From the NCBI GenBank assembly GCA_905234985.1, contig CAJOJQ010000019.1:1-64000 (forward strand): 64,000 nucleotides of DNA. The letters are read 5' to 3'. Below, in pieces: positions 1 through 64,000 of this stretch. Numbering within the stretch: position 1 is the first letter of the stretch; every line of letters begins with the position of its first letter. The stretch comes from an uncultured Christensenellaceae bacterium (GTDB lineage Bacteria > Bacillota > Clostridia > Christensenellales > Aristaeellaceae). The notes below the pieces were generated by a model that saw nothing but the letters and a program-made list of their open reading frames with translations, was not told the origin of the DNA and ran no database searches. A program made the translations under genes and the position numbers.

Positions 1-167
1 ACGGCAGCGGCGCGCTCCTGTTCCCCGGCCATTGCGGTCAGAACGGCTACGGCAACGAAAGGGCGGAATTCCTGTACCCCTATATCGAAACCATCCCCAA
101 TGAACTGTATCTCGCGCCTATCAAGGACGGCATGGCGGATATGACCCAGGCCGTGCAGGTCAAGTAA
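1..167 (+). CDS. 3' end of an unidentified protein (partial)
   Basis: An open frame (codons in phase with position 3) runs in from the left edge and stops with TAA at 165-167, giving the last 54 residues of a protein whose start lies outside the window. The tail reads GSGALLFPGHCGQNGYGNER and ends QAVQVK; it has no membrane segment and I do not recognise a family. The next gene starts 66 bases downstream on the same strand, so the two may be co-transcribed. Function unknown. Confidence 0.55.
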   Translation, partial: GSGALLFPGHCGQNGYGNERAEFLYPYIETIPNELYLAPIKDGMADMTQAVQVK

Positions 168-233
168 CAACGAACATACCGGGAGGGCATGGGACAGCCT
201 GTGCCCTCCTTTTTTGCAATACGGAGGCTGAAA

Positions 234-1352
234 ATGAAACGAATGATGGTCTTTTTTCTGCTTGCGGCGATGCTTCTTTCGGCGTCCGGCATGGCGGAAA
301 CCAAGTATATGACGATGCGGGAAGTGCATGACGAAGTCGCGGCCCAATATCCCGACGGTTGGCAGGAAACGATCCAGACGAAATGGCGCACTGTCGAAAT
401 CCATACCCCGGTGATCGTGCCGGACGCGGACAAATGCCCCGTCCTGGCGCTGCAATTGATCGAAGATCATCCTGATCTTGCCGCGTTGCCGGGTGAGGGC
501 TGGAAGGATGAAACAACTGCCGACAGTTGGGTGCGTGCCTCCAGGCCTGACACGGAAAAAGCGCCCGGCACGAAAAACTCCGAAATCGATTCTCACCATT
601 TTTACGCCCCGGTGGACCTGGATATGGTATGGGACGGCTACGGCGGGAAAACCCTGGGAGCACTGCTCCGGGAAGGCGGGGATTTGCTGGAAGCCGCCTG
701 CGGCGAAAAATACAGCTGGGACATGGAGCATCCCTTTGATGTGATGTTCAATACCCGCACCCGGGGGAAGGAAACCTGGACCACCGGACTTTCCATGTCG
801 GCTTACCAGACTTTCCACGGCATCCCCTATTTGTACAGCATCAGCCATTATCTCACCTACGATATCAACAAGCAAAATGTATCTTATCCCGACGTGCTGT
901 ACCAAATCAGCCCCTTTGGAAACGTCCACTTCGTGTATCAGCCGGTGCAATCCGAGGTGATGGAAGAGGATATTCCCCTATGCAGCTTTGAAGTCATCAA
1001 AGATGCGCTGCGTAAGGAAATCGACGCGGGGCACATCCGGAACATCCTGGAAATCCGCTTCGGCTACACCTCGGCCAACCGCAGCAAGGATGCAAACGAT
1101 CCTGTCAGCGTCACCCGGCCTGTATGGCAGGTGGAGGTATGGTGGTGCAACAAAGGCGTGTCGGAAATGAAGCCGGACGATCCCGATTATCCCGCCAACA
1201 GCAGGGGAAAGCGGGAATGTGTGCGCATGATCTTTGACGCTCAAACTGGGAAAATAATCAGTATGGTCGGGGACGCGCTGCCCACACAGAAGCGGATCAA
1301 GGATATTGGTTATTTCCAGGGTTATCTCACATGGGAGGATGTGAAAAAATGA
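234..1352 (+). CDS. exported protein of unknown function, paralogue A
   Basis: Predicted product of 372 residues. The start is placed at ATG 234, because GGAGG lies about 8 bases upstream and this gives a clean signal peptide (MKRMMVFFLLAAMLLSASG followed by MAE); an in-frame start at 189 has no such support. The mature part is soluble. It is clearly paralogous to the next gene: both share an N-terminal T(M/I)RE(V/L) motif, a P(V/I)I(V/I)PD(A/V)D..PVL block near residue 65, and a conserved (C/V)(S/P)FE segment followed by G(H/L)IR.I near residue 275. The stop overlaps the start of the paralogue (ATGA), so the pair is translationally coupled. No known enzyme motif was seen. Confidence 0.8.
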   Translation: MKRMMVFFLLAAMLLSASGMAETKYMTMREVHDEVAAQYPDGWQETIQTKWRTVEIHTPVIVPDADKCPVLALQLIEDHPDLAALPGEGWKDETTADSWVRASRPDTEKAPGTKNSEIDSHHFYAPVDLDMVWDGYGGKTLGALLREGGDLLEAACGEKYSWDMEHPFDVMFNTRTRGKETWTTGLSMSAYQTFHGIPYLYSISHYLTYDINKQNVSYPDVLYQISPFGNVHFVYQPVQSEVMEEDIPLCSFEVIKDALRKEIDAGHIRNILEIRFGYTSANRSKDANDPVSVTRPVWQVEVWWCNKGVSEMKPDDPDYPANSRGKRECVRMIFDAQTGKIISMVGDALPTQKRIKDIGYFQGYLTWEDVKK

Positions 1353-2494
1353 AGAGGTTGATTGTCTGGATGCTGATGTTGATGATGCTTCCCGTAGGGT
1401 CGGCCTTCGCAAAAGAGAAGGATTGGACAATCAGGGAATTGTACGATCTGTATCAGGGCCAGCGCTGGCAAGGGGAATACGCAAGTACTCGGGGAGAAAC
1501 CGTCGTTGTGGATGCGCCCATCATCATTCCCGACGTGGACTCCGCGCCAGTGCTCCGTGTAGGTGATTATCCTATTCTGGACGCTGCCCTTTGCGATGCC
1601 TATGGCACATACCCAAGGCCATACCGGAATGGTGTGCCCTGGGCAAGGTCGGATGATGGCTGTACGCTGGCTATGCGTCAGTATTGGGAATTTGAAATTC
1701 CCGATCAATATGCGGGGAAATCCAATTTCGGTGAAGAAGTATATCTGTCCGAAGAAATCGACTGGAGCCTTCACGCGGAAAACAATGATATGACCATGGG
1801 TGAAGCGTATGAACTGCTGACAGCCCGATTAAGCGATATATTGACTGCATATGGCAGCGGCGGCATTGAATTACAACTGCGGGATGCTTATACAATGGGC
1901 TTATACCGGAACAAGGATAATAAGCCGCTGGTGGATCATCGCGGCTATGGCTTTGACTTGAAACAAATGGTCCGCGGGATTCCAGCTTTGGGAAACGCCC
2001 ATCTGACCTATCAGCACGGGCGTATGCGCATAAGCTACCGTTGGGAGAGCGTCTATGACAATTGGATCAATCTGGAAATGAGTTCCCCCACCTCCTATAG
2101 TATGTCCGTCAAGCTATGGCAGGAAGAGGACTGCCTCTATGAGGATATACCGCTTGTCCCCTTTGAAACTGGAAAAGCCGTAATAGAAAAAATGATTTCG
2201 GATGGGCTGATCCGTCATATCCGCAGGGTTCAGCTTGGCTATGTCGCTTATGTAGAGCCAGATCACAACACAAAGCATTGGATTCTGGTGCCGACCTGGG
2301 TTGTGGATTGTGACTGGTTTCCTGACGCGAAAGATGATTTCTGGAAGGAAGAATTTGAGAACGAGGCGAACCCTTATCGTCGCAGCGGCGCTCATTTGCT
2401 TTACATCAATGCCCAGACCGGCAAATTGCTTGATCCTATGGATATGTCCAGGACACGCAGCGACGCGCCGAAAATAGTTCCCTGGGAAAAGTAA
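1349..2494 (+). CDS. exported protein of unknown function, paralogue B
   Basis: Predicted product of 381 residues beginning MKRLIVWMLMLMMLPVGSAF, a typical signal peptide. The ATG at 1349 overlaps the stop of the upstream paralogue by four bases, with GGGAGG about 10 bases upstream. It aligns with the upstream gene in the same blocks (TIRELYD, PIIIPDVDSAPVL, LVPFETGKAVIEKMISDGL, then IRHIRRVQLGY). The core regions keep similar spacing while the middle parts have diverged, which suggests an old tandem duplication of a secreted or envelope protein. No catalytic signature or lipobox was recognised. The gene is followed by an AT-rich non-coding stretch with a strong hairpin. Confidence 0.8.
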   Translation: MKRLIVWMLMLMMLPVGSAFAKEKDWTIRELYDLYQGQRWQGEYASTRGETVVVDAPIIIPDVDSAPVLRVGDYPILDAALCDAYGTYPRPYRNGVPWARSDDGCTLAMRQYWEFEIPDQYAGKSNFGEEVYLSEEIDWSLHAENNDMTMGEAYELLTARLSDILTAYGSGGIELQLRDAYTMGLYRNKDNKPLVDHRGYGFDLKQMVRGIPALGNAHLTYQHGRMRISYRWESVYDNWINLEMSSPTSYSMSVKLWQEEDCLYEDIPLVPFETGKAVIEKMISDGLIRHIRRVQLGYVAYVEPDHNTKHWILVPTWVVDCDWFPDAKDDFWKEEFENEANPYRRSGAHLLYINAQTGKLLDPMDMSRTRSDAPKIVPWEK

Positions 2495-2822
2495 TTTTTT
2501 GAGGCATCCATATATTTGCATACTGTAAAAACTCGGCGATTGTCTCCAGCTTACAACTGGCTTATCGCCGAGTTCTTTCCTAAAGAAATCCGCTGATACT
2601 CATGTTGCTGTTATCCTTCATAATAGAAGTAAACGCCTCCTAAGTTCCTATGTTGACGTTAGCCGGGCGCAGATTATGTAGTAAAAAACAAATCTGTGAA
2701 TTTTAGCGTGCGTCATTAGTTTTTTCCTTTTCAGATTGTTTTCTCGAAAACCATTGCCAGTGAGCAACAATTGAAAGAGAAAATATTAAGGGCGTTCCCT
2801 ATAGAACATTATTCTGTAATTT
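2495..2822. other. AT-rich intergenic stretch with hairpin-box repeat
   Basis: No credible gene was found here on either strand. The stretch opens with a strong inverted repeat (2530-2574) described separately, and base composition drops visibly relative to the flanking GC-rich genes from about here to 5400. Confidence 0.6.
2530..2630 (+). repeat. hairpin-plus-box repeat, copy A
   Basis: Perfect 11-bp arms AACTCGGCGAT (2530-2540) and ATCGCCGAGTT (2564-2574) enclose an inner CCAG/CTGG stem with unequal bulges. The hairpin is followed by TTCTTTCCTAAAGAAATC, then CGCTG, and farther on CTTCATAAT. Copy B at 5320-5423 has a different arm sequence but the same architecture and the same following box. 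It may act as a terminator for the exported-protein pair, but the T-run is weak (CTTTCC). The compensated arms with a conserved tail suggest a structured repeat or an element end. Confidence 0.6.
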
Positions 2823-3161
2823 TTGAAAAACATGAATATTGACGAGGGAAATTATTTTGACCGGCGGATACATGATGATATAAACGAAATCATCAAGGAT
2901 ATGCGGGAAACGCACAAAGGACGCAGCGAAAGCGCGTCGGATGATCCGCAATATGATCCCGTGAGAGTAATGGAAAGCGTCTTTGATGATCTTGCCAATT
3001 TCAAAGGCAGTCCTTCCGAAAAAGCCGTCATGATTTTCTGCAAGCAGAATCAAATCATTTACTCCAAACTGACCGATGAAGAAAAGCTGTGGCTGTTCAA
3101 TATCATGGATAAATCCAAATTGTTGAAAAGGCTGGTGTCCCAGCGGGGAAAGAAGAAATAG
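2823..3161 (+). CDS. small hypothetical protein
   Basis: Up to 112 residues from TTG 2823, or 109 from ATG 2832. Neither start has a convincing ribosome binding site, and an in-frame TAA lies two codons upstream. The protein is soluble, charged and probably helical, with a central DDPQYDPVRVMESVFDDLAN segment and a lysine-rich end. Codon use in the body looks coding. It stands alone at the left edge of the AT-rich patch. It may be a remnant of a larger gene or a real small protein with a poor start; no family was recognised. Confidence 0.45.
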   Translation: MKNMNIDEGNYFDRRIHDDINEIIKDMRETHKGRSESASDDPQYDPVRVMESVFDDLANFKGSPSEKAVMIFCKQNQIIYSKLTDEEKLWLFNIMDKSKLLKRLVSQRGKKK

Positions 3162-3344
3162 AGGTGCAGACGTCCATGCATCCTTTTTATTTTTGAAAAG
3201 AATGTACAAAACAAGGAAGGCTCAAGCCATTGTGAACAATAATTGACTTCACTTAATCTTTCTTTGAAGAGGATTGATTTACAAAAGTAGTAGACAGTGC
3301 TATAATTCTATTCGACCGATATCCAAAGCAGGGGGAATGCCCTT

Positions 3345-4166
3345 ATGGCAAAAAAGAAAAAAACGTCGAAGAAGTTCTCTGGTGGTGTTTTCAGGAGGAA
3401 AAATGATTCGATTCAGAACAGTCAATCACGCTCATATAAAAAACAAGAGCAAGCGCAAGTTCCAGTATCTACTACGGAACCGCAATCAGACATAAGAAAA
3501 CTTTTTGATAAAGAACCAATTATCAATGTTCTGCTCTACGAGTACCAAGTCACGCATAACCGTGTGTTTAAACAGATCTCACAGTACGAAGACATAAATG
3601 TCAAAATACTGATGTTAGTTGGTGTTTTGTTATTCTTTGGAATTTCTTTTTTTTCTACGAATGATAGCTATATTAACATCTTTGTCAATGCTACTTTCAT
3701 AATTGCGTTACCGATTATCGCTATTTGCTCCGTTCTTCTGGCCTTAGCCGATCTGGTGAAAGTTATGATCCTTGGAGACTATCTGAAGATTATTGAAAAT
3801 AAAATCGACACTATTTTTGAAGAGCAGGCAAGAGGATTCGATTTTCCAAGAGGTCGTGTCCTCGACTGGGAATACTGGCGAGTTCATTACGGCCACGCCC
3901 ACGGCATTGGAATTCTTTCCGAAATTTCCTTTTCCATGATCGTCGTCATCCTAATCGTTTTTGTCTCGTTCTATTCAGCTTTGATACGGCTGAACTATAT
4001 TAGAAATACCATCCTATCCTCAAAGCAGTATCCTTTTTTCAATACAGCGTTTATCTTATTGGTAGTATTATTTGCTCTCTGTCTTTTCCTTAGTATTATT
4101 GGGTTTGCTATTCGCAGAAGGAACACTTTAAAAAATTCGGAGAATGATAAACTCACTTACGAATAA
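3345..4166 (+). CDS. four-TM membrane protein of unknown function
   Basis: 273 residues. ATG 3345 is preceded by AGGGGG at a suitable distance. The first ~60 residues are Lys/Gln-rich and cytoplasmic-looking; a soluble segment follows (DKEPIINVLLYEYQVTHNRV), then two closely spaced membrane helices (about residues 86-105 and 112-140), a loop of ~60 residues with an HYGHAHG stretch, and two more helices (about 196-217 and 228-252) before a charged tail. The arrangement suggests a membrane effector or sensor, but no family can be named. Codon use is AT-rich like the next gene. 25 bases separate it from the phosphodiesterase, so the two may form an operon. Confidence 0.75.
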   Translation: MAKKKKTSKKFSGGVFRRKNDSIQNSQSRSYKKQEQAQVPVSTTEPQSDIRKLFDKEPIINVLLYEYQVTHNRVFKQISQYEDINVKILMLVGVLLFFGISFFSTNDSYINIFVNATFIIALPIIAICSVLLALADLVKVMILGDYLKIIENKIDTIFEEQARGFDFPRGRVLDWEYWRVHYGHAHGIGILSEISFSMIVVILIVFVSFYSALIRLNYIRNTILSSKQYPFFNTAFILLVVLFALCLFLSIIGFAIRRRNTLKNSENDKLTYE

Positions 4167-4191
4167 TCATAGTAAAATGGAGGTATGAACA

Positions 4192-5064
4192 ATGAGACAA
4201 ATCAATAAGTGTCAAAATGAAAAAACAAAAAAACGAAGAGGCAAGACAATGAAACTCATAATATGCATATTCATTTTTTTTCTGCTTCCTTTACTGATTG
4301 CCTTGCTGCTCTTTGGAAACTATCGAAGGAACTACTGTAGTGGCACATGCCCATCCTGGATGAAGGAGTATCACTTCGCGCACAGAGGAATCATATCAGA
4401 TGCAAATACGGATGAGAATTCCATGGGTGCCTTCAGAAATGCAGTTGACGCAGGCTATGCAATTGAGCTTGATTTACGGTTTACGAAGGATATGATACCC
4501 ATGGTCATCCATGACAACAATTTGTCTCGGATGTGTGGCGTAGATAAGAAGTTATCTGATCTCACTTATGAGGAAGCGAGACAATTAACATATCTAAAAT
4601 CTGGCGAACCAATCGTAGCTTTGGAAGATGTTCTAAACTATGTTGCAGGAAGAGTTCCTTTACTGATTGAGATAAAAGCATATCACATTCCTGGAGAATT
4701 TGAGGAAAATATAGTTAAAATTCTTTCCGGGTATGATGGGCTTTTTGCGATTCAATCCTACAATCCGTTCGCTTTAAACTTCGTAAAGAATATAGATCCC
4801 AGTATAACGGTCGGATTGCTCTTGGATGATGTGCCAGGTCTTCCGCATTATAAGAGAGGTAGAATTCTGAAAGATAATCTTTTCTGCTTTATATGCCGCC
4901 CGGCTTTTATAACCTACAATATAGAACTTGTTGAACCACACGAGTTAGATCTGTTTCGGACTCCTGATCACATCGTTATCGGTTTCCTATTCAGCGAAGA
5001 AGACATCGAAAAAGACAATTATAAAGACCTTGTGGATGGAATCGTGTTTGAGCGAAATCCGTAA
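4192..5064 (+). CDS. membrane-anchored glycerophosphodiester phosphodiesterase
   Basis: 290 residues of the GDPD family, which hydrolyses glycerophosphodiesters to glycerol-3-phosphate and an alcohol using a metal-dependent TIM barrel. One N-terminal membrane helix (about residues 21-42) should anchor the catalytic domain. Family residues visible are HRG at 64-66, EN at 74-75, E92 and D94 in AIELDLRF, and the second catalytic His in VIHDNN at ~107; EIKAY near 165 matches the third metal/catalytic strand. ATG 4192 has GGAGG eight bases upstream; ATG 4249 would begin right at the helix and is a weaker alternative. It follows the 4-TM protein closely and shares its AT-rich codon use. Confidence 0.85.
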   Translation: MRQINKCQNEKTKKRRGKTMKLIICIFIFFLLPLLIALLLFGNYRRNYCSGTCPSWMKEYHFAHRGIISDANTDENSMGAFRNAVDAGYAIELDLRFTKDMIPMVIHDNNLSRMCGVDKKLSDLTYEEARQLTYLKSGEPIVALEDVLNYVAGRVPLLIEIKAYHIPGEFEENIVKILSGYDGLFAIQSYNPFALNFVKNIDPSITVGLLLDDVPGLPHYKRGRILKDNLFCFICRPAFITYNIELVEPHELDLFRTPDHIVIGFLFSEEDIEKDNYKDLVDGIVFERNP

Positions 5065-5319
5065 TACGGATGGCTATGAATTCAGCACAGCCCAAATTTA
5101 CATTAACAGAATATATAATAATTTTTTGCTTTTTTCCATAACAATGTATTAGACGATGCTATAAAGAAATCAAGTTCATCATATTTTTCCCTCTACGCAG
5201 TTCCAGAATTAATAGAAAAGTTCCAAAGGAGAGTTATACTAAATCTATCCAGTATTCTTCCGTTTTACCATCACAAAAGATAAATTCTTTCTTCTTCTCT
5301 TAGTCTCAATACAAGTATA

Positions 5320-5866
<547 letters not shown>

Positions 5867-5889
5867 TCATGAGTAAGATGTCGTGTACA

Positions 5890-6541
5890 TTATGTCACAC
5901 CCGCGGCCCGTTCGACGTTTTCGTATTCGATCCATTTCGTTCGGAATCCGACCCAGCCAAAAATTCCTTTGGAAAAGCGGTTGTATTCCTTCAAGTCCAA
6001 AATCGCGCCGACCATCTGCCGGGTCATCAGCCGGAAATCTCTTGCCCCCTCCACCAGCTTGATATCGCTCATCCTGTTGAAAGCATGATAAAACGAACGG
6101 GCAAAAAACTGCGGACGGGCGGTTCTCCCTTCCGCGTCGACCGTCTGGCGGCCGCGCAGTCGTATTCGCCGGTCAATAATTCATCCAGCATCCGGGGAAG
6201 CAGGGAAGGGGGGGCCTGCAAGTCCGCGTCGAGCAGGGCGACATAGTCCCCCCCCCGAAGGCGGCGGATAAACCCGCGTAGATCGCGGCTTCTTTTCCGA
6301 AATTCCGGCTGAATGAAACATAACGGACGCGCTGATCCGCCGCCCGATACGTTTTCAACAATTTTAGCGTGCCGTCAGAGCTTCCGCCGTCCACAAAAAT
6401 GAATTCAAAATCCGTTTGATGCGAAAGCTTCATTTCTTCGGCGATTTTGCAAATTTCCCTGTAGAAGAAAGGAAGAGATTCTTCTTCGTTGTAGCAGGGA
6501 ACCACAAGGCTGAGCTTTATTTCTTTCATTTCTCCATGCAA
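5890..6541 (-). pseudogene. GtrB-type family 2 glycosyltransferase, frameshifted and truncated
   Basis: Three consecutive pieces of one GT2 protein (polyprenyl-phosphate glycosyltransferase type) are visible in different frames. The first (6541 to about 6250) has SLVVPCYNEEESLPFFY and VDGGSSDGTL, the nucleotide-sugar fold. The DADLQAPP metal motif and LLDE continue in a second frame after a nine-base C run on the + strand (6248-6256). A third frame, entered at a T run near 6108, gives FFARSFYHAFNRMSDIKLVE and YNRFSKGIFGWVG. The frame ends after ENVERAAGVT, before the C-terminal membrane helices found in the family. Two homopolymer length changes plus truncation make it a pseudogene, unless the runs are sequencing errors; truncation would remain. 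Confidence 0.8.
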
Positions 6542-6546
6542 TAGAC

Positions 6547-6594
6547 AGGCTGCTGTCCATTGGTTGATGAACGGCAGCCTATACTGGTCAGTAT
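6547..6594. repeat. short hairpin and palindrome between divergent remnants
   Basis: AGGCTGC (6547-6553) pairs with GCAGCCT (6574-6580), and ATACTGGTCAGTAT (6581-6594) is a perfect 6-2-6 palindrome. It lies between the oxidoreductase stop and the glycosyltransferase remnant; it could be a terminator stem or an old operator. Confidence 0.35.
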
Positions 6595-6630
6595 TGCTTG
6601 TAACGTGCGGCTTGTTTCAGCCTTTGAGCA

Positions 6631-7800
6631 TCAGATTTCGGGAATGGTGATTTCGATTTCCCGGCCAATTTCGGCGGATTTCATGATGCCGTCGATAATG
6701 GCCTGGTTGTACAGGATCTGGGAGGAAGGAACGGGGGCCTGGCCGCCCTCCTTCACCGCGTCCAGGAAGGAGCGGATCTTCATTTCAAACAGGGGCTTGG
6801 GGGCGGGCAGGATGGGGATTTTGGTTTCGGTCTGCAATCCCGCCACGTCGGTGTACAGGGTCATTTCCCCGCCCACGGTGCCGTTCCAGCATTCGGTGGA
6901 GGGGATGCGCAGCGCGCCCTTCTTGCCCAAGATCACCGTGTCGCCGGGAGTGTCCAGGTGCATGGCCCAGGAAATGCGGAAGTCCAGGATCACGCCGCCC
7001 TCCAAGCGGATAAAGGCGGCGGCGAAATCGTCCACGTTGAAGCGGGCGGCGTTTTCCTCCGCCGTGTGATCCTGGTCGGGGCGGCTGTAGAGGGGATTGG
7101 TGCCGAAGAAGTTGGAGGTATAGCCCGTTACCGTCAGGGGCTTGGGATAGCCGATGGCGTTCAGAACCATATCTAAGCTGTAGCAGCCGATATCGCCCAG
7201 CGCGCCCACGCCGGCGGTCTTTTTCTCGATGAAGGTGCTGTTGGGGATGCCGCGCCTGCGACCGCCGCCCGTCTGGATATAGTAGATTTCGCCAAGCTCC
7301 CCGGATTCCACGATCTTCTTGATCTGCTGCATGTTGGGGTCCATGCGGGGCTGGAAGCCGATGGACAGGATCTTTCCGCTGGACTTTTCGGCTTTCATCA
7401 CCGCCACGGCCTCCTCTAAGGTAACGGTGAAGGGCTTTTCCAGCAGCACGTGTACCCCCGCGTTCAGGGCGTCGATGGCGCACTGGGCGTGGGTCATGTT
7501 GTAGGTGCAGATGGAAACGGCGTCCAGCTGTTCGTTCGCCAGCATGGAGGCGTGATCGGGATAAAAATGAATATTGGAAGCGTCTATCCCGTTCCGCTGG
7601 CAGAATTTCTCCGCCTTGCCGGGGATCAGGTCGGCCATGGCCACCACTTCCGCGTCCGGGAATTTCACGAACTGGCGCATGTGTTCTTCCGCGATCCAGC
7701 CGGTGCCGATCAGACCCACCCGCACCTTTTTGCTGGCGTCCACGGCCTTTTCCTCGATGGCCTGCATGGTTTGGTTCAGTACAGAATCGTCCTTTGCCAT
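6631..7800 (-). CDS. Gfo/Idh/MocA family NAD(P)-dependent oxidoreductase
   Basis: 389 residues. The start is taken at the ATG at 7800, preceded by AAAGGAGG; the longer frame has no ribosome site. VRVGLIGTGWIAEEHMRQF (about residues 27-45) is the Rossmann dinucleotide motif, and the family EKPFT (here VLLEKPFTVTLEEA) motif carries the conserved Lys. The GFQPRMDP and GDIGCYSLD segments match the substrate-binding C-terminal half of sugar or inositol dehydrogenases. Substrate cannot be read from sequence; sugars, cyclitols or their derivatives are likely. It is monocistronic, with a bidirectional terminator upstream at 7917-7944 separating it from the peptide genes. Confidence 0.88.
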   Translation of the reverse strand: MAKDDSVLNQTMQAIEEKAVDASKKVRVGLIGTGWIAEEHMRQFVKFPDAEVVAMADLIPGKAEKFCQRNGIDASNIHFYPDHASMLANEQLDAVSICTYNMTHAQCAIDALNAGVHVLLEKPFTVTLEEAVAVMKAEKSSGKILSIGFQPRMDPNMQQIKKIVESGELGEIYYIQTGGGRRRGIPNSTFIEKKTAGVGALGDIGCYSLDMVLNAIGYPKPLTVTGYTSNFFGTNPLYSRPDQDHTAEENAARFNVDDFAAAFIRLEGGVILDFRISWAMHLDTPGDTVILGKKGALRIPSTECWNGTVGGEMTLYTDVAGLQTETKIPILPAPKPLFEMKIRSFLDAVKEGGQAPVPSSQILYNQAIIDGIMKSAEIGREIEITIPEI

Positions 7801-7906
7801 TAGAGATTTCCTCCTTTGCGCGCGTAACACCGTATATAAGTGTCCTTCCGCGCTTCATTATACATGAGGGGCGGAGGATTGTCGAGAGTAAAAATGTTGT
7901 TTTTCC

Positions 7907-7944
7907 GAAAAAAGAACGCCTGCGCAAAATGCAGGCGCTTTTTT
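7907..7944. terminator. bidirectional intrinsic terminator
   Basis: CGCCTGC (7917-7923) and GCAGGCG (7931-7937) form a stem with a 7-base loop, flanked by an A-rich run on the left and a T-run on the right, so it can end transcription from both directions. On the - strand it sits just after the small peptide operon. Confidence 0.7.
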
Positions 7945-7968
7945 GAAATATGGATGGCGCGGGAAGGA

Positions 7969-8109
7969 TCACTTCGGCTTTCTTTTTTCCCTGTCATAAA
8001 ACCCAAAGCTGGCCCCTCCGGCGGCCTTTTCCGCTTCCTCTTCGGTCATCTCAACTTTTTCGTCCTTGGGGGTTTCTTCCTGATTCACCTTTTTGTTGGG
8101 ATCGTTCAT
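7969..8109 (-). CDS. small Gly-Gly-leader-type peptide, paralogue 1
   Basis: 46 residues, too short for routine gene finding: an N-terminal half MNDPNKKVNQEETPKDEK, then VEMTEEEAEKAAGG and a short C-terminal segment ASFGFYDREKRKPK. AAGGAGG lies eight bases before the ATG. It is a clear paralogue of the gene at 8186-8344; the first ~33 residues are conserved up to and including the GG, while the tails differ. An acidic T(E/D).EAE..AAGG stretch resembles the double-glycine leaders of bacteriocins, peptide pheromones and other exported peptides, cleaved after GG by C39-peptidase ABC exporters. No such exporter is present in this window. Function is inferred only. Confidence 0.72.
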   Translation of the reverse strand: MNDPNKKVNQEETPKDEKVEMTEEEAEKAAGGASFGFYDREKRKPK

Positions 8110-8185
8110 GGTTCGCTCCTCCTTCATGCCGGACGGTGATTCGGCAGCCTTGCTTCCGAATTTGCCCTTATTCTGTCATGAACTA

Positions 8186-8344
8186 TCACGCGCGTTTTAT
8201 ATTCGGAGTCTTGCTGATGCCAGGTCTTTCGACCCTAGTGAAGCCTGCGCCGCCGGCGGCGTTTTCCGCTTCGCTGTCCGTGATCTGAATCCTTTCGTCC
8301 TTGGAGGTTTCTTCCGGATTCACCTTTTTGTTCTGATCGTTCAT
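8186..8344 (-). CDS. small Gly-Gly-leader-type peptide, paralogue 2
   Basis: 52 residues: MNDQNKKVNPEETSKDERIQ, then ITDSEAENAAGG and a basic tail AGFTRVERPGISKTPNIKRA. AAGGAGG precedes the ATG by eight bases, and a near-consensus promoter lies at 8403-8431. It is first in a two-gene operon with the paralogue at 7969-8109, 76 bases apart, closed by a terminator. The tail after GG is 20 residues, net positive and free of Cys, so a simple linear exported peptide would fit better than a lantibiotic. The neighbours (murC divergently, an oxidoreductase downstream) give no clue to function. Confidence 0.72.
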   Translation of the reverse strand: MNDQNKKVNPEETSKDERIQITDSEAENAAGGAGFTRVERPGISKTPNIKRA

Positions 8345-8402
8345 GATTCGTTCCTCCTTCGATATCGTCGTTTGGCGTTTTCTTGCTTTCCCGCTTGCTC
8401 AC

Positions 8403-8431
8403 ATTATAGCACGGGACGCGGGCGAAAACAA
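8403..8431 (-). promoter_or_regulatory. sigma-A-type promoter of the small peptide operon
   Basis: On the - strand TTGTTT (8426-8431) and a perfect TATAAT (8403-8408) are separated by 17 bases, about 60 bases upstream of the peptide start codon at 8344. Confidence 0.7.
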
Positions 8432-8547
8432 GCGTTTTTTGCGTTGGCGCCCCGGCACGGTGTTTTCGCTTTTATATACGCGCGGATAGAACGCGGCGGC
8501 AGTCGAAATTGAAAATTTCCCGCCCAAACGGGCCGCGAAAGTCCCTC

Positions 8548-8577
8548 TTGATATTTGAACCGGGTTCGTCGTATAAT
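8548..8577 (+). promoter_or_regulatory. sigma-A-type promoter of murC
   Basis: TTGATA (8548-8553) and TATAAT (8572-8577) with an 18-base spacer, about 30 bases before the murC start. Confidence 0.7.
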
Positions 8578-8608
8578 ATCAGCGATAATAATGCCTATGA
8601 GGTGGAGT

Positions 8609-9997
8609 ATGATCGACATTTTGGATTATCTGGGCAAGCGCGTCCACATGATCGGCATCGGGGGCAGCAGCATGAGCGGCCTGGCCGAAATGCTGTTAAA
8701 GGAAGGATATACCGTGACCGGCTCGGACAACGCCAATTCCCACGCGGTGGAGCGCCTGCGGAACGTGGGCATCGACGTGAAGGTGGGCCACGCGGCGGAG
8801 AACGTGCCGGGGGCGGCGCTGCTGGTCTATTCCGCCGCCATTTCGGAGAAAAACCCGGAGCGGCGGGAGGCCAAGCGCTTAGGCATCCCGGAAATGGAGC
8901 GCTCCACCCTGCTGGGGCAATTGATGCGCGGCCATAAAAACGCCGTGTGCGTCTGCGGCACCCACGGGAAAACCACCACCTCCTCCATGATCGCCGAAAC
9001 GCTGATGGAGTGCGGCATGGATCCCACCGTGCATATCGGCGGGCGACTGGACGCCCTGGGCGGCGGCAGCCGCATCGGCAAAAAGGACGTGTTCGTGGCC
9101 GAGGCCTGCGAGTTCCACGGCAGTTTCCTGGAAATGCATCCCACGGTGGCGGTGGTGCTGAATATCGAGGAAGATCATCTGGACTGGTACAAGGACATCG
9201 ACCACATCGAAGCGGCCTTCGGGCAGTTCCTGGGTCTGCTGCCCGCCTGGGGCACGGCCCTGGGCTGGGGGGAAGATATGCGGGTGCGGCGGCTGTTCGG
9301 CAAGCTCGCCTGCGAAACCCGCACCTTCGGCATGGAAGAAAACAACGATTATTACCCGGCGGATTTGAGCTATAACGACACCGGCTGCCCCCGGTACGAC
9401 GTGATGTTCCGGGGCGAAAAGCTGGCGCGGGTGGAGCTTCGGGTGGCGGGAACCTTCAACGTACTCAATTCCCTGGCCGCCTTCTCCGCCGCCCACGTGG
9501 TGGGCGCGAAGCCGGAAGCCATCGCCGAAAGCCTGAACCGCTTCGCCGGGGTGCATCGGCGCTTCGAGCTGACCGGCGTCATCGACGGGGTGAAAATGTA
9601 CCACGATTACGGCCACAATCCCGCCGAAATGCGGGGGGCGCTGTCCGTGGGCAAAATGCAGCATCCGGGTCGCCTCTGGGCCGTGATGCAGCCCCACACC
9701 TACAGCCGGGTCAAATCCCTGTTCAAGGATTACCTCACCTGCACCGAGGACGCGGACATTACGCTGGTCACCGATATTTACGCCGCCCGGGAAAAGGACC
9801 CGGGAGATATCAAGGCGGAAATGATCGTTCAGGGCATGAGGGAACATGGGATCAACGCCGTACACACCCCCACCTTCGACGATACGGAAAAATACCTCCG
9901 CGCCCACTGGCAGCCCGGCGATCTGGTACTCACCATGGGCTGCGGCAATATCAACCTGCTCAACGAGCAAATGCAGCTCCACGGGGATACCAAATGA
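8609..9997 (+). CDS. murC: UDP-N-acetylmuramate--L-alanine ligase
   Basis: 462 residues, the usual MurC length. It adds L-alanine to UDP-MurNAc, the first amino acid step of peptidoglycan precursor synthesis, in the cytosol. Seen: N-terminal Rossmann motif MIGIGGSSMSG (about 14-24), ATP P-loop GTHGKTTT (117-124), EACEFHGSF and LNIEEDHLDWY of the central ligase domain, and GVHRRFE followed by YHDYGHNPAE in the hinge to the C-terminal domain. The ATG at 8609 is chosen (GGTGGAG just upstream); frame-open starts farther up lie within the promoter. The stop overlaps the comFC start (ATGA), so both are coupled. Confidence 0.93.
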   Translation: MIDILDYLGKRVHMIGIGGSSMSGLAEMLLKEGYTVTGSDNANSHAVERLRNVGIDVKVGHAAENVPGAALLVYSAAISEKNPERREAKRLGIPEMERSTLLGQLMRGHKNAVCVCGTHGKTTTSSMIAETLMECGMDPTVHIGGRLDALGGGSRIGKKDVFVAEACEFHGSFLEMHPTVAVVLNIEEDHLDWYKDIDHIEAAFGQFLGLLPAWGTALGWGEDMRVRRLFGKLACETRTFGMEENNDYYPADLSYNDTGCPRYDVMFRGEKLARVELRVAGTFNVLNSLAAFSAAHVVGAKPEAIAESLNRFAGVHRRFELTGVIDGVKMYHDYGHNPAEMRGALSVGKMQHPGRLWAVMQPHTYSRVKSLFKDYLTCTEDADITLVTDIYAAREKDPGDIKAEMIVQGMREHGINAVHTPTFDDTEKYLRAHWQPGDLVLTMGCGNINLLNEQMQLHGDTK

Positions 9998-10728
9998 AAA
10001 GCCACCTGCGGGCCTGGATGGACCGGGCGGCGGGCTGGCTGTTTCCCCGGGGCGCGCGGTGCCTGTGCTGCGGCGATCCGCGCCGGGCCAGCGAGGAAGA
10101 CTGCCTGTGCGACGCCTGCCGGGAAAAGCTGAAGGAATGGCGGGTGCCTGCCGGGGCGTGCAACCGCTGCCTGTCGCCGGTAACGCGGGGCAAGCCCTGC
10201 GCCTTCTGCTTATCGCGCATGATGCGGCCCATTGAGGCGGTGTTCGCGCCGTACCGGTTCGGCGGGGAAACGCGGCAGCTGATCCACGCGCTCAAGTTCG
10301 ACGCCTGCGAAGAAGCGGTTCCCCTGCTGGCCGGGGCCATGGCGGACGCTCTGCCCCGCCGGGATTTTGACTGCATCGTGCCCGTGCCCCTGCACCCGAC
10401 GCGCCTGCGGCAGCGGGGCTTCAATCAAAGCCTGCTGCTGGGCCAGGCCTTATCTGCCCGCACGGGCGTTCCGGTGATGGAGCTGCTGCGGCGGGACCGC
10501 TACCGCGCGCCCCAGAGCCGCCTGCCCATGAAGCGCCGGGCGGACAATGTGCGCGGCGCGTTTTCCTGCGTGGGCGACCCCGCCGGAAAGCGCGTGCTGC
10601 TGCTGGACGACGTGCGCACCACCGGCAGCACGGCCTGCGCCTGCGCCCAAGCCCTGCTGGACGCCGGGGCGGAAAGCGTGTGCCTGTGCGTTTCTGCCGT
10701 GGTATACCGGAAAGCGCGCGGAAAATGA
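9994..10728 (+). CDS. comFC: ComF family protein (phosphoribosyltransferase-like)
   Basis: 244 residues, typical for ComFC/GntX, a cytosolic protein needed for DNA uptake in competent bacteria. The N-terminal part carries paired Cys motifs (CLCCG, CLCDAC, CNRCL, CAFC) of a zinc ribbon; the C-terminal part has the PRPP-binding signature VLLLDDVRTTGSTACAC near residue 205 and the RRADNVRGAF segment common to the family. It starts inside the murC stop codon and is followed by an intrinsic terminator at 10749, so murC-comFC is a two-gene operon. No other competence genes are visible nearby. Confidence 0.88.
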   Translation: MKSHLRAWMDRAAGWLFPRGARCLCCGDPRRASEEDCLCDACREKLKEWRVPAGACNRCLSPVTRGKPCAFCLSRMMRPIEAVFAPYRFGGETRQLIHALKFDACEEAVPLLAGAMADALPRRDFDCIVPVPLHPTRLRQRGFNQSLLLGQALSARTGVPVMELLRRDRYRAPQSRLPMKRRADNVRGAFSCVGDPAGKRVLLLDDVRTTGSTACACAQALLDAGAESVCLCVSAVVYRKARGK

Positions 10729-10748
10729 CGAAACCGGAATCTTTTTTT

Positions 10749-10781
10749 CGGAAGGAACGCCGTTGTCCTTCCGATTTTTTT
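10749..10781. terminator. intrinsic terminator after comFC
   Basis: CGGAAGGA (10749-10756) and TCCTTCCG (10766-10773) form a perfect stem followed by seven T residues; A-rich context on the other side allows some use by the convergent MFS gene too. Confidence 0.75.
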
Positions 10782-12078
10782 ATTTCGCTGAATTGTCTTT
10801 ATAAACCGGCTTGCGCAGCCGCGTCAGGCTCATGAGCATCCCAAGCCATCCGGCGATAAAGAAGAGTACGGCGATCCCGGAGCCTTTTCCAGCGCCGAAA
10901 AACGGGGTCAGCAGCCGCCGCAAGGGCAGATCGGCGGCCATGAACGGTTCAAATACGTGATCCGCCAACAAGCCGCCCAAAAGCAGGCCAAAGGGGATCG
11001 AACAGTTTTTCAGCGTGCTTTCCGCGGAAAACACGCGGCCCTGCATTTCAAGGGGCACCTGCTCCCGCATGAATACCGTCAGGTTTGCGTTCATGATCGC
11101 CGCCATCGCGTAGGAACCGAAAGCGGCGGCGCACCATACCCAAGGGGAAGCCGACAGGCTTTGGATGATATTGCCCGAAAACACAAACGCGGTGCTGATG
11201 AAAATCAGCTTCAGTTTGTTTTTGGCGGGCTTCATTCGGATGACCAGCAGGCTGCCCGTCAGCACGCCTAAGGAAACGAAACTTTGAACCGCGCCCAGCG
11301 CCTGCTGGTCATTCTCCGTCCTTCCCAGCACAAAAGGCGCAAGCATGCCGTCGTTGCTCAGCTTGGCCAGGAAATTGACGCAGGCCATAAACAGGATCAA
11401 ATGCAGGATCACGGGATGGCCGCGCAGAAAACGGAAGCCCTGCATGCAGCTTTCCCGGAAGGGTTCTTTGCGCTCCTGCTCCGTTTTTTCGGTTTTCGGG
11501 ATCCGAATGAAAAACAGCAAAATGATGAACGCGAACAAAAAGCTGGAAAGATCACAGATCAGAACGGCTTTTAATCCGCCGAAAGCCAGCAGGCAAGCGC
11601 CCAGCGCCGGGGCCAGAATAGAAATCGCCGCGCCGGAAAAACTCTGCAATCCGCCCGCTTTCGTATAATGGGCTTTCGGCACCAGCAGGCTGGTCGCCAC
11701 AAAAGCGGCCGGTTCCTGGAAAGCGTTCATGAAGCTGAGCAGCACGTTGATGATATACAGGTGCCAGACGCGAAGCGCCGAAAAAGCGTACAGCAAAAAC
11801 ACGCTGAGCGTTCCGCACGCGGCGAACAGATCGGCAAACAGCATGATGCGTTTCTTGTCGCAGCGATCCGCGATCGCCCCCGCGGCGAATCGAAAAAGAA
11901 TCGTCGGCGCAAATGAACAAAGCGTCAGCAGCGTGATGCTGGACGCCGTTCCTTCCTGCCCGTAGACCCAAACGATCAGCGCGTACTCCGTCATGGCCGT
12001 CCCCAGGGCGGATACGGCCTGGGACCCCCACAGCAGCAGGAAACTTTTCAGGTCCCTGAATACATTTGCTTTTTTCAT
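10780..12078 (-). CDS. MFS transporter (DHA3-like efflux type)
   Basis: 432 residues with about 12 membrane helices of the major facilitator superfamily; a proton-coupled exporter in the cytoplasmic membrane. The N-terminal LWGSQAVSALGTAMTEYAL, the A-motif-like AGAIADRCDKKRIM loop near residue 65, and the EQVPLEMQGRVFS loop in the second half match the DHA3/macrolide-efflux branch. AAGGAG precedes the ATG. Convergent with comFC and sharing the terminator region. Substrate unknown; drug or peptide export are possibilities only. Confidence 0.85.
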   Translation of the reverse strand: MKKANVFRDLKSFLLLWGSQAVSALGTAMTEYALIVWVYGQEGTASSITLLTLCSFAPTILFRFAAGAIADRCDKKRIMLFADLFAACGTLSVFLLYAFSALRVWHLYIINVLLSFMNAFQEPAAFVATSLLVPKAHYTKAGGLQSFSGAAISILAPALGACLLAFGGLKAVLICDLSSFLFAFIILLFFIRIPKTEKTEQERKEPFRESCMQGFRFLRGHPVILHLILFMACVNFLAKLSNDGMLAPFVLGRTENDQQALGAVQSFVSLGVLTGSLLVIRMKPAKNKLKLIFISTAFVFSGNIIQSLSASPWVWCAAAFGSYAMAAIMNANLTVFMREQVPLEMQGRVFSAESTLKNCSIPFGLLLGGLLADHVFEPFMAADLPLRRLLTPFFGAGKGSGIAVLFFIAGWLGMLMSLTRLRKPVYKDNSAK

Positions 12079-12166
12079 GGCTTTGCTCCTTATGATTCGT
12101 CATGGTTCATGATTGCAGACGGCGCAAAGCCCGATTCGGACGATATGCTTTCCCGCCGAGGAATGA

Positions 12167-12206
12167 TTTCTCCGCGCAGGGAGCCTACGGTACCTGCGCG
12201 GAGAAA
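12167..12206. repeat. 14-bp perfect inverted repeat between galM and MFS gene
   Basis: TTTCTCCGCGCAGG and CCTGCGCGGAGAAA flank a 12-base loop. No T-run follows on either strand in the needed orientation, so it is not a standard terminator; it may be an RNA stability stem between galM and the transporter, or an operator. Confidence 0.5.
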
Positions 12207-12236
12207 AAACAACGATTGCCCGCTCGCGGCGCTTTC

Positions 12237-13283
12237 TTATTTCGCGCTGAAAGCGTAGATCGTGGTGGATTCGTAGGTTTCGCCCGCTTTCAGGGTGGTG
12301 GTGGGGAACTGGGGCTTGTTGGGGCTGTCCGGGAAATGCTGGGTTTCCAGGGCAACGCCCGCGAAGGGGCCGTAATGCGCGCCGCCGTGGCCCTCCGTGT
12401 TCAGGCCCTGGCCGGTGTACACCTGGATGCCGGGTTCGGTGGTGAGTACCCGCATTTCCCGGCCGCTTTCCGTGTCCCGCAGGACGGCGGCTTCTTTCAG
12501 CCCCGCGCCCTTCAATACGAAGTTCATGTCATAGCCGTTCACGCCGTCGATCAGATGGCATTCCGCCCGGCGGGCAACGCCATCGCCGATGCGGGCGGGG
12601 GCGCGCAGATCCAGCGGCGTGCCGTCCACGGGCAGGTATTCCCCGTTGGGGATCAATTCGTCGTCCACATCGGTGATGCAGTCGGCGTTCACCTGGAGGG
12701 TGTGGTTCAGGACGTCGCCCTTTCCGGCTAAATTGAAATAGGCGTGGTTGGTCAGGTTGATCACCGTATCCTTGTCGCTCTGGGCCAGATAGCGGATGGC
12801 CAAATGGCAATTGTCGTCAAAGGCGAAAGTGACCTGAACCTTCATTTTGCCGGGATAGCCTTCTTCACCGTCGTGGGCCACGTAGGTAAAGAGTACGGCG
12901 TCCTCGTTTTCCGCTTCCAGCACTTGACCTTTCCACCATTTCTTGTCGAAGCCCTCCCGGCCTCCGTGCAGGCTGTTGCGCCCGTCGTTGGGAAACAGGG
13001 TGTATTCCTTGCCGTTCAGGGTGAAGCGGGAGCCGCCGATGCGGTTGCCGAAGCGGCCCACGGTAGCGCCTAAATAGCTGGGCTTCTGGTCGTATTCTTC
13101 CAGCGTGTCGTAGCCTAAGCACACGTCGGTCAGCTTTCCGTTTTTGTCCGGCACCTGAATGGATACCAGGTGCGCGCCGAAATCCAGCACGGATACGGAC
13201 GCGCCGGTTTTGTTGGTCATGGTATACAGCGTCATTTGACGGCCAATCTGGTCGACGCCGAAGGGCTTTTGAGTCACGCTCAT
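12237..13283 (-). CDS. galM: aldose 1-epimerase (galactose mutarotase)
   Basis: 348 residues. It interconverts alpha and beta anomers of galactose and related aldoses. Family residues seen: LDFGAHLVSIQVPDKNG at the N-terminus, NSLHGGREGFDKKWW with the binding His, INLTNHAYFNLAG with the general-acid His, and GVALETQHFPDSPN with the general-base Glu. Start set at 13283, where GGAGG is eight bases upstream. A promoter (TATAAT at 13316-13321 on the - strand) precedes it. No galactose operon genes surround it, so it is probably a free-standing housekeeping copy. Confidence 0.92.
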   Translation of the reverse strand: MSVTQKPFGVDQIGRQMTLYTMTNKTGASVSVLDFGAHLVSIQVPDKNGKLTDVCLGYDTLEEYDQKPSYLGATVGRFGNRIGGSRFTLNGKEYTLFPNDGRNSLHGGREGFDKKWWKGQVLEAENEDAVLFTYVAHDGEEGYPGKMKVQVTFAFDDNCHLAIRYLAQSDKDTVINLTNHAYFNLAGKGDVLNHTLQVNADCITDVDDELIPNGEYLPVDGTPLDLRAPARIGDGVARRAECHLIDGVNGYDMNFVLKGAGLKEAAVLRDTESGREMRVLTTEPGIQVYTGQGLNTEGHGGAHYGPFAGVALETQHFPDSPNKPQFPTTTLKAGETYESTTIYAFSAK

Positions 13284-13315
13284 GGCAGTTTCCTCCAAAA
13301 TTTTTTGATACGCCT

Positions 13316-13344
13316 ATTATAAGCGATTTTTGGGCGGTTGAAAA
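13316..13344 (-). promoter_or_regulatory. promoter of galM
   Basis: On the - strand TTTTCA (13339-13344), 17-base spacer, perfect TATAAT (13316-13321). Confidence 0.55.
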
Positions 13345-13385
13345 GCATAAATTTCTGTATGGCCGGTATACGGGAGGTGCTTGCT

Positions 13386-13997
13386 TTGACGGTGCGAAAA
13401 TTGCTGCTGGGACTGTGCCTGCTCATTTTGCTTATTCCCGCGAAAGCGGAAACTGGATGGGAAGCGGAACCGTTTTCCGGTACCCTTTCCGGCCGGACGG
13501 TCACCGTGACCCGTTCTTTGTGGGCGGACGGGCCGCTGACGCCGGAAAAAAAGGCAGGCCCTTTGCGCCCCGAAACGGCCTTTGCCCTGTGCCGCATTCA
13601 AACGGAGTGGCCGGAGGGGACGCTGACGGTGGAGCGCGGGGCGGGATATACGGCGGTCATTTCTTCCGATGCGCAAACAAGCGCATGGCTGCGGGACAAC
13701 GTTTGGCGTTTCGGCCTGATTGCCGAGGATGAAACGGAAGAAAGTCTCCGCCTGCGCTATGTGGGGCCGGTACACGCCGCCGCTATGCGAACACGAAGCA
13801 TGGATTTGGAAGCGTACCTGCTTTTCCTGCGGCAAACAGGCCAAATCGTGCTGGCGCGAAGCGGGCAGCCCGTGGCCTGGGTTTTCTGCGCGCCTGAAAG
13901 GGAGGCCGTTTCCTTCATCCTGCCGGAGGGAGCGGCGTTTTCGGTCAGCGGGGACGGGGCGGGCGGCGTGATCATCGCCGTGGGATCAGGCCGTTGA
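13386..13997 (+). CDS. small exported protein of unknown function
   Basis: 203 residues from TTG 13386, chosen because GGGAGG lies 8-10 bases upstream and the product then begins directly with a signal peptide (TVRKLLLGLCLLILLIPAKA before ETGWEA). Starts at 13338 or 13359 would add residues without a ribosome site. The mature part is beta-rich looking, with no Cys pattern and no known motif. The 3' 241 bases overlap the antisense 3' end of the DUF1016 pseudogene, whose reading frame runs on beyond its normal end; the overlap probably reflects decay of that gene. Confidence 0.6.
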   Translation: MTVRKLLLGLCLLILLIPAKAETGWEAEPFSGTLSGRTVTVTRSLWADGPLTPEKKAGPLRPETAFALCRIQTEWPEGTLTVERGAGYTAVISSDAQTSAWLRDNVWRFGLIAEDETEESLRLRYVGPVHAAAMRTRSMDLEAYLLFLRQTGQIVLARSGQPVAWVFCAPEREAVSFILPEGAAFSVSGDGAGGVIIAVGSGR

Positions 13998-15049
13998 GAC
14001 GGCGCTTTTTTCAAAGCAAACCGCTTGCCGTCATTCCTCTTTTTATGAAACTCGTCCAGTCGCAATTCCCGTTTCAATTCTTCTTCCGTCGGCAGATAGG
14101 GCAGATATTTGGAAGCAAAGATTTGCTGATTGTTCTCCGGCAGCGTATATTTCACCACCGCGTCATTTTTCTCCGCGCACAGCACAATGCCGATGGGCGG
14201 GGTATCGCCGGGATTCATCATTTCCCTGGTATAATAATTCACATACATCTGCATTTGCCCCAAATCCTGATGGGTGAGCGTTCCCGTTTTCAAATCAAAC
14301 AGGATAAAGCATTTCAAAATATAGTTGTAGAATACCAAATCAATGAAGAAGTCCTGTCCGTCCAGTGTAAACCGCTTTTGCCTGGAAACAAACGAAAAAC
14401 CGCGGCCCAGTTCCAGCAGGAACTGCTGCAAATGGTCGATGAGCGCCTGTTCAATATCGCTTTCGTACACGTGCGTATCCGGCTTGAGTTCCAGAAATTC
14501 GATCACATACGGATCCTTGATGGCTTTTTCATATTCCGGTTTCGGTACGCTGATTTGTATTTATGACGCGACGGCAGTTTTATCCTGGCTCGCCAGGATT
14601 CGCTGATAGTACGGCGTATGGATTTGACGTTCCAATTGTCGCACGCTCCAAGCAGATTTTACGCTTTCTTCCAAATAAAACATGCGTGCTTTTTCATCCG
14701 ATACGCGCATCAGCAGCCGGTAATGAGACCTGCTCAAATCGAGACACAGTGTGTCCCGAATTGGAAAGGTGGCGTAAAATTGGCGCATTTTTCTCAGATT
14801 GCTTTCATCGAAGCCCTTGCCAAACTCTCCGGTCAGCCGATCTGAAAGATAACGGAGCAGGTTTTTCCCATATTCCGCCCGGTCGTTTTCTCCGCACGCT
14901 TCAAAAATATGCCGCCCAATCTCCCAATAGGCGGATACCATGGCGGAATTGACAGACGCATAGATTTTATGCTGCGCGGATACGACGCATCCTCGAATAG
15001 ACGAATACAGCTGTTCTGTTGATTTTGCTGGTTGGAGCGGATATTCCAT
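13757..15049 (-). pseudogene. YhcG/DUF1016-type PD-(D/E)XK nuclease, broken by an in-frame stop
   Basis: The N-terminal DUF1016 domain (15049-14564; start ATG with GGAGGTGATC upstream) ends ...LASQDKTAVAS and is cut by a TAA at 14561-14563. Translation in the same frame resumes IQISVPKPEYEKAIKDPYVI and continues through the nuclease domain (FTLDGQDFFIDLVFYN, FDLKTGTLTHQDLGQM, IGIVLCAEKND, LPTEEELKREL), so a single base change (for instance GAA to TAA) explains the break. The frame then runs about 80 residues past the usual end, antisense to the exported-protein gene, implying loss of the native stop as well. The family is linked to defence and DNA processing. It could be two separate polypeptides, but decay is more likely. 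Confidence 0.82.
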
Positions 15050-15216
15050 GAGATCACCTCCGTGCCTGTTATCATCATTATAGTTTTCAATAACCGCCAT
15101 GTCAAAAAAATGGAACACAGCAATTTGATTATAACTGAAAGAATATATGTTCCAAGGATGAGCGCAGATTTGCCGCGTTGAATGATGCGGCGGTCATTCG
15201 CTGCGTTCTGTAGCTG

Positions 15217-15245
15217 TTGATATTTTTTGGGAGTTGTTATATAAT
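15217..15245 (+). promoter_or_regulatory. sigma-A-type promoter of the darA-holB-ricT operon
   Basis: TTGATA (15217-15222), 17-base spacer, TATAAT (15240-15245), about 55 bases before the darA start. Confidence 0.75.
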
Positions 15246-15300
15246 AGGGGCAGGGACAAAGTTTTCCCAGGCATCATAAAGGGTGAAAGGAGAAAGCCCA

Positions 15301-15630
15301 ATGAAACTGATCGTTGCCATTGTTCAGGATGAGGACGCGTCCCGCCTGATCAGCCAGTTAATGAACGACGGCTTCAGCGTGACCAAGCTGGCCACCACCG
15401 GCGGTTTTTTGAAATCCGGAAACACCACGCTTTTAGCGGGCGTGGACGACAGCCGTTTTCAGGAGTGCCTGTCGATCATTGAGAAAGTATGCAAAAGCCG
15501 CAAGCAGATTGCCACGTCGCCAGTTACCATGGGCGGCTCTTCCGGCATGTACGCCTCCTATCCCATCGAGGTCACGGTGGGCGGCGCTACGGTTTTCGTT
15601 TTAACGGTGGATCAGTTTGTCAAGTATTGA
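15301..15630 (+). CDS. darA: cyclic-di-AMP receptor protein (DUF970, DarA/PstA type)
   Basis: 109 residues, the usual length of this PII-like trimeric family (YaaQ in Bacillus), which binds c-di-AMP in the cytosol; downstream role is not settled. Signature blocks: MKLIVAIVQDEDA, LMNDGFSVTKLATTGGFLKSGNTTLL, and GGATVFVLTVDQFVKY at the end. ATG 15301 has AAAGGAG upstream. It leads a block holB-ricT, a gene order conserved in Firmicutes, and overlaps holB by 14 bases. Confidence 0.9.
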   Translation: MKLIVAIVQDEDASRLISQLMNDGFSVTKLATTGGFLKSGNTTLLAGVDDSRFQECLSIIEKVCKSRKQIATSPVTMGGSSGMYASYPIEVTVGGATVFVLTVDQFVKY

Positions 15631-16618
15631 GAGAGGCGGCCTGAGCCTGCGGGACTGCGCGGCGGGGAGCGACGCGCTTTCCGCCCTTTGGCATGATTTT
15701 CTGTCGGGGCGTATGGCCCACGCCACCCTTTTGAGCGGCGAGGCGGGCATCGGGAAAAAGACCGCCGCCCGGCTGCTGGCCCAGGGCCTTATGTGCCGGG
15801 GGGAAGGGGACAAGCCCTGCGGCGTTTGCCGGGACTGCCGCCGCTTTATGGCCCGCACCCATCCCGACGCCCTGTTTCCCGCCCCAGCCCCCAAGGAAAA
15901 GACCATCAAGATCGACGCCCTGCGGGAAATGATCGACGCCCTCTCCCGACATGCGTTAGAGGGTGGCAGCCGGGTGGTGCTGATCGAAAACGCCGAGCGC
16001 ATGACGCCCCAGGCCCAGAACTGCCTGCTGAAAACCTTGGAGGAAGCGGCGGACGACACCTATTTCCTTTTGACCTGCGATCAGGAATCCGCATTGCTTC
16101 CCACCATCCGCTCCCGGTGCCGATGCGTTCGCCTGCAGCCCTGGAGCGAAAAACGGGTGGAGGATGCGCTGCTTAAGCGCGGCGTCCCTTCGGAGCGAGC
16201 CAAAACCCTGGCCCGCTACTGCGAAGGCAGCCTTGGCAGAGCCTTGCAGATGCAGGAGGACGAAACCTACTGGCAGGCCCGTGACACAGTGCGCCGCGGG
16301 TTCCTGTCGGTCAGTTCCGCCGCCGGAATGCCCGCCGCCGTGCAGGCGCTGAAAGATCAGAAGGACAACGGGGACAGGCTGCTGGACATCCTGGAACAGG
16401 AAGTGCGCGCCCTGATGCGCGTGAACGCCTCCGGCGGGCAGGATGGGGCGGATGATTTTCCCGACCTGTGGCGGGACGCGCCGCCCCAGGCTTTGCGCAG
16501 GATATTGGAAGCCGTCTTTGCCGCCCGGCGGCAGAAAAACGCCAACGTAGGCTGGGCGGCCTTATCGGAAGGACTTTTACAGACCATTGCGGAGGAAGCG
16601 ACAAAATGGCAAGTGTGA
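15617..16618 (+). CDS. holB: DNA polymerase III subunit delta'
   Basis: 333 residues. Part of the clamp loader that opens the sliding clamp at primer junctions. Seen: LLSGEAGIGKKTAARLLAQG Walker-A-like loop near residue 40, zinc-binding Cys cluster (MCRGE..PCGVCRDC), a Walker-B-equivalent VVLIENAERMTPQAQNCLLK region and the TIRSRCR sensor/Arg-finger-type motif. The TTG at 15617 is taken as start, with GGTGGATC just upstream; it lies within the end of darA, and the stop overlaps the start of ricT, so all three are coupled. Confidence 0.9.
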   Translation: MSSIERGGLSLRDCAAGSDALSALWHDFLSGRMAHATLLSGEAGIGKKTAARLLAQGLMCRGEGDKPCGVCRDCRRFMARTHPDALFPAPAPKEKTIKIDALREMIDALSRHALEGGSRVVLIENAERMTPQAQNCLLKTLEEAADDTYFLLTCDQESALLPTIRSRCRCVRLQPWSEKRVEDALLKRGVPSERAKTLARYCEGSLGRALQMQEDETYWQARDTVRRGFLSVSSAAGMPAAVQALKDQKDNGDRLLDILEQEVRALMRVNASGGQDGADDFPDLWRDAPPQALRRILEAVFAARRQKNANVGWAALSEGLLQTIAEEATKWQV

Positions 16619-17619
16619 TCGGCGTTAGGTTTAAGAACGCGGGCAAGCTCTATTATTTCGATCCCGGCAGCTTTTGGCCCACCGCCGGGGACGCGGTGAT
16701 CGTGGAAACGGTCAGGGGCGTGGAATACGGGGAAGTGGTGACGGGGGTGAAGGAAGTAAGCGACGAGCTGATCACCCCGCCGCTGAAAAAGGTGATCCGT
16801 ATCGCCACGGCGGAGGACGCCGCCCACAACGCGGACAACCGCTTAAGGGAGCGCGACGCCCTGACCCTGTGCCAGAAAAAGGTGCAGGAACACAAGCTGC
16901 AAATGAAGCTGGTGGGCTGCGAGTACACCTTTGACAATTCCAAAATTTTGTTCTATTTCACGTCCGACAAGCGGGTGGATTTCCGGGGGCTGGTCAAGGA
17001 TCTGGCTACCGCCTTCCATACCCGCATCGAGCTGCGCCAGATCGGCGTGCGGGACGAGGCCAAAATGATGGGCGGCCTGGGCATGTGCAGCCGTCCGGTT
17101 TGCTGCGCCCAGTTTTTGGGCGATTTCCAGCCCGTGTCCATCAAAATGGCCAAGGAACAGAACCTTTCTTTGAATCCCACCAAAATTTCCGGCATCTGCG
17201 GCAGGCTCATGTGCTGCCTCAAATATGAGGAAGACCACTATGAAGCCACCCGCCGCCGCATGCCCCGGGTGGGCAAGGAAGTGATCACCCCGGACGGCGT
17301 GGGCCTGGTGGTGGATTTGAACATTTTAAAGGAAACCGTGCGCGTGCGCATCCCCAAGGGCGACGGCACCGAGCAGAAGGATTATCCCCTGGCGGACATC
17401 CAGCGGGTGCAGCCCGCCCGTCCCGCCAGGAAAGCGGCCCAGGCCGCCGACGATAACGAGCCGGAAGAGGACGGCGCGGCGGACGAGGCTTCCGTGGCGG
17501 AATTCGCCGGGGAAGAGGGCCTGACGGAAGAAGAAGCCATGGCCGAAATCGCGGAAATCTCCGAAGAATCCGGCGAGGAGCTGGTGGACGTGGAGGAGGA
17601 CGGCGATACGGACGCCTGA
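16606..17619 (+). CDS. ricT: RicT/YaaT (PSP1 domain) regulator of RNase Y-dependent RNA processing
   Basis: 337 residues starting at ATG 16606 inside the holB end. In Bacillus RicT forms a complex with RicA and RicF that holds [4Fe-4S] clusters and assists RNase Y in mRNA maturation, competence and sporulation. The Cys motifs GMCSRPVCCAQFLG and ISGICGRLMCCLKYEED are visible, as is the PSP1 fold (VGCEYTFDNSKILFYFTSD). The last ~70 residues form a very acidic Glu/Ala tail (EEDGAADEA..., EEAMAEIAEISEESGEELV) longer than usual. Neighbouring darA-holB supports the assignment. Confidence 0.9.
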   Translation: MASVIGVRFKNAGKLYYFDPGSFWPTAGDAVIVETVRGVEYGEVVTGVKEVSDELITPPLKKVIRIATAEDAAHNADNRLRERDALTLCQKKVQEHKLQMKLVGCEYTFDNSKILFYFTSDKRVDFRGLVKDLATAFHTRIELRQIGVRDEAKMMGGLGMCSRPVCCAQFLGDFQPVSIKMAKEQNLSLNPTKISGICGRLMCCLKYEEDHYEATRRRMPRVGKEVITPDGVGLVVDLNILKETVRVRIPKGDGTEQKDYPLADIQRVQPARPARKAAQAADDNEPEEDGAADEASVAEFAGEEGLTEEEAMAEIAEISEESGEELVDVEEDGDTDA

Positions 17620-17678
17620 CGCCGAACGACGAACGCCGAAAAGTCACGCAATACAGACGCAGAAGGGAGGGGTAAACC

Positions 17679-17897
17679 GTGGCGCAGGGAGCGCAGTGGA
17701 AGGTGATCCACATGGCCCACAGCGAAAAAAACGCCAAGGAAATTTTGGCGCTGCTGGAGGGAGAAGGCATTTTGGCGCGCAGCAAGCAGGTTTACCGCAC
17801 CGTATCCTCTGAAGAAAACTATTACGAAATCATGGTGCTCGGTTCCGAAGCCGTGGAGGCGCAGCAGCTGCTGATCGAAAACAATTTGCTGCTGTAA
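17679..17897 (+). CDS. small DUF2007-like protein
   Basis: 72 residues from GTG 17679 (GGGAGGGG upstream). KVIHMAHSEKNAKEILALLE followed by SSEENYYEIMVLGSEAVEAQ matches a family of ~70-residue cytosolic proteins in Clostridia, sometimes labelled putative signal transducing or (wrongly) glutamate decarboxylase, that often lie next to ricT and pfkA. The same order occurs here, with a pfkA remnant directly behind it. Role unknown. Confidence 0.75.
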   Translation: MAQGAQWKVIHMAHSEKNAKEILALLEGEGILARSKQVYRTVSSEENYYEIMVLGSEAVEAQQLLIENNLLL

Positions 17898-17917
17898 CAG
17901 GGAGAGGGGGAAAACGC

Positions 17918-18157
17918 GTGCCCAAGATCCCGGCGCTTATTAGCGGCGCCGTAGGCCCCGGCATGAACGCGGCGGTCATCGGCGGAAAAAGCTCCCTTCG
18001 GGAAGCCGGGCGTATATGCGAAACGGGCATTTCCCGCATCGGCGGACGAGCCGTCGGCATGAAAAACGGCCGTGTGTTCCATATGCCCATCGATCAAGCT
18101 CCGGCGGCCTCAAAGCGTTTCGATCGGGCGCCGTATCAGCTTGTGAGCGCCCAATAA
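17918..18157 (+). pseudogene. 6-phosphofructokinase remnant with large internal deletion
   Basis: 79 residues from GTG 17918, against about 320 for a complete enzyme. The N-terminal piece PALISGAVGPGMNAAV corresponds to the ATP-binding TSGGDAPGMNAA loop of PfkA (GGD is now GAV), and the C-terminal piece GGRAVGMKNGRVFHMPIDQA followed by RFDRAPYQLVSAQ corresponds to the enzyme's last ~45 residues. About 240 residues including the PRPP-like and fructose-6-phosphate sites are missing. A good ribosome site (GAGAGGGGG) remains. The position after the DUF2007-like gene matches the usual place of pfkA, so this is an in-place deletion relic. Confidence 0.75.
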
Positions 18158-18173
18158 CTGGACAAATGCATCG

Positions 18174-18196
18174 CCCCTTCCGGCTGTGGAAGGGGT
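18174..18196 (+). terminator. probable terminator after the pfkA remnant
   Basis: CCCCTTCC (18174-18181) pairs with GGAAGGGG (18188-18195) and is followed by TATTTCC. The T-run is weak, so partial read-through is possible. Confidence 0.45.
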
Positions 18197-18249
18197 ATTT
18201 CCATTCAATAGGCAATCGCACCGCCGAAGAACAGAGAGGAGAAACGATC

Positions 18250-19341
18250 ATGAAACGGAAAATCGCTTTCACCGGATACGTGCTGTGGGGCATCGCGTTC
18301 ATTTTGACCGCGCTGGCGGTCACCGCGCTGGTTTCATTGCCCTTTTATCTTGGGATGTTCGTGTATGGCTGGTTTGGCCCCTCGGGCAGTATTCCGTACC
18401 AGTTGGTTTATGTCCTGCTTGGCGTCGTGCTTACCATTCCAATCGCCCTGCTGATCGCCAGGACGGACAGAATGACCCTGGAAAAATACGCCCAAATGAT
18501 ATTGGTATGCGTGCTTTTATCCTGCGCGTGCTTTGTCTTTATTTCTATTCCGCGCAAAGAAGAATCGTTCCGTTCCGTGATCAAAGTGTTGGGCATCATC
18601 AATGCGGTCGTGGCGCTGATCGGTATTCTCTATTACGGGGTTGAAGCAAAAAATGAGTATTATAAGCGCTTGATCGGCTATTGCAGCTATCCGAAGGATA
18701 AAGAATTCCTGATCGGCGCGATCGCAAAGGGAAAATATGATCGCGACATCCGTTTGGACGCCCTGAAACTGCTTCCCTACCCGGAGGAAAGGGAAACCAT
18801 CGTACAGACCGCGATTCATCACGAAGACGGCGGCTTCCGCTGGGCTGCCATGCAAAAACTGCCCTATCCGGAAGAAGGGGAAACCCTCGCCCAAATCGCG
18901 CGCGGCGATCCGGAAGCGAGTCTTCGCATCGCCGCCATTCGCACCCTCTCTTATCCCGAAGCGAAAGACACGCTCCTCCAGTGCCTGGCTTCTGATCCCG
19001 AATTCTCGCCCCGCAAGGAGGCGCTGAACAAGCTGCCCCTGCCCATCGAAAGCCAGCCCTTGCTCAGCATGGTCGGTTTCTGTGAAAAAACGCTGCAAAG
19101 CATCCATCTGAATAAAATGGATCAGAAAACGGAAGAAATAGCGAATACTTTGATTGAACTGTATCAGCAAATCAATCCCCGGAAAACGGCCGTCCGCCGC
19201 CATGCGGGAAAGCACACGGATGAAACGGTGTATTCCGACGACACAGAATTCCGGCAGTGCGTGTGGGCCGATCATTCGGATTCCAGCCAGCACATGGATC
19301 AGGGCCACGACGATTATTACGAAATTACCGAAAAAGCGTGA
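18250..19341 (+). CDS. membrane protein with HEAT-like YPE repeats
   Basis: 363 residues from ATG 18250 (GAGGAG upstream). Four membrane helices fill the first ~130 residues. Then come about four units of ~29 residues with the pattern L(P/S)YPEE..ETL.Q.A..D....R..A...., seen at LPYPEERETIVQTA, LPYPEEGETLAQIA and LSYPEAKDTLLQCL: a HEAT-like helical array with an unusual YPE turn, probably cytosolic. The last ~50 residues are hydrophilic, His/Asp-rich and likely disordered. It stops eight bases before the double radical-SAM gene, so a joint operon is likely. A scaffold or partner role is inference. Confidence 0.8.
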   Translation: MKRKIAFTGYVLWGIAFILTALAVTALVSLPFYLGMFVYGWFGPSGSIPYQLVYVLLGVVLTIPIALLIARTDRMTLEKYAQMILVCVLLSCACFVFISIPRKEESFRSVIKVLGIINAVVALIGILYYGVEAKNEYYKRLIGYCSYPKDKEFLIGAIAKGKYDRDIRLDALKLLPYPEERETIVQTAIHHEDGGFRWAAMQKLPYPEEGETLAQIARGDPEASLRIAAIRTLSYPEAKDTLLQCLASDPEFSPRKEALNKLPLPIESQPLLSMVGFCEKTLQSIHLNKMDQKTEEIANTLIELYQQINPRKTAVRRHAGKHTDETVYSDDTEFRQCVWADHSDSSQHMDQGHDDYYEITEKA

Positions 19342-19349
19342 GGCGCGGC

Positions 19350-21596
19350 ATGGAAACCTTCAAGCCCTCTTATTATATGCTCGTCCCCACCATGGCTTGT
19401 CAGGCGGCCTGCAAATATTGCTTCGCCCAAAAGTACGGGGACGTGATGAACCTGTCCACCCTGAACGCCGCCATGGACTTTATGGAACGGATCGCGCCGC
19501 CGGAGGGCAGGCTGCAAATCGTGTTCCACGGGGGCGAACCGCTGCTGGCGGGCGCCATGTTCTATGAATATGCCCTGCCCGCGCTGAAAAGGCGGTTTGG
19601 GGCCAGGCTTCACCTTTCCATGCAATCCAATCTATGGGCCTTGAACGGGCCGGAGGGAGACCGGCTGACGGAATTGCTGCTGCTGTATCGGGTCTCCGTG
19701 GGAACCAGTCTGGACGGGTTTCGGGAAATGTGCGACGCCCAGCGGGGCGAAGGGTACTGCGAAAAGACCACTGCCGCCATGGAAAAACTTCGGGGCCTGG
19801 GGATCAGCGCGGGAATAATCTGTACCTTTGGCAAAGAAAACGTCCATCAGGCCCGGCGCGTGTTCGAGGAAGCGGAGGAAAGCTACAGCATCCATGGAGC
19901 GGTCCCATGCATTGGGGATACGCCCTGCACGGAAAAGGATTACCTGGCCGTGAGCGCGGAACAAATGAAGCGCGTTTTGCTGGACAGCTATGAAGCCTAT
20001 CGGGACGATCCCGCCCGCGCCCGCGTATCGACGATTGACGCCATGGCAGGCGCGTGCTTCAAGGGAGAAAGCTCCCTTTGCACGTTCAAGCATTGCCTGG
20101 GAGAATTTGCGGCGATCGCGCCGGACGGGAAAGTATACAGCTGCCAGCGCTTCAATGGGCTGGACGGATTTTCTTTGGGCAATGTGAACGAGGGCGTTAC
20201 AGAAGCGGACATTCTGCGAAGCCCCGCCTACCGCCGCCTGAAAGAAAAACAGGACGGCATGGCGGCTGCCTGCGGCGGCTGCGCTCATTACGGTTATTGC
20301 AAGGGAGGCTGCCTCTACAGCGCTTTCGCGGGGAACGCGGAGAAAGATCCCTACTGCGAGGCGTACAGGGCGGTTTTTGACCGGCTGAAAATCGATATGG
20401 CGCTGGAAATGGCGGAAGAATTGAAGCGAAAGCTGGGCGCGCCCGCGGGTTCGCCCCGGCAGCCTGCCGCGCTGCCCCTTCTGGCTATGGTGGGAGACAA
20501 GCCCCATCCCTATGACCGGCGCGTGAATCGGGAATGCTTTTCCCGCGCGGTTGAGCGGGGAAAACGCCCGGGAGATTCCCTGGCCGTTTTAAGGAACATG
20601 AACCCGGAGAATTTTACGGCGTACTGCATGAACCGGCTGAAGAGCCTGTATTTGAATCTTACCTATCGCTGCCCCCTGCGCTGTACTCATTGCAGCGCAA
20701 ACGCGGGCAGCGTTGAAATGCGGGAATTGGATGCGGCGCAATTCGCGGGTATCGTGGGGGACGCGGTGGCGCTGGGTTTCCAGCGGATCGAGTTTTCCGG
20801 CGGAGAACCTTTCGTATACCCGGAATTCGACGCTTTTTTGGAAAAACTGTCAAAAATCCAGCGAAAAGGGACGAAATTTATTTTTCGCACGTCCTTTGGA
20901 TATGCAATCCCCAGAGAACGGATAGAGGCTGTATGCCGCGTCTTCGATTCTGTGATCGTCAGTATCGACGGAGATGAAGAATTCCACGACCGACGCCGGG
21001 GAAAGGGCGCTTATCAAAAAGCGGTGGAAAACCTGCGCGCGGCCCTGGCCGTAAAAGACGGGCGGTGCGCGTTTGAACTGTGCGCGGTCCTAAGCCCGGA
21101 GCAGCGCAGGGGAAAAGAGGGAATCGCTTTCAGGAAGCTGGGCGCCGATCTTGGAATCGGGAAGCTGAGCTATAAGGCCCTGCTGCCGCTTGGCAGAGGC
21201 TGCGGCGCATTGCCGGATACCGCCCGGGATGGAAAAATCGATCTGCCGCGAAATTTTCAGCCTTTTTATTCCTGCGGCATCGGGGAATCCATCAACGTGG
21301 AACCCAATGGCGACGTTTATCCATGCTACGCCTGGTGTGAGAAAAATAAGCGGATCGGAAACTTGGGTACAGAAGCGCTTGAACCAATGCTTTTGCGCGG
21401 CGATTTGTTTGCTTACCGTCTCCACGGCGTGGATACCAATGAGCAATGCGCCGACTGCGACGTGCGTTATTTGTGCGGAGGAATGTGCAAAGCGTGGGTC
21501 GGCGATAAACAAAATTTTGACGCGGGCGGTTTTTCGTGCCATAAGTATGATTTCTATAAAAAACGGGCTTCCTTGACAGACACGGAAAACGGATAG
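19350..21596 (+). CDS. tandem double radical-SAM/SPASM protein
   Basis: 748 residues with two complete radical-SAM units in one chain. Unit 1: CQAACKYC (C17, C21, C24) binds the SAM [4Fe-4S] cluster, FHGGEPLL is the SAM motif, and a SPASM-type Cys set follows (CTFKHC, VYSCQRF, CGGCAHYGYCKGGC). Unit 2: CPLRCTHC (about 441-448), SGGEPFVYPEFD, then a second SPASM set (SCGIGES, VYPCYAWC, CADCDVRYLCGGMC). SPASM proteins usually modify peptides or proteins (thioether, C-C links, epimers) or activate sulfatases. The start at ATG 19350 has a weak ribosome site but abuts the HEAT gene stop. No obvious precursor peptide adjoins it. Confidence 0.88.
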   Translation: METFKPSYYMLVPTMACQAACKYCFAQKYGDVMNLSTLNAAMDFMERIAPPEGRLQIVFHGGEPLLAGAMFYEYALPALKRRFGARLHLSMQSNLWALNGPEGDRLTELLLLYRVSVGTSLDGFREMCDAQRGEGYCEKTTAAMEKLRGLGISAGIICTFGKENVHQARRVFEEAEESYSIHGAVPCIGDTPCTEKDYLAVSAEQMKRVLLDSYEAYRDDPARARVSTIDAMAGACFKGESSLCTFKHCLGEFAAIAPDGKVYSCQRFNGLDGFSLGNVNEGVTEADILRSPAYRRLKEKQDGMAAACGGCAHYGYCKGGCLYSAFAGNAEKDPYCEAYRAVFDRLKIDMALEMAEELKRKLGAPAGSPRQPAALPLLAMVGDKPHPYDRRVNRECFSRAVERGKRPGDSLAVLRNMNPENFTAYCMNRLKSLYLNLTYRCPLRCTHCSANAGSVEMRELDAAQFAGIVGDAVALGFQRIEFSGGEPFVYPEFDAFLEKLSKIQRKGTKFIFRTSFGYAIPRERIEAVCRVFDSVIVSIDGDEEFHDRRRGKGAYQKAVENLRAALAVKDGRCAFELCAVLSPEQRRGKEGIAFRKLGADLGIGKLSYKALLPLGRGCGALPDTARDGKIDLPRNFQPFYSCGIGESINVEPNGDVYPCYAWCEKNKRIGNLGTEALEPMLLRGDLFAYRLHGVDTNEQCADCDVRYLCGGMCKAWVGDKQNFDAGGFSCHKYDFYKKRASLTDTENG

Positions 21597-21636
21597 CGGA
21601 TCCAATGGAAACGCAGAAGAATACGGAGGCATAAGG

Positions 21637-24600
21637 ATGTACATCGCCGACCTGCACATTCATTCCCGGTTTTCCCGGGCCACCAGCGGGGACTGCGACG
21701 CGCCGCACCTGGATCTATGGGCGCGGCATAAGGGCATTTCCCTGGTGGGCACGGGGGATTTCACCCATCCCCAGTGGCGGAAAGAGCTTGCGGACATGCT
21801 GCTGCCGGAGGGCGACGGGCTGTACCGCCTAAAGGAAGCATACCGCCTGCCCTGCGATACGATAAACACGGTGCAGCCCCGCTTCGTGATTACCGGGGAA
21901 ATCAGCACCATTTACAAGCGGGACGGAAAGACCCGCAAGGTGCATCATGTGTTCGTGCTGCCGGGATTGGAGGCGGCGGAAAATCTTGCCCACCGGCTGG
22001 AAGCCATCGGCAATCTGCACAGCGACGGGCGGCCCATTTTGGGGCTGGACAGCCGGGATTTATTGGAGATCGCTTTGGACGTCTGCCCGGATATTCTTTA
22101 CATTCCCGCCCATATCTGGACGCCCCATTTTTCCCTGTTCGGGGCTTTTTCCGGCTTTGATTCCATGGAGGAATGCTTCGGCGACCTCACGCCTCACGTC
22201 CATGCCCTGGAAACGGGGCTTTCCTCCGACCCGCCCATGAACCGCCGCCTGTCCGCCCTGGACGGCCACGTGCTGGTGTCCAATTCGGACGCACATTCTC
22301 CCCAGAAGTTAGGCCGGGAAGCCAATCTGCTGTCCTGCGAAATGGGCTTCTCGGCGTTAAAACGGGCCGTCGAAACGGGAGAGGGCTTCGGGGGTACCAT
22401 CGAGTTTTACCCGGAGGAAGGGAAGTATCATTTGGATGGGCACCGGAACTGCCAGTGCCGCTTAACGCCGGAAGAAACCCGGGCCAAGTTTGGCATATGC
22501 CCCGTGTGTGGGAAGAAAGTGACCATCGGCGTGCTGTACCGGGTGGAAGAATTAGCGGATCGACCCGCGCCGGAAATACTGGACAAGCCCTTTGAAAGCC
22601 TGATTCCCCTCCCGGAGTTGTTAGGGGAAACGCTGGGCGTATCGGCGGCCAGCAAAAAGACCCAGGCGGCGTATTTTGACCTGCTGCAAAAGTTGGGACC
22701 GGAATTTTCCATCCTGCGGGAAAGGAGCATTGAAGATATTCAGGCGGCGGGGGGCTTCCTGCTGGGAGAAGCCGTTCGGCGGCTGCGGGAGGGTCAGGTG
22801 ATCCGCCAGGGCGGATACGACGGGGAATACGGCGTGATCCGCGTGTTCCAGCCGGGGGAAAGGGAGACGCTGTTAGGGCAGACCTCCCTTTTGTCCGGCG
22901 TGCCCATATCGGAAACGAAAAAGGCGGCCATGCCGCTAAAGCCCGCCGTTTTGCAGGAAGAGATCGAAGAATCCGCGCCGGACACGCGCCCCAATCCCGA
23001 ACAGGAAGCCGCCATCCGCGCGGAGGAAAGCACCGTGGCGGTGATCGCCGGGCCGGGCACCGGCAAAACGGGCACCCTGGTGAACCGCATCTCCTGGCTG
23101 ATTGAGGAGAAGGGCGTTTCACCCAAAGAAATCACCGCGGTCACCTTCACCCGCCAGGCGGCCCGGGAAATGCTGGAACGGTTGGAAAAACGCTTAGGCA
23201 AAAAGCAAGTGAAGGGCCTGACCGTGGGCACCTTTCACGCCATCTGCCTGAACCTGATCGAAAAAAAGCCGCTCATTGCCCGGGAAGCGGCCCGGGACGT
23301 GATGGCGGAGCTTTTGAAGGAGCGCGGGGAAAAGCTGTCACCCACAGACGCTCTTGCCCTGATTTCTGCCCGGAAAAACGGCCTGGACACCACCGGCTTG
23401 CCGGAAGGTTTGCTGGAACAGTATCAGGAAAAGCTATGCGAAATGGGTGCGCGGGATTTAGACGATATTCTGGCCGAAGCCTTGAAGCTCCCCGTTCAGG
23501 GAAAACCATGCTTTCATTACTTATTGGTAGACGAATACCAGGACATCAATCCTGTTCAGCGGGCGCTGGTGCTACATTGGAGCGAAAACGGGCGCTTGTT
23601 CGTCATCGGCGACCCCGACCAATCCATTTACGGCTTCCGGGGCGCGGACGCGGGTTGCTTTGACGCGCTGCTTGCGGACAGGCTGGAGGCAAAGCGCGTT
23701 CATTTGAAGCAGAATTACCGTTCCACCCCGGATATCCTGCATTGTGCCCTGACCGTGATCGACAGGAATCCGGGAGCCAAACGGGAGCTTACTCCCACCG
23801 TGTCCGCCGGGGAGCCGGTGCGGCTGGTGCGGGCAGCGGACGAGCAGGGCCAGTATATCTGGATCGCCAAGGAAATCGCCCGGCTCACCGGCGGGGTGGA
23901 CATGCTGGAGGCCAGCGGAGGCGAGCGGGCGCGGTACGCCTTTTCGGAAATCGCCGTGCTGTGCCGCACCCACCGGCAGTTGGAGCAGGCGGAACGCTGC
24001 CTGCGCCACGACAGCATCCCCTGCGCGGTGTCGGGCCGGGGCGATTTTCTGGAACAGCCCGTCAATCAGGCGCTTGAGGGCTTTTTTACCGCCCTGGAAG
24101 AACCGGACAACCTGCCCGCCCTCCGCGCGGCATTGAAAGGCCTATGGCATTGTCCCGACGGGCTGATTAACCGGGCGGAAGCGGCCATGGGCCTGCCGGA
24201 AGAAGCCTTTGAAGCGGCCCTTTCCTCCTTTGACGGCCTGACGCCCTTCCTAAACGCGGTGAAAAAGTACGCGCCGCTGCTGCCTAAGGAAAAGCCCCGG
24301 AAGCTGCTGGAGGCCCTGGCAAACGATACGGGCGTGAAGGGCAAAGCCGTGGAACAGCTTTGGAACACCGCCGTGTTTTTCGACGCCATGCCCTCCTTCC
24401 TTGCCGCCCTGCGCATGGGGGAGGAAGGGGATATTACCCGATTGAGCGGCGGCAAACCCTCCGGCGCGGTGCGGCTCATGACCCTGCACGGGGCCAAGGG
24501 CCTGGAATTCCCCTGCGTGTTCCTGACGGGACTGGACGCGGGACGCTTCCCCGCCGAACGGCAGGATGAGGAAACCAACCTGGAGGAAGAAAGAAGGCTG

Positions 24601-24762
24601 CTGTTCGTGGGGATCACCCGGGCGAAAAATCGCCTGATCCTGACCTGCGGCGGCGAGCCGTCCCCCTTCCTCCATGAACTGCCCAACGGCCTGCGCCGGG
24701 AAGACGCGGGCGTCCGTCCCCGGCAGGCGGAATCGGAGCAGATGAGCTTTTTCGGCTTATGA
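21637..24762 (+). CDS. EndoQ-type PHP nuclease fused to UvrD/Rep-family helicase
   Basis: 1041 residues. The first ~340 match endonuclease Q, which nicks DNA 5' of deaminated bases: PHP metal motifs [36 protein letters not shown], and a zinc-binding tail (CQCRLTP...[10 protein letters not shown]). From about 440 comes a superfamily 1 helicase: Walker [75 protein letters not shown] and [13 protein letters not shown]. This joins lesion recognition and unwinding in one enzyme for DNA repair. GGAGG precedes ATG 21637. It follows the radical-SAM gene by 40 bases. Confidence 0.92.
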
Positions 24763-24924
24763 CGCGGGGGCCAGCACCGCGGCCCAGTGGCGAAGCTGAA
24801 TTTCGTCGATCCGGCGGCTCAGGGCTTGGGCCAAGGCAAAATTATCCCAGGTAAAAGCCTCCTCCAATTGAAGGCGAAGAAGCACGAGGGCGTCGCGATC
24901 CGAAAGCAAAGAATAATCTTCCAT
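24757..24924 (-). CDS. small protein, possibly Spo0E-like
   Basis: 55 residues; ATG at 24924 with AAAAAGGAGG upstream. It is predicted to form a two-helix hairpin: DALVLLRLQLEEAF, a turn WDNFA, then LAQALSRRIDEIQLRHW. The second helix is reminiscent of the Spo0E aspartyl-phosphatase signature (SQELD.LI), but the key Gln-Glu is Arg-Arg here, so the assignment is weak. It overlaps the helicase 3' end by six bases, convergently. If Spo0E-like it would act on the sporulation phosphorelay; otherwise a small hypothetical protein. Confidence 0.55.
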   Translation of the reverse strand: MEDYSLLSDRDALVLLRLQLEEAFTWDNFALAQALSRRIDEIQLRHWAAVLAPAS

Positions 24925-25163
24925 GGGAACCTCCTTTTTCGCTGCTTTTTGCGGAATCTTCGGGCATTTTGCTGTCCGAATACAGCATACGCCGTCGAAT
25001 GCGATCCTGCAAGGGGAAATCCTGTCGAAAAAAGGAAGGACCACTATATTTCGTTCGACACGAAGCGACATGCACAAGATATGGTATAAAAATGAAGCCC
25101 CTCGCCGCGCTGCGAAGGGCTGAATGAGGAGAGGGGGTTATCTGTTTAATCGACGGGGATTGA

Positions 25164-25313
25164 AAGAACACTTTAAGTTAAGGTTGGAAGTAGGAGGTAG
25201 GAAGTTTTATATAGTCTACCAAATAACCGGCACCATGATTGGACTTTTGAGTATACACATAATAAACCTCCTACCTCCTACTTCCTACCTCCTACCTTCG
25301 TTAAAGTGTTCTT
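25164..25313. mobile_element. MITE-like inverted-repeat element, copy 1
   Basis: Perfect 13-bp terminal repeats AAGAACACTTTAA (25164-25176) and TTAAAGTGTTCTT (25301-25313) enclose purine-rich GGAAGTAGGAGGTAGG and pyrimidine-rich CCTCCTACCTCCTACTTCC arms that can pair into a long hairpin around TTTTATATAGTCTACCAAA. A second copy of the arms and the TTTTATATAGTC core lies at 38821-38953. No transposase is encoded. The preceding stretch from 24925 holds no recognisable gene. Confidence 0.7.
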
Positions 25314-25328
25314 GAAGTGTGTGGCTGT

Positions 25329-26813
25329 TCATTTGTCCGGAAAGATGCTTTCTCCCTCGTGCATGCTGCCGTCCCGGTGCATGGAGAACTGATCCATGGG
25401 GTAGTTTTTCAGGTTTTCCAGGATCTTGCGGCCGTCCGCCTTTGCCAGCAAATCCGTTCTGGCTTTGAGTACCAGGGCTTCGGCCTGATGCTTGGACGGG
25501 CCGCCCACGCAGCCGCCGGGGCAGATCATGCCCTCCACGAAATCCGTTTCCAGTTTTCCGGCTTTCAGGAGCATCATGGCCCGTTTGCAGTCTTCGCCGC
25601 CCGCGCAGGTGGTGAGACGGATGCCTTCGGTATCCTCGCCCATTTCCCGCATGACCTCCAGCACAGCGCTGGCCACGCCGCCGCTGCCCGCGAAGCATTT
25701 GCCGAAGATGGAGGATTCCTGGTAATCCTCCTCCACCGGCTCGATGGCGACGCCCTTGGAATCCAGCAGCGCCACGATTTCCCCGTAGGTGAGGGCGTAA
25801 TCCGGCGTATCCTTGATGAGGGGGTTCAGGGTTTCGCCTTTCTTGGCGATGCAGGGGCCGACGAACACGGTCACGCAGTCCGGGTCCTGGGATTTTAAGT
25901 ACCGGGAAACAGCCACCATGGGGGAGACCGTGGTGGATTTATTATTTTCATAAATGGCGGGGTAATGGTGGCGCAGCATGGAAATGAAGGCCGGGCAGCA
26001 GGATGTGGTCATGATCTTGCCCTCCTTCCGGGCTTCGATCCATTCCAGGGCTTCATAGGCTGCGGTCATATCGCCCCCAAGGCCCACCTCCACCATCTCC
26101 GCAAAGCCCGCTTTTTTCAGCGCGGCGCGGATGGCGGCCATGCCGATATCCTTGCCGAACTGGCCCTCCGTGGCCGGGGCGCACATGGCGATGACCTTCT
26201 TGCCCTCCCGAATGGCGCGGATCACGTCTACGGCGAAAATCTTGGAGCCGATGGCGCCGAAGGGGCAGCTGTGGATGCAGTGGCCGCAGTGAATGCATTT
26301 GCTTTCGTCGATCTGGCACACGCCCGCCTCGTCGTAAGAAATCGCGCCCACGGGGCAGGACTTTTTGCAGGGCCGCGTCTGGTGGATGATGGCGCCGAAG
26401 GGGCAGGATTTGGCGCACATGCCGCAGGATTTGCACTTGGCGGGGTCGATGCGCATCTTGGAATCGCCGGGCACGATGGCCCCGAACTTGCAGGCGTTCA
26501 GGCAGGCCTTGCCCAAGCAGAACCGGCAGATGTCCGAAACGAAATAGTCCTGGATGGGGCAGTCGTCGCAGGCGGCGGGGATCACCGCCACCACGTTTTG
26601 GGTGGGATGGGCGGGGGCGAGCCGGATGCGGCCCCGAACGATTTCCCTCTCCTTATAGATGCAGCAGCGGTATTGGGGCTTCGGCCCCGGGCTGACCTGA
26701 TAAGGGATTTTTTCTGTTTCCTCCGGCGTCAGCTGATCGTTCCACGCCAAACGGCAAACCTCGCGCAGGATGAAATGCTTTAGTTCAACGATCCCCTTGT
26801 CGTTTGTGATCAT
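25329..26813 (-). CDS. monomeric [FeFe] hydrogenase, ferredoxin-domain type
   Basis: 494 residues from ATG 26813. The N-terminal half has a Cys-rich accessory segment (CDDCPIQDYF, CRFCLGKACLNAC) and [4Fe-4S] ferredoxin motifs (CKSCGMCAKSCPFGAI, CIHCGHCIHSCPFGAI). The C-terminal half has the H-cluster signatures in order: TTSCCPAFIS, VFVGPCIAKKGE and EGMICPGGCVGGP. It makes or consumes H2 using reduced ferredoxin in fermentation. The TSCCPAF form and domain order suggest a group B-like enzyme, not the trimeric bifurcating group A. It is monocistronic; maturases HydEFG are not in the window. Confidence 0.88.
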   Translation of the reverse strand: MITNDKGIVELKHFILREVCRLAWNDQLTPEETEKIPYQVSPGPKPQYRCCIYKEREIVRGRIRLAPAHPTQNVVAVIPAACDDCPIQDYFVSDICRFCLGKACLNACKFGAIVPGDSKMRIDPAKCKSCGMCAKSCPFGAIIHQTRPCKKSCPVGAISYDEAGVCQIDESKCIHCGHCIHSCPFGAIGSKIFAVDVIRAIREGKKVIAMCAPATEGQFGKDIGMAAIRAALKKAGFAEMVEVGLGGDMTAAYEALEWIEARKEGKIMTTSCCPAFISMLRHHYPAIYENNKSTTVSPMVAVSRYLKSQDPDCVTVFVGPCIAKKGETLNPLIKDTPDYALTYGEIVALLDSKGVAIEPVEEDYQESSIFGKCFAGSGGVASAVLEVMREMGEDTEGIRLTTCAGGEDCKRAMMLLKAGKLETDFVEGMICPGGCVGGPSKHQAEALVLKARTDLLAKADGRKILENLKNYPMDQFSMHRDGSMHEGESIFPDK

Positions 26814-26856
26814 GGATATCCCTCTTTCCTCCGTAATTGTTGTGCTTTCAGGGAGT

Positions 26857-26886
26857 ATTCTATACGAATCCGCGTTTTTCCTGCAA
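26857..26886 (-). promoter_or_regulatory. possible promoter of the hydrogenase gene
   Basis: On the - strand TTGCAG (26881-26886), 18-base spacer, TAGAAT (26857-26862), about 45 bases before the start codon. The rest of the 26814-27160 interval holds only a short GC hairpin and the ABC promoter. Confidence 0.45.
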
Positions 26887-27017
26887 GACGGGCGGCCTTT
26901 CAAACCATTCTTGCGTTATTTTCGGCGGCAATCATTCCCGCGCAGCGGGGAGCTGGAATCCGGGATGCAGTCCCGGCGTTTCATGGTTCCAATTGGATTA
27001 AGCCCTTCCAAACGCCC

Positions 27018-27045
27018 TTGACAAGTGAGAATGTGGGTGTATAAT
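27018..27045 (+). promoter_or_regulatory. sigma-A-type promoter of the ABC ATPase gene
   Basis: Perfect TTGACA (27018-27023) and TATAAT (27040-27045) with a 16-base spacer; the start codon is about 115 bases downstream, leaving a moderately long leader. Confidence 0.75.
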
Positions 27046-27160
27046 AAATGCAAAGTCTGGCAAAAAGTTCGCCAGAATATTGGAAAGGCAGAGAATAATC
27101 CATGAGGTTCCTGCTCCATTCCCCGACGGCAGGCGTTCAAAAGAAAGAGGATGAAGGAAT

Positions 27161-28507
<1,347 letters not shown>

Positions 28508-28641
28508 CAGGGAACGCTGGGCGCTCCGCGCGCCCAGACCTGCGCCAGAGGGGTTCCCCCTCTGGACTCCATTAGGCGAATTGACTTAAGTGGGAGGAGC
28601 AGACAACGTTTGCCTGTTACTGGGGGCTACGATAGTTAGTC

Positions 28642-28768
28642 TGCTTCTGGCCCAAGAAAGTCGAAAAATAACCCGGAGGGAAAGCGAGCTTTCCCCTCGG
28701 GTATTTTTTCGGCTTTCGCGGATGCGCAGCATCCGGGCAGGCGGCTTTCAGCCGCCGGGCCAGAAGCA
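28642..28768 (+). repeat. cloverleaf-like inverted-repeat element
   Basis: A perfect 12-bp outer stem TGCTTCTGGCCC (28642-28653) / GGGCCAGAAGCA (28757-28768) closes three arms with only 0-4 unpaired bases between them: a long arm 28657-28716 whose tip is GGGAAAGC/GCTTTCCC and whose 3' side carries TATTTTTTC, arm 28719-28735 (CGGATGC/GCATCCG) and arm 28740-28756 (GGCGGC/GCCGCC). The long arm alone could be an intrinsic terminator. The whole is either a structured RNA or a folded mobile repeat. Confidence 0.7.
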
Positions 28769-28967
28769 TAACATCGGTAAACTTGACACGATTCTTCCAT
28801 CCACAGCGGGAACTTGCTAATTTTCTAAATCAAGCTATTTCCGCAGGGGTGGGGTCAAGGGGGGTCAACCCCCTTGTGGAGGTTTGGAGGCAAAGCCTCC
28901 AAGGGTTTCTTTGTTCGGAATAGATGTCTGCAAATTGTTTTTTCACTGTTCTTTACATGCACAGCGG

Positions 28968-28996
28968 TTGCCAAATGGGGCTGAACATGGTATGAT
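28968..28996 (+). promoter_or_regulatory. promoter of serC-serA
   Basis: TTGCCA (28968-28973), 17-base spacer, TATGAT (28991-28996), about 80 bases before the serC start. Confidence 0.6.
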
Positions 28997-29075
28997 ATGC
29001 GCACGGTCAAAAAACGCCCGGCGGGCGAAAATTGACCCAATAAAACGAAGAAGCAAGAAAGGTGGATATCTCGCA

Positions 29076-30146
29076 ATGGAACGAGTATATAATTTCTCCC
29101 CGGGTCCCTCCGCACTGCCCCTGCCCGTGCTGGAAAAGGTGAAGGAAGCGCTGCCGGTGTACGGCGATACGGGCATGAACGTGATGGAAATGAGCCATCG
29201 CAGCCCCATGTACCAGGCCATTATCGACGATACGGAAGCAAGGCTGCGCGCCCTGATGCACATTCCGGAAACCTACGCGGTGCTGTTCCTCCATGGCGGC
29301 GCTACCATGCAGTTTGCCTCCGTGCCCATGAATTTGGGTGTGAAGGGCGTTGCGGACTACATCGACAGTGGCAATTTTGCCCATGGCGCGGCGGGCGAGG
29401 CGGCCAAGTACCTGAAGGTGAATGTGGTCGCGTCTTCCCGGGATGATAATTATGTATACATTCCCGATTGGGAAGGCAAGCTGAATCCCGATGCGGATTA
29501 CCTGCATATCACCACCAACAACACCATTTACGGCACCCATTACACCAAGCTGCCCGAAGGGAACGCGCCCCTGGTGGCCGATATGAGCAGCAACATTTTG
29601 GGTGAGGTTTACGACATCAACAAGTTTGGCGTGGTGTACGCCGGCGCGCAGAAGAACATCGGCCCCGCGGGCCTGTGCGTGCTGATCGTCCGCAAGGATC
29701 TGCTGGGCCACGCTTCTCCCATCTGCCCCAAGGTCCTCAACTGGGCCACCCAGGCGGACAACGGCAGCATGCTGAACACCCCCAACACCTTCGCCATTTA
29801 TGTGGCGGGCCTGTGCATGGCCTGGCTGCAGGAGCAGGGCGGCGTGGAAGGCATTGAGAAGGTCAATAAGGAAAAGGCCGCGCTGCTGTACGATTACCTG
29901 GATAACAGCGCCCTATTCAACGCCACGGCGCAGAAGGAATTCCGTTCCATCATGAACGTCACCTTCGTCACCGGCGATAAGGAAAAGGACGCCGCCTTTG
30001 TCAAGTTCGCCGCCTCCAAGGGCCTGGTGAATTTGAAGGGTCACCGCAGCGTGGGCGGCATGCGCGCCAGCATTTACAACGCCATGCCCATGGAAGGCGT
30101 GAAAAAGCTGATCGCCGTCATGAAGGAATTTGAAGTGAACGGATAA
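29076..30146 (+). CDS. serC: phosphoserine aminotransferase
   Basis: 356 residues, usual length. PLP enzyme that converts 3-phosphohydroxypyruvate plus glutamate to phosphoserine in serine synthesis (and acts in B6 synthesis in some species). Seen: MERVYNFSPGPSALPLPVL, MSHRSPMYQ, FLHGGATMQFASVPMNL, and AGAQKNIGPAGL with the PLP Lys; the C-terminal GHRSVGGMRASIYNAM is family-typical. The start at 29076 has AGGTGG upstream; the open frame extends farther only into hairpin DNA. It is 12 bases before serA; the two form an operon for the first steps of serine synthesis. Confidence 0.95.
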   Translation: MERVYNFSPGPSALPLPVLEKVKEALPVYGDTGMNVMEMSHRSPMYQAIIDDTEARLRALMHIPETYAVLFLHGGATMQFASVPMNLGVKGVADYIDSGNFAHGAAGEAAKYLKVNVVASSRDDNYVYIPDWEGKLNPDADYLHITTNNTIYGTHYTKLPEGNAPLVADMSSNILGEVYDINKFGVVYAGAQKNIGPAGLCVLIVRKDLLGHASPICPKVLNWATQADNGSMLNTPNTFAIYVAGLCMAWLQEQGGVEGIEKVNKEKAALLYDYLDNSALFNATAQKEFRSIMNVTFVTGDKEKDAAFVKFAASKGLVNLKGHRSVGGMRASIYNAMPMEGVKKLIAVMKEFEVNG

Positions 30147-30158
30147 AGGAGAAGCCGT

Positions 30159-31322
30159 ATGTATAAGATCAAAACCCTGAATTCCATTTCGCCTGTTATT
30201 CATGAAGTGCTGTCCGCCGGTCAGTACGTGGTGTCCAACGAGGAACCCACGCCCGACGCCATCCTGGTGCGCAGCGCCGCCATGCACGATATGGAGCTGC
30301 CGGAATCCCTGCTGGCGATTGCCAGGGCCGGGGCGGGCACCAACAACATCCCCATCGACAAATGCTCCGAAAAGGGCATTGTGGTCTTTAATACCCCCGG
30401 CGCCAACGCCAACGCCGTGGCGGAGCTGGTGATCGCGGGCCTGCTGCTGTCCAGCCGCGACATCGCGGGCGGCATCGCCTGGGTGAAGGCTTCCAAGGAC
30501 GAGCCGGGCCTGGAAAAGCTGGTGGAAAAGAAAAAGAGCCAGTTCGTGGGTCCCGAGCTGCGGGGCAAGAAGTTAGCCGTCATCGGCTTAGGCGCTATCG
30601 GCGCGCTGGTTGCCAACGCGGCGGCGCAGGGCCTCGGCATGGAAGTGGTGGGCTATGACCCGTATATCTCCGTGGCGCACGCCTGGGCGCTGTCCCGCGC
30701 CATCCGCCGGGCCGACGCTATGGAAGACGCCGTGAAGGACGCGGACTACATTACTTTCCACATTCCCCTTATGGACACTACCCGGGGCACCATCAACGCC
30801 GCCTTTATCAAGAGCCTGAAAAAGGGCGTGCGCATCATGAACTTCTCCCGGGGCGAGCTGGCCGTGGCGGAGGATGTGAAGGCCGCTATCGCGGAAGAAC
30901 AGCTGGCCGCTTATGTGACCGACTTCCCCTGCGCCGCTCTGGCGGACACGCCCAAGGTGGTGTGCCTGCCCCACTTGGGCGCGTCTACTCCGGAAAGCGA
31001 GGACCGCTGCGCCGAAATGGCCGCCAATGAACTGAAGGATTATTTGGAGCGCGGCGTCATCCGCAACAGCGTGAACCTGCCCGAGATCGTGCTGGGCATG
31101 CCGGAAGGCAGCCGCGTGCTGCTGATCCACAAGAACGTGCCCGGTGTGGTGAGCAGCATTTCCAGCCTGATTTCCGGCCGCGGCATCAACATCCAGAACA
31201 TGCTGAACAAGAGCCGGGGCGAATACGCCGTCACCGTGCTGGAACTGGTGCAGCATCCCGACGAAACCCTGCTGGCCGCCCTGGGCAAGCTCAAGGACGT
31301 GGTGCGGGCCAGGCTGATCTGA
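30159..31322 (+). CDS. serA: D-3-phosphoglycerate dehydrogenase with C-terminal ACT domain
   Basis: 387 residues, the short class of SerA. It oxidises 3-phosphoglycerate with NAD to 3-phosphohydroxypyruvate, the entry step of serine synthesis. Seen: ARAGAGTNNIPIDKCSEKGI, Rossmann loop VIGLGAIGALVANAAAQGL, catalytic Arg in MNFSRGELAV, catalytic His in CLPHLGASTPESEDR, and an ACT domain (VPGVVSSISSLISGRGINIQ) from about residue 320 that likely senses serine. AAAGGAG precedes the ATG. Serine phosphatase (serB) is not adjacent. Confidence 0.95.
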   Translation: MYKIKTLNSISPVIHEVLSAGQYVVSNEEPTPDAILVRSAAMHDMELPESLLAIARAGAGTNNIPIDKCSEKGIVVFNTPGANANAVAELVIAGLLLSSRDIAGGIAWVKASKDEPGLEKLVEKKKSQFVGPELRGKKLAVIGLGAIGALVANAAAQGLGMEVVGYDPYISVAHAWALSRAIRRADAMEDAVKDADYITFHIPLMDTTRGTINAAFIKSLKKGVRIMNFSRGELAVAEDVKAAIAEEQLAAYVTDFPCAALADTPKVVCLPHLGASTPESEDRCAEMAANELKDYLERGVIRNSVNLPEIVLGMPEGSRVLLIHKNVPGVVSSISSLISGRGINIQNMLNKSRGEYAVTVLELVQHPDETLLAALGKLKDVVRARLI

Positions 31323-31342
31323 TAATATCATAAGGAATTTCC

Positions 31343-31380
31343 GGAACCTGTGGTATGAATGCTGCGGGTTCCGTTTTTTT
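31343..31380 (+). terminator. intrinsic terminator after serA
   Basis: GGAACCTG (31343-31350) pairs with CGGGTTCC (31365-31372, allowing G-T pairing) and is followed by GTTTTTTT. Confidence 0.75.
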
Positions 31381-31381
31381 G

Positions 31382-31411
31382 TTGACAAAATCTATCAGAA
31401 GGGCATATAAT
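31382..31411 (+). promoter_or_regulatory. sigma-A-type promoter of glnN
   Basis: Perfect TTGACA (31382-31387) and TATAAT (31406-31411), 18-base spacer, directly behind the serA terminator and about 55 bases before the glnN start. Confidence 0.75.
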
Positions 31412-31466
31412 TTCAACGTATTTTACCGGCGCGGCGAGGTTCGCGGCGCTTTGGACGGAGGTTCTC

Positions 31467-33554
31467 ATGAATTTACAGGAAACGTTCGGCAGCCTGGTGT
31501 TCAACGACGCGGTGATGCGGCAGCGTTTGCCCAAGGAGACCTATCGGGCGCTGCACCGCACCATCGCCGAAGGCAAATCCCTGAATCCCCAGGTGGCCAG
31601 CGTGGTGGCCAACACCATGAAGGACTGGGCCATCGAAAAGGGCGCTACCCATTACACCCACTGGTTCCAGCCCATGACGGGTATCACCGCCGAGAAGCAC
31701 GATTCCTTCCTTTCGCCCATTGAGGGCGGCGGGGCCATTATGGAATTCGGCGGCAAGGAGCTGGTGCGGGGCGAGCCGGACGCCTCCTCCTTCCCCTCCG
31801 GCGGCCTGCGCGCCACCTTCGAGGCCCGGGGCTACACGGCCTGGGACCCCACCAGCTACGCCTTTATCAAGGACGGCACCCTGTGCATCCCCACGGCTTT
31901 TTGTAGCTGGGGCGGCCACGCCCTGGACAAAAAAACGCCGCTGCTGCGTTCCAACGAGGCCCTGAACCGTCAGGCCCGGCGGGTGCTGCAATTGTTAGGC
32001 CATCCCGACGTGAAAAAGATCAGCGCCACGGTGGGTCCGGAGCAGGAATATTTTCTGATCGACCGGGACCTGTATTACAAGCGCAAGGATTTGATTTATA
32101 CCGGCCGCACCCTGTTTGGGGCCAAGCCCCCCAAGGGTCAGGAATTGGACGACCATTATTTCGGCAACCTGAAGCCCCGGGTGGCCGCCTTTATGCGCGA
32201 GGTGGACGAGGAGCTGTGGAAATTAGGCGTGTCCGCCAAAACGGAGCATAACGAGGCCGCCCCCTGCCAGCATGAGCTGGCCCCTATTTTCACCACCAGC
32301 ACCCTGGCCACCGACCACAATCAGCTCACCATGGAAATCATGAAGCGGGTGGCCGGGAAGCATGGGTTTGCCTGCCTGCTGCACGAAAAGCCCTTCGCCG
32401 GGGTCAACGGCAGCGGCAAGCACAACAATTGGAGCATGTGTACCGATACTGGCGTGAACCTGCTGGAGCCGGGGGAGACCCCCGCCGAAAACGCCCAGTT
32501 CCTGCTGTTCCTGGTGGCGGTGATCAAGGCGGTGGACCTGCACCAGGATCTGCTGCGCATCTCCGTGGCCGGGGCGGGCAACGATCACCGCTTGGGCGGC
32601 AACGAAGCGCCCCCCGCCATCATTTCCATGTTCTTGGGAGACGAGCTTGAAGCCATCCTGAACGCCATCGAGCATCATAACGCTTACGTGGCCGGGGAAC
32701 GGATGGATATGAACATCGGCGTGACCACCCTGCCGCGCATTCCCAAGGATACCACCGACCGGAACCGCACTTCGCCCTTCGCCTTTACCGGCAACAAATT
32801 CGAGTTCCGTTCCTTAGGCTCCTCCATGTCCATCGCCGAGGCCAACGTGGTGATCAACACCATCGTGGCGGACGTGCTGATGGAATTTGCCGAAAAGCTG
32901 GAAGCGGCGGTGGATATCCGCGCCGAGGTGGAGCAGATCGTGGTGGATACCATCACGAACCACAAGCGCGTCATTTTCAACGGCAACAACTATTCCGAGG
33001 AATGGAAGCAGGAAGCCCGCGAACGGGGCCTGCTGAATTTGCCCTCCACCCCGGACGCGCTGCCGTACCTGATTTCGGAAGAAAATGTCGCCTTGTTTGA
33101 GCGCCAGCGGGTGTATACCCGGCAGGAACTGAACAGCCGCTATGATATTCTGCTGGAAAACTACTGCAAGGTCATTTCCATCGAAGCACACACCATGCTG
33201 GACATGGTGAATCAGGAGATTCTGCCCGCGATCCTGGCCTATTCCGGCCAGGTGGCCCGGGACGCTTCGGCCAAGCGGCAGTTCTGCGCCGAGCTGAACC
33301 TCTCCTTTGAACAGAAGCTGGTTCACCGGCTGGCGGCGCTGATCGATGAGATCGGCGAAAAGACCGGAGAGCTGGAGCGGGCTGTGCAGAGCTATGACGC
33401 GGCCGCGGACGCCCTGGCCCAGGCCCGGTACTGCCGCGACCGCATTTTCCTCTGCATGCAGGCCTTGCGCGGCCCGGTGGACGAGGCGGAAACCATCGTG
33501 GACAAGCGCCTGTGGCCCTTCCCGGGATACGGAGAACTGCTGACCACGAAATAA
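31467..33554 (+). CDS. glnN: glutamine synthetase type III
   Basis: 695 residues, the size of the large GSIII class found in Bacteroidetes, cyanobacteria and Clostridia. It makes glutamine from glutamate, ammonia and ATP as a double-ring dodecamer. Seen: [28 protein letters not shown] with metal-binding Glu residues, [22 protein letters not shown] with the catalytic-site His/Asn pair, and [30 protein letters not shown] precedes ATG 31467. The long C-terminal helix-rich part is specific to type III. It stands alone between a strong promoter and a strong terminator. Confidence 0.95.
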
Positions 33555-33563
33555 ACGAATAAC

Positions 33564-33602
33564 AAAAACCCCCGTTTCAGCAAACGCTGAGACGGGGGTT
33601 TT
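33564..33602. terminator. bidirectional terminator between glnN and the phosphatase gene
   Basis: AAAACCCCCGTTTCAGC and GCTGAGACGGGGGTTTT form a long stem around AAAC, with T/A runs suitable for both convergent genes. Confidence 0.85.
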
Positions 33603-33611
33603 GCGCATGGG

Positions 33612-35699
33612 TCAGCCGATGTTTTTCTGAATGCGCAGAATGTTCTGCCCATCCTTGTATTCGTAGTCGATGCCGTCCATGCTCTTTTTCACCATGTAGA
33701 TGCCTAAGCCGCCGATTTCCCTTTCCTCGGCGGACAGGGTCACGTCCGGATCGGGCTTTTTCAGCGGATCGTAAGGAATTCCGTGGTCAATGAAGGTGAT
33801 GGACACAGCCAGCGGGTTCTGCAGCACCTCCACCCGGACGGTGGCCGAGCCGACGGTGGGATTGTAAGCGTAGTGAGCGATGTTCACATACAGCTCTTCC
33901 ACGGCAACGTCGATTTGCATTTTGGCTTTCAGGGGGCAGTTCAGCTGCTCCAGGTGGCTGTCCACAAAGGCAAGCACTTCATCCAGGTTTTCCACCCGGG
34001 CTTCAAGGGTTAGCTCGTTCACCTTTTTTTCCTCCGTTCCCGCATACTGAAAGCTCAGCATGGTAATATCGTCGAACTGAGGCGCTCCGCCTACAAAAGC
34101 ATCAATGTCGCCGCGAACTGTCTGAAGCAGCTCCTGCGGATTCGCGTTGGGATAGCGGTTGAGGGAAAACAGCATCCTGTCTGTGCCAAACAGCTCGTTG
34201 CGGGAATTGGTGGCCTCCGGCACGCCGTCGGTGTAAACGAACAGACTGTCGCCGGGGTTCAGTTCAAAGGTGTGTTCCCTGAAACGAATGCCGTCCATGG
34301 TCGCCACGGCGGGGGAGTGGCGGTAAACCACCATTTCATACTGGCCGTTTTTCCGCTTGATCACGGGATGCTCGTGCCCCGCGTTGGCGGCTACGCCGTG
34401 ACCGGTGGAAAGCTGGATCACGGCCAGCCATACGGTGACGAACAGCTCCGCGTCGTTGCCCTGGCACAATTGCTCGTTTACGTTGGTCAGGATCTCCGCC
34501 GGGCTGTCGCCCATCTGCGCCCGGTTCTTGATGAGGGTTTTGGCGATCACCATGAACAGGGCGGCGGGCACGCCCTTGCCGGATACGTCCGCCATGACCA
34601 GACAGATGTGGTCGTCGTCCACCAGGAAGAAGTCGTAGAAGTCGCCGCCCACTTCCTTGGCGGGGTGCATGGTGGCGTACAGGTCAAATTCGTGCCGGTC
34701 GGGGAAGGGTGGGAAAATGCGGGGCAGCATGTCCGCCTGTATTTGGGTGGCGATGTTCAGCTCCGCGCCGATGCGCTCCTTCTCGGCGGTGATGTGGGTC
34801 AGGTTGTCCATGTATTCCACCATGCGGCTTTCCATGGTGCGGATCTCCCGGTACAGATCGCCGATTTCGTCCTTGGAGCGGATGGGCAGGCTGATCACGT
34901 CGTCCTTGGTATAGCCGTTTTCTCCATCCACAAAGCTCATGGTGGCCTGAGAGAGCATGGCCAGGGGCTTGGTGGCCATTTTGCGCATCAGCACGATGCT
35001 CACGCCCACGGCCACGACCATCAGCACGGCCGCGAAGAGCAGCATGTCGATCAGGAAGACCTGCCGCTCCTCCATCACGTCGTTCATGTCGATGTCCACG
35101 CCCAAGATCGCGATGGCGTTGCCCTGGGAATCCTCCACAGGCTCATACGCGGAACATAGCCAGCCGTACTCTTCAGTGGTGGAAACGGTGGGGTCGATGT
35201 GTACGTTGCCCTGATAGGCTTCAAATTCCTCCGGCGATATCTCGATGCTGCCGATATACAGCAGATCCTCGTCCGGGTCGATCAGGTTGATGCTGATATT
35301 GCCCTGCAGGGATTGCAGATAAATGTATTTGGCGTCTAACTTTTCCCGGTACAGCACCAGCTCTTCGCTGATTTTCATAAAATTATCGTACAGGCCCTGA
35401 TCCACCAGCCACTGCCGGATCATTCCCTCGTTTTCCGCCTCCACGGCGTCGTAGCGCAGCTTCTGGAAATCCGCCGAGTCGATGCTTTCTTTGAAATGGG
35501 CCAGAAAATCCCCGTCCACGAAAGCGGCGATGGCGGAGGCGGCTTCGGAGGTGGTTTGCTTATAGTACCGGTCCACCCGTTCGCTGTTGACCTGATACGC
35601 GATCACCGTCAGGCCCCCGGCCAACAGGATGGTGATCGCCAGAATCAGTACATTCAGTTTTACTGTCAGGGATACCCAGCCTTTTTCGTTACGCGCCAT
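33612..35699 (-). CDS. membrane SpoIIE/RsbU-type phosphatase fused to an anti-sigma-type HATPase
   Basis: 695 residues. Helix 1 (about 11-33) and helix 2 (about 205-228) bracket an extracellular sensor domain; a HAMP linker follows. Then a PP2C/SpoIIE domain (about 300-565) with QADMLPRIFPPFPDR, KEVGGDFYDFF, VMADVSGKGVPAALFM and FDDITMLSF. The last ~120 residues are a GHKL domain like RsbW: AVEELYVNIAHYAY keeps the N-box Glu and Asn, and GGLGIYMVKKSMD is the G-box. So phosphatase and kinase-like modules, the two arms of partner switching, are in one sensor protein. AAAGGAG precedes the ATG. Last gene of the STAS operon; the STAS protein is the likely substrate. Confidence 0.9.
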   Translation of the reverse strand: MARNEKGWVSLTVKLNVLILAITILLAGGLTVIAYQVNSERVDRYYKQTTSEAASAIAAFVDGDFLAHFKESIDSADFQKLRYDAVEAENEGMIRQWLVDQGLYDNFMKISEELVLYREKLDAKYIYLQSLQGNISINLIDPDEDLLYIGSIEISPEEFEAYQGNVHIDPTVSTTEEYGWLCSAYEPVEDSQGNAIAILGVDIDMNDVMEERQVFLIDMLLFAAVLMVVAVGVSIVLMRKMATKPLAMLSQATMSFVDGENGYTKDDVISLPIRSKDEIGDLYREIRTMESRMVEYMDNLTHITAEKERIGAELNIATQIQADMLPRIFPPFPDRHEFDLYATMHPAKEVGGDFYDFFLVDDDHICLVMADVSGKGVPAALFMVIAKTLIKNRAQMGDSPAEILTNVNEQLCQGNDAELFVTVWLAVIQLSTGHGVAANAGHEHPVIKRKNGQYEMVVYRHSPAVATMDGIRFREHTFELNPGDSLFVYTDGVPEATNSRNELFGTDRMLFSLNRYPNANPQELLQTVRGDIDAFVGGAPQFDDITMLSFQYAGTEEKKVNELTLEARVENLDEVLAFVDSHLEQLNCPLKAKMQIDVAVEELYVNIAHYAYNPTVGSATVRVEVLQNPLAVSITFIDHGIPYDPLKKPDPDVTLSAEEREIGGLGIYMVKKSMDGIDYEYKDGQNILRIQKNIG

Positions 35700-35725
35700 A
35701 CCCTATTCTCCTTTGCGTGGAACGG

Positions 35726-37504
35726 TTACAAGATTGCCAGCACCACATTGAAGCCCTCATAATTCCGGTAATACAGCGCCTTGGCCTGCTTCTTGACCAT
35801 CATGACGCCGATGGAATCCAGAAATTCTTCCTTGGCGTCCTGCTGCAGACGGCCCATTTTCATGTCCAGGGGGTTGAAATATGGCGCGCTGTTGCGGATG
35901 CGGAGGGAATAATCGCCGTTCTTTTCCTCGCACAGGGTCACCTGAATATATTCCTCCGGTTTGCCGGTGAAGGCTTTCCCCAGCGTTACCAGACACAGCT
36001 CTTCGGCGGCCAGCTGAATCTGCATGGCCTTTTTCATGGGGTATTCCTGTTCCTCGCAGAAGCGTTCCAGCCCTTCCAACACCCGCTGCAGTTCGTGGTC
36101 GCCGTTATCCATGACCGCGCTGAATACTGGAATATCCGCGTCCTTGACGATGGTGTGCCGGAAATGGTTCACCATGCCCAGCAGCAGCAGAGACGCCGCC
36201 TCGCAGGCGGGGAACAGCCACCAGAATCCGGCGGGATAGAACATGCCGAACACGAACGCGATGGGAAGCAGGAACAGGGCGCTGCGCATCAGCGTGATGA
36301 GACTGCTCAGCCTGCTTTCACCCACGGACTGATAATAGCCCATCAGGATGATGAGGCATCCGCCCATGGGCGCGCTCAGGCAGAAAATGCGGATGGCGGG
36401 GACGGACACGGCCTGGGACGCCGCTTCGGTGACGCCGAAGAAGGAGGAAACCGGCCCGGCGAACAGCGCCAGCAGCCCGGCAAGGGCCGCGCCCAGAACC
36501 AGGCCCCACCCCAAAGCCAGGCGCAGCACGCATTTCAGGCTGTCCCGGTCGTGTTCCTCGGAGAATACGGAAGCCAGGGGCTGCATGGTTTCGGAGGACG
36601 CCTGGAACACGGAGGAGGACACGTAGGAAACGTTCATCACCACGTCGAACACGGCCACGTACAGGTCGCCGTCGATGAGGCCCAAATCCCCCGCGCGCAG
36701 CAGCAGGCGGTTGCCCAGGGGCAGGAACAGGAACTGAAACACATAGCGGATGGAGGTGGAAAAGCCGATGGTGAGGGAGGAAAACACTTCTTTGCGGATT
36801 TCCTTGGGATCGGCCACCGCCCGCACAATGGCTTTCAGGCGCAGCACGCCCCGGCCGGTGAACAAATGGATGCTCATTACGATCACGCTGATCGCCTGGG
36901 CGGCCACGGTGGCGATGATGGAACCCTGTACGCCCATGTCCAGGATCAGCACCAGCAGAATATTCAGCGCCAGGTCGGCGGCGCAGCCCAAAGAAAAGCC
37001 CAGGGAGGCCAAACGGGCGCCGTCGTCGCACCGCACAAAGTCATACAGGATGAAATTGAGCATGAACAGGGGCGCGGCGGCAATCATGGGCCGGGCATAG
37101 GTTTCGCACAGAGCCAGCAGCTCCGGACGGCTGCTGTCCGCACCCAGCATGGAAAGCAGGGGCGTCATCAGCAGATTACCCCCAATGGCGATCACCGCGG
37201 AAATGCCCAGCAGCCACGCCGCCAGGGTGCGGAAATGGCACAGGGCGTCGTAATTCCGGGCGGCGGAGGTTAGTTTGCCGTGGGTGACGCAACCGCCGGT
37301 GGAAAAACCGTAACCGATCAGGTTATAGATCATGTAAACCGGCGTGACGATGCCGATGGCGGCCAGGCCCCTTTCGCCCACCCGGGCACCGACAACCAGG
37401 GCGTCGGCAATATCCGCCACGGCCAGCGCCACGGCGGATATGAGCGCGGGCCACAGCACGCGGTAAAACATCTGTCGGGGGATCCAAAGTTTTTTCTTCT
37501 TCAC
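35726..37504 (-). CDS. MATE-family transporter fused to a degenerate HATPase domain
   Basis: 592 residues. The first ~450 form 12 membrane helices of the MATE family (VLWPALISAVALAVADIADA, GFSTGGCVTHGKL, LGWGLVLGAALAGLLALFA), normally an Na+/H+-driven exporter. The last ~130 resemble a GHKL/RsbW-like domain (QLAAEELCLVTLGKAF, YSLRIRNSAPYFNPLD, DSIGVMMVKKQAKALYYRNY), but the N-box Asn and the G-box Gly-Leu-Gly are lost, so ATP hydrolysis is doubtful and a binding role more likely. GTG 37504 overlaps the stop of the DUF2156 gene; the phosphatase gene follows 26 bases later. A transporter tied to partner switching is an uncommon architecture. Confidence 0.85.
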   Translation of the reverse strand: MKKKKLWIPRQMFYRVLWPALISAVALAVADIADALVVGARVGERGLAAIGIVTPVYMIYNLIGYGFSTGGCVTHGKLTSAARNYDALCHFRTLAAWLLGISAVIAIGGNLLMTPLLSMLGADSSRPELLALCETYARPMIAAAPLFMLNFILYDFVRCDDGARLASLGFSLGCAADLALNILLVLILDMGVQGSIIATVAAQAISVIVMSIHLFTGRGVLRLKAIVRAVADPKEIRKEVFSSLTIGFSTSIRYVFQFLFLPLGNRLLLRAGDLGLIDGDLYVAVFDVVMNVSYVSSSVFQASSETMQPLASVFSEEHDRDSLKCVLRLALGWGLVLGAALAGLLALFAGPVSSFFGVTEAASQAVSVPAIRIFCLSAPMGGCLIILMGYYQSVGESRLSSLITLMRSALFLLPIAFVFGMFYPAGFWWLFPACEAASLLLLGMVNHFRHTIVKDADIPVFSAVMDNGDHELQRVLEGLERFCEEQEYPMKKAMQIQLAAEELCLVTLGKAFTGKPEEYIQVTLCEEKNGDYSLRIRNSAPYFNPLDMKMGRLQQDAKEEFLDSIGVMMVKKQAKALYYRNYEGFNVVLAIL

Positions 37505-38352
37505 CTGATCGCCTCGTACACGTTCAGCCGATCCACCGGATTGTACAGGATTTTTGCCTGCCTAAGGCCCGAAATGCCCAAATCCTCCTCCAGGTTGATC
37601 AGGGGGTAGCGGTCTTTCACGATGCGGGCCATTTCATGGATCAGCACCGCCGTGGTCTGGGCAGGCAGGGAAGGATCGTGCTTGGGCGTGGTCATGGTGT
37701 ATTCCTCGGGGGTATTCTCATAGCCCACCAGGAACGCCCTTTGCCCCTCTTCCGTTTCCAGGCAGACGCCGCTCATACCCAGCGCGGCGAAAGCCTCCAG
37801 CTCCAGCTCCAGCACGTTCCAGTCGTCCACGTTTCCCCGGTGTTCCGCTTCGGCGGTGCGGGCCATGTCCAGCAGGGCGGGCAGATCGGCTTCCGCCATG
37901 AGGCGCACGGTATAGGGCATGTGCCTTTGAAAATGCCGCACCTTATTGCGGAAGCTGTGGGGCATATGACATCCTTCCTCCAGCGCCAGGGCGGGCGCTG
38001 AGGAAACGTACTCGCTTAAGTCGTCCCGCAGGATGGGGTGAAATCCGAGCTGTTTCAGTTCCTCGCTCTGTTCCCGGGTGAGGTACAGAAAATGGGGATT
38101 TTTTTCCTCGCGGCACGCCTGCTCAACGAAGGCTAAGCATTTTTCCTTTTTTCCGCAGGGGCAGTAATAGGCGTGATCGTGCTGACTGTATATGACAAAA
38201 AAATCCTCGTCCCCTGTAATGGAGAAGCCGTAGGTGTTTTTCCAGGCGTAGAGGCAGGGAAAAGACAGCGACGAAAACGGGTTCCGGCGTACGTCCCGGC
38301 AGGCGTCCATCCAGGGCTTGTCTTTCAGCTCGATGGGGCGGAAATGCGTCAT
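37501..38352 (-). CDS. DUF2156 (GNAT-like) protein
   Basis: 283 residues, soluble. It matches the phosphatidylglycerol lysyltransferase C-terminal-like DUF2156 family, two GNAT folds in tandem: FSSLSFPCLYAWKNTYGFSI and YYCPCGKKEKCLAF in the first, SFRNKVRHFQRHMPYTVRLM and YPLINLEEDLGISGLRQAK in the second. The full-length MprF partner membrane part is absent. Such proteins may transfer aminoacyl groups to lipids or peptides. It is coupled by ATGA/GTGA overlaps to the STAS gene before it and the MATE gene after it, so it belongs to the same function. Substrate unknown. Confidence 0.82.
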   Translation of the reverse strand: MTHFRPIELKDKPWMDACRDVRRNPFSSLSFPCLYAWKNTYGFSITGDEDFFVIYSQHDHAYYCPCGKKEKCLAFVEQACREEKNPHFLYLTREQSEELKQLGFHPILRDDLSEYVSSAPALALEEGCHMPHSFRNKVRHFQRHMPYTVRLMAEADLPALLDMARTAEAEHRGNVDDWNVLELELEAFAALGMSGVCLETEEGQRAFLVGYENTPEEYTMTTPKHDPSLPAQTTAVLIHEMARIVKDRYPLINLEEDLGISGLRQAKILYNPVDRLNVYEAIR

Positions 38353-38648
38353 GCTTCGATATTCAGGATATCCACGAAGCCCGTTACGTCGAAGATTTCC
38401 ATGATTTCGGGCTTCACGTTGCGGATCACCATTTTGCCCTGCTTATTCATGACCTTCTGCGCGGAGAGCAGCACCCGCAGGCCGGCGGAAGAAATGTAGT
38501 CCAGGCTGTCCAGGTCCAGAATGAATTCAGAAACGCCGTTCAGGGCGGTGCGCAGTTCGTTTTCCAGCTGGGGGGAGGTGGTGGTGTCCAGACGGCCCTC
38601 CAGGGCGATGGTCAGCTGATTTCCGTTGGGCTTTTTGACGATGTTCAT
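38349..38648 (-). CDS. STAS-domain anti-sigma factor antagonist
   Basis: 99 residues, RsbV/SpoIIAA type. ATG 38648 has AGGAG upstream; the longer frame runs into promoter DNA. IALEGRLDTTTSPQLENEL and DLDSLDYISSAGLRVLLSAQ are the family blocks, the second with the phosphorylatable Ser of the SSAGL motif. Unphosphorylated STAS proteins bind and block an anti-sigma kinase; the kinase-like and phosphatase domains are both encoded in the last gene of this operon. First gene of a four-gene operon under the promoter at 38728-38756. Confidence 0.92.
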   Translation of the reverse strand: MNIVKKPNGNQLTIALEGRLDTTTSPQLENELRTALNGVSEFILDLDSLDYISSAGLRVLLSAQKVMNKQGKMVIRNVKPEIMEIFDVTGFVDILNIEA

Positions 38649-38727
38649 GCGATGTATCTCCTTTTCAAAAAATCTGATGATGACATGGGCGCGGCCTCCG
38701 AGGACGGACTTTCCCATTTCACGCTCT

Positions 38728-38756
38728 ATTATATACTTTTTTCCCAATAAATGCAA
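38728..38756 (-). promoter_or_regulatory. sigma-A-type promoter of the partner-switching operon
   Basis: On the - strand TTGCAT (38751-38756), 17-base spacer, perfect TATAAT (38728-38733), about 80 bases before the STAS start. Confidence 0.7.
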
Positions 38757-38820
38757 TGGGGCATTAAAACGGATTCACGGATTCACGGTTCATGCATGAA
38801 AGAGAAATTGAGATTTTTCG

Positions 38821-38953
38821 AGGTAGGAAGTAGAAGGCAGGAGGTAGGAGGTTTTATATAGTCCTCCAAAGTGAATGAAGTCCGTTTTTTTGTGCTTTTG
38901 TTTTCACACTATAAACCTCCTACCTCCTACCTCCTACTTCCTACCTCCTACCT
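38821..38953. mobile_element. MITE-like inverted-repeat element, copy 2
   Basis: AGGTAGGAAGTAGAAGGCAG and GGAGGTAGGAGG on the left can pair with CCTCCTACCTCCTACCTCC and CTACTTCCTACCTCCTACC on the right; TTTTATATAGTCCTCCAAA in between matches copy 1 at 25205-25223. The 13-bp outer repeats of copy 1 are not evident. The right end reaches the stop of the large GT-C-like gene, so this copy may shape the end of its transcript. Confidence 0.7.
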
Positions 38954-41900
38954 TTATGGCGGATTATCCCTTGCAGCTTTTCGGGGAAACGTTTGCCGTC
39001 CGCCAGGACGGCGGGCAGCCGGAACAGGCAGCGGCCAGCCAAAAGCAGGGTGCCGCCCAGCAAAAGATCGTGGCAGAGGGAAAAACAGAACAATTGCTTC
39101 TGGTTATCCGCAAAGCCGTTGCCCAGCACAGACAGGGGGAACTGGAGCGCCCCGGTGACGATCAGGAACAGGGGCACGGCGCACAGCATGCGCTTCCACT
39201 GGGGGCGGTTCTTTTGCAGGATGTACCATACGCACAGGAATACCAGCGCGCCGTAATACAGAATATAGCCTAAGAACGATCCCGGCGTGAGCCAGGAGCG
39301 CCAGCTCGGCCATAGGTTCCAGCCGTTCACCTCGTCGTGGTTCAGGTCCGTGTAATCCTGGCCCACGTAGACGCGGAAGCCGGTGTACAGGGACTTGGAT
39401 TCACTGGCGGCGTGATCCAGCATGAACCACAGCTTGGCGGGATGGGTCAGGTACCATTTCACGATGGTCAGCATGCTCACGTGGTCGTAGAAGCCCTTCT
39501 GCGCTTCTTCGGACAGGGGTTTATACACGTAATCAATGTCGTCCCCGAAGGAAACGTATTTGCCGATGTCCGGGGCCATGGCGGTATCCACGCCCAAGGC
39601 CTCCATATCGCCGATGGGATCGTCGGAAATCATGAAGATGCCGTAAAAATACGCCTGCCACATGGTATGCTTCTGGGATACACTGTCCTCGGTGCGGTCG
39701 GTCTGATACACGCCGACGGTGGAAACGGCCAGCACGCCGCACAGCGCCAGACACACCAGGGCTTGAATGGCCTGCAGGTCGTAGCGGTAGGGCCGATGGT
39801 ACCAGCACAGAATCAGGAAAAGCATAACGGCCCCCGGCGCGGCCATCACCATCTGGGATTTGGAGGTGATCAGGATGTTGAGGGAGAGGAACAGCCCCAG
39901 CAGCCAGACGGGCCGCTTCCAGCTTTTCTTCCGGGGCATCACGCAAAGATGCACGGCACACATGACGGAAAGCAGCACGCCCAGCAGGATGCTGCCCTCG
40001 CCAAAGAGGCTGTTGAACCAGGTGAGGTAGGTTTCATTGAATAGCATGAGGACGAGCAGGGCGGCGGCGGGAACGATCCATTTGCCCAGCAGGGGGAACA
40101 GGTCGCGGATGATTTGCAGCACGCAGACCAGCATGATCAGCCCCATGAGCCATGCCAGCAGGTAGGTGCTGAACCCCAAGCCCAAAGGCTCCGTCAGCAG
40201 GCGCAGAAGCCCCGCGAACCAGTACAGGCTGTAGGTGGGCTTTAAGGGGGTGAGCTTGAGGAAATCAAAACCGCTGGTATAGGCGTAATCCTCGATGGCG
40301 TAGCGCCCGGCCTGGCTGCCGGTGTTGAAATACGTCATGCTGTCCCAGGTGACGTCCAGCTGCTCCATCATGCGGCCATAGTCGCCGTTGTTGACGGAGG
40401 CGGGATGGTTTGCGGGCAGGTATACCGCCGTCAGGATGGCGGCGCAGACCAGGCCGGTGAGCAGCAGGAAGGGAAAGTGATGGGCGCTGAGGATCTCCGC
40501 CCAGCGGTTCAGCGCTTGAAGCGGGCGGGGAGCGGGGCCGTCCACACTGCGCACGGGGAGGGGAGAGGCGGCCACCACGTAAGGTTCTTCCATATACCGG
40601 GTGAACCATTGAACGGCCAGGGGCAGGCCGTAAACCGCCATGCACAGCAGCTCCGTCAGCAGCGCCGCGGTCAGGAAAGTCTGGTACAGCATGTACTGCT
40701 GGCTTTGGGCGTAGCCGTCCAAAATCAGGGCGAAGGGCAAAAACAGGGTGGAACACAGGGAAAACAGGGCGATCAGCCCCGCCCCCATGCGGCGTTTCCG
40801 GATGGCGCGCGCCGCCCAGAAGACCGTCAGCAAAAGCTGAATGAGGAAAAAGCCCGCCCAGTTCAGCGGCAGCACCTTCCATAGGAAGGGCAGCACGCCG
40901 CCCTCCGTCCGCGCGGCGGAAAAGCCCTTTTCGTTGGGGGTCAGAGTGCTGTTCCGGGTGTTTTCAAAGCCCTTTCCGCCCCACAGCTCCCGGGTACACA
41001 GCGCCTTGAAAAGCAGGCCGGGGCGGGAGAGGTAAGCGCTCAGGATTTTTTCGGTGGACAGACGGGAAAACAGCTTTTCCGCTTCCTGCTCGTCCCGGGG
41101 ATAGTGAACGTAGCTTTCCTGGGGTTCGTAGAAGGATTTTCCCACGTCGGGCAGATAGCTGCTATCCAGCCCCCATTCCCACAAAATGGCTTCGGGATCG
41201 TCCGCTTCCCGCAACAGGGCGTTGAAGGCGGATTCATACAGGGAAGCGTTGGAAAAATAGTCCACGTCGCTGCCCACCAGCTGAACGGCGCTTCCCACGC
41301 CGCTGAACAGCACCGCCGCCGTCAGCACCAGCAAAATGATTCTCCGGGAAAGGCCTTTGCGGCAGGAATAAATCAGCCAGCCGTTCACCGCCAGCACCAG
41401 GGGCAGGAACACGATAAGCGGCGACAGGGATTTGAGCAGCAGGATGGAGAGGAACGCCAGGGGAAAAAGCCATTTGAATCGGCGCGTTTCGTCCAGGCAG
41501 AAGGCCCTGAGCGCCGCCGCCATAAACAGCAGGGAAAACACGATGGCCGCCGCTTCGGGGTACAGGCTGCGGAAGATGGCGCAGAAGTTGCCGTCCGTAT
41601 ACACAAGGCACAGGATCAGCGCGGGAAGCATCCAGGCCCGGGGCAGCCTTTCATGCAGCGCCCCGGTGATCAGCCCCACAGCCAGGGCCAGCAGCAGCGC
41701 CCACACAAAGGAAAGGGCGTCGATGGAGAAGGACAGGCCGAAGGGTTCGGTGAAAAGCCGCACCAGGGCCACGGCGTACACGGTGCTGCCGCTGGCCCCG
41801 GGGGACAGGAGGGAGGCCCAGGAAAAGCGGGTGTAGCTGAACGCGGTCAGGGGCCGCACGTACTGCAAATTCCCCAGGGCCACATCCTCCGGCGTCCAGG

Positions 41901-42069
41901 TCAGCCCGCACTGGGACAGGATGATTTCGTACTGCCCAAAGTCGATGGGGTACAGGCGGGGTTCCCTAACAAAGCCGATCGCCAGGCAGAGGGCAGCGCA
42001 AACAAAGGCCGCCAGCGCGGGCATGCGGCTGGATGAAGCGCCAAACCATCCTTTCAGCCTTTTGATCAT
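38941..42069 (-). CDS. large GT-C-like membrane protein with internal duplication
   Basis: 1042 residues and about 24 predicted helices. The two halves look duplicated: half 1 has FGQYEIILSQCGLTW, FRSLYPEAAA and LVRLFTEPFGLSFSI; half 2 has GDYGRMMEQLDVTW, FNSLFGEGSI and LLRLLTEPLGLGFST. The same (F/Y)(N/R)SL(Y/F).E motif recurs in the 514-residue protein at 55014, so the three units are related. The fold resembles GT-C glycosyltransferases using lipid-linked sugars, with an early-loop acidic residue (D.G.Y), but no named family can be given. ATG overlaps the SGNH gene stop (ATGA). Last gene of the exopolysaccharide operon; its stop lies within the copy-2 repeat. Confidence 0.75.
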   Translation of the reverse strand: MIKRLKGWFGASSSRMPALAAFVCAALCLAIGFVREPRLYPIDFGQYEIILSQCGLTWTPEDVALGNLQYVRPLTAFSYTRFSWASLLSPGASGSTVYAVALVRLFTEPFGLSFSIDALSFVWALLLALAVGLITGALHERLPRAWMLPALILCLVYTDGNFCAIFRSLYPEAAAIVFSLLFMAAALRAFCLDETRRFKWLFPLAFLSILLLKSLSPLIVFLPLVLAVNGWLIYSCRKGLSRRIILLVLTAAVLFSGVGSAVQLVGSDVDYFSNASLYESAFNALLREADDPEAILWEWGLDSSYLPDVGKSFYEPQESYVHYPRDEQEAEKLFSRLSTEKILSAYLSRPGLLFKALCTRELWGGKGFENTRNSTLTPNEKGFSAARTEGGVLPFLWKVLPLNWAGFFLIQLLLTVFWAARAIRKRRMGAGLIALFSLCSTLFLPFALILDGYAQSQQYMLYQTFLTAALLTELLCMAVYGLPLAVQWFTRYMEEPYVVAASPLPVRSVDGPAPRPLQALNRWAEILSAHHFPFLLLTGLVCAAILTAVYLPANHPASVNNGDYGRMMEQLDVTWDSMTYFNTGSQAGRYAIEDYAYTSGFDFLKLTPLKPTYSLYWFAGLLRLLTEPLGLGFSTYLLAWLMGLIMLVCVLQIIRDLFPLLGKWIVPAAALLVLMLFNETYLTWFNSLFGEGSILLGVLLSVMCAVHLCVMPRKKSWKRPVWLLGLFLSLNILITSKSQMVMAAPGAVMLFLILCWYHRPYRYDLQAIQALVCLALCGVLAVSTVGVYQTDRTEDSVSQKHTMWQAYFYGIFMISDDPIGDMEALGVDTAMAPDIGKYVSFGDDIDYVYKPLSEEAQKGFYDHVSMLTIVKWYLTHPAKLWFMLDHAASESKSLYTGFRVYVGQDYTDLNHDEVNGWNLWPSWRSWLTPGSFLGYILYYGALVFLCVWYILQKNRPQWKRMLCAVPLFLIVTGALQFPLSVLGNGFADNQKQLFCFSLCHDLLLGGTLLLAGRCLFRLPAVLADGKRFPEKLQGIIRHKGRR

Positions 42070-44684
42070 TTCGTTTCTTCTTTCCAGGCCTGATGCAGGG
42101 CCAGCACCGTTTCATCGGTCAGGGCCTCGCTGACCGCCTCCAGCCGCCGGACGGAGATATCCGAGAAGCGGAAGGGCCGCCCGTACTGGTTCCGTTCGCA
42201 GCCGATATACAGATTGCCCAGGTAGGAAGCGATCTTGCAGTCCTTTTCCGCTTCCAGCCTGCCGTTCAGGTAAACGCGGTAATGGTTGTGTTCTTTCACG
42301 ATGGAAACCACCGCCTGATCCGCGGGATGGATTTGCACCTCCGCGTATTCCGTTCCGAGGACGAAGGAGAACACGGTATCGCTGGTCTGCCGCACCAGCA
42401 GGCCCCTGTACTTGCCGGGCGTTTCGTCGAAGCAGGAAATCACGCTGCCCCTGCGCACCGTCACCCGGTCCAGCAGGAAGGTGAGGGTCCAATCCTTTTC
42501 GGCGTTGTCGTACAGTTTCAGCCCCGTGTCCACATAGGCGTCCTTCTGATTGCCCACGAAGCTGGGGGAAAGGGTATACGTCACGTCCATGCCGGGATCC
42601 CGGGGCGCTTCGGCCAGGGGTTCGGGCCGCCAGGCCAAAATCTGTTCCTCCGCCATCAGCCCCCGGTATACGTCCAGGTTGTACACGGTGGCGCCGGACA
42701 CGCGGAAGATATTGCCCGAAGCGTCCGTCTGGGCGCCGATGAGGAAGGAGCCGTTATAGGCTGTACACGGGCTGGCGTTCTGATCCAGCACCTTTTCGCC
42801 GTTCAGATATACGGTGTAGGCGGAACGGTCCTTCACCACGGCTAAGCGGGAGGGAGCGTCCTTGGGCAGGGTGAGGTTCGCGCCAGTGCCCGCGCCGTAA
42901 ATCACGTTCAGGGTATCTTCCCCGATTTTCCGCACCAGCAGCCCGCGATAGGCCCCCGGTTCCTCGGAGAAGCAGGAGAAATACACCGTATCGCCCGCCT
43001 CGATTCGGGGTTCGATCTGGCTGAGCAGCGTAAAGGAGCCTTCGGGGTCGTCAAAGAGCCTGCAGCCGGTATCCACGTATTCCTGCCCGTCGCCCACAAA
43101 GCGGTTCTCCAGGGACAGAATCAGGTCGTCCTGGGTGACTTCCTTCATGTAGGCCGCCTTTTCCGCCAGGGGCAGCTGCTGCGGCTCCCAGGCCAGGGCG
43201 TCGGCTTCGCCCAGGGCGGAATCGTAAATCACCAAATCGCGGATCAGGGTCTTTCCGAAATGCATGCGCCGCCCCTCGGCGCTCACCTCGCAGCCCAAGA
43301 GCAGCGAGCCTTCGTAGGCGTTCAGCTCGGAGTCGATCAGCTTCACGTCCTCCACTACGTTTCCGTTCACGTAGATGGTGAAGGCCTTTCCTTTTTTCAC
43401 CACCACCAGGCGGATCACGTCCTCCGGGTCGGCCACGCGGATGGTCATGGTAGCGCCGATGGTGATTTCTAACTTTCCGTTCACCGCCCGGCAGACCCGG
43501 AAGCCGCCCATGCCCGGCACGTCGTTAAAGCAGGCCATGACCACGCGGGTGTTGTCACCGGTTTCGGGGAGGGTGAATTCGGAACACAGCGTCCAGGAAG
43601 CGAGGGGGTTTTCATAGAGCCGGTAACCCGTGTCGCTGTAATCCTGGATGCCGTCGCCCTGAAACTGTTCCGTGGCGGCGTAGGCGGGCGTGGACGCCAT
43701 GGCGCTGGTTTGATTCCAGATGTGGCCCGGATCCTGCCGCCGGTCAGGCAGGTCGTACTTGCTTTTCAGCAGTTCGGCAATGGCCCTGGCATATTTGGGC
43801 AGGCCGAATTTGTTGAAATGGCCGGGGTCAAGGAAATCCTGCAGGGGATCGATGTCGATTTCGGCGTAATTGTCGTTGAAATTGGTGAAATCAAAGCCGT
43901 ATTCCGCCACGATGGAGGCCACCCGGCGGAACTTCTGCTGTTCCGCGGCGGAAAGCTCATAGGGCGCGGCCACGATCTCCAGCTTGACGCCGTTCATCCG
44001 GCAGTATTCCAGCAGCATGCGGAAGTATTTTTCCTCTTTTTCGCCCAGTGCTTCTTCCCCTTGGGTGGCGTTCGGGTCCAGCACCGTGATAGGATACACC
44101 TTATCGGACGTTTCGGTGGAGTATATCTGTACTTCCTGATGGCTGTCCCAGGGAAAGTACTCAAAATCCTCCTGGGTCAGTTCCGTATACCGGTTATGGT
44201 ACGTGGAGAAGCCGAACAGCATGAACGCGCGGTTCTCTTCCGGCACGCTGGCCCAGATGTTTTCCACCTTTTCCTTGGACAGCCGCATGGCGATGGTGTT
44301 TTTCACCTGTACGGGATAAGAACCGTATTCCTGCTGGAAGGTGAGGCTGTAAGCGTCCAGCAGCACCACCTTGGGGGTCTGGTATTTCAGGGCTTCCAAC
44401 AAATAATAATAGGTGTTCCAGATGGGCTGGATGCTGCCCCAGAAGCGGTAGCCCGCGATGCCGTATTCGTCCCACAGGGTTTTGGTGCTGATGTTCATGC
44501 CCGCGTGGGAGGTGCCCAAAATCAGCACGTCCACGGTGTCCCTGGGCAGGGAATAATAATTGTGTACGGGCAGGGTGCCGTCCTCGTACTTGAATTCCAT
44601 TACGCACATGAGCAGCGCGCCGATCGCCAGGAAAACAAGCACGAACAGGGCGCCCTTCCCCGCTTTTTTCAGGATGTTTTTCAT
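42066..44684 (-). CDS. SGNH/AlgX-DltD-like O-acetylation protein with three LamG-like repeats
   Basis: 872 residues: an N-terminal membrane anchor (about 10-30), an extracellular SGNH-type domain to ~310, then three repeats of ~170 residues. The SGNH part has ILGTSHAGMNI with the likely nucleophile Ser and FLDPGHFNKFG with the Asp..His pair, as in AlgX/AlgJ and DltD partners of MBOAT proteins. Each repeat opens with (Y)(S/V)DTG.(R/K)L(Y/F) and contains (V/L)Y(V/L)NG..V, typical of concanavalin/LamG beta-sandwiches that bind glycans. It should transfer acetyl groups, passed out by the MBOAT protein encoded just upstream, onto the polymer while holding it. The repeats are unusual for such partners. 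Confidence 0.82.
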   Translation of the reverse strand: MKNILKKAGKGALFVLVFLAIGALLMCVMEFKYEDGTLPVHNYYSLPRDTVDVLILGTSHAGMNISTKTLWDEYGIAGYRFWGSIQPIWNTYYYLLEALKYQTPKVVLLDAYSLTFQQEYGSYPVQVKNTIAMRLSKEKVENIWASVPEENRAFMLFGFSTYHNRYTELTQEDFEYFPWDSHQEVQIYSTETSDKVYPITVLDPNATQGEEALGEKEEKYFRMLLEYCRMNGVKLEIVAAPYELSAAEQQKFRRVASIVAEYGFDFTNFNDNYAEIDIDPLQDFLDPGHFNKFGLPKYARAIAELLKSKYDLPDRRQDPGHIWNQTSAMASTPAYAATEQFQGDGIQDYSDTGYRLYENPLASWTLCSEFTLPETGDNTRVVMACFNDVPGMGGFRVCRAVNGKLEITIGATMTIRVADPEDVIRLVVVKKGKAFTIYVNGNVVEDVKLIDSELNAYEGSLLLGCEVSAEGRRMHFGKTLIRDLVIYDSALGEADALAWEPQQLPLAEKAAYMKEVTQDDLILSLENRFVGDGQEYVDTGCRLFDDPEGSFTLLSQIEPRIEAGDTVYFSCFSEEPGAYRGLLVRKIGEDTLNVIYGAGTGANLTLPKDAPSRLAVVKDRSAYTVYLNGEKVLDQNASPCTAYNGSFLIGAQTDASGNIFRVSGATVYNLDVYRGLMAEEQILAWRPEPLAEAPRDPGMDVTYTLSPSFVGNQKDAYVDTGLKLYDNAEKDWTLTFLLDRVTVRRGSVISCFDETPGKYRGLLVRQTSDTVFSFVLGTEYAEVQIHPADQAVVSIVKEHNHYRVYLNGRLEAEKDCKIASYLGNLYIGCERNQYGRPFRFSDISVRRLEAVSEALTDETVLALHQAWKEETK

Positions 44685-44714
44685 TGCATTGATCCTCCCG
44701 GTCAGCCCTTGGCG

Positions 44715-46223
44715 TCAGAACTGGAAATAGATGAAGCTGGCGGCGTCGAAGGCCGGGCCGTAAACGCCGAAGAGCAGGATCCAGAACAAAGCGCCGTAAA
44801 TCACCGCCCACCGCAGGGGCAGCGGCCAGGCCAGCAGCGAATCCCGGATGGATACGCCTCTTTCATGCAGGATATCCACGAAGAGCAGAATGAGAATGGA
44901 AAGCACCATCAGCCAGAAATCCGCCCGCTCCAGGCCTAAGGTGTACAGCGTGCCGTCCACCAGCAGCCAGGGATTCCATACGAAGGAGGATTTGATGATG
45001 TGGATGGCGGAGGAAAGATCCGTGGCCCGGAAAAACACCCAGGCGATATCCACCAGGATAAAGGTGAGCAGCATTTGGGCCAGCCGATGGCCGAAGGATT
45101 TCCGATTGACGCCGAGCTTATCCAGGGCCTTTTCCCGGACGGGCTTGAGCATATCGCCCACGATCTGCATGACGCCGTTCAGGCCGCCCCAGATCACGTA
45201 GGTCCACGCCGCGCCGTGCCACAGGCCGCTGACCAGGAACACGATCATGATGTTCCGGTACCGCTTCCATTTGGCGCAGCGGCTGCCGCCCAGGGGGAAA
45301 TAGATATAATCCCGGAACCAACTGGTAAGGGAAATGTGCCACCGCCGCCAGAAATCGGCCACGGAGGTGGCTAAGTAAGGCTCCTTGAAGTTCTGCATCA
45401 GATGGAAGCCCATCACCTGGGCCGAGCCGATGGCGATGGTGGTGTAGCCGTTGAAGTCGCAGTAAATCTGCACGGCGAACAGCACCGTGCCCAAAATGGG
45501 GATCACGCCCTCGTAGGAGCCGTAGTAGTTATAAATCTGATCCACCAGCATGGCCACCCGATCGGCCACAACCACCTTCATAAAGTAGCCCCAGGTCATA
45601 AGCATGAAACCCTTGGCCGCTTCCCGGGAATCAAAACGGTGCTTTTCCTGGAACTGCACCAGCAGGTTGCTGCTGCGCTCGATGGGGCCTGCCACCAATT
45701 GGGGGAAGAAGGACACGAACAGGGCGTAACGGAAGAAATTCTTTTCCGCCTTCGTTTTGCCCCGGTATACGTCGATCACGTAGCTTAAGGACTGGAAGGT
45801 GAAGAAGGAAATGCCCACCGGCAGGGCGATGTTCAGCTTGGGGATTTTGATTTGAACGCCCACCAGGGCAAAGAGGGAAACCGTGCTTTCCGTCAGGAAA
45901 TTGGCGTATTTGAACCAGGCCACCACGGAAAGCGTAAAGATGATGGTGACGGTGGTGTACAGGGTGGCCCGGCCTGTGCGGCGTTTTTCCGGCGGGACGC
46001 CTTCTTTTTCCTCCCGGCGGCAAATGTCGATGAACAGCGCGTCCAGGTATGTGACCAGGGTGCAGCCTAACATGAGCAGGATAAAGCGGGGGTCCCAGCA
46101 CATGTAAAAGTAATAGCTGCCCACCAGCAGGAGCGCGTTGCGCACCTTCTGCCATGGGATCAGGAAATACGCCATGGCGATGGCGGGAAAGAAAATCAGA
46201 TAGGACAGGGAGTTAAAAAGCAT
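44715..46223 (-). CDS. MBOAT family membrane O-acyltransferase (AlgI/DltB-like)
   Basis: 502 residues, about 11 helices. It should move an acyl (probably acetyl) group from a cytosolic donor across the membrane to an SGNH partner. Seen: YLIFFPAIAMAYFLIP, SFFTFQSLSYVIDVYRG, LVAGPIERSSNLLVQF, FWRRWHISLTSWFRDYIYFP and the catalytic His in VSGLWHGAAWTYVIWGGLNG. AAAGGAG precedes the ATG. It lies 30 bases upstream of the SGNH protein gene, the normal pair for exopolysaccharide O-acetylation. Confidence 0.93.
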   Translation of the reverse strand: MLFNSLSYLIFFPAIAMAYFLIPWQKVRNALLLVGSYYFYMCWDPRFILLMLGCTLVTYLDALFIDICRREEKEGVPPEKRRTGRATLYTTVTIIFTLSVVAWFKYANFLTESTVSLFALVGVQIKIPKLNIALPVGISFFTFQSLSYVIDVYRGKTKAEKNFFRYALFVSFFPQLVAGPIERSSNLLVQFQEKHRFDSREAAKGFMLMTWGYFMKVVVADRVAMLVDQIYNYYGSYEGVIPILGTVLFAVQIYCDFNGYTTIAIGSAQVMGFHLMQNFKEPYLATSVADFWRRWHISLTSWFRDYIYFPLGGSRCAKWKRYRNIMIVFLVSGLWHGAAWTYVIWGGLNGVMQIVGDMLKPVREKALDKLGVNRKSFGHRLAQMLLTFILVDIAWVFFRATDLSSAIHIIKSSFVWNPWLLVDGTLYTLGLERADFWLMVLSILILLFVDILHERGVSIRDSLLAWPLPLRWAVIYGALFWILLFGVYGPAFDAASFIYFQF

Positions 46224-46274
46224 GGTTTCTTCTCCTTTCGCCAGATGCGACTGGACGAAAAAGCGGCCTGCGTT

Positions 46275-48185
46275 TTATCGTTTTTTCTCTTTTTTTCCGT
46301 GGGCTTTCTTGGCGGGAGCGGGCGCTTCCTCCGCGGGGCCGTTTTGTTCCGACCCCGGGGCGGGCTGTTCCGGAACGGCGCTGGGAGCGGGCCGCGGGGG
46401 TTCGGCGGGCGCCTTCAGCGGCGCGGGGTCGCTCATGGCCACGCCTTCGCTGGCCACGATGCGGATATGCCCCGCCCGGATGGCCGCGCCCATATCAAAC
46501 TGGGCGTGGAGCGCTTCGGCGCGCAGGCGCGCCCGGTCCGCTTCCTCCTGCTGGAGCATAAGCACGCGGGAATCCCGGGCCGCTTTTTCCGCCGCCTCCC
46601 GCCGCTTTCTTTCCAGGCGGTCCATGACGGACTGGCGCACCAGGGCCATCACTTCCTTGACGGACATGCCGCTCATCATGCAGAGCAGGGCAAGAGCGTG
46701 GTAATGATAGCGGTTCTGGTTTTCCACAAACAGATGCAGCCCGGCGGTGCCGCAGAAGAGCAGCAGGCAGGCGTACATGGCGTCCGGACCCCGGCGCAGG
46801 CACAGGCAGCCGTACACCCCGGCGGCGAACAGCAGCACCAGATAATACAGGTCGCTCACGTCCATCATCCGGTACAGGAAACTTTCTCTTTCCGGCGTCA
46901 GGGCGCCCTGCTGATCCAAAAACAGGATGTTCCAGGACGCGCCGAAGTCGTCGTTGCCCCAAAGCACTTCAAATTTATGTACGAACAGGTCCAGCAGCGC
47001 CCGGGGGTCCACCTTCATCCGCTCCAGGGCTATGTCCCGGCACATGAGCTGGGCTTCCTGGGCCGAGCCTGTAGCTTCCAGGGCGGCGTAGAGGTAATTG
47101 GCGTCGTCCTCGTTCCAGCCGCCGTAGCTTTGCAGGTTCAGGCCCACCAGCAGGTTGTAGCCATAGGAGGCGCTGCCCGCCAACTGCCGGTTCACGGCGT
47201 AGCCCGTCGCCATGGTGAAAATGCCGGAAAGGCCAAAATAAACGGCGCATACCAGGGCGCAGCGCTTGACGCCCCGGTTCGTCAGCCGCAGGCCCAGGGG
47301 AATATCGTTCCGGGGCAGGGAGGGCAGCTCCTTCCTGGTGGGCAGCAGGCAAATGACCGCCGCGATCAGGAAAATCACCGCCATGGGCCGGATAAAGGAG
47401 CCGAAGGCCAGCACCGCCGCCATGGCCGTCAGTTCTCCGGCGCACAGCCAGGGATGCCGCTTCTGGCGTTCGGAATCCTTCATGGACAGGGCGAACAGCC
47501 ACGCGCCCAGCAGCAGCACCAGGGTAAACAGGGGTTCACTGGCCACGAAATTGCTGTACAGAATATTGGAGGGCAGGAAGGAAACGGCGGCCAGCGCCAC
47601 CAGGCCGCACAGCCTGCCGCCCAGCAGCCGGGCGATGCGCCAGACCACCAGGCACACGCCCGCCTCCAGCACTAAATTGAACATCAGCGCGGTATGCACG
47701 CTTTCGCCGAAAACGCCCAGCACCCAGGCCAGCACCCAGGGATAGCCGAACACGTGGGGGAACATGGACACGTAATCGCAATAGCCCACGCCGGCTTCCA
47801 CCAGGGTGCCCCGGTGCAGCAGCACCGCCATTTCATAATAGGTTTTATAGTCCGAAGCCGGGTCCATGGGCAGGGTACGGATCACCTGATAGCGGAGAAA
47901 CGTCCCCGAAAGCAGCAGCAGCGCGGCCAGCAGGTATTCCGCCGCAAGGGCCGGGCCGGGGTAACGGCCGAGCTTTTTGCTCATGTCCAGGCGCGCCCAC
48001 AGGGCGCACGCGCCCAGCAGAGCCAGGGTCAGCGCCAGCGCGCCTAAAATCCAGGCCCCTTTCAGCAGGTAAGGGTATTCCTGCCCCGCGCCTAAGCGGT
48101 TGAACACGCAGGCCATGGAAAACAGCATGCACAGCAGGAACACCAGCACCGCGAAATAGAAGAATGCGTTTTTCCGCAGCTTCAC
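46275..48185 (-). CDS. PMT/ArnT-like membrane glycosyltransferase
   Basis: 636 residues. About 12 helices to residue ~480; an early loop [20 protein letters not shown] carries acidic residues as in GT39/ArnT enzymes that take sugars from polyprenyl phosphate, and [18 protein letters not shown] and [19 protein letters not shown] fit that fold. The C-terminal ~150 residues are cytosolic: a charged coiled-coil ([20 protein letters not shown]) then a Pro/Ala-rich tail ending [11 protein letters not shown], an odd addition. GTG start overlaps the stop of the BcsB-like gene (GTGA). Its donor and acceptor cannot be told from sequence; adding a side sugar to the polymer is one possibility. Confidence 0.75.
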
Positions 48186-51100
48186 TTTTTCTCCTCCTCG
48201 CGCCGGTTGCGGCGGTACCGCACCAGGATCAGGATGACGGCCACCAGCATCAGGAACATGACGGAGGTGGAAACGAGGGTAAAGATCACGGCGTCCCGGT
48301 TCTTTTCCAGGCGATCCCGCAGGGTGGCTTTTTCAATGGCTTCTTCCTTGAGGAAGCGGAAGCTCTTGGTTTCCAGATCCCGGTCGATCAGGAAAGCGTC
48401 TCCGGACAAAGCCCAGGTGTTTTCCTGCTTTACGGCGTACCGGTCCAATTGGGACAGGGCCTGGGTGTCCGGCGCGCAGACGGCCAAAATGGCGCGGCCC
48501 TCCTGGTAGGGGGAACGGATATATTGCAGCACGCAGATTTCCGCCGCGTAGCGTTCGCTGAGCAGCAATTGGCTGCTGCTGGCAAAGCGCGCGCCGTCTT
48601 TGGCGAAGGGGAAGCTCAATTTATCGTTGATGGAGCGCAGGAAGGCGTTGTCCTGGTATGTGCCGATGGCGATCACGTGGGCGTTCTGGTTTTCCTTGGG
48701 GAAACGGGAAGCGTACCATACGCTCACCGTGCCGTAGGGCGATACGTCCGTGCCCATCAAGGCGGCGATGCGGCCGAAAACGGCGTATTCCTTTTCGTCC
48801 ATGTCGTCCGGCACCACCAGGGCCAAATTGTTGAACAGGCCTAAGCGCTGGAAGGGATAGGGCCGCAGGGACAGATCGTACACGCTGGCGTTTCCCGCGG
48901 GGAAGTACAGGGTGGATTCGCCGCTGACGTAGGCCCAGGGCACTTCGTCCGCCCGCTTGGTGCAGTACAGATCCTTTACCTCCAGGTCGAAGGCGATTTT
49001 CAGGGTGGAGGCGTGGGTGCCCACCACATCGGAGGGCATCATGAAGGAGAAGGTGTCCAGGGTGGCCTTGTCCCGATCCAGCTTTTTGGAGGCCACGGGG
49101 GTATCGCCCCAATAGACCGTCACCAGGGAACGGTCGAAATCCAGGTTGTCGCTGTAACGCATTTTCAGTTCGATCTTGCCGCCCTCGCCTAACACGAAGC
49201 CGCCGGAGAAGGGCAGATAAATGTTGCTGACCTGGTGGAAGGGACCCACGAAATAGATGCCGTTCTGGTTGGTGATGCCCTTGACGGTTTCCCCGTTTTC
49301 GATCAGGGCGTTTTGGGAACGGTAGGCCAGTACCGTGGTGGCCGCGCCGGAGGGAACGAAGGTCCAGTCGTATTTTTCCTGGGTCACGCGATCCGCGTCC
49401 AGCAGCATGAAGGCCGCTTCGGTCAGGTCCTCCGCCTTGGCGGCGGTGACCACCATCACATACCTGCCGTTCTGGCCGTACAGGTACACGAAGGCCCCTT
49501 CCCGGCTCAAATCCATATCGGGGGGCATGGCTTTGCGCGCTTCCTCCGGCAGGCGGTCGGCCTGGGCCACGATGAGGGCGTTGCCCCGGGCGGGCAGGGA
49601 GGCGGGCAGGGGCTTAAAGCCGATGCGGTCCTCCGCGCCGGTTTCATTGCCCAAATCCGCCCGCAGCAGGAACGCGGCGCGCAGTTCTTCCTCCAGGGCC
49701 TTGTCCGGCACGTACACGGTCAGGTCCGCCCCGGTATCGTCCATGCTGGAAATGAGGGGATAGGGATAAAAACTGATTTTGTTGCCGAAATCCACCAGGT
49801 CGTAGCCCGTTTCGATAAAGGAGGCTTCGGAAATGCTGATCCAGTTGGCGCCGGAAAAATCGTCTAAGCAGCCGTCGTCGTCGTAAAGCCGCACGTAGCC
49901 GGTGATGGTAAATTCGTTATAGCCCGCCACCAGCATGTCCACGGGAATGGACACGTAAACGATCTGGGACGCGCCGTTTTCATAATCCACGGAGCAGGAG
50001 AAAATGGGGTGATTGTTGATGAAAAAGGTCAGGGACGCGGGCACATCCTGGATCATGGGGCTGACGGTGTATTCGATCTGGGCCAGGGCGTAGCGAGTAT
50101 CCCAATAATCCGGGATCCTGAAAAAGTACCCGGACCGGCCGAAAATGCCCTGCAGCACGATGCTTTCGCTGTACTTGAAAATTTTCACGTGCTGGGTTTC
50201 CGGCGTTTCAGGACGCACGCGAAGCGGCTCGCCCGCCAGCTCGGGATCGCTGGCGAACACATAGTCGATCAGCGATACTTCCTGGGGGGCTTCCGGGGTC
50301 GGAGACGGAGTAGGAGTCGGAGTAGGCGTCGGGGTAGGCGTCGGGGTAGGCGTCGGGGTAGGCGTCGGGGTAGGCGTCAGAGTAGGCGTCGGTGTAGGAG
50401 TTGGAGTCGGAGATGGGGTCACAGACAGAGATGAAGTCGAACACGGAAGCAGGGTCGGAGACGGAGTAGGCGTCGGCGTAGAAGTTGGAGTTGGTGTAGG
50501 AGTCGGCGTGTATGTCGACCTCGGCGTAGGCGTAGGCGTAGGCGTAGGCGTAGGTGTAGGCGTAGGTGTAGGCGTAGGTGTAGGCGTAGGTGTGGGTGTA
50601 GGCGTAGGTGTAGGTGTGGGCGTAGGCGTGGGAGTGGGTGTGGGCGTAGGCGTGGGTGTGGGCGTGGGCGTAGGCGTGGGAGTGGGCGTGGGCGTAGGTG
50701 TGGGCGTGGGTGTGGGCGTGGGCGTAGGCGTGGGTGTAGGCGTAGGAATCAACGTCGGCGCAGACGTCGGCGCGGATTTGTACAGGATGTAGTCTCCGTA
50801 CTGGCTGCAGTACTCTTTTTCTCCATCCGACAGAAAGGCCATCACCGCATATTCGCCGTCAGAAATCCCGGTCATATCGACTGTATCGCTTTTCAGCGTC
50901 CAGCCCTGAACCTGCTCCATTGAAAAGCCAACGGGAACTTCGTTTTCGGCAGGCAGGTATTCCTTCAAATCAAGGGCGCATACGCGATCGGCCATGCCGT
51001 TCTTCCCTTTTTTCATCAGGTATGCTTCCGCCTTGATTCCTTGCGGGGCCACGATCCTGAGGTCACACGCCAAAGCGTAGCCGTCTTCCTGAACCTCTGC

Positions 51101-51292
51101 CGCTATATGGATATACGGGGTGGGGGCTGGCGTAGGAGCGGGCGTTGGGGTCGGTGTTGGCGCAGGGGTTGGGGTCAGGTTTGCGGTATGGCGCACGGGC
51201 AAAACCACCGCTAAGCCTCCAGCCATGCAGACGGGACAGAGCAGCGCCAGGAGCAGCACAGCCATCGTGCAAATCAGGAATCCTCGCTTCAT
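48182..51292 (-). CDS. BcsB-like exopolysaccharide synthase subunit with long Thr-Pro linker
   Basis: 1036 residues from ATG 51292 (AAGGTGATTG upstream). Signal peptide (1-25), a short TP spacer (about 40-59), a ~115-residue beta domain, then a TPTP-rich linker of ~160 residues (about 175-335), a BcsB-like body ([79 protein letters not shown]) and one C-terminal helix ([20 protein letters not shown]) with a basic tail. BcsB guides the polymer from the synthase through the membrane surface; in this Gram-positive setting the linker may span the wall. It follows the GT2 synthase by 25 bases. Confidence 0.85.
50288..50768 (-). repeat. hexanucleotide repeat coding the Thr-Pro linker
   Basis: Near-perfect runs of GTAGGC/GTGGGC units on the + strand (coding Thr-Pro pairs on the - strand), with two interruptions around 50420-50520. 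All units are in frame, so copy-number change would lengthen or shorten the linker without frameshift. Confidence 0.85.
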
Positions 51293-51317
51293 TTCAATCA
51301 CCTTTTCTGAAACCAGA

Positions 51318-52586
51318 TTATTGTCCTTCCACGTATCGGACGGTTTTATCCCATTTGACCTCGCGCTTGAACAGCGCGTCCATGATGGAATCCCAGGCGG
51401 CCTTGACCACCACCAGCACCCAGAGCTTGGCGTAGGAGAACAGCATGAGCGCCACCAGGCCAAGGGATTCCAGGGTAAATTCGTTTCTTTCCAGGGAGAG
51501 CGTGAGCATCACGTTGGCGATGAACACTAAAATGGCCATGCCCCACAGGGCGGAGGAAAACCCGCCTAACTTTACCTGGATGGTGCCCAGGATGCCGCCT
51601 AAGAAGATAAAGTCGGAGGCGATCAGGGAGGTGAGCATCACGCTGTACACCAGGGCGTAGTACAGGGTGTCCAGGCGCATGGGTCCCGCCTTGCGGTCAA
51701 AGGTATATTTGAAGTTCTTGAGCATCACGTAAATATTCCCTTTGGCCCAGCGCACCCGCTGCTTGAACCAGATGGGCAGCAGATGGGGTTCCTGTTCCCA
51801 TGTGACGGCCTGGGGCAGCAGCTTGATGTAATAGCCCATGCGGTAGATGCGGAAGCTGATTTCCGTGTCCTCGCTGAGGGCCTTCACGTCCCAGCCGCCC
51901 ACCTGCTCGATGATGCTGCGGCGGATCACGTAATTGGTGCCCGGGATGGTGCAGAGCTTGAAGAAAAAGTACCGGCCCGCCTGGTTCATGCACTGATGGG
52001 ACAGGGTTTCGATGTTCACGAACCGGGACAGGATGGAGGCGTTGCGGTTTCGGGTGCGGAATTTGCCGATCACCGCGCCCAATTTATCATCCACCAGCAG
52101 GTTTTCCACCAGCAGGCGCAGGGCCTTGGGTTCCGGGGTGTTGTCGGCGTCGTAAATGGCGATCACCGTGCCTTTGGCCACGGAAAAGCCGATGTTCAGG
52201 GCGTTGGATTTGCCGGTGCCGCCCACCACCTTGTCGGTGCTGATGCACATGAGGCGGCTTTCGGGATGGGCCGCCGCCAGCTCCGACAAAATTTCTTCCG
52301 TGTTGTCGGAGGAATTGTCGTTGACCACGATGATTTCATACTTGTCCTTGGGGTAATCGAAATTCAGCAGCGCCTGCACCGTCCGCTTAAGCACCAGGGC
52401 TTCGTTGTGGGCGGGCACCAGCACGGAAACCATGGGATACTTGCCCCCTGGGGGAGGGATGCTGCCGTCCGTTTTGTTGCACCGGTAGATATAGATGTAC
52501 CCGCCGATGCTCAGCGCCACGTTGAGCATCATCATGGCCCAAATGGCCGCGATGGCGTAAATGGATACGATATCAGCTACTGACAT
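51318..52586 (-). CDS. processive family 2 glycosyltransferase (BcsA/PssC-like)
   Basis: 422 residues; helix 1 at about 12-32, cytosolic GT-A domain, then about four helices. Synthase motifs: [23 protein letters not shown] (first Asp), [10 protein letters not shown] (D.D), [13 protein letters not shown] (catalytic-base Asp) and [10 protein letters not shown] (the Q..RW motif of processive synthases). It should polymerise a nucleotide-activated sugar and extrude the chain. There is no PilZ domain, unlike BcsA, so c-di-GMP control must act through a partner, probably the degenerate GGDEF protein two genes upstream. GGGAGGAGATC precedes the ATG. Confidence 0.9.
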
Positions 52587-54153
52587 GTTGATCTCCTCCC
52601 GTGCTTTGGGAGCCGCGTTTCAAGAATCTTCTGTGCATCTGCCGGCGGGACTGGGCGCCTAAGAACAGGAAAATCACCAGCACCACGATGCTGATCCCGA
52701 TCAGGAACTGGTTTTGGTTCTTCAGGTTGGCCACGAACCGGTAATACTCGTTGCGCTTGTAATCGAAGGGTTCGCCCTCGGGCGTGGGGGAATACACGTT
52801 GAAGCGCTGCGCGCCGTCCACCAGCAGGGTGTTCTGATCCCAGGTGAGGGAATGGCCCTCGTCGGTGTACACGGCCTGCTCCATGCCCCACAGGCTTTGC
52901 ATGGGAAAGGGCGCGTCCTTCACCGCGTCGATCACGCTGAAAAGCTGCGCGTCCTCCGTCATGCTCATGTCCAGGTACACGGCGGTGGCGCACCGGGCCG
53001 CGTGGCTGACGCCGGTTTCGTCCAGCTTCAGGGCGGGCACGATCTGCTGGATGCCCGTGGGCAGATAATCCTTCATGCCGTATTCCTTGGCCGCGTGGAC
53101 GGAAAAAGCGTCCAGCTCGGAAAGGAACAGGGTTTTGTACCGGCGAAGGAGGGGCAGCAAATCTTCCCGGAACAGCCATTCCGAGGGGATTTCCAGCGCC
53201 AGGGGGTACACGTTCTGGCTGCAATAGTTCACGGTGGCCGCCGTCAGCTGCCGGGAAAGCGCCTCCGCGTCCAAACTGTTCTGCGTGTTGGGCGCGTGCA
53301 GGATCACCGCGCCGCCGTTGGCCTGCGCGTAGCGCAGCACCTCGCAGAACTGGGTCATGGCGGGATAATCGGCGTGATCGTAAATGGGCATGACGGAAAT
53401 CACGAAATGCATCCGGTTTTCCACCATGTATTCCACCAGCGTTTGCAGCCGGTAGGGATCATAAAAGGGATACACGGCGTCCAGCACCACGTGCTGGGTG
53501 TAGGTGGGCATGCGGACGTCGTAGGGCCACAGCCATTGGGCGATTTCCTGCACCAGCAGCTCCCTGGAAAAGGAATCAGTGTAATCCTGCAGCGCCAAAT
53601 AATGGGCGTTTCCGCTGCCGCTGGCTAAAGGCAGCTGCCCGCCGGAGGCGGCCAGCACGCCGCTCTGATAGGAAGGTTCGTCAAACGCCCCCGCGTTCAG
53701 CACGGATACGGAATGGCGGAAGCTTACTTCGTCGTCAAAGGCGTATTCCGCCACGCCCATGAAGCTGCCGGAAAATTCCTCCCGGGCGGTCAGGCCGAAG
53801 GCCTCCAGGCCCCGGGCCTGGCCCAGCGCCAGCAGCATGCCTTCATAGCCGGTCAGAACGGAAGCGTCCATCCGGTCGGACACGGCGGTATCGCACCAGA
53901 TCACCCGTTCATATTGGCCGATCACCGCCCCCGCGTCCTGCGCCTCCACAAAATCCGCCGTGTACCTGAGGGAAAACAGCGCCTGGGCGATGGCGGAAAG
54001 GTTATCCTCTCCCGCCTTTCGATCCGCTTCCTCCGCATAGACCACCAGCACGTCGCCGGGCACGGGAAGCTCCGTTTCCTCCGCCCCGGCGGGGATGAGC
54101 GGCGCGGCCAGCAGCAGGGCCAGCAGCAGGGCGGCAAGCCGGTTACACCTCAT
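52573..54153 (-). CDS. exported DUF2334 (deacetylase-like) protein
   Basis: 526 residues from ATG 54153 (AAGGAA upstream): signal peptide RLAALLLALLLAAPLIPAGA, a long extracellular part and a C-terminal helix (about 480-500) with a basic tail. FVISVMPIYDHADYPAMTQF and GGAVILHAPNTQNSLDAEAL match DUF2334, a divergent branch of the NodB-like deacetylase fold; the usual H..H metal motif is only partly evident (LHAPN). Related proteins occur in BcsB-containing polysaccharide loci. It may de-N-acetylate the polymer or only bind it. It overlaps both neighbours in the operon. Confidence 0.75.
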   Translation of the reverse strand: MRCNRLAALLLALLLAAPLIPAGAEETELPVPGDVLVVYAEEADRKAGEDNLSAIAQALFSLRYTADFVEAQDAGAVIGQYERVIWCDTAVSDRMDASVLTGYEGMLLALGQARGLEAFGLTAREEFSGSFMGVAEYAFDDEVSFRHSVSVLNAGAFDEPSYQSGVLAASGGQLPLASGSGNAHYLALQDYTDSFSRELLVQEIAQWLWPYDVRMPTYTQHVVLDAVYPFYDPYRLQTLVEYMVENRMHFVISVMPIYDHADYPAMTQFCEVLRYAQANGGAVILHAPNTQNSLDAEALSRQLTAATVNYCSQNVYPLALEIPSEWLFREDLLPLLRRYKTLFLSELDAFSVHAAKEYGMKDYLPTGIQQIVPALKLDETGVSHAARCATAVYLDMSMTEDAQLFSVIDAVKDAPFPMQSLWGMEQAVYTDEGHSLTWDQNTLLVDGAQRFNVYSPTPEGEPFDYKRNEYYRFVANLKNQNQFLIGISIVVLVIFLFLGAQSRRQMHRRFLKRGSQSTGGDQHVSS

Positions 54154-55009
54154 AGGCAAATTCCTTTTCCACCTCGCTGATGTACTTCATGGCGTCCTTG
54201 CCGAGCGCTGCGTCGTACTGCTTAAACACCACGCTCACCTCCACGGTGAGCTGCTGGCCGGTCAGCTCCGGCACCATGTTTTCCTTCTGCACGGCGGTGA
54301 GGATACGGCTCTTGACGATGGGCGCGCCGTTTTCCAGGCTGAAATAGATGATGCCGAAGGAACCCATTTCGTCCAGGGTGAACACCCTGTCCTCCAGGCG
54401 CAGGGTATTCTGGATCACGGTGGCTAAGATGTGCCTTAGGTCATTGAACTGGGCGCGGGTAAGCACCTTTTTGATTTCCTCGGCGTACCTCAGGCGCACC
54501 ATCATCAGGCCCATGCTGGTGCCGTTGCGTTCGCTTAAGGCCATGTACCTTTTCAGGCTGCTCACCATGCTGCGCAGGTTTTCCAGGCCGGTGACGGGAT
54601 CCATCACCGTCAGTTCGTCCAAGCGCTTGTTCAGCACGCCGTTCATGCCCTCGATGGAGGAGAACAGCGAAATGAACATGGTCATGCCGCCCAGGGCCGC
54701 CGCCAGCAGCGCGGGCCAAAGGTAAGCCGTCCACTCGATGGGGGTAAAGTAAGCCAAGCGGACGTACAGCTTGTACACGGTGAACACCAGCACGGTCAGC
54801 GCCGTGATCACCGTGCCCGCCACCTGCGCTCTCAGCCCCGTCAGCAGGGCGGAAAGCAACATGGCAAGCATCAGCGCCGTATGCTGATACATCAGCTCTT
54901 TGTCCGTCAGGCCCGTGATTAGGGCCGCGCCGAGCATGCTGAGCATGAAAAGCAGGATGCCCAAATCCTGGATCAGGATCAATCGGCTGGCAGCTTTGTT
55001 TTTTTCCAC
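54143..55009 (-). CDS. membrane protein with degenerate GGDEF domain keeping an RxxD I-site (PelD/PssE-like)
   Basis: 288 residues from GTG 55009 (GGAGG upstream). About four helices fill residues 10-125; the cytosolic part begins DELTVMDPVTGLENLRSM, the usual opening of a GGDEF domain. Where GGDEF should stand the sequence reads DEMGSF, so diguanylate cyclase activity is not expected. Exactly five residues before it is RLED (about residues 203-206), matching the RxxD inhibitory site that binds c-di-GMP. The pattern equals that of PelD and of Listeria PssE, c-di-GMP receptors that switch on polymer synthesis. Placed three genes before the PilZ-less synthase, it is the likely regulator. Confidence 0.8.
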   Translation of the reverse strand: MEKNKAASRLILIQDLGILLFMLSMLGAALITGLTDKELMYQHTALMLAMLLSALLTGLRAQVAGTVITALTVLVFTVYKLYVRLAYFTPIEWTAYLWPALLAAALGGMTMFISLFSSIEGMNGVLNKRLDELTVMDPVTGLENLRSMVSSLKRYMALSERNGTSMGLMMVRLRYAEEIKKVLTRAQFNDLRHILATVIQNTLRLEDRVFTLDEMGSFGIIYFSLENGAPIVKSRILTAVQKENMVPELTGQQLTVEVSVVFKQYDAALGKDAMKYISEVEKEFAYEV

Positions 55010-55013
55010 AGCA

Positions 55014-56558
55014 TTATTCCTCCGCGCTGAAAATGTGCAGGCGATGCAGAATCTCCGCGACGAACAGCAGCAGCATGCCGTCGATGCAGACCCCGCACAG
55101 CATTTGGTACCTCTCCATTTCCGCCGTGCCGCTTAAGGCGATGATGGCTGTCAGGTGCGAAAGGCCCGTAAACAGCAGCAGCAGAAAGGTATCCAGCATG
55201 ATTTGCCTTTCCCGGAAGGTGAAGTTCACTTTGTGGGGGTTCAGCCCCCGGCGCTTGCGGAACAGCATCCAGTAAACGATGGTCAGGATCAGCAGGAAGC
55301 CCATGGTCTGGGGCAGGGAATTGGCCTTGAAATTGCTGTAATTGGTCAATTGCCCGTTGACGGCGCGTTCCGGCTGCCCCGTATCGCTTTCAAAGTTGCC
55401 CACGAAGCTGCGCATGGAATGGAAGGCCGCCCGAATGCCTAACTCCAGCAGACCGAAGTAAGCCAAAGGATGGGTGAGATAATGCACAAGGATGGCGCCC
55501 ACGGAATACTTGGGCAGGAAATCCCGCTGGATATCCGGATTGCCCGACAGGGCATAGGGGAAATTGCCGTAGCTGGACATATCGGTGAGCGTTTCAAACC
55601 GGGGATCAATACCGAAATCCTCCAGGGTCTTCGCCGGATCCTCCGCCCGCAGGAGTACGCCGTTGGTCATGGCGTGCATCTTGGAAGCGTCCGAAAACCG
55701 ATCCGTTCCCGCCGTGGCGCCCACCACGGACACGATCAGGATCACCGCCGCGCTGACCGCCGCGATCAGGGAAATCTGCACCGTGCGGTCCTCCATCATG
55801 ATCTGGCGGGCGAAGAAAACCGTCAGCACCAGCCCCACCGCCGCGCAGTGGGATTCAGAAAGCGTAAGCACGCACCCAGCCGCCAGCAGCCCCACCAGTC
55901 CCGTTTGGGTCCAGCCCGTTTCCTTGTGCTGGAGGGCCAGGGAAAAGCCTAACATGTAGACCAGGCAGATTTGCCACATGGCTTCGGGGTAGAGGCTGTT
56001 AAAATAGGAAACGATGGCCGCGTCCCCCAAGATCAGCGCGCCGATGATCACCAGGAAGGTGGCTTCCGCCGCCACCTTCACACGGGAGGCGACGCCCCGC
56101 ATGGTCAGGTACACCGCGGGCAGATACAGGATGGCGTACACCAGGGCCAGGAAACGGATATCGAACAGGTTATCGTGGGTAAACTGATCGTCCAGCCACA
56201 TGGCGAAGCGGATGATCAGCCGGTGCGCGGAGACGCCCTGGGGCAGGTAGGTGGAATGCAGGTACACGCGGATAAAGTAGGCCCCCGTAGGATACGTGAG
56301 GTCCTGTCCCCGGTAGCCCAGGCCCGTGCCTAACAGGATATCGTTCAGGGAGCCGTCATCCGCCACCCCCGAAAAGGGCGGGATGAACAGGGTGAACAGC
56401 ATCATCACCAGCACCAGGGCCGCGCCCGTGAGCGCCGCCAGGTTGGGAGAATAAATCTTGCTCATGCGGCGGTTGTATTCGTGGAAACCGTGCCGCACCC
56501 CAGTGATGATTTTGACCAGCCGGGAACGAATGGTCTTTTGTTCCGAATTGTTGCTCAT
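55014..56558 (-). CDS. GT-C-like membrane protein of the exopolysaccharide operon
   Basis: 514 residues and about 12 helices. ADDGSLNDILLGTGLGY in the first outer loop and VSYFNSLYPEAMWQIC near residue 190 match the corresponding positions of the two halves of the 1042-residue protein at the other end of the operon, so it is the single-unit paralogue. GT-C glycosyltransferases carry an acidic motif in that first loop; enzymatic role is inferred. Start at 56558 has a weak ribosome site. It follows a 270-base hairpin-rich stretch, so its expression may be tuned there. Confidence 0.75.
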   Translation of the reverse strand: MSNNSEQKTIRSRLVKIITGVRHGFHEYNRRMSKIYSPNLAALTGAALVLVMMLFTLFIPPFSGVADDGSLNDILLGTGLGYRGQDLTYPTGAYFIRVYLHSTYLPQGVSAHRLIIRFAMWLDDQFTHDNLFDIRFLALVYAILYLPAVYLTMRGVASRVKVAAEATFLVIIGALILGDAAIVSYFNSLYPEAMWQICLVYMLGFSLALQHKETGWTQTGLVGLLAAGCVLTLSESHCAAVGLVLTVFFARQIMMEDRTVQISLIAAVSAAVILIVSVVGATAGTDRFSDASKMHAMTNGVLLRAEDPAKTLEDFGIDPRFETLTDMSSYGNFPYALSGNPDIQRDFLPKYSVGAILVHYLTHPLAYFGLLELGIRAAFHSMRSFVGNFESDTGQPERAVNGQLTNYSNFKANSLPQTMGFLLILTIVYWMLFRKRRGLNPHKVNFTFRERQIMLDTFLLLLFTGLSHLTAIIALSGTAEMERYQMLCGVCIDGMLLLFVAEILHRLHIFSAEE

Positions 56559-56615
56559 GTTCCGTTACCACTCACTTATTTGAAAGAGACCAAGCAGCAT
56601 TTTCAGCGGGGGGGG

Positions 56616-56823
56616 GTCGGGGGCACTCCCCCGACTGTAATCCGCAGGCGGCGGCGTGTACGTCGCCGAGGAGCAACAGAATGTTGCTTCCTCTATCAAT
56701 TTCTGGCCGTAAAATGAGCGTTTTCGCTTGCGAAAATGCCATTTTACAAGAAATTGATGCTTCGAATGAAAGAGGAATCCTGATTCCGCTTTCATTCGCA
56801 CCATTCAGCGATAGCTGAATGGT
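56616..56823 (-). repeat. array of six consecutive hairpins
   Basis: Stems at 56616-56635 (GTCGGGGG/CCCCCGAC), 56652-56669 (CGGCG/CGCCG), 56668-56693 (GAGGAGCAACA/TGTTGCTTCCTC), 56695-56758 (ATCAATTTCT.../...GAAATTGAT with inner GTAAAATG/CATTTTAC), 56763-56798 (CGAATGAAAG/CTTTCATTCG) and 56800-56823 (ACCATTCAGC/GCTGAATGGT). They fill nearly the whole interval between the GH8 fusion and the GT-C gene inside one operon. Confidence 0.75.
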
Positions 56824-56832
56824 TCATGTTCC

Positions 56833-58518
56833 TCACATCTGAAATTCGTTTCCGCCGCTGGCCAGGGCGTTTACCAGCAGGGGAATCAATTGATCGAAGG
56901 CGTGGGCCGCGGCTCCCTTCTGGGCGTACGCGCCAAAGCGCGCGTCCTTCGCGTCCAGCACGTACATCCTGTCCATGCGGCGCAGGGCTTTTTCAAAGGC
57001 GGCCCCGTCGTCCATTTCCCTGGCGATCAGCGCGGCCAGCCCCCAAACGGCGGTGGAGTGGTATTCAAAGCCCTTCACGGCTGTGCCGTCCACGTGATAC
57101 CGGGCGGCAAGCGTTCCCGCTTCGATGCGCTCCCGCAGCCAGGCCCAGGCGTCCTCCGGTAAAGCGTCCGCGCGGCTCAGGTTCCACAGGGTATACAGCG
57201 CTTCCGCCGTGTTCAGGTCGTTCTGGCTGTATGCGGCGGCTTCGTAATCGTAACCGGCGTAATACAGGGGGAAGGCGTCGGAGATCCGGCCCCCCGCCAG
57301 CACTTCTTCCGCCTTTGCCAGCACCGGGGCAAAGGCTTCGTCCTCCCCAGCCAGCGCCCGCAGGCAGTTAAGATCCAGATAGCACAGGGAAATGGTGCGG
57401 GCCTGCCCGTCGCCCTCCAGCTCCGCCCAATCCGTAAGGCCGCCCTGAGCATTGACGCAGCGGGCAAGCAGGGCCTTTTCCATTTCCTCCGCGAGCGGGG
57501 CGTAGGGTTCGGCACCCCATTTTTCCGCCGCCCCGCGCAGGGCTTGGATGATGCGCAGATCGTCCAGGGAGGCGTTCACCGCCCCCGTTTTTTCTTCGCC
57601 CGCATACCAGACGGCGAGGCCGTTTTTCAGCATGTCCGTCCGGAGGAAGGCCAGGGTTTGATCGAACAGCGCCCGATCCTCCCGGATCAGGGCGTACCAC
57701 AGCATCAAGCCCTGGCTTTCGCTGAGTACGTCTGTGCCGGTGGGGGAGTCCCCCTCGGCCGCCGTGCAGGTATACACGCCGCCCCGGCCATTGGACAGGC
57801 TGTTCAGAATAAAGGATAATCCCGCCCTGTCCCGGCCCCGGAAAGCCCGATCCAGCAGGCCCTCGCACTGCCCGGCGGTGAGGACGCCGTTGGCGTATGC
57901 CCGCACGACGCCGTCCTTGTCCAGCACCACGGAGGAGGGGATTTCCCGAATCCCCCAGGCGGTATAAACCGCTTCGTCGGGATCGTACAGCACCGGGGCG
58001 GTCACGCCGTATTCCGTGATTTTCTTTTGGGCCGCTTCCACGCTTTCCTTGGCCCGGTTCAGCCGGTCCACCAGCAGCAGGCGCGCGCCGTAAGCCTCGG
58101 CCAGGGCTTCCATTTCCCGGATCACCTCGAACTGACGGTTGCAGTCCGGGCACCAGCTGGCCCAGAACACCAGCCATACGCCGCTTTCCTCCCGACCGAT
58201 CCAATCCCGCAGGGCAACGGGACTTCCCTGCTCGTTAGTTAATACGGCTTCGGGAGGGGGAGTGGCAATTGTCAAATGCTGGGGAAGCCAGTCCTCCGGC
58301 GCGGCCAGGGCCTGATCCTGCCGGGCCGTGGGGGAGGGCGTCTCGGCGACGGGCGCGTCCGTGCCGCCGCCCAGCAGGCGCGAGGCAAACACGATCATCC
58401 CCACGGCCAGCAGCGCCAGCAGCGCAATGCAGCCGTACAGGATGCAGGAGACGCGGTCGCGCTTTTTGTAGCGGGCTGCCGCTTCGTCCTTTTTGAAAAA
58501 TCCGTTTCCTGTCGCCAT
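56833..58518 (-). CDS. membrane-anchored thioredoxin (TlpA-like) - GH8 glycosidase fusion
   Basis: 561 residues. Helix at 24-48; a TlpA/thioredoxin domain (about 85-220) with VFWASWCPDCNRQF (CPDC at 123-126); then a family 8 glycosidase-like (alpha/alpha)6 domain: SESQGLMLWYALIREDRALF with the acid Glu, and NASLDDLRIIQALRGAAEKW, the Asp-Asp form seen in PssZ-type GH8 proteins. GH8 enzymes trim polymers in cellulose (BcsZ) and Listeria pss loci. Joining it to a thiol-disulfide domain is unusual. The ATG at 58518 is chosen although GGAGG is about 15 bases upstream. First gene of the exopolysaccharide operon. Confidence 0.82.
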   Translation of the reverse strand: MATGNGFFKKDEAAARYKKRDRVSCILYGCIALLALLAVGMIVFASRLLGGGTDAPVAETPSPTARQDQALAAPEDWLPQHLTIATPPPEAVLTNEQGSPVALRDWIGREESGVWLVFWASWCPDCNRQFEVIREMEALAEAYGARLLLVDRLNRAKESVEAAQKKITEYGVTAPVLYDPDEAVYTAWGIREIPSSVVLDKDGVVRAYANGVLTAGQCEGLLDRAFRGRDRAGLSFILNSLSNGRGGVYTCTAAEGDSPTGTDVLSESQGLMLWYALIREDRALFDQTLAFLRTDMLKNGLAVWYAGEEKTGAVNASLDDLRIIQALRGAAEKWGAEPYAPLAEEMEKALLARCVNAQGGLTDWAELEGDGQARTISLCYLDLNCLRALAGEDEAFAPVLAKAEEVLAGGRISDAFPLYYAGYDYEAAAYSQNDLNTAEALYTLWNLSRADALPEDAWAWLRERIEAGTLAARYHVDGTAVKGFEYHSTAVWGLAALIAREMDDGAAFEKALRRMDRMYVLDAKDARFGAYAQKGAAAHAFDQLIPLLVNALASGGNEFQM

Positions 58519-58643
58519 GGCTTGTGGAAAAATCCTCCATATGTTTTGATGATGTGCTGAAACGGGGGACACAATACAAAAGTAAAAAATTTCCAGGAAA
58601 ATGGAGAAAACTGTCGTCTTCACCATATAATATTATATACAAA

Positions 58644-58672
58644 ATTATATACAAAATCCAGAGCTTTTTCAA
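58644..58672 (-). promoter_or_regulatory. promoter of the exopolysaccharide operon
   Basis: On the - strand TTGAAA (58667-58672), 17-base spacer, perfect TATAAT (58644-58649), with a second overlapping TATATAAT about 14 bases downstream. The leader to the start codon is about 120 bases; no known c-di-GMP riboswitch motif was seen in it. Confidence 0.65.
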
Positions 58673-58697
58673 GAAATTACATATTTTTCCATAAAAG

Positions 58698-58723
58698 AAA
58701 AGCACAGCGGGGGACTGTGCTTT
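58698..58723 (-). terminator. terminator after the ThuA-like gene
   Basis: AAAGCACAG and CTGTGCTTT form a perfect 9-bp stem; on the - strand it is followed by a TTTTCTTTT run. It separates the ThuA/MATE operon from the exopolysaccharide promoter. Confidence 0.75.
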
Positions 58724-58751
58724 CAAGACCGGTCTGTTTTGTTTTTCGCGT

Positions 58752-59480
58752 TCAGCGCTTTTCTTCCAGGGACGGGGCAAATTCGCTGTACAGCGGGCGG
58801 TCCAGGACCCGGTCGCGGGCGGCCCAGCGAGCGGCGTTGCGCAAAATCAGTTGTACGTTTTGGTTATAATAGGAGCGCAGGGTTTCATGCCCGGGCTGGA
58901 AATAGAAGATTTTGCCGTAGCCCCGCTCAAAGCAGCAGGCGGAGCGGAACACGTCGCCCGATTCGTACCAGCCGATGCCCAGCAGGGCGTCCGGCGCGGG
59001 GATATCGAAGCGCTCGCCGTACATTTCCTCCGCTTCCAGCTCAAACCAGGCGGGCACGCCCCGCATGACGGGATGGGCGGGTTCGATGACGAAAATGCGT
59101 TCCTTGTCCTTGTTTTCATGCCAGCGCAGGGAGCATTGGGTGCCCAGCAGCCGCTGCATGATTTTGGATTCGTGTCCGGAATGCAGCACCAGCAGGCCCA
59201 TGCCCCGCAGCACGTGCTGCTGCACCCGCGTCACGATCTCGTCGGGTACCAGATTGTGCTTGCAGTGGCCCCACCACACCAGCACGTCTGTATCGTCCAG
59301 CACTTCTTCCGTCAGGCCCGCTTCCTCCTGGGACAGCCAGGCCGTGCGCACCGTGAAGTCCGGCTGATTTTCATAGATGGCGGCCACCGCCCCCAGCACG
59401 CCCTGGGGATAGACGGCCAGCACCTCCTGCTTGCTTTCCGCGGCGCAGTCCTCGTTCCAAACGGTCACATGAATGGACAT
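58752..59480 (-). CDS. ThuA-like (class I glutamine amidotransferase-like) protein
   Basis: 242 residues from ATG 59480 (AAAGGAAG upstream). VTVWNEDCAAESKQEVLAVY, DDTDVLVWWGHCKHNLVPDE, GMGLLVLHSGHESKIMQRLL and IFYFQPGHETLRSYY match the ThuA family, an amidotransferase-like fold associated with trehalose and other disaccharide use in rhizobia, whose biochemical activity is not well defined. In the second half ERIFVIEPAHPVMRGVPAWF and AEEMYGERFDIP are also typical. It follows the MATE gene by 21 bases and is probably co-transcribed with it. Confidence 0.85.
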   Translation of the reverse strand: MSIHVTVWNEDCAAESKQEVLAVYPQGVLGAVAAIYENQPDFTVRTAWLSQEEAGLTEEVLDDTDVLVWWGHCKHNLVPDEIVTRVQQHVLRGMGLLVLHSGHESKIMQRLLGTQCSLRWHENKDKERIFVIEPAHPVMRGVPAWFELEAEEMYGERFDIPAPDALLGIGWYESGDVFRSACCFERGYGKIFYFQPGHETLRSYYNQNVQLILRNAARWAARDRVLDRPLYSEFAPSLEEKR

Positions 59481-59501
59481 GATATCGCTTCCTTTCATAA
59501 A

Positions 59502-60956
59502 TCACACCTTCTTGTTCTTCCATTTGCCGCTGGCGAAGCGGGGGTAGAAGAAGGCGAACCTGAGCACGATTTCCGACAGACCAAAGATCCAGGTGCCCAC
59601 CAGCTCCAAATGCAGCACGTACACCGCGATCACCGCCATGATGGGCCGCACCACGGATACGCAGAGGGTGGCCACCAGGGCCACATACAGGTTATCGCCC
59701 GCCCCCCGCAGGGAACCGGACAGCACCACGCTGCTGGTCTGGAAGGGCTGGATGGCGGCCAATACCAGCATGGTGCTGGCGGCGTAGGCAATCACCTGAT
59801 CGGCGTTCAGGGTGCTTTCCCCGATGAACAGGCTCACGATTTGATACCGGAAGCTGACGATCAGCACGCCTAACACCAGGGAGATCATCACCGCGAACCG
59901 CTGGCTGATCTTGCCGTAAAGCATGGACAGGTCGGGCCGCTTCCGGCCCAAGTTCTGGCCTACCAGGGCCGTGGCCGCCACGCCTAAGCCGTCGCCGAAG
60001 GTGAAGGTGATGCTCAGAAACTGCATGCAGATCTGGTTGGCGGCGTACATGGTGGTGCCTAAGGAAAACAGGATGCGGGCGTACACGAAAAAGCCGAAGC
60101 GCACGCCCAATTGCTCGATGGCCGCGTTGCCGCCCACCTTCACGATGGAACGCATGCTTTCTTTATCGAAGCGCCATTTGTCCCGCAGGGAAAGGTGCAG
60201 ATAACCCTTGTATTTCCCGCCCGCCACCACGGTGGCAAGGGCCATGAGGAACCCGGCGCACATGCCGATCACCGAGGCCAGGGCAGCGCCCCGCACTTCC
60301 AGCCGGGGGAAGCCCAAATGGCCGCCGATGAGGCAGTAATTGAAAAACACGTTGATCAAATTGCTGCCCATGTTCACCCACATGGTGATCCGCGTTTTGC
60401 CAATGCCCCGCTGGGCGGCGCAGATGCACATCGACAGGGCGTTGACGGGCAGAGCGTAATTCATGATGGTGAAATAATCCACCGCGTCCAGGAACACCTT
60501 TTCGCTTTCCGCGCTGTCGCCGCCCGCCAGCCGCATGAGGGGAACGGCAAACACGTCCGCCAGCAAAGCCAGGAAGAGCGACAGGCCCAGGGCCAGCATG
60601 AGGGCGTTGCGCAGGGTGGCGTTGGCGTCCTCCTGCCTTTCTTCGCCCTTGCGCCGGGCCACGATGGCCGTGATGCCCACGTTCAGCGCGAAAAACAGGC
60701 ACAAAAGCACCATGCGCGGCTGGGTGGGCAGGCCCACGGAGGATAAGCCCTCCGCCCCCAATTCGTTGCCCACCATGATCGTGTCCACCGTGCCGATGAG
60801 GCTCATGAGTACCATTTCAATGATGGAGGGCAGCGCGATGCGCATCACGTCCCCATACGCGGTTTTTCCATCGGGCAGCTCGCCCTGGCGATGCTCCTGC
60901 TTCACCAGGTATTCCGGGGCCAGCAGCCGCCGCAGCACATTGCTTTCCACGCCCAC
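59502..60956 (-). CDS. MATE family efflux transporter
   Basis: 484 residues, 12 helices, standard MATE length without a C-terminal extension (unlike the MATE-HATPase at 35726). MRIALPSIIEMVLMSLIGTV, the DTIMVGNELGAEGLSSVGL segment, IGKTRITMWVNMGSNLINVF, and GLGVAATALVGQNLG in the second half fit the NorM/DinF-like group. It should export cations or drugs using Na+ or H+ gradients. GTG start at 60956 follows AAAGGAAGG closely; the GTG two codons later is an equally good start. Divides the ThuA gene from the RHS locus. Confidence 0.9.
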   Translation of the reverse strand: MGVESNVLRRLLAPEYLVKQEHRQGELPDGKTAYGDVMRIALPSIIEMVLMSLIGTVDTIMVGNELGAEGLSSVGLPTQPRMVLLCLFFALNVGITAIVARRKGEERQEDANATLRNALMLALGLSLFLALLADVFAVPLMRLAGGDSAESEKVFLDAVDYFTIMNYALPVNALSMCICAAQRGIGKTRITMWVNMGSNLINVFFNYCLIGGHLGFPRLEVRGAALASVIGMCAGFLMALATVVAGGKYKGYLHLSLRDKWRFDKESMRSIVKVGGNAAIEQLGVRFGFFVYARILFSLGTTMYAANQICMQFLSITFTFGDGLGVAATALVGQNLGRKRPDLSMLYGKISQRFAVMISLVLGVLIVSFRYQIVSLFIGESTLNADQVIAYAASTMLVLAAIQPFQTSSVVLSGSLRGAGDNLYVALVATLCVSVVRPIMAVIAVYVLHLELVGTWIFGLSEIVLRFAFFYPRFASGKWKNKKV

Positions 60957-61078
60957 GCGCCTTCCTTTCGTAACATCAACCGGTCAGAAAAATTCTACCA
61001 TACTTTTCCCCGCTTGTAAATTCTGATACCGGGAAAAAATGTAAGGCGCTCAAAGGATGATTTAGCTCAACGACTAAA

Positions 61079-61105
61079 AAACCTGCCATGTTATCAGGCA
61101 GGTTT
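61079..61105 (-). terminator. terminator of the RHS locus
   Basis: AAACCTGCC and GGCAGGTTT with a 9-base loop; on the - strand a TTTTTT run follows. It closes the transcript of the small membrane-anchored protein gene at 61275. Confidence 0.75.
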
Positions 61106-61274
61106 GGTTCTCCGGTACAGAGCAGCTCGTCACAGAAGCCGATCTCTTTTTCCCTTCAGTGCATTCATCCGGTTTTCCATTAAACGTTTCTTTTTCTTCT
61201 CTGCTCATACTTCTCACAGGAATCATGTGGTCAGGCTTACTTTACACCATTTCAAATGGTCTTTCATGCAGTCA

Positions 61275-61745
61275 TCAGCCAAACTGATAGTAATACAGAA
61301 CACCGTTCGTATCGCTGGCGATATATATATATATGACCCGCGTTTTTGCTCTTTTCCCGGATTTCATACTAACATATCGTTTCAGTATTGTTTTTTCCTT
61401 CAAAGCATTTAAGATATCCTCTTCTTCAACAGAGGGCAGCCAGTTTTCTTCCTCATACTGCTCGCCAAAGGCCGTTTCCAAACGAAGATACAGGTCAGAC
61501 GCCCCTTCGTCCGTTTTTGTAATAGATAGCTCTAACTCTATCACGCCATACGGTTCTCCAAACAGCGGATTTTGGATCGTACCTCTGGATGATTTTGTTA
61601 TATCGCGCAAATCCACCCCCACAGTTTCCATCACGTAACCGGCATAATCCTCCGCGTTCGTTTTTCCGAAATGAAACAAACCAATCCCTCCTGACCATAA
61701 CGTTATCATCACTGATAACAGCACTAACATAGTTCTTTTTCTCAT
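61275..61745 (-). CDS. small membrane-anchored or exported protein, candidate RHS immunity protein
   Basis: 156 residues: an N-terminal hydrophobic helix (MLVLLSVMITLWSGGIGLF) acting as anchor or signal, then a soluble domain with GVIELELSITKTDEGASDLY, a Glu-rich middle and RVIYIYIASDTNGVLYYYQF at the end. An AT dinucleotide run (61319-61332) codes the YIYI part. It directly follows the RHS gene on the same strand (127 bases apart) and precedes the terminator, the usual place of an immunity gene in polymorphic toxin loci. No family was recognised, so immunity is inference from position. Confidence 0.65.
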   Translation of the reverse strand: MRKRTMLVLLSVMITLWSGGIGLFHFGKTNAEDYAGYVMETVGVDLRDITKSSRGTIQNPLFGEPYGVIELELSITKTDEGASDLYLRLETAFGEQYEEENWLPSVEEEDILNALKEKTILKRYVSMKSGKRAKTRVIYIYIASDTNGVLYYYQFG

Positions 61746-61872
61746 TATGTATGTTCCGCCTTTCTGCGAAATTGGCCATCCCTGCGATGGGCTGTTTGCT
61801 TTACCCTTCTACCCGGCGGTCCGTTAATTGAATGTTTCAAACTTGCCTCCTCTGACTGAATCAAGCCATAGC

Positions 61873-64000
61873 TCAGCACCCTGCTGCCTTGCGACGGTTT
61901 TCCTGCATTTTTCGCGCCGTCTTGATCATGTCCGAAACCGTCATTTTTTTATCATCCAAACGAGTAATATAGATGGTTGAACCCTCATAACGATATGCCA
62001 TCCAACCATAATTGTCACGCTTGCTGCCCGAATCCCGCTGATCTCTGAAATGCTTGTCGTTCTTGGATTTATAAGAACGGTCTGTTAAATTAAAGAAAGT
62101 TAAGCCGGAGTATACGGTGCCGTCGCTTGCGATTACATCGCCACCGTTCGTCTTCTTGCAGAATTCTTCTGCAATATTGTCATGATCCCTGTGTCCGGCA
62201 TTGCAGCCAAGCAAAATCAAAGTACCAACATCCTTATCTTCCAGGTTCCGTACATCATATGCGCTGAATTGATTGTTTGAATTATCGCCATAGCCGAGTA
62301 CGGAGTTGTTCGCATGCGTGTTGATAACCACCGCGTCTATATCCACTTGCTGTCCATTTTCTGTGCCCATGGCATTCCAGGCATTGGATAAATCCGCGTC
62401 ATTCTTTATCGGCACCAAATGCACCTGATCTTCGTCCAGTCCATATTGTCTTGCTAATTGACGCCGATCATTCACCGCCTCATTTTTCCATTCGGGCAGG
62501 TAGAAAATATAGCAGTCAGTACCTTCCAGGTCAACCCATAGTATGGGATTATTGAGACAGTATTTATACAGATCCACGCCGCCCGGGAACATGTGTTTCA
62601 GATATGCGTCTTTGTCGCGTGAAATGAATTGACCGCTCAGCGGGTCATAATCTCGCGTTTGCGCATACCAGGTGCCAGAAGCATGATGCCGGTATAACCC
62701 TGTATATCCGAGAGCCGAATCTGCCGCCGGTGATAAGGGTTCTCCATACGGCGTATAATCTATCCTGCCTGTGCAACGGCCGTTGCTGTCAAACAGCGAG
62801 CGGATGCTGCCCTGTCTGTCACAGCCAAACCAATCAATGCCCGTTTCGCGGACGCTGGCAATGGCTTTCTTTCCCCACACGTAGCTTGTGGCTGCATGGT
62901 TTTCCGTTTCCATCAGCAAATTATTGACCGGGCTATTCAAGTCCAGAACAAAATGCTTTTCCCGCTTTTCTCCGGCAGAAGGTTCGTCTGTCTGTTTCAC
63001 AATCATCCCTATTCCGTTATTCAGGTACGTGCAGCAACCCGCTTCACTGTTTTTCACGCTTTCTAAGCGATTCTGTGCATTAAATCGCCGTTCAATCTTT
63101 TTGCCATCCGACCAGCTCTCCAAAATGCGATTGCCGCGACGGTCATACTGATAGGTAACAATGCTTTCCCCACATGTCGCTTTTACGAGCTGATGCAAGG
63201 CGTTGTAAGTGTAGTGGGTAGTGCTGTTATTCACGCTCTCCGAAACGCGGTTGCCAAATTGATCATATTCGTATGCGTATATTATCCCTTCCGGAAGCAT
63301 CACGACCTGTTTCAGCCGATTCATGCTATCGTATGCATAATTTCTCTGTCGCCGTTCTTCTTTATTCCTCTGGTAAATAGTCTGTTCTTCCCTGATTACA
63401 TTGCCGATTTCGTCATATGTATATTCTGTGACTTCCTTATTCCCTTCCCCGTCTATATGCGTCTGTCGTATAAGCTGACCCGAAGGAGTATATTCTTCAT
63501 AATCTGCCAGCCCATTGGACATACGACGGGAAAGCTTTGTTCCATGCTCCTCTGTTTCATAGAAAATATCTATCGGCGTCGGTCCTCCAATGCCGTTAAT
63601 ACGGCTGCGTCCGCCAAAGCTGTTATACTGATAGCGCAGTTCAAATCCATTTGGATAAATCAGGTTGGATAGTCTGCCATTGTTCCAGCGGTATGCAACC
63701 TGATTCGCATTTGCGTCAGTAACCAGTTCCGGTAATCCGGACGCATTATACCGGATGGATGTTTCACCGGTCCAGTCTTTCATGCTTACTGGCTTGTTGT
63801 AGCTGTCATATGCAAACTCCGCTGCTCTGCCATCACTATAGGCGATCTTCCGTACATTGCTTTCCACATCGTAGCTGTAAGTGGTCATATATTGATCTGC
63901 ATCCGCATGTGAAATTAACTGTCCAAGAGAATTATACGTGAATTTTTCAGCCAGGCCAAGCGCATCCACGCGTTGAATAACGCGTCCCTCCAGGTCGCGC
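61873..64000 (-). CDS. RHS/YD-repeat polymorphic toxin, 3' part, with caspase-like C-terminal domain
   Basis: The frame stays open to the right edge (DLEGRVIQRVDALGLAEKFT), so the gene starts outside the window; about 709 residues are visible. Many YD repeats (YDSYNKPVSMKDWTG, YDRRGNRILESW) lead to the RHS core end marker DYTPYGEPLSPAADSALGYT, then YAQTRDYDPLSGQFISRDKD, after which a unique domain of ~230 residues follows. This contains VVINTHANNS and TLILLGCNAGH, a His and a Cys in the pattern of caspase-like (clan CD) peptidases, and GDVIASDGTVYSG. RHS proteins encapsulate and deliver such variable toxin tips; the small gene after it may give immunity. Confidence 0.85.
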   Translation of the reverse strand, partial: RDLEGRVIQRVDALGLAEKFTYNSLGQLISHADADQYMTTYSYDVESNVRKIAYSDGRAAEFAYDSYNKPVSMKDWTGETSIRYNASGLPELVTDANANQVAYRWNNGRLSNLIYPNGFELRYQYNSFGGRSRINGIGGPTPIDIFYETEEHGTKLSRRMSNGLADYEEYTPSGQLIRQTHIDGEGNKEVTEYTYDEIGNVIREEQTIYQRNKEERRQRNYAYDSMNRLKQVVMLPEGIIYAYEYDQFGNRVSESVNNSTTHYTYNALHQLVKATCGESIVTYQYDRRGNRILESWSDGKKIERRFNAQNRLESVKNSEAGCCTYLNNGIGMIVKQTDEPSAGEKREKHFVLDLNSPVNNLLMETENHAATSYVWGKKAIASVRETGIDWFGCDRQGSIRSLFDSNGRCTGRIDYTPYGEPLSPAADSALGYTGLYRHHASGTWYAQTRDYDPLSGQFISRDKDAYLKHMFPGGVDLYKYCLNNPILWVDLEGTDCYIFYLPEWKNEAVNDRRQLARQYGLDEDQVHLVPIKNDADLSNAWNAMGTENGQQVDIDAVVINTHANNSVLGYGDNSNNQFSAYDVRNLEDKDVGTLILLGCNAGHRDHDNIAEEFCKKTNGGDVIASDGTVYSGLTFFNLTDRSYKSKNDKHFRDQRDSGSKRDNYGWMAYRYEGSTIYITRLDDKKMTVSDMIKTARKMQENRRKAAGC

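Follow-up and report, generated by a model that had tools for sequence, protein, structure and literature searches.

Gene content of the operon in the window

The window, that is, the whole stretch of 64,000 nucleotides analyzed here, carries on its minus strand a tight operon whose first cluster gene (56833..58626) was assigned from domain matches to an N-terminal thioredoxin/AhpC-TSA domain fused to a BcsZ/YdaJ-like GH8 domain. It is followed by genes for a WsfD-like hexose transferase, a membrane protein (55014..56558; NF051875, 306 bits against a cut-off of 80), and for a degenerate GGDEF membrane protein of the YdaK/PssE type (54143..55009), recognized from the open reading frame (ORF), Pfam, an AlphaFold2 model, and structure comparison. 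Pfam and the sequence itself revealed a YdaL-like DUF2334 protein with a signal peptide next (52573..54153), and domain matches a YdaM-like, PgaC/BcsA-like GT2 processive synthase (51318..52586). The start of the DUF2334 gene overlaps the end of the degenerate GGDEF gene by 11 bases, and the GT2 gene overlaps the DUF2334 gene by 14 bases. Further along lie genes for a BcsB-like, YdaN-like subunit with a long Pro-Thr linker (48182..51292; PF03170, 158 bits), a PMT_2/GT-C-like membrane glycosyltransferase (46275..48185, by domain match), an MBOAT O-acyltransferase (44715..46223, by domain matches), and an AlgJ/DHHW-like protein with LamG domains (42066..44684; Laminin_G_3), a probable partner of the MBOAT protein whose AlgJ-like reading was drawn from its sequence and position.

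A promoter-like site (58672-58644) was found upstream of the GH8 gene and is preceded by a terminator-like hairpin, both of them consensus matches only. With regard to regulation by a c-di-GMP riboswitch, no Rfam match was detected in the window, and a search of the genome with RF01051 returned zero matches, as it did in the control genomes. An RHS/YD-repeat protein (61873-63969, minus strand) is encoded upstream of the cluster.

Several components of the operon vary among relatives. Thioredoxin-GH8 homologues of similar length (541-569 aa) occur at L070, L073, L076, L118, L127, and L134, and the GH8-like proteins of other loci are about 360-400 aa long, which suggests a lineage-specific fusion. 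The BcsB-like protein contains very long Pro-Thr repeat tracts at about residues 183-332 of 1036, while its near-identical relative in genome G025 (L075) has a short tract only and totals 790 aa, so the length of this tract varies greatly between close species. The three last genes of the operon (42066-48185), for the PMT_2, MBOAT, and AlgJ-like/LamG proteins, are missing from most homologous operons read and probably constitute a decoration and O-acetylation module; together with the WsfD-like neighbor, they suggest a decorated, O-acetylated polymer.

Sequence and predicted structure of the degenerate GGDEF protein

The ORF at 54143-55009 begins with GTG and encodes 288 aa, including ...TLRLEDRVFTLDEMGSFGIIYF..., and its product shares just ∼20 to 30% identity with most homologues from other genera. 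Residues 135-281 match the Pfam GGDEF family PF00990 with 31.8 bits (cut-off, 23.8). The original prediction, made from this DNA alone, held that the GGDEF site had degenerated to DEMGSF and that RLED stood exactly five residues ahead of it, and translation and alignment bore out both statements. The RLED motif (residues 204-207; 54389..54400, minus strand) corresponds to the primary I-site motif RxxD, with R204 and D207 invariant, and is separated by the five residues RVFTL from DEMGSF (residues 213-218; 54356..54373, minus strand), in which F218 aligns with the F of GGDEF, making the loop one residue longer than GG[DE]EF. Two further arginines deserve mention. R235 (54305..54307, minus strand) stands at the R of an AERIR-type segment, a position that we take to be that of PleD R390 and that is occupied by Lys in Bacillus YdaK and in some other lineages. 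R161 (54527..54529, minus strand) aligns with WspR R198, the second I-site arginine (PMC2270323).

The AlphaFold2 model (pLDDT 82.3) predicted four transmembrane helices at about residues 2-34, 37-58, 62-87, and 93-133, as anticipated for a membrane protein, the last of which runs directly into a GGDEF-fold domain at about residues 134-288. Structure prediction was among the checks proposed with the original prediction, and comparison with solved structures confirmed the presence of this fold in the model: it matched 3ign, a c-di-GMP complex (Z 20.9; rmsd 2.4 over 154 residues), and c-di-GMP-bound PleD 9g86 (Z 20.5; rmsd 2.0), and Foldseek agreed on the GGDEF fold. PelD structures were absent among the fold matches listed, which does not speak for a different fold.

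Retention of the I-site and decay of the catalytic site

Only T140, R161, R204, D207, G228, and R235 were invariant in 17 diverse homologues, and in a larger alignment of 97 sequences, some of which are duplicates, exactly four remained so, namely, R161, R204, D207, and R235. In a profile alignment with solved structures, R204 and D207 fell on the RxxD of 6d9m, 3ign, WspR, and DosC, and R161 fell on WspR R198, so that three of the four invariant residues align with WspR R242, D245, and R198. These WspR residues form its c-di-GMP site (R242xxD245 plus R198), R198 being supplied by a neighboring GGDEF domain (PMC2270323). Judged from the alignments, the four invariant positions correspond to the lining of the c-di-GMP I-site in WspR and PleD. 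Canonical GGDEF domains, too, often have the arginines equivalent to R161 and R235, which makes the quartet specific only in part. The spacing of RLED is more than chance would give, since RxxD-x5-GGDEF was present in just 4 of the 26 canonical domains that were read in the window's own genome, compared with R204 and D207 in all 97 homologues.

The catalytic site shows the opposite trend. RxxD was kept in 20 of 21 family representatives (<45% identity), whose catalytic residues are lost, whereas the residues that bind metal and guanine and those of GGDEF itself were (nearly) invariant in 37 canonical domains, whose RxxD columns held R in 17 and D in 15. In terms of these alignments, the two sets are mirror images of each other. 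In the window protein, R172, E177, K180, K181, and V288 stand where the canonical domains have (nearly) invariant D, K, N, D, and K. The metal-binding, guanine-binding, and GGDEF residues being gone, the protein would not be expected to synthesize c-di-GMP, and an active diguanylate cyclase was ruled out on the same grounds. A weak cyclase with an unusual active site would account for the GGDEF fold and the PF00990 membership, but DEMGSF in place of GGDEF and the replacements at the catalytic columns make it scarcely credible. Some degenerate GGDEF domains bind other nucleotides, and GTP or another cyclic dinucleotide might accordingly be bound here, either at the I-site or where the active site used to be; we regard this as very unlikely, though less so than residual catalysis, given that the metal-binding Asp, the guanine-binding residues, GGDEF, and the final Lys have all been replaced and that the genome is rich in enzymes of c-di-GMP metabolism. 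The alignment and the modeled fold instead indicate that a complete I-site has been retained.

Linkage of the receptor family to the synthase

To describe the genomic context of the family, about 8 to 20 kb was read around BcsB in 16 other BcsB-positive Clostridia genomes, BcsB having been found in 17 of 392 genomes of the class, the window's own included. A GGDEF-like gene of 279-291 aa occurred together with DUF2334, GT2, and BcsB in 15 of these 16 genomes, often accompanied by WsfD and GH8. In the exception, L074 in genome G346, the BcsB match is split and divergent and GT2 was not found nearby; for these reasons, this locus does not count as a counter-example from within the same system. 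Scanning with the GT2 alignment extended the survey to 80 named loci in Clostridium, Paenibacillus, Cohnella, Acetobacterium, Ruminiclostridium, and others, of which 79 carried the GGDEF-like gene; at the one that differs (L151), the contig ends just after GT2. Two gene orders were observed, one shared by the window and Bacillus ydaJKLMN, in which the GGDEF-like gene precedes DUF2334, and one resembling Listeria pssA-E, in which it follows BcsB.

A natural control was provided by L181 (genome G811), the sole family member found without RxxD, in which P and N replace R and D. The 19 kb read around it contained no module gene, and a search for the cognate GT2 gave a best score of 42 bits in G811 versus 360 to 695 bits in each of the 17 other genomes with a family member that were tested. 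In this one case, taken from a genome that is 92% complete, the I-site appears to have decayed where the cognate synthase is absent. This YdaK-type protein of G811 without RxxD, read at L193 (8399-9181), is possibly a decaying or repurposed receptor.

A family profile built from 17 sequences of Clostridia and the window retrieved Bacillus-type proteins of 283 aa (E values of 1e-33 to 1e-38) with RETD at residues 202-205 and SDERI five residues on. From this residue numbering and motif, these proteins are probably YdaK of the Bacillus subtilis group, for which R202, D205, and SDERI have been published (PMC5422440). In YdaK, R202A and D205A abolish exopolysaccharide production (PMC5422440, PMC7064775), the four transmembrane helices are required, and the protein co-localizes with YdaM/YdaN (PMC5422440). 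Hydrogen-deuterium exchange placed c-di-GMP at the YdaK I-site, and the R202A variant kept its fold while losing binding (PMC7064775).

These observations bear on a further explanation, that the protein serves the synthase as a scaffold subunit and that its RxxD makes a ligand-free structural salt bridge or protein contact. Near-absolute gene linkage with the synthase (79 of 80 loci) would follow from such a role, as would the membrane-helix requirement and co-localization of YdaK (PMC5422440). However, the sole invariant residues are the c-di-GMP-binding ones of WspR plus R235, ordinary GGDEF domains often lack RxxD, and the behavior of YdaK R202A (PMC7064775) separates folding from ligand binding. 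We therefore consider a pure scaffold unlikely, albeit the least improbable of the alternatives to a c-di-GMP receptor.

c-di-GMP signaling and proposed function

The window's genome (3.57 Mb, 92.7% complete) contained 47 GGDEF and 20 EAL matches and, at that completeness, no PilZ match; PilZ was seen in 1 of 28 genomes of the same genus. Taken together, these counts describe a genome rich in c-di-GMP signaling in which no receptor of the PilZ type was detected. Pfam likewise detected no PilZ domain on the GT2 synthase (51318-52586), as the original prediction had stated.

The product of 54143-55009 is very probably a c-di-GMP receptor of the YdaK/PssE type that switches the adjacent synthase. 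That role as the switch of the operon, proposed beforehand, is now supported by the predicted fold, by retention of the I-site against catalytic decay, by operon linkage, by the lack of PilZ matches in both the synthase and the genome, and by homology to YdaK, whose dependence on its I-site has been established experimentally (PMC5422440, PMC7064775). By analogy with homologues, rising c-di-GMP would bind as an intercalated dimer to R204, D207, and R235, and R161 from a neighboring GGDEF domain would complete the site. The bound GGDEF domain might then change conformation or pair, and the four membrane helices would relay the signal and license the PilZ-less GT2-BcsB synthase, which would make and extrude the polymer. 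The bridging of two receptor domains by R161 is predicted because this invariant arginine is one that WspR provides in trans and because there is no GAF domain to offer a second arginine in cis; the residues named here allow a direct test of whether c-di-GMP makes this bridge.

Thus, a lineage of Clostridia whose genome shows no PilZ acquires a credible c-di-GMP output. The four invariant ligand residues, the loss of catalysis, and the loss of RxxD without the synthase constitute strong evolutionary evidence, a pattern that favors I-site receptors as the usual switch of BcsB-type synthases across Bacillota. More tentatively, a separate degenerate GGDEF subunit, instead of PilZ, could be the standard means by which c-di-GMP switches BcsB-type synthases in Gram-positive bacteria, with the ligand cross-linking receptors around the synthase, and such a subunit could be a main output in PilZ-free, cyclase-rich genomes; we offer this wider generalization as a speculative possibility.

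Comparison with known systems

The layout of the protein had been described beforehand as PelD/PssE-like, and the PssE part of this description held, in that four transmembrane helices lead directly into the GGDEF domain as in PssE and YdaK, while the PelD part did not. Pseudomonas PelD has a GAF domain ahead of its GGDEF domain, whereas the fourth helix of the window protein enters the GGDEF domain directly and its operon has no Pel-type genes. PelD membership was ruled out by the lack of a GAF domain (no Pfam match and no room, as helix 93-133 leads to GGDEF at residue 134), and a pel cluster was ruled out by the WsfD-like, DUF2334, GT2, and BcsB neighbors. The comparison with PelD fits function, not architecture: PelD, too, sits in the membrane and turns on a polysaccharide synthase through a degenerate GGDEF domain that serves as an I-site receptor (PMC4125290, discussion).

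The system also resembles BcsA-PilZ cellulose synthase in its GT2, BcsB, and GH8 components and in activation by c-di-GMP, which is predicted here, but the receptor in the window is a separate membrane protein rather than a PilZ domain on the synthase. Membership in the PilZ-regulated BcsA type was excluded, as the synthase lacks PilZ.

PssE of Listeria monocytogenes has the degenerate motif DKDDA, the arrangement RxxD-x5-DKDDA, and a GGDEF domain at residues 107-285; this domain binds c-di-GMP with a Kd of 0.79 μM and about two molecules per protein, and PssE is encoded with a GT2 (PssC) and a BcsB orthologue (PssD) (PMC4125290). As judged from this published description, the window protein shares the RxxD spacing, the layout, and the operon with GT2 and BcsB. 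PssE differs in being encoded by the last gene of pssA-E, an order that Paenibacillus and Acetobacterium show and the window does not, and the Bacilli loci that were read contained no DKDDA motif.

YdaK falls in the same length class and likewise combines four transmembrane helices with a degenerate GGDEF domain and RxxD five residues before the lost motif, and the operons share the core GH8-GGDEF-DUF2334-GT2-BcsB. The Bacillus protein has Lys at the R235 position and an SDERI loop, where the window protein has R235 and DEMGSF, and WsfD-like, PMT_2, MBOAT, and AlgJ-like genes and the thioredoxin-GH8 fusion are features of the window operon beyond those of ydaJKLMN. Assignment to the YdaK/PssE type is consistent with homology to YdaK over both the transmembrane and GGDEF regions, four transmembrane helices followed by a GGDEF fold, lost catalytic residues, the RxxD spacing, and a PilZ-less GT2 encoded with BcsB and DUF2334. 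This receptor family is already known from Gram-positive bacteria, so the window protein adds a member to it and the idea itself is not new; the present analysis contributes strong evidence from evolution and an extended operon.
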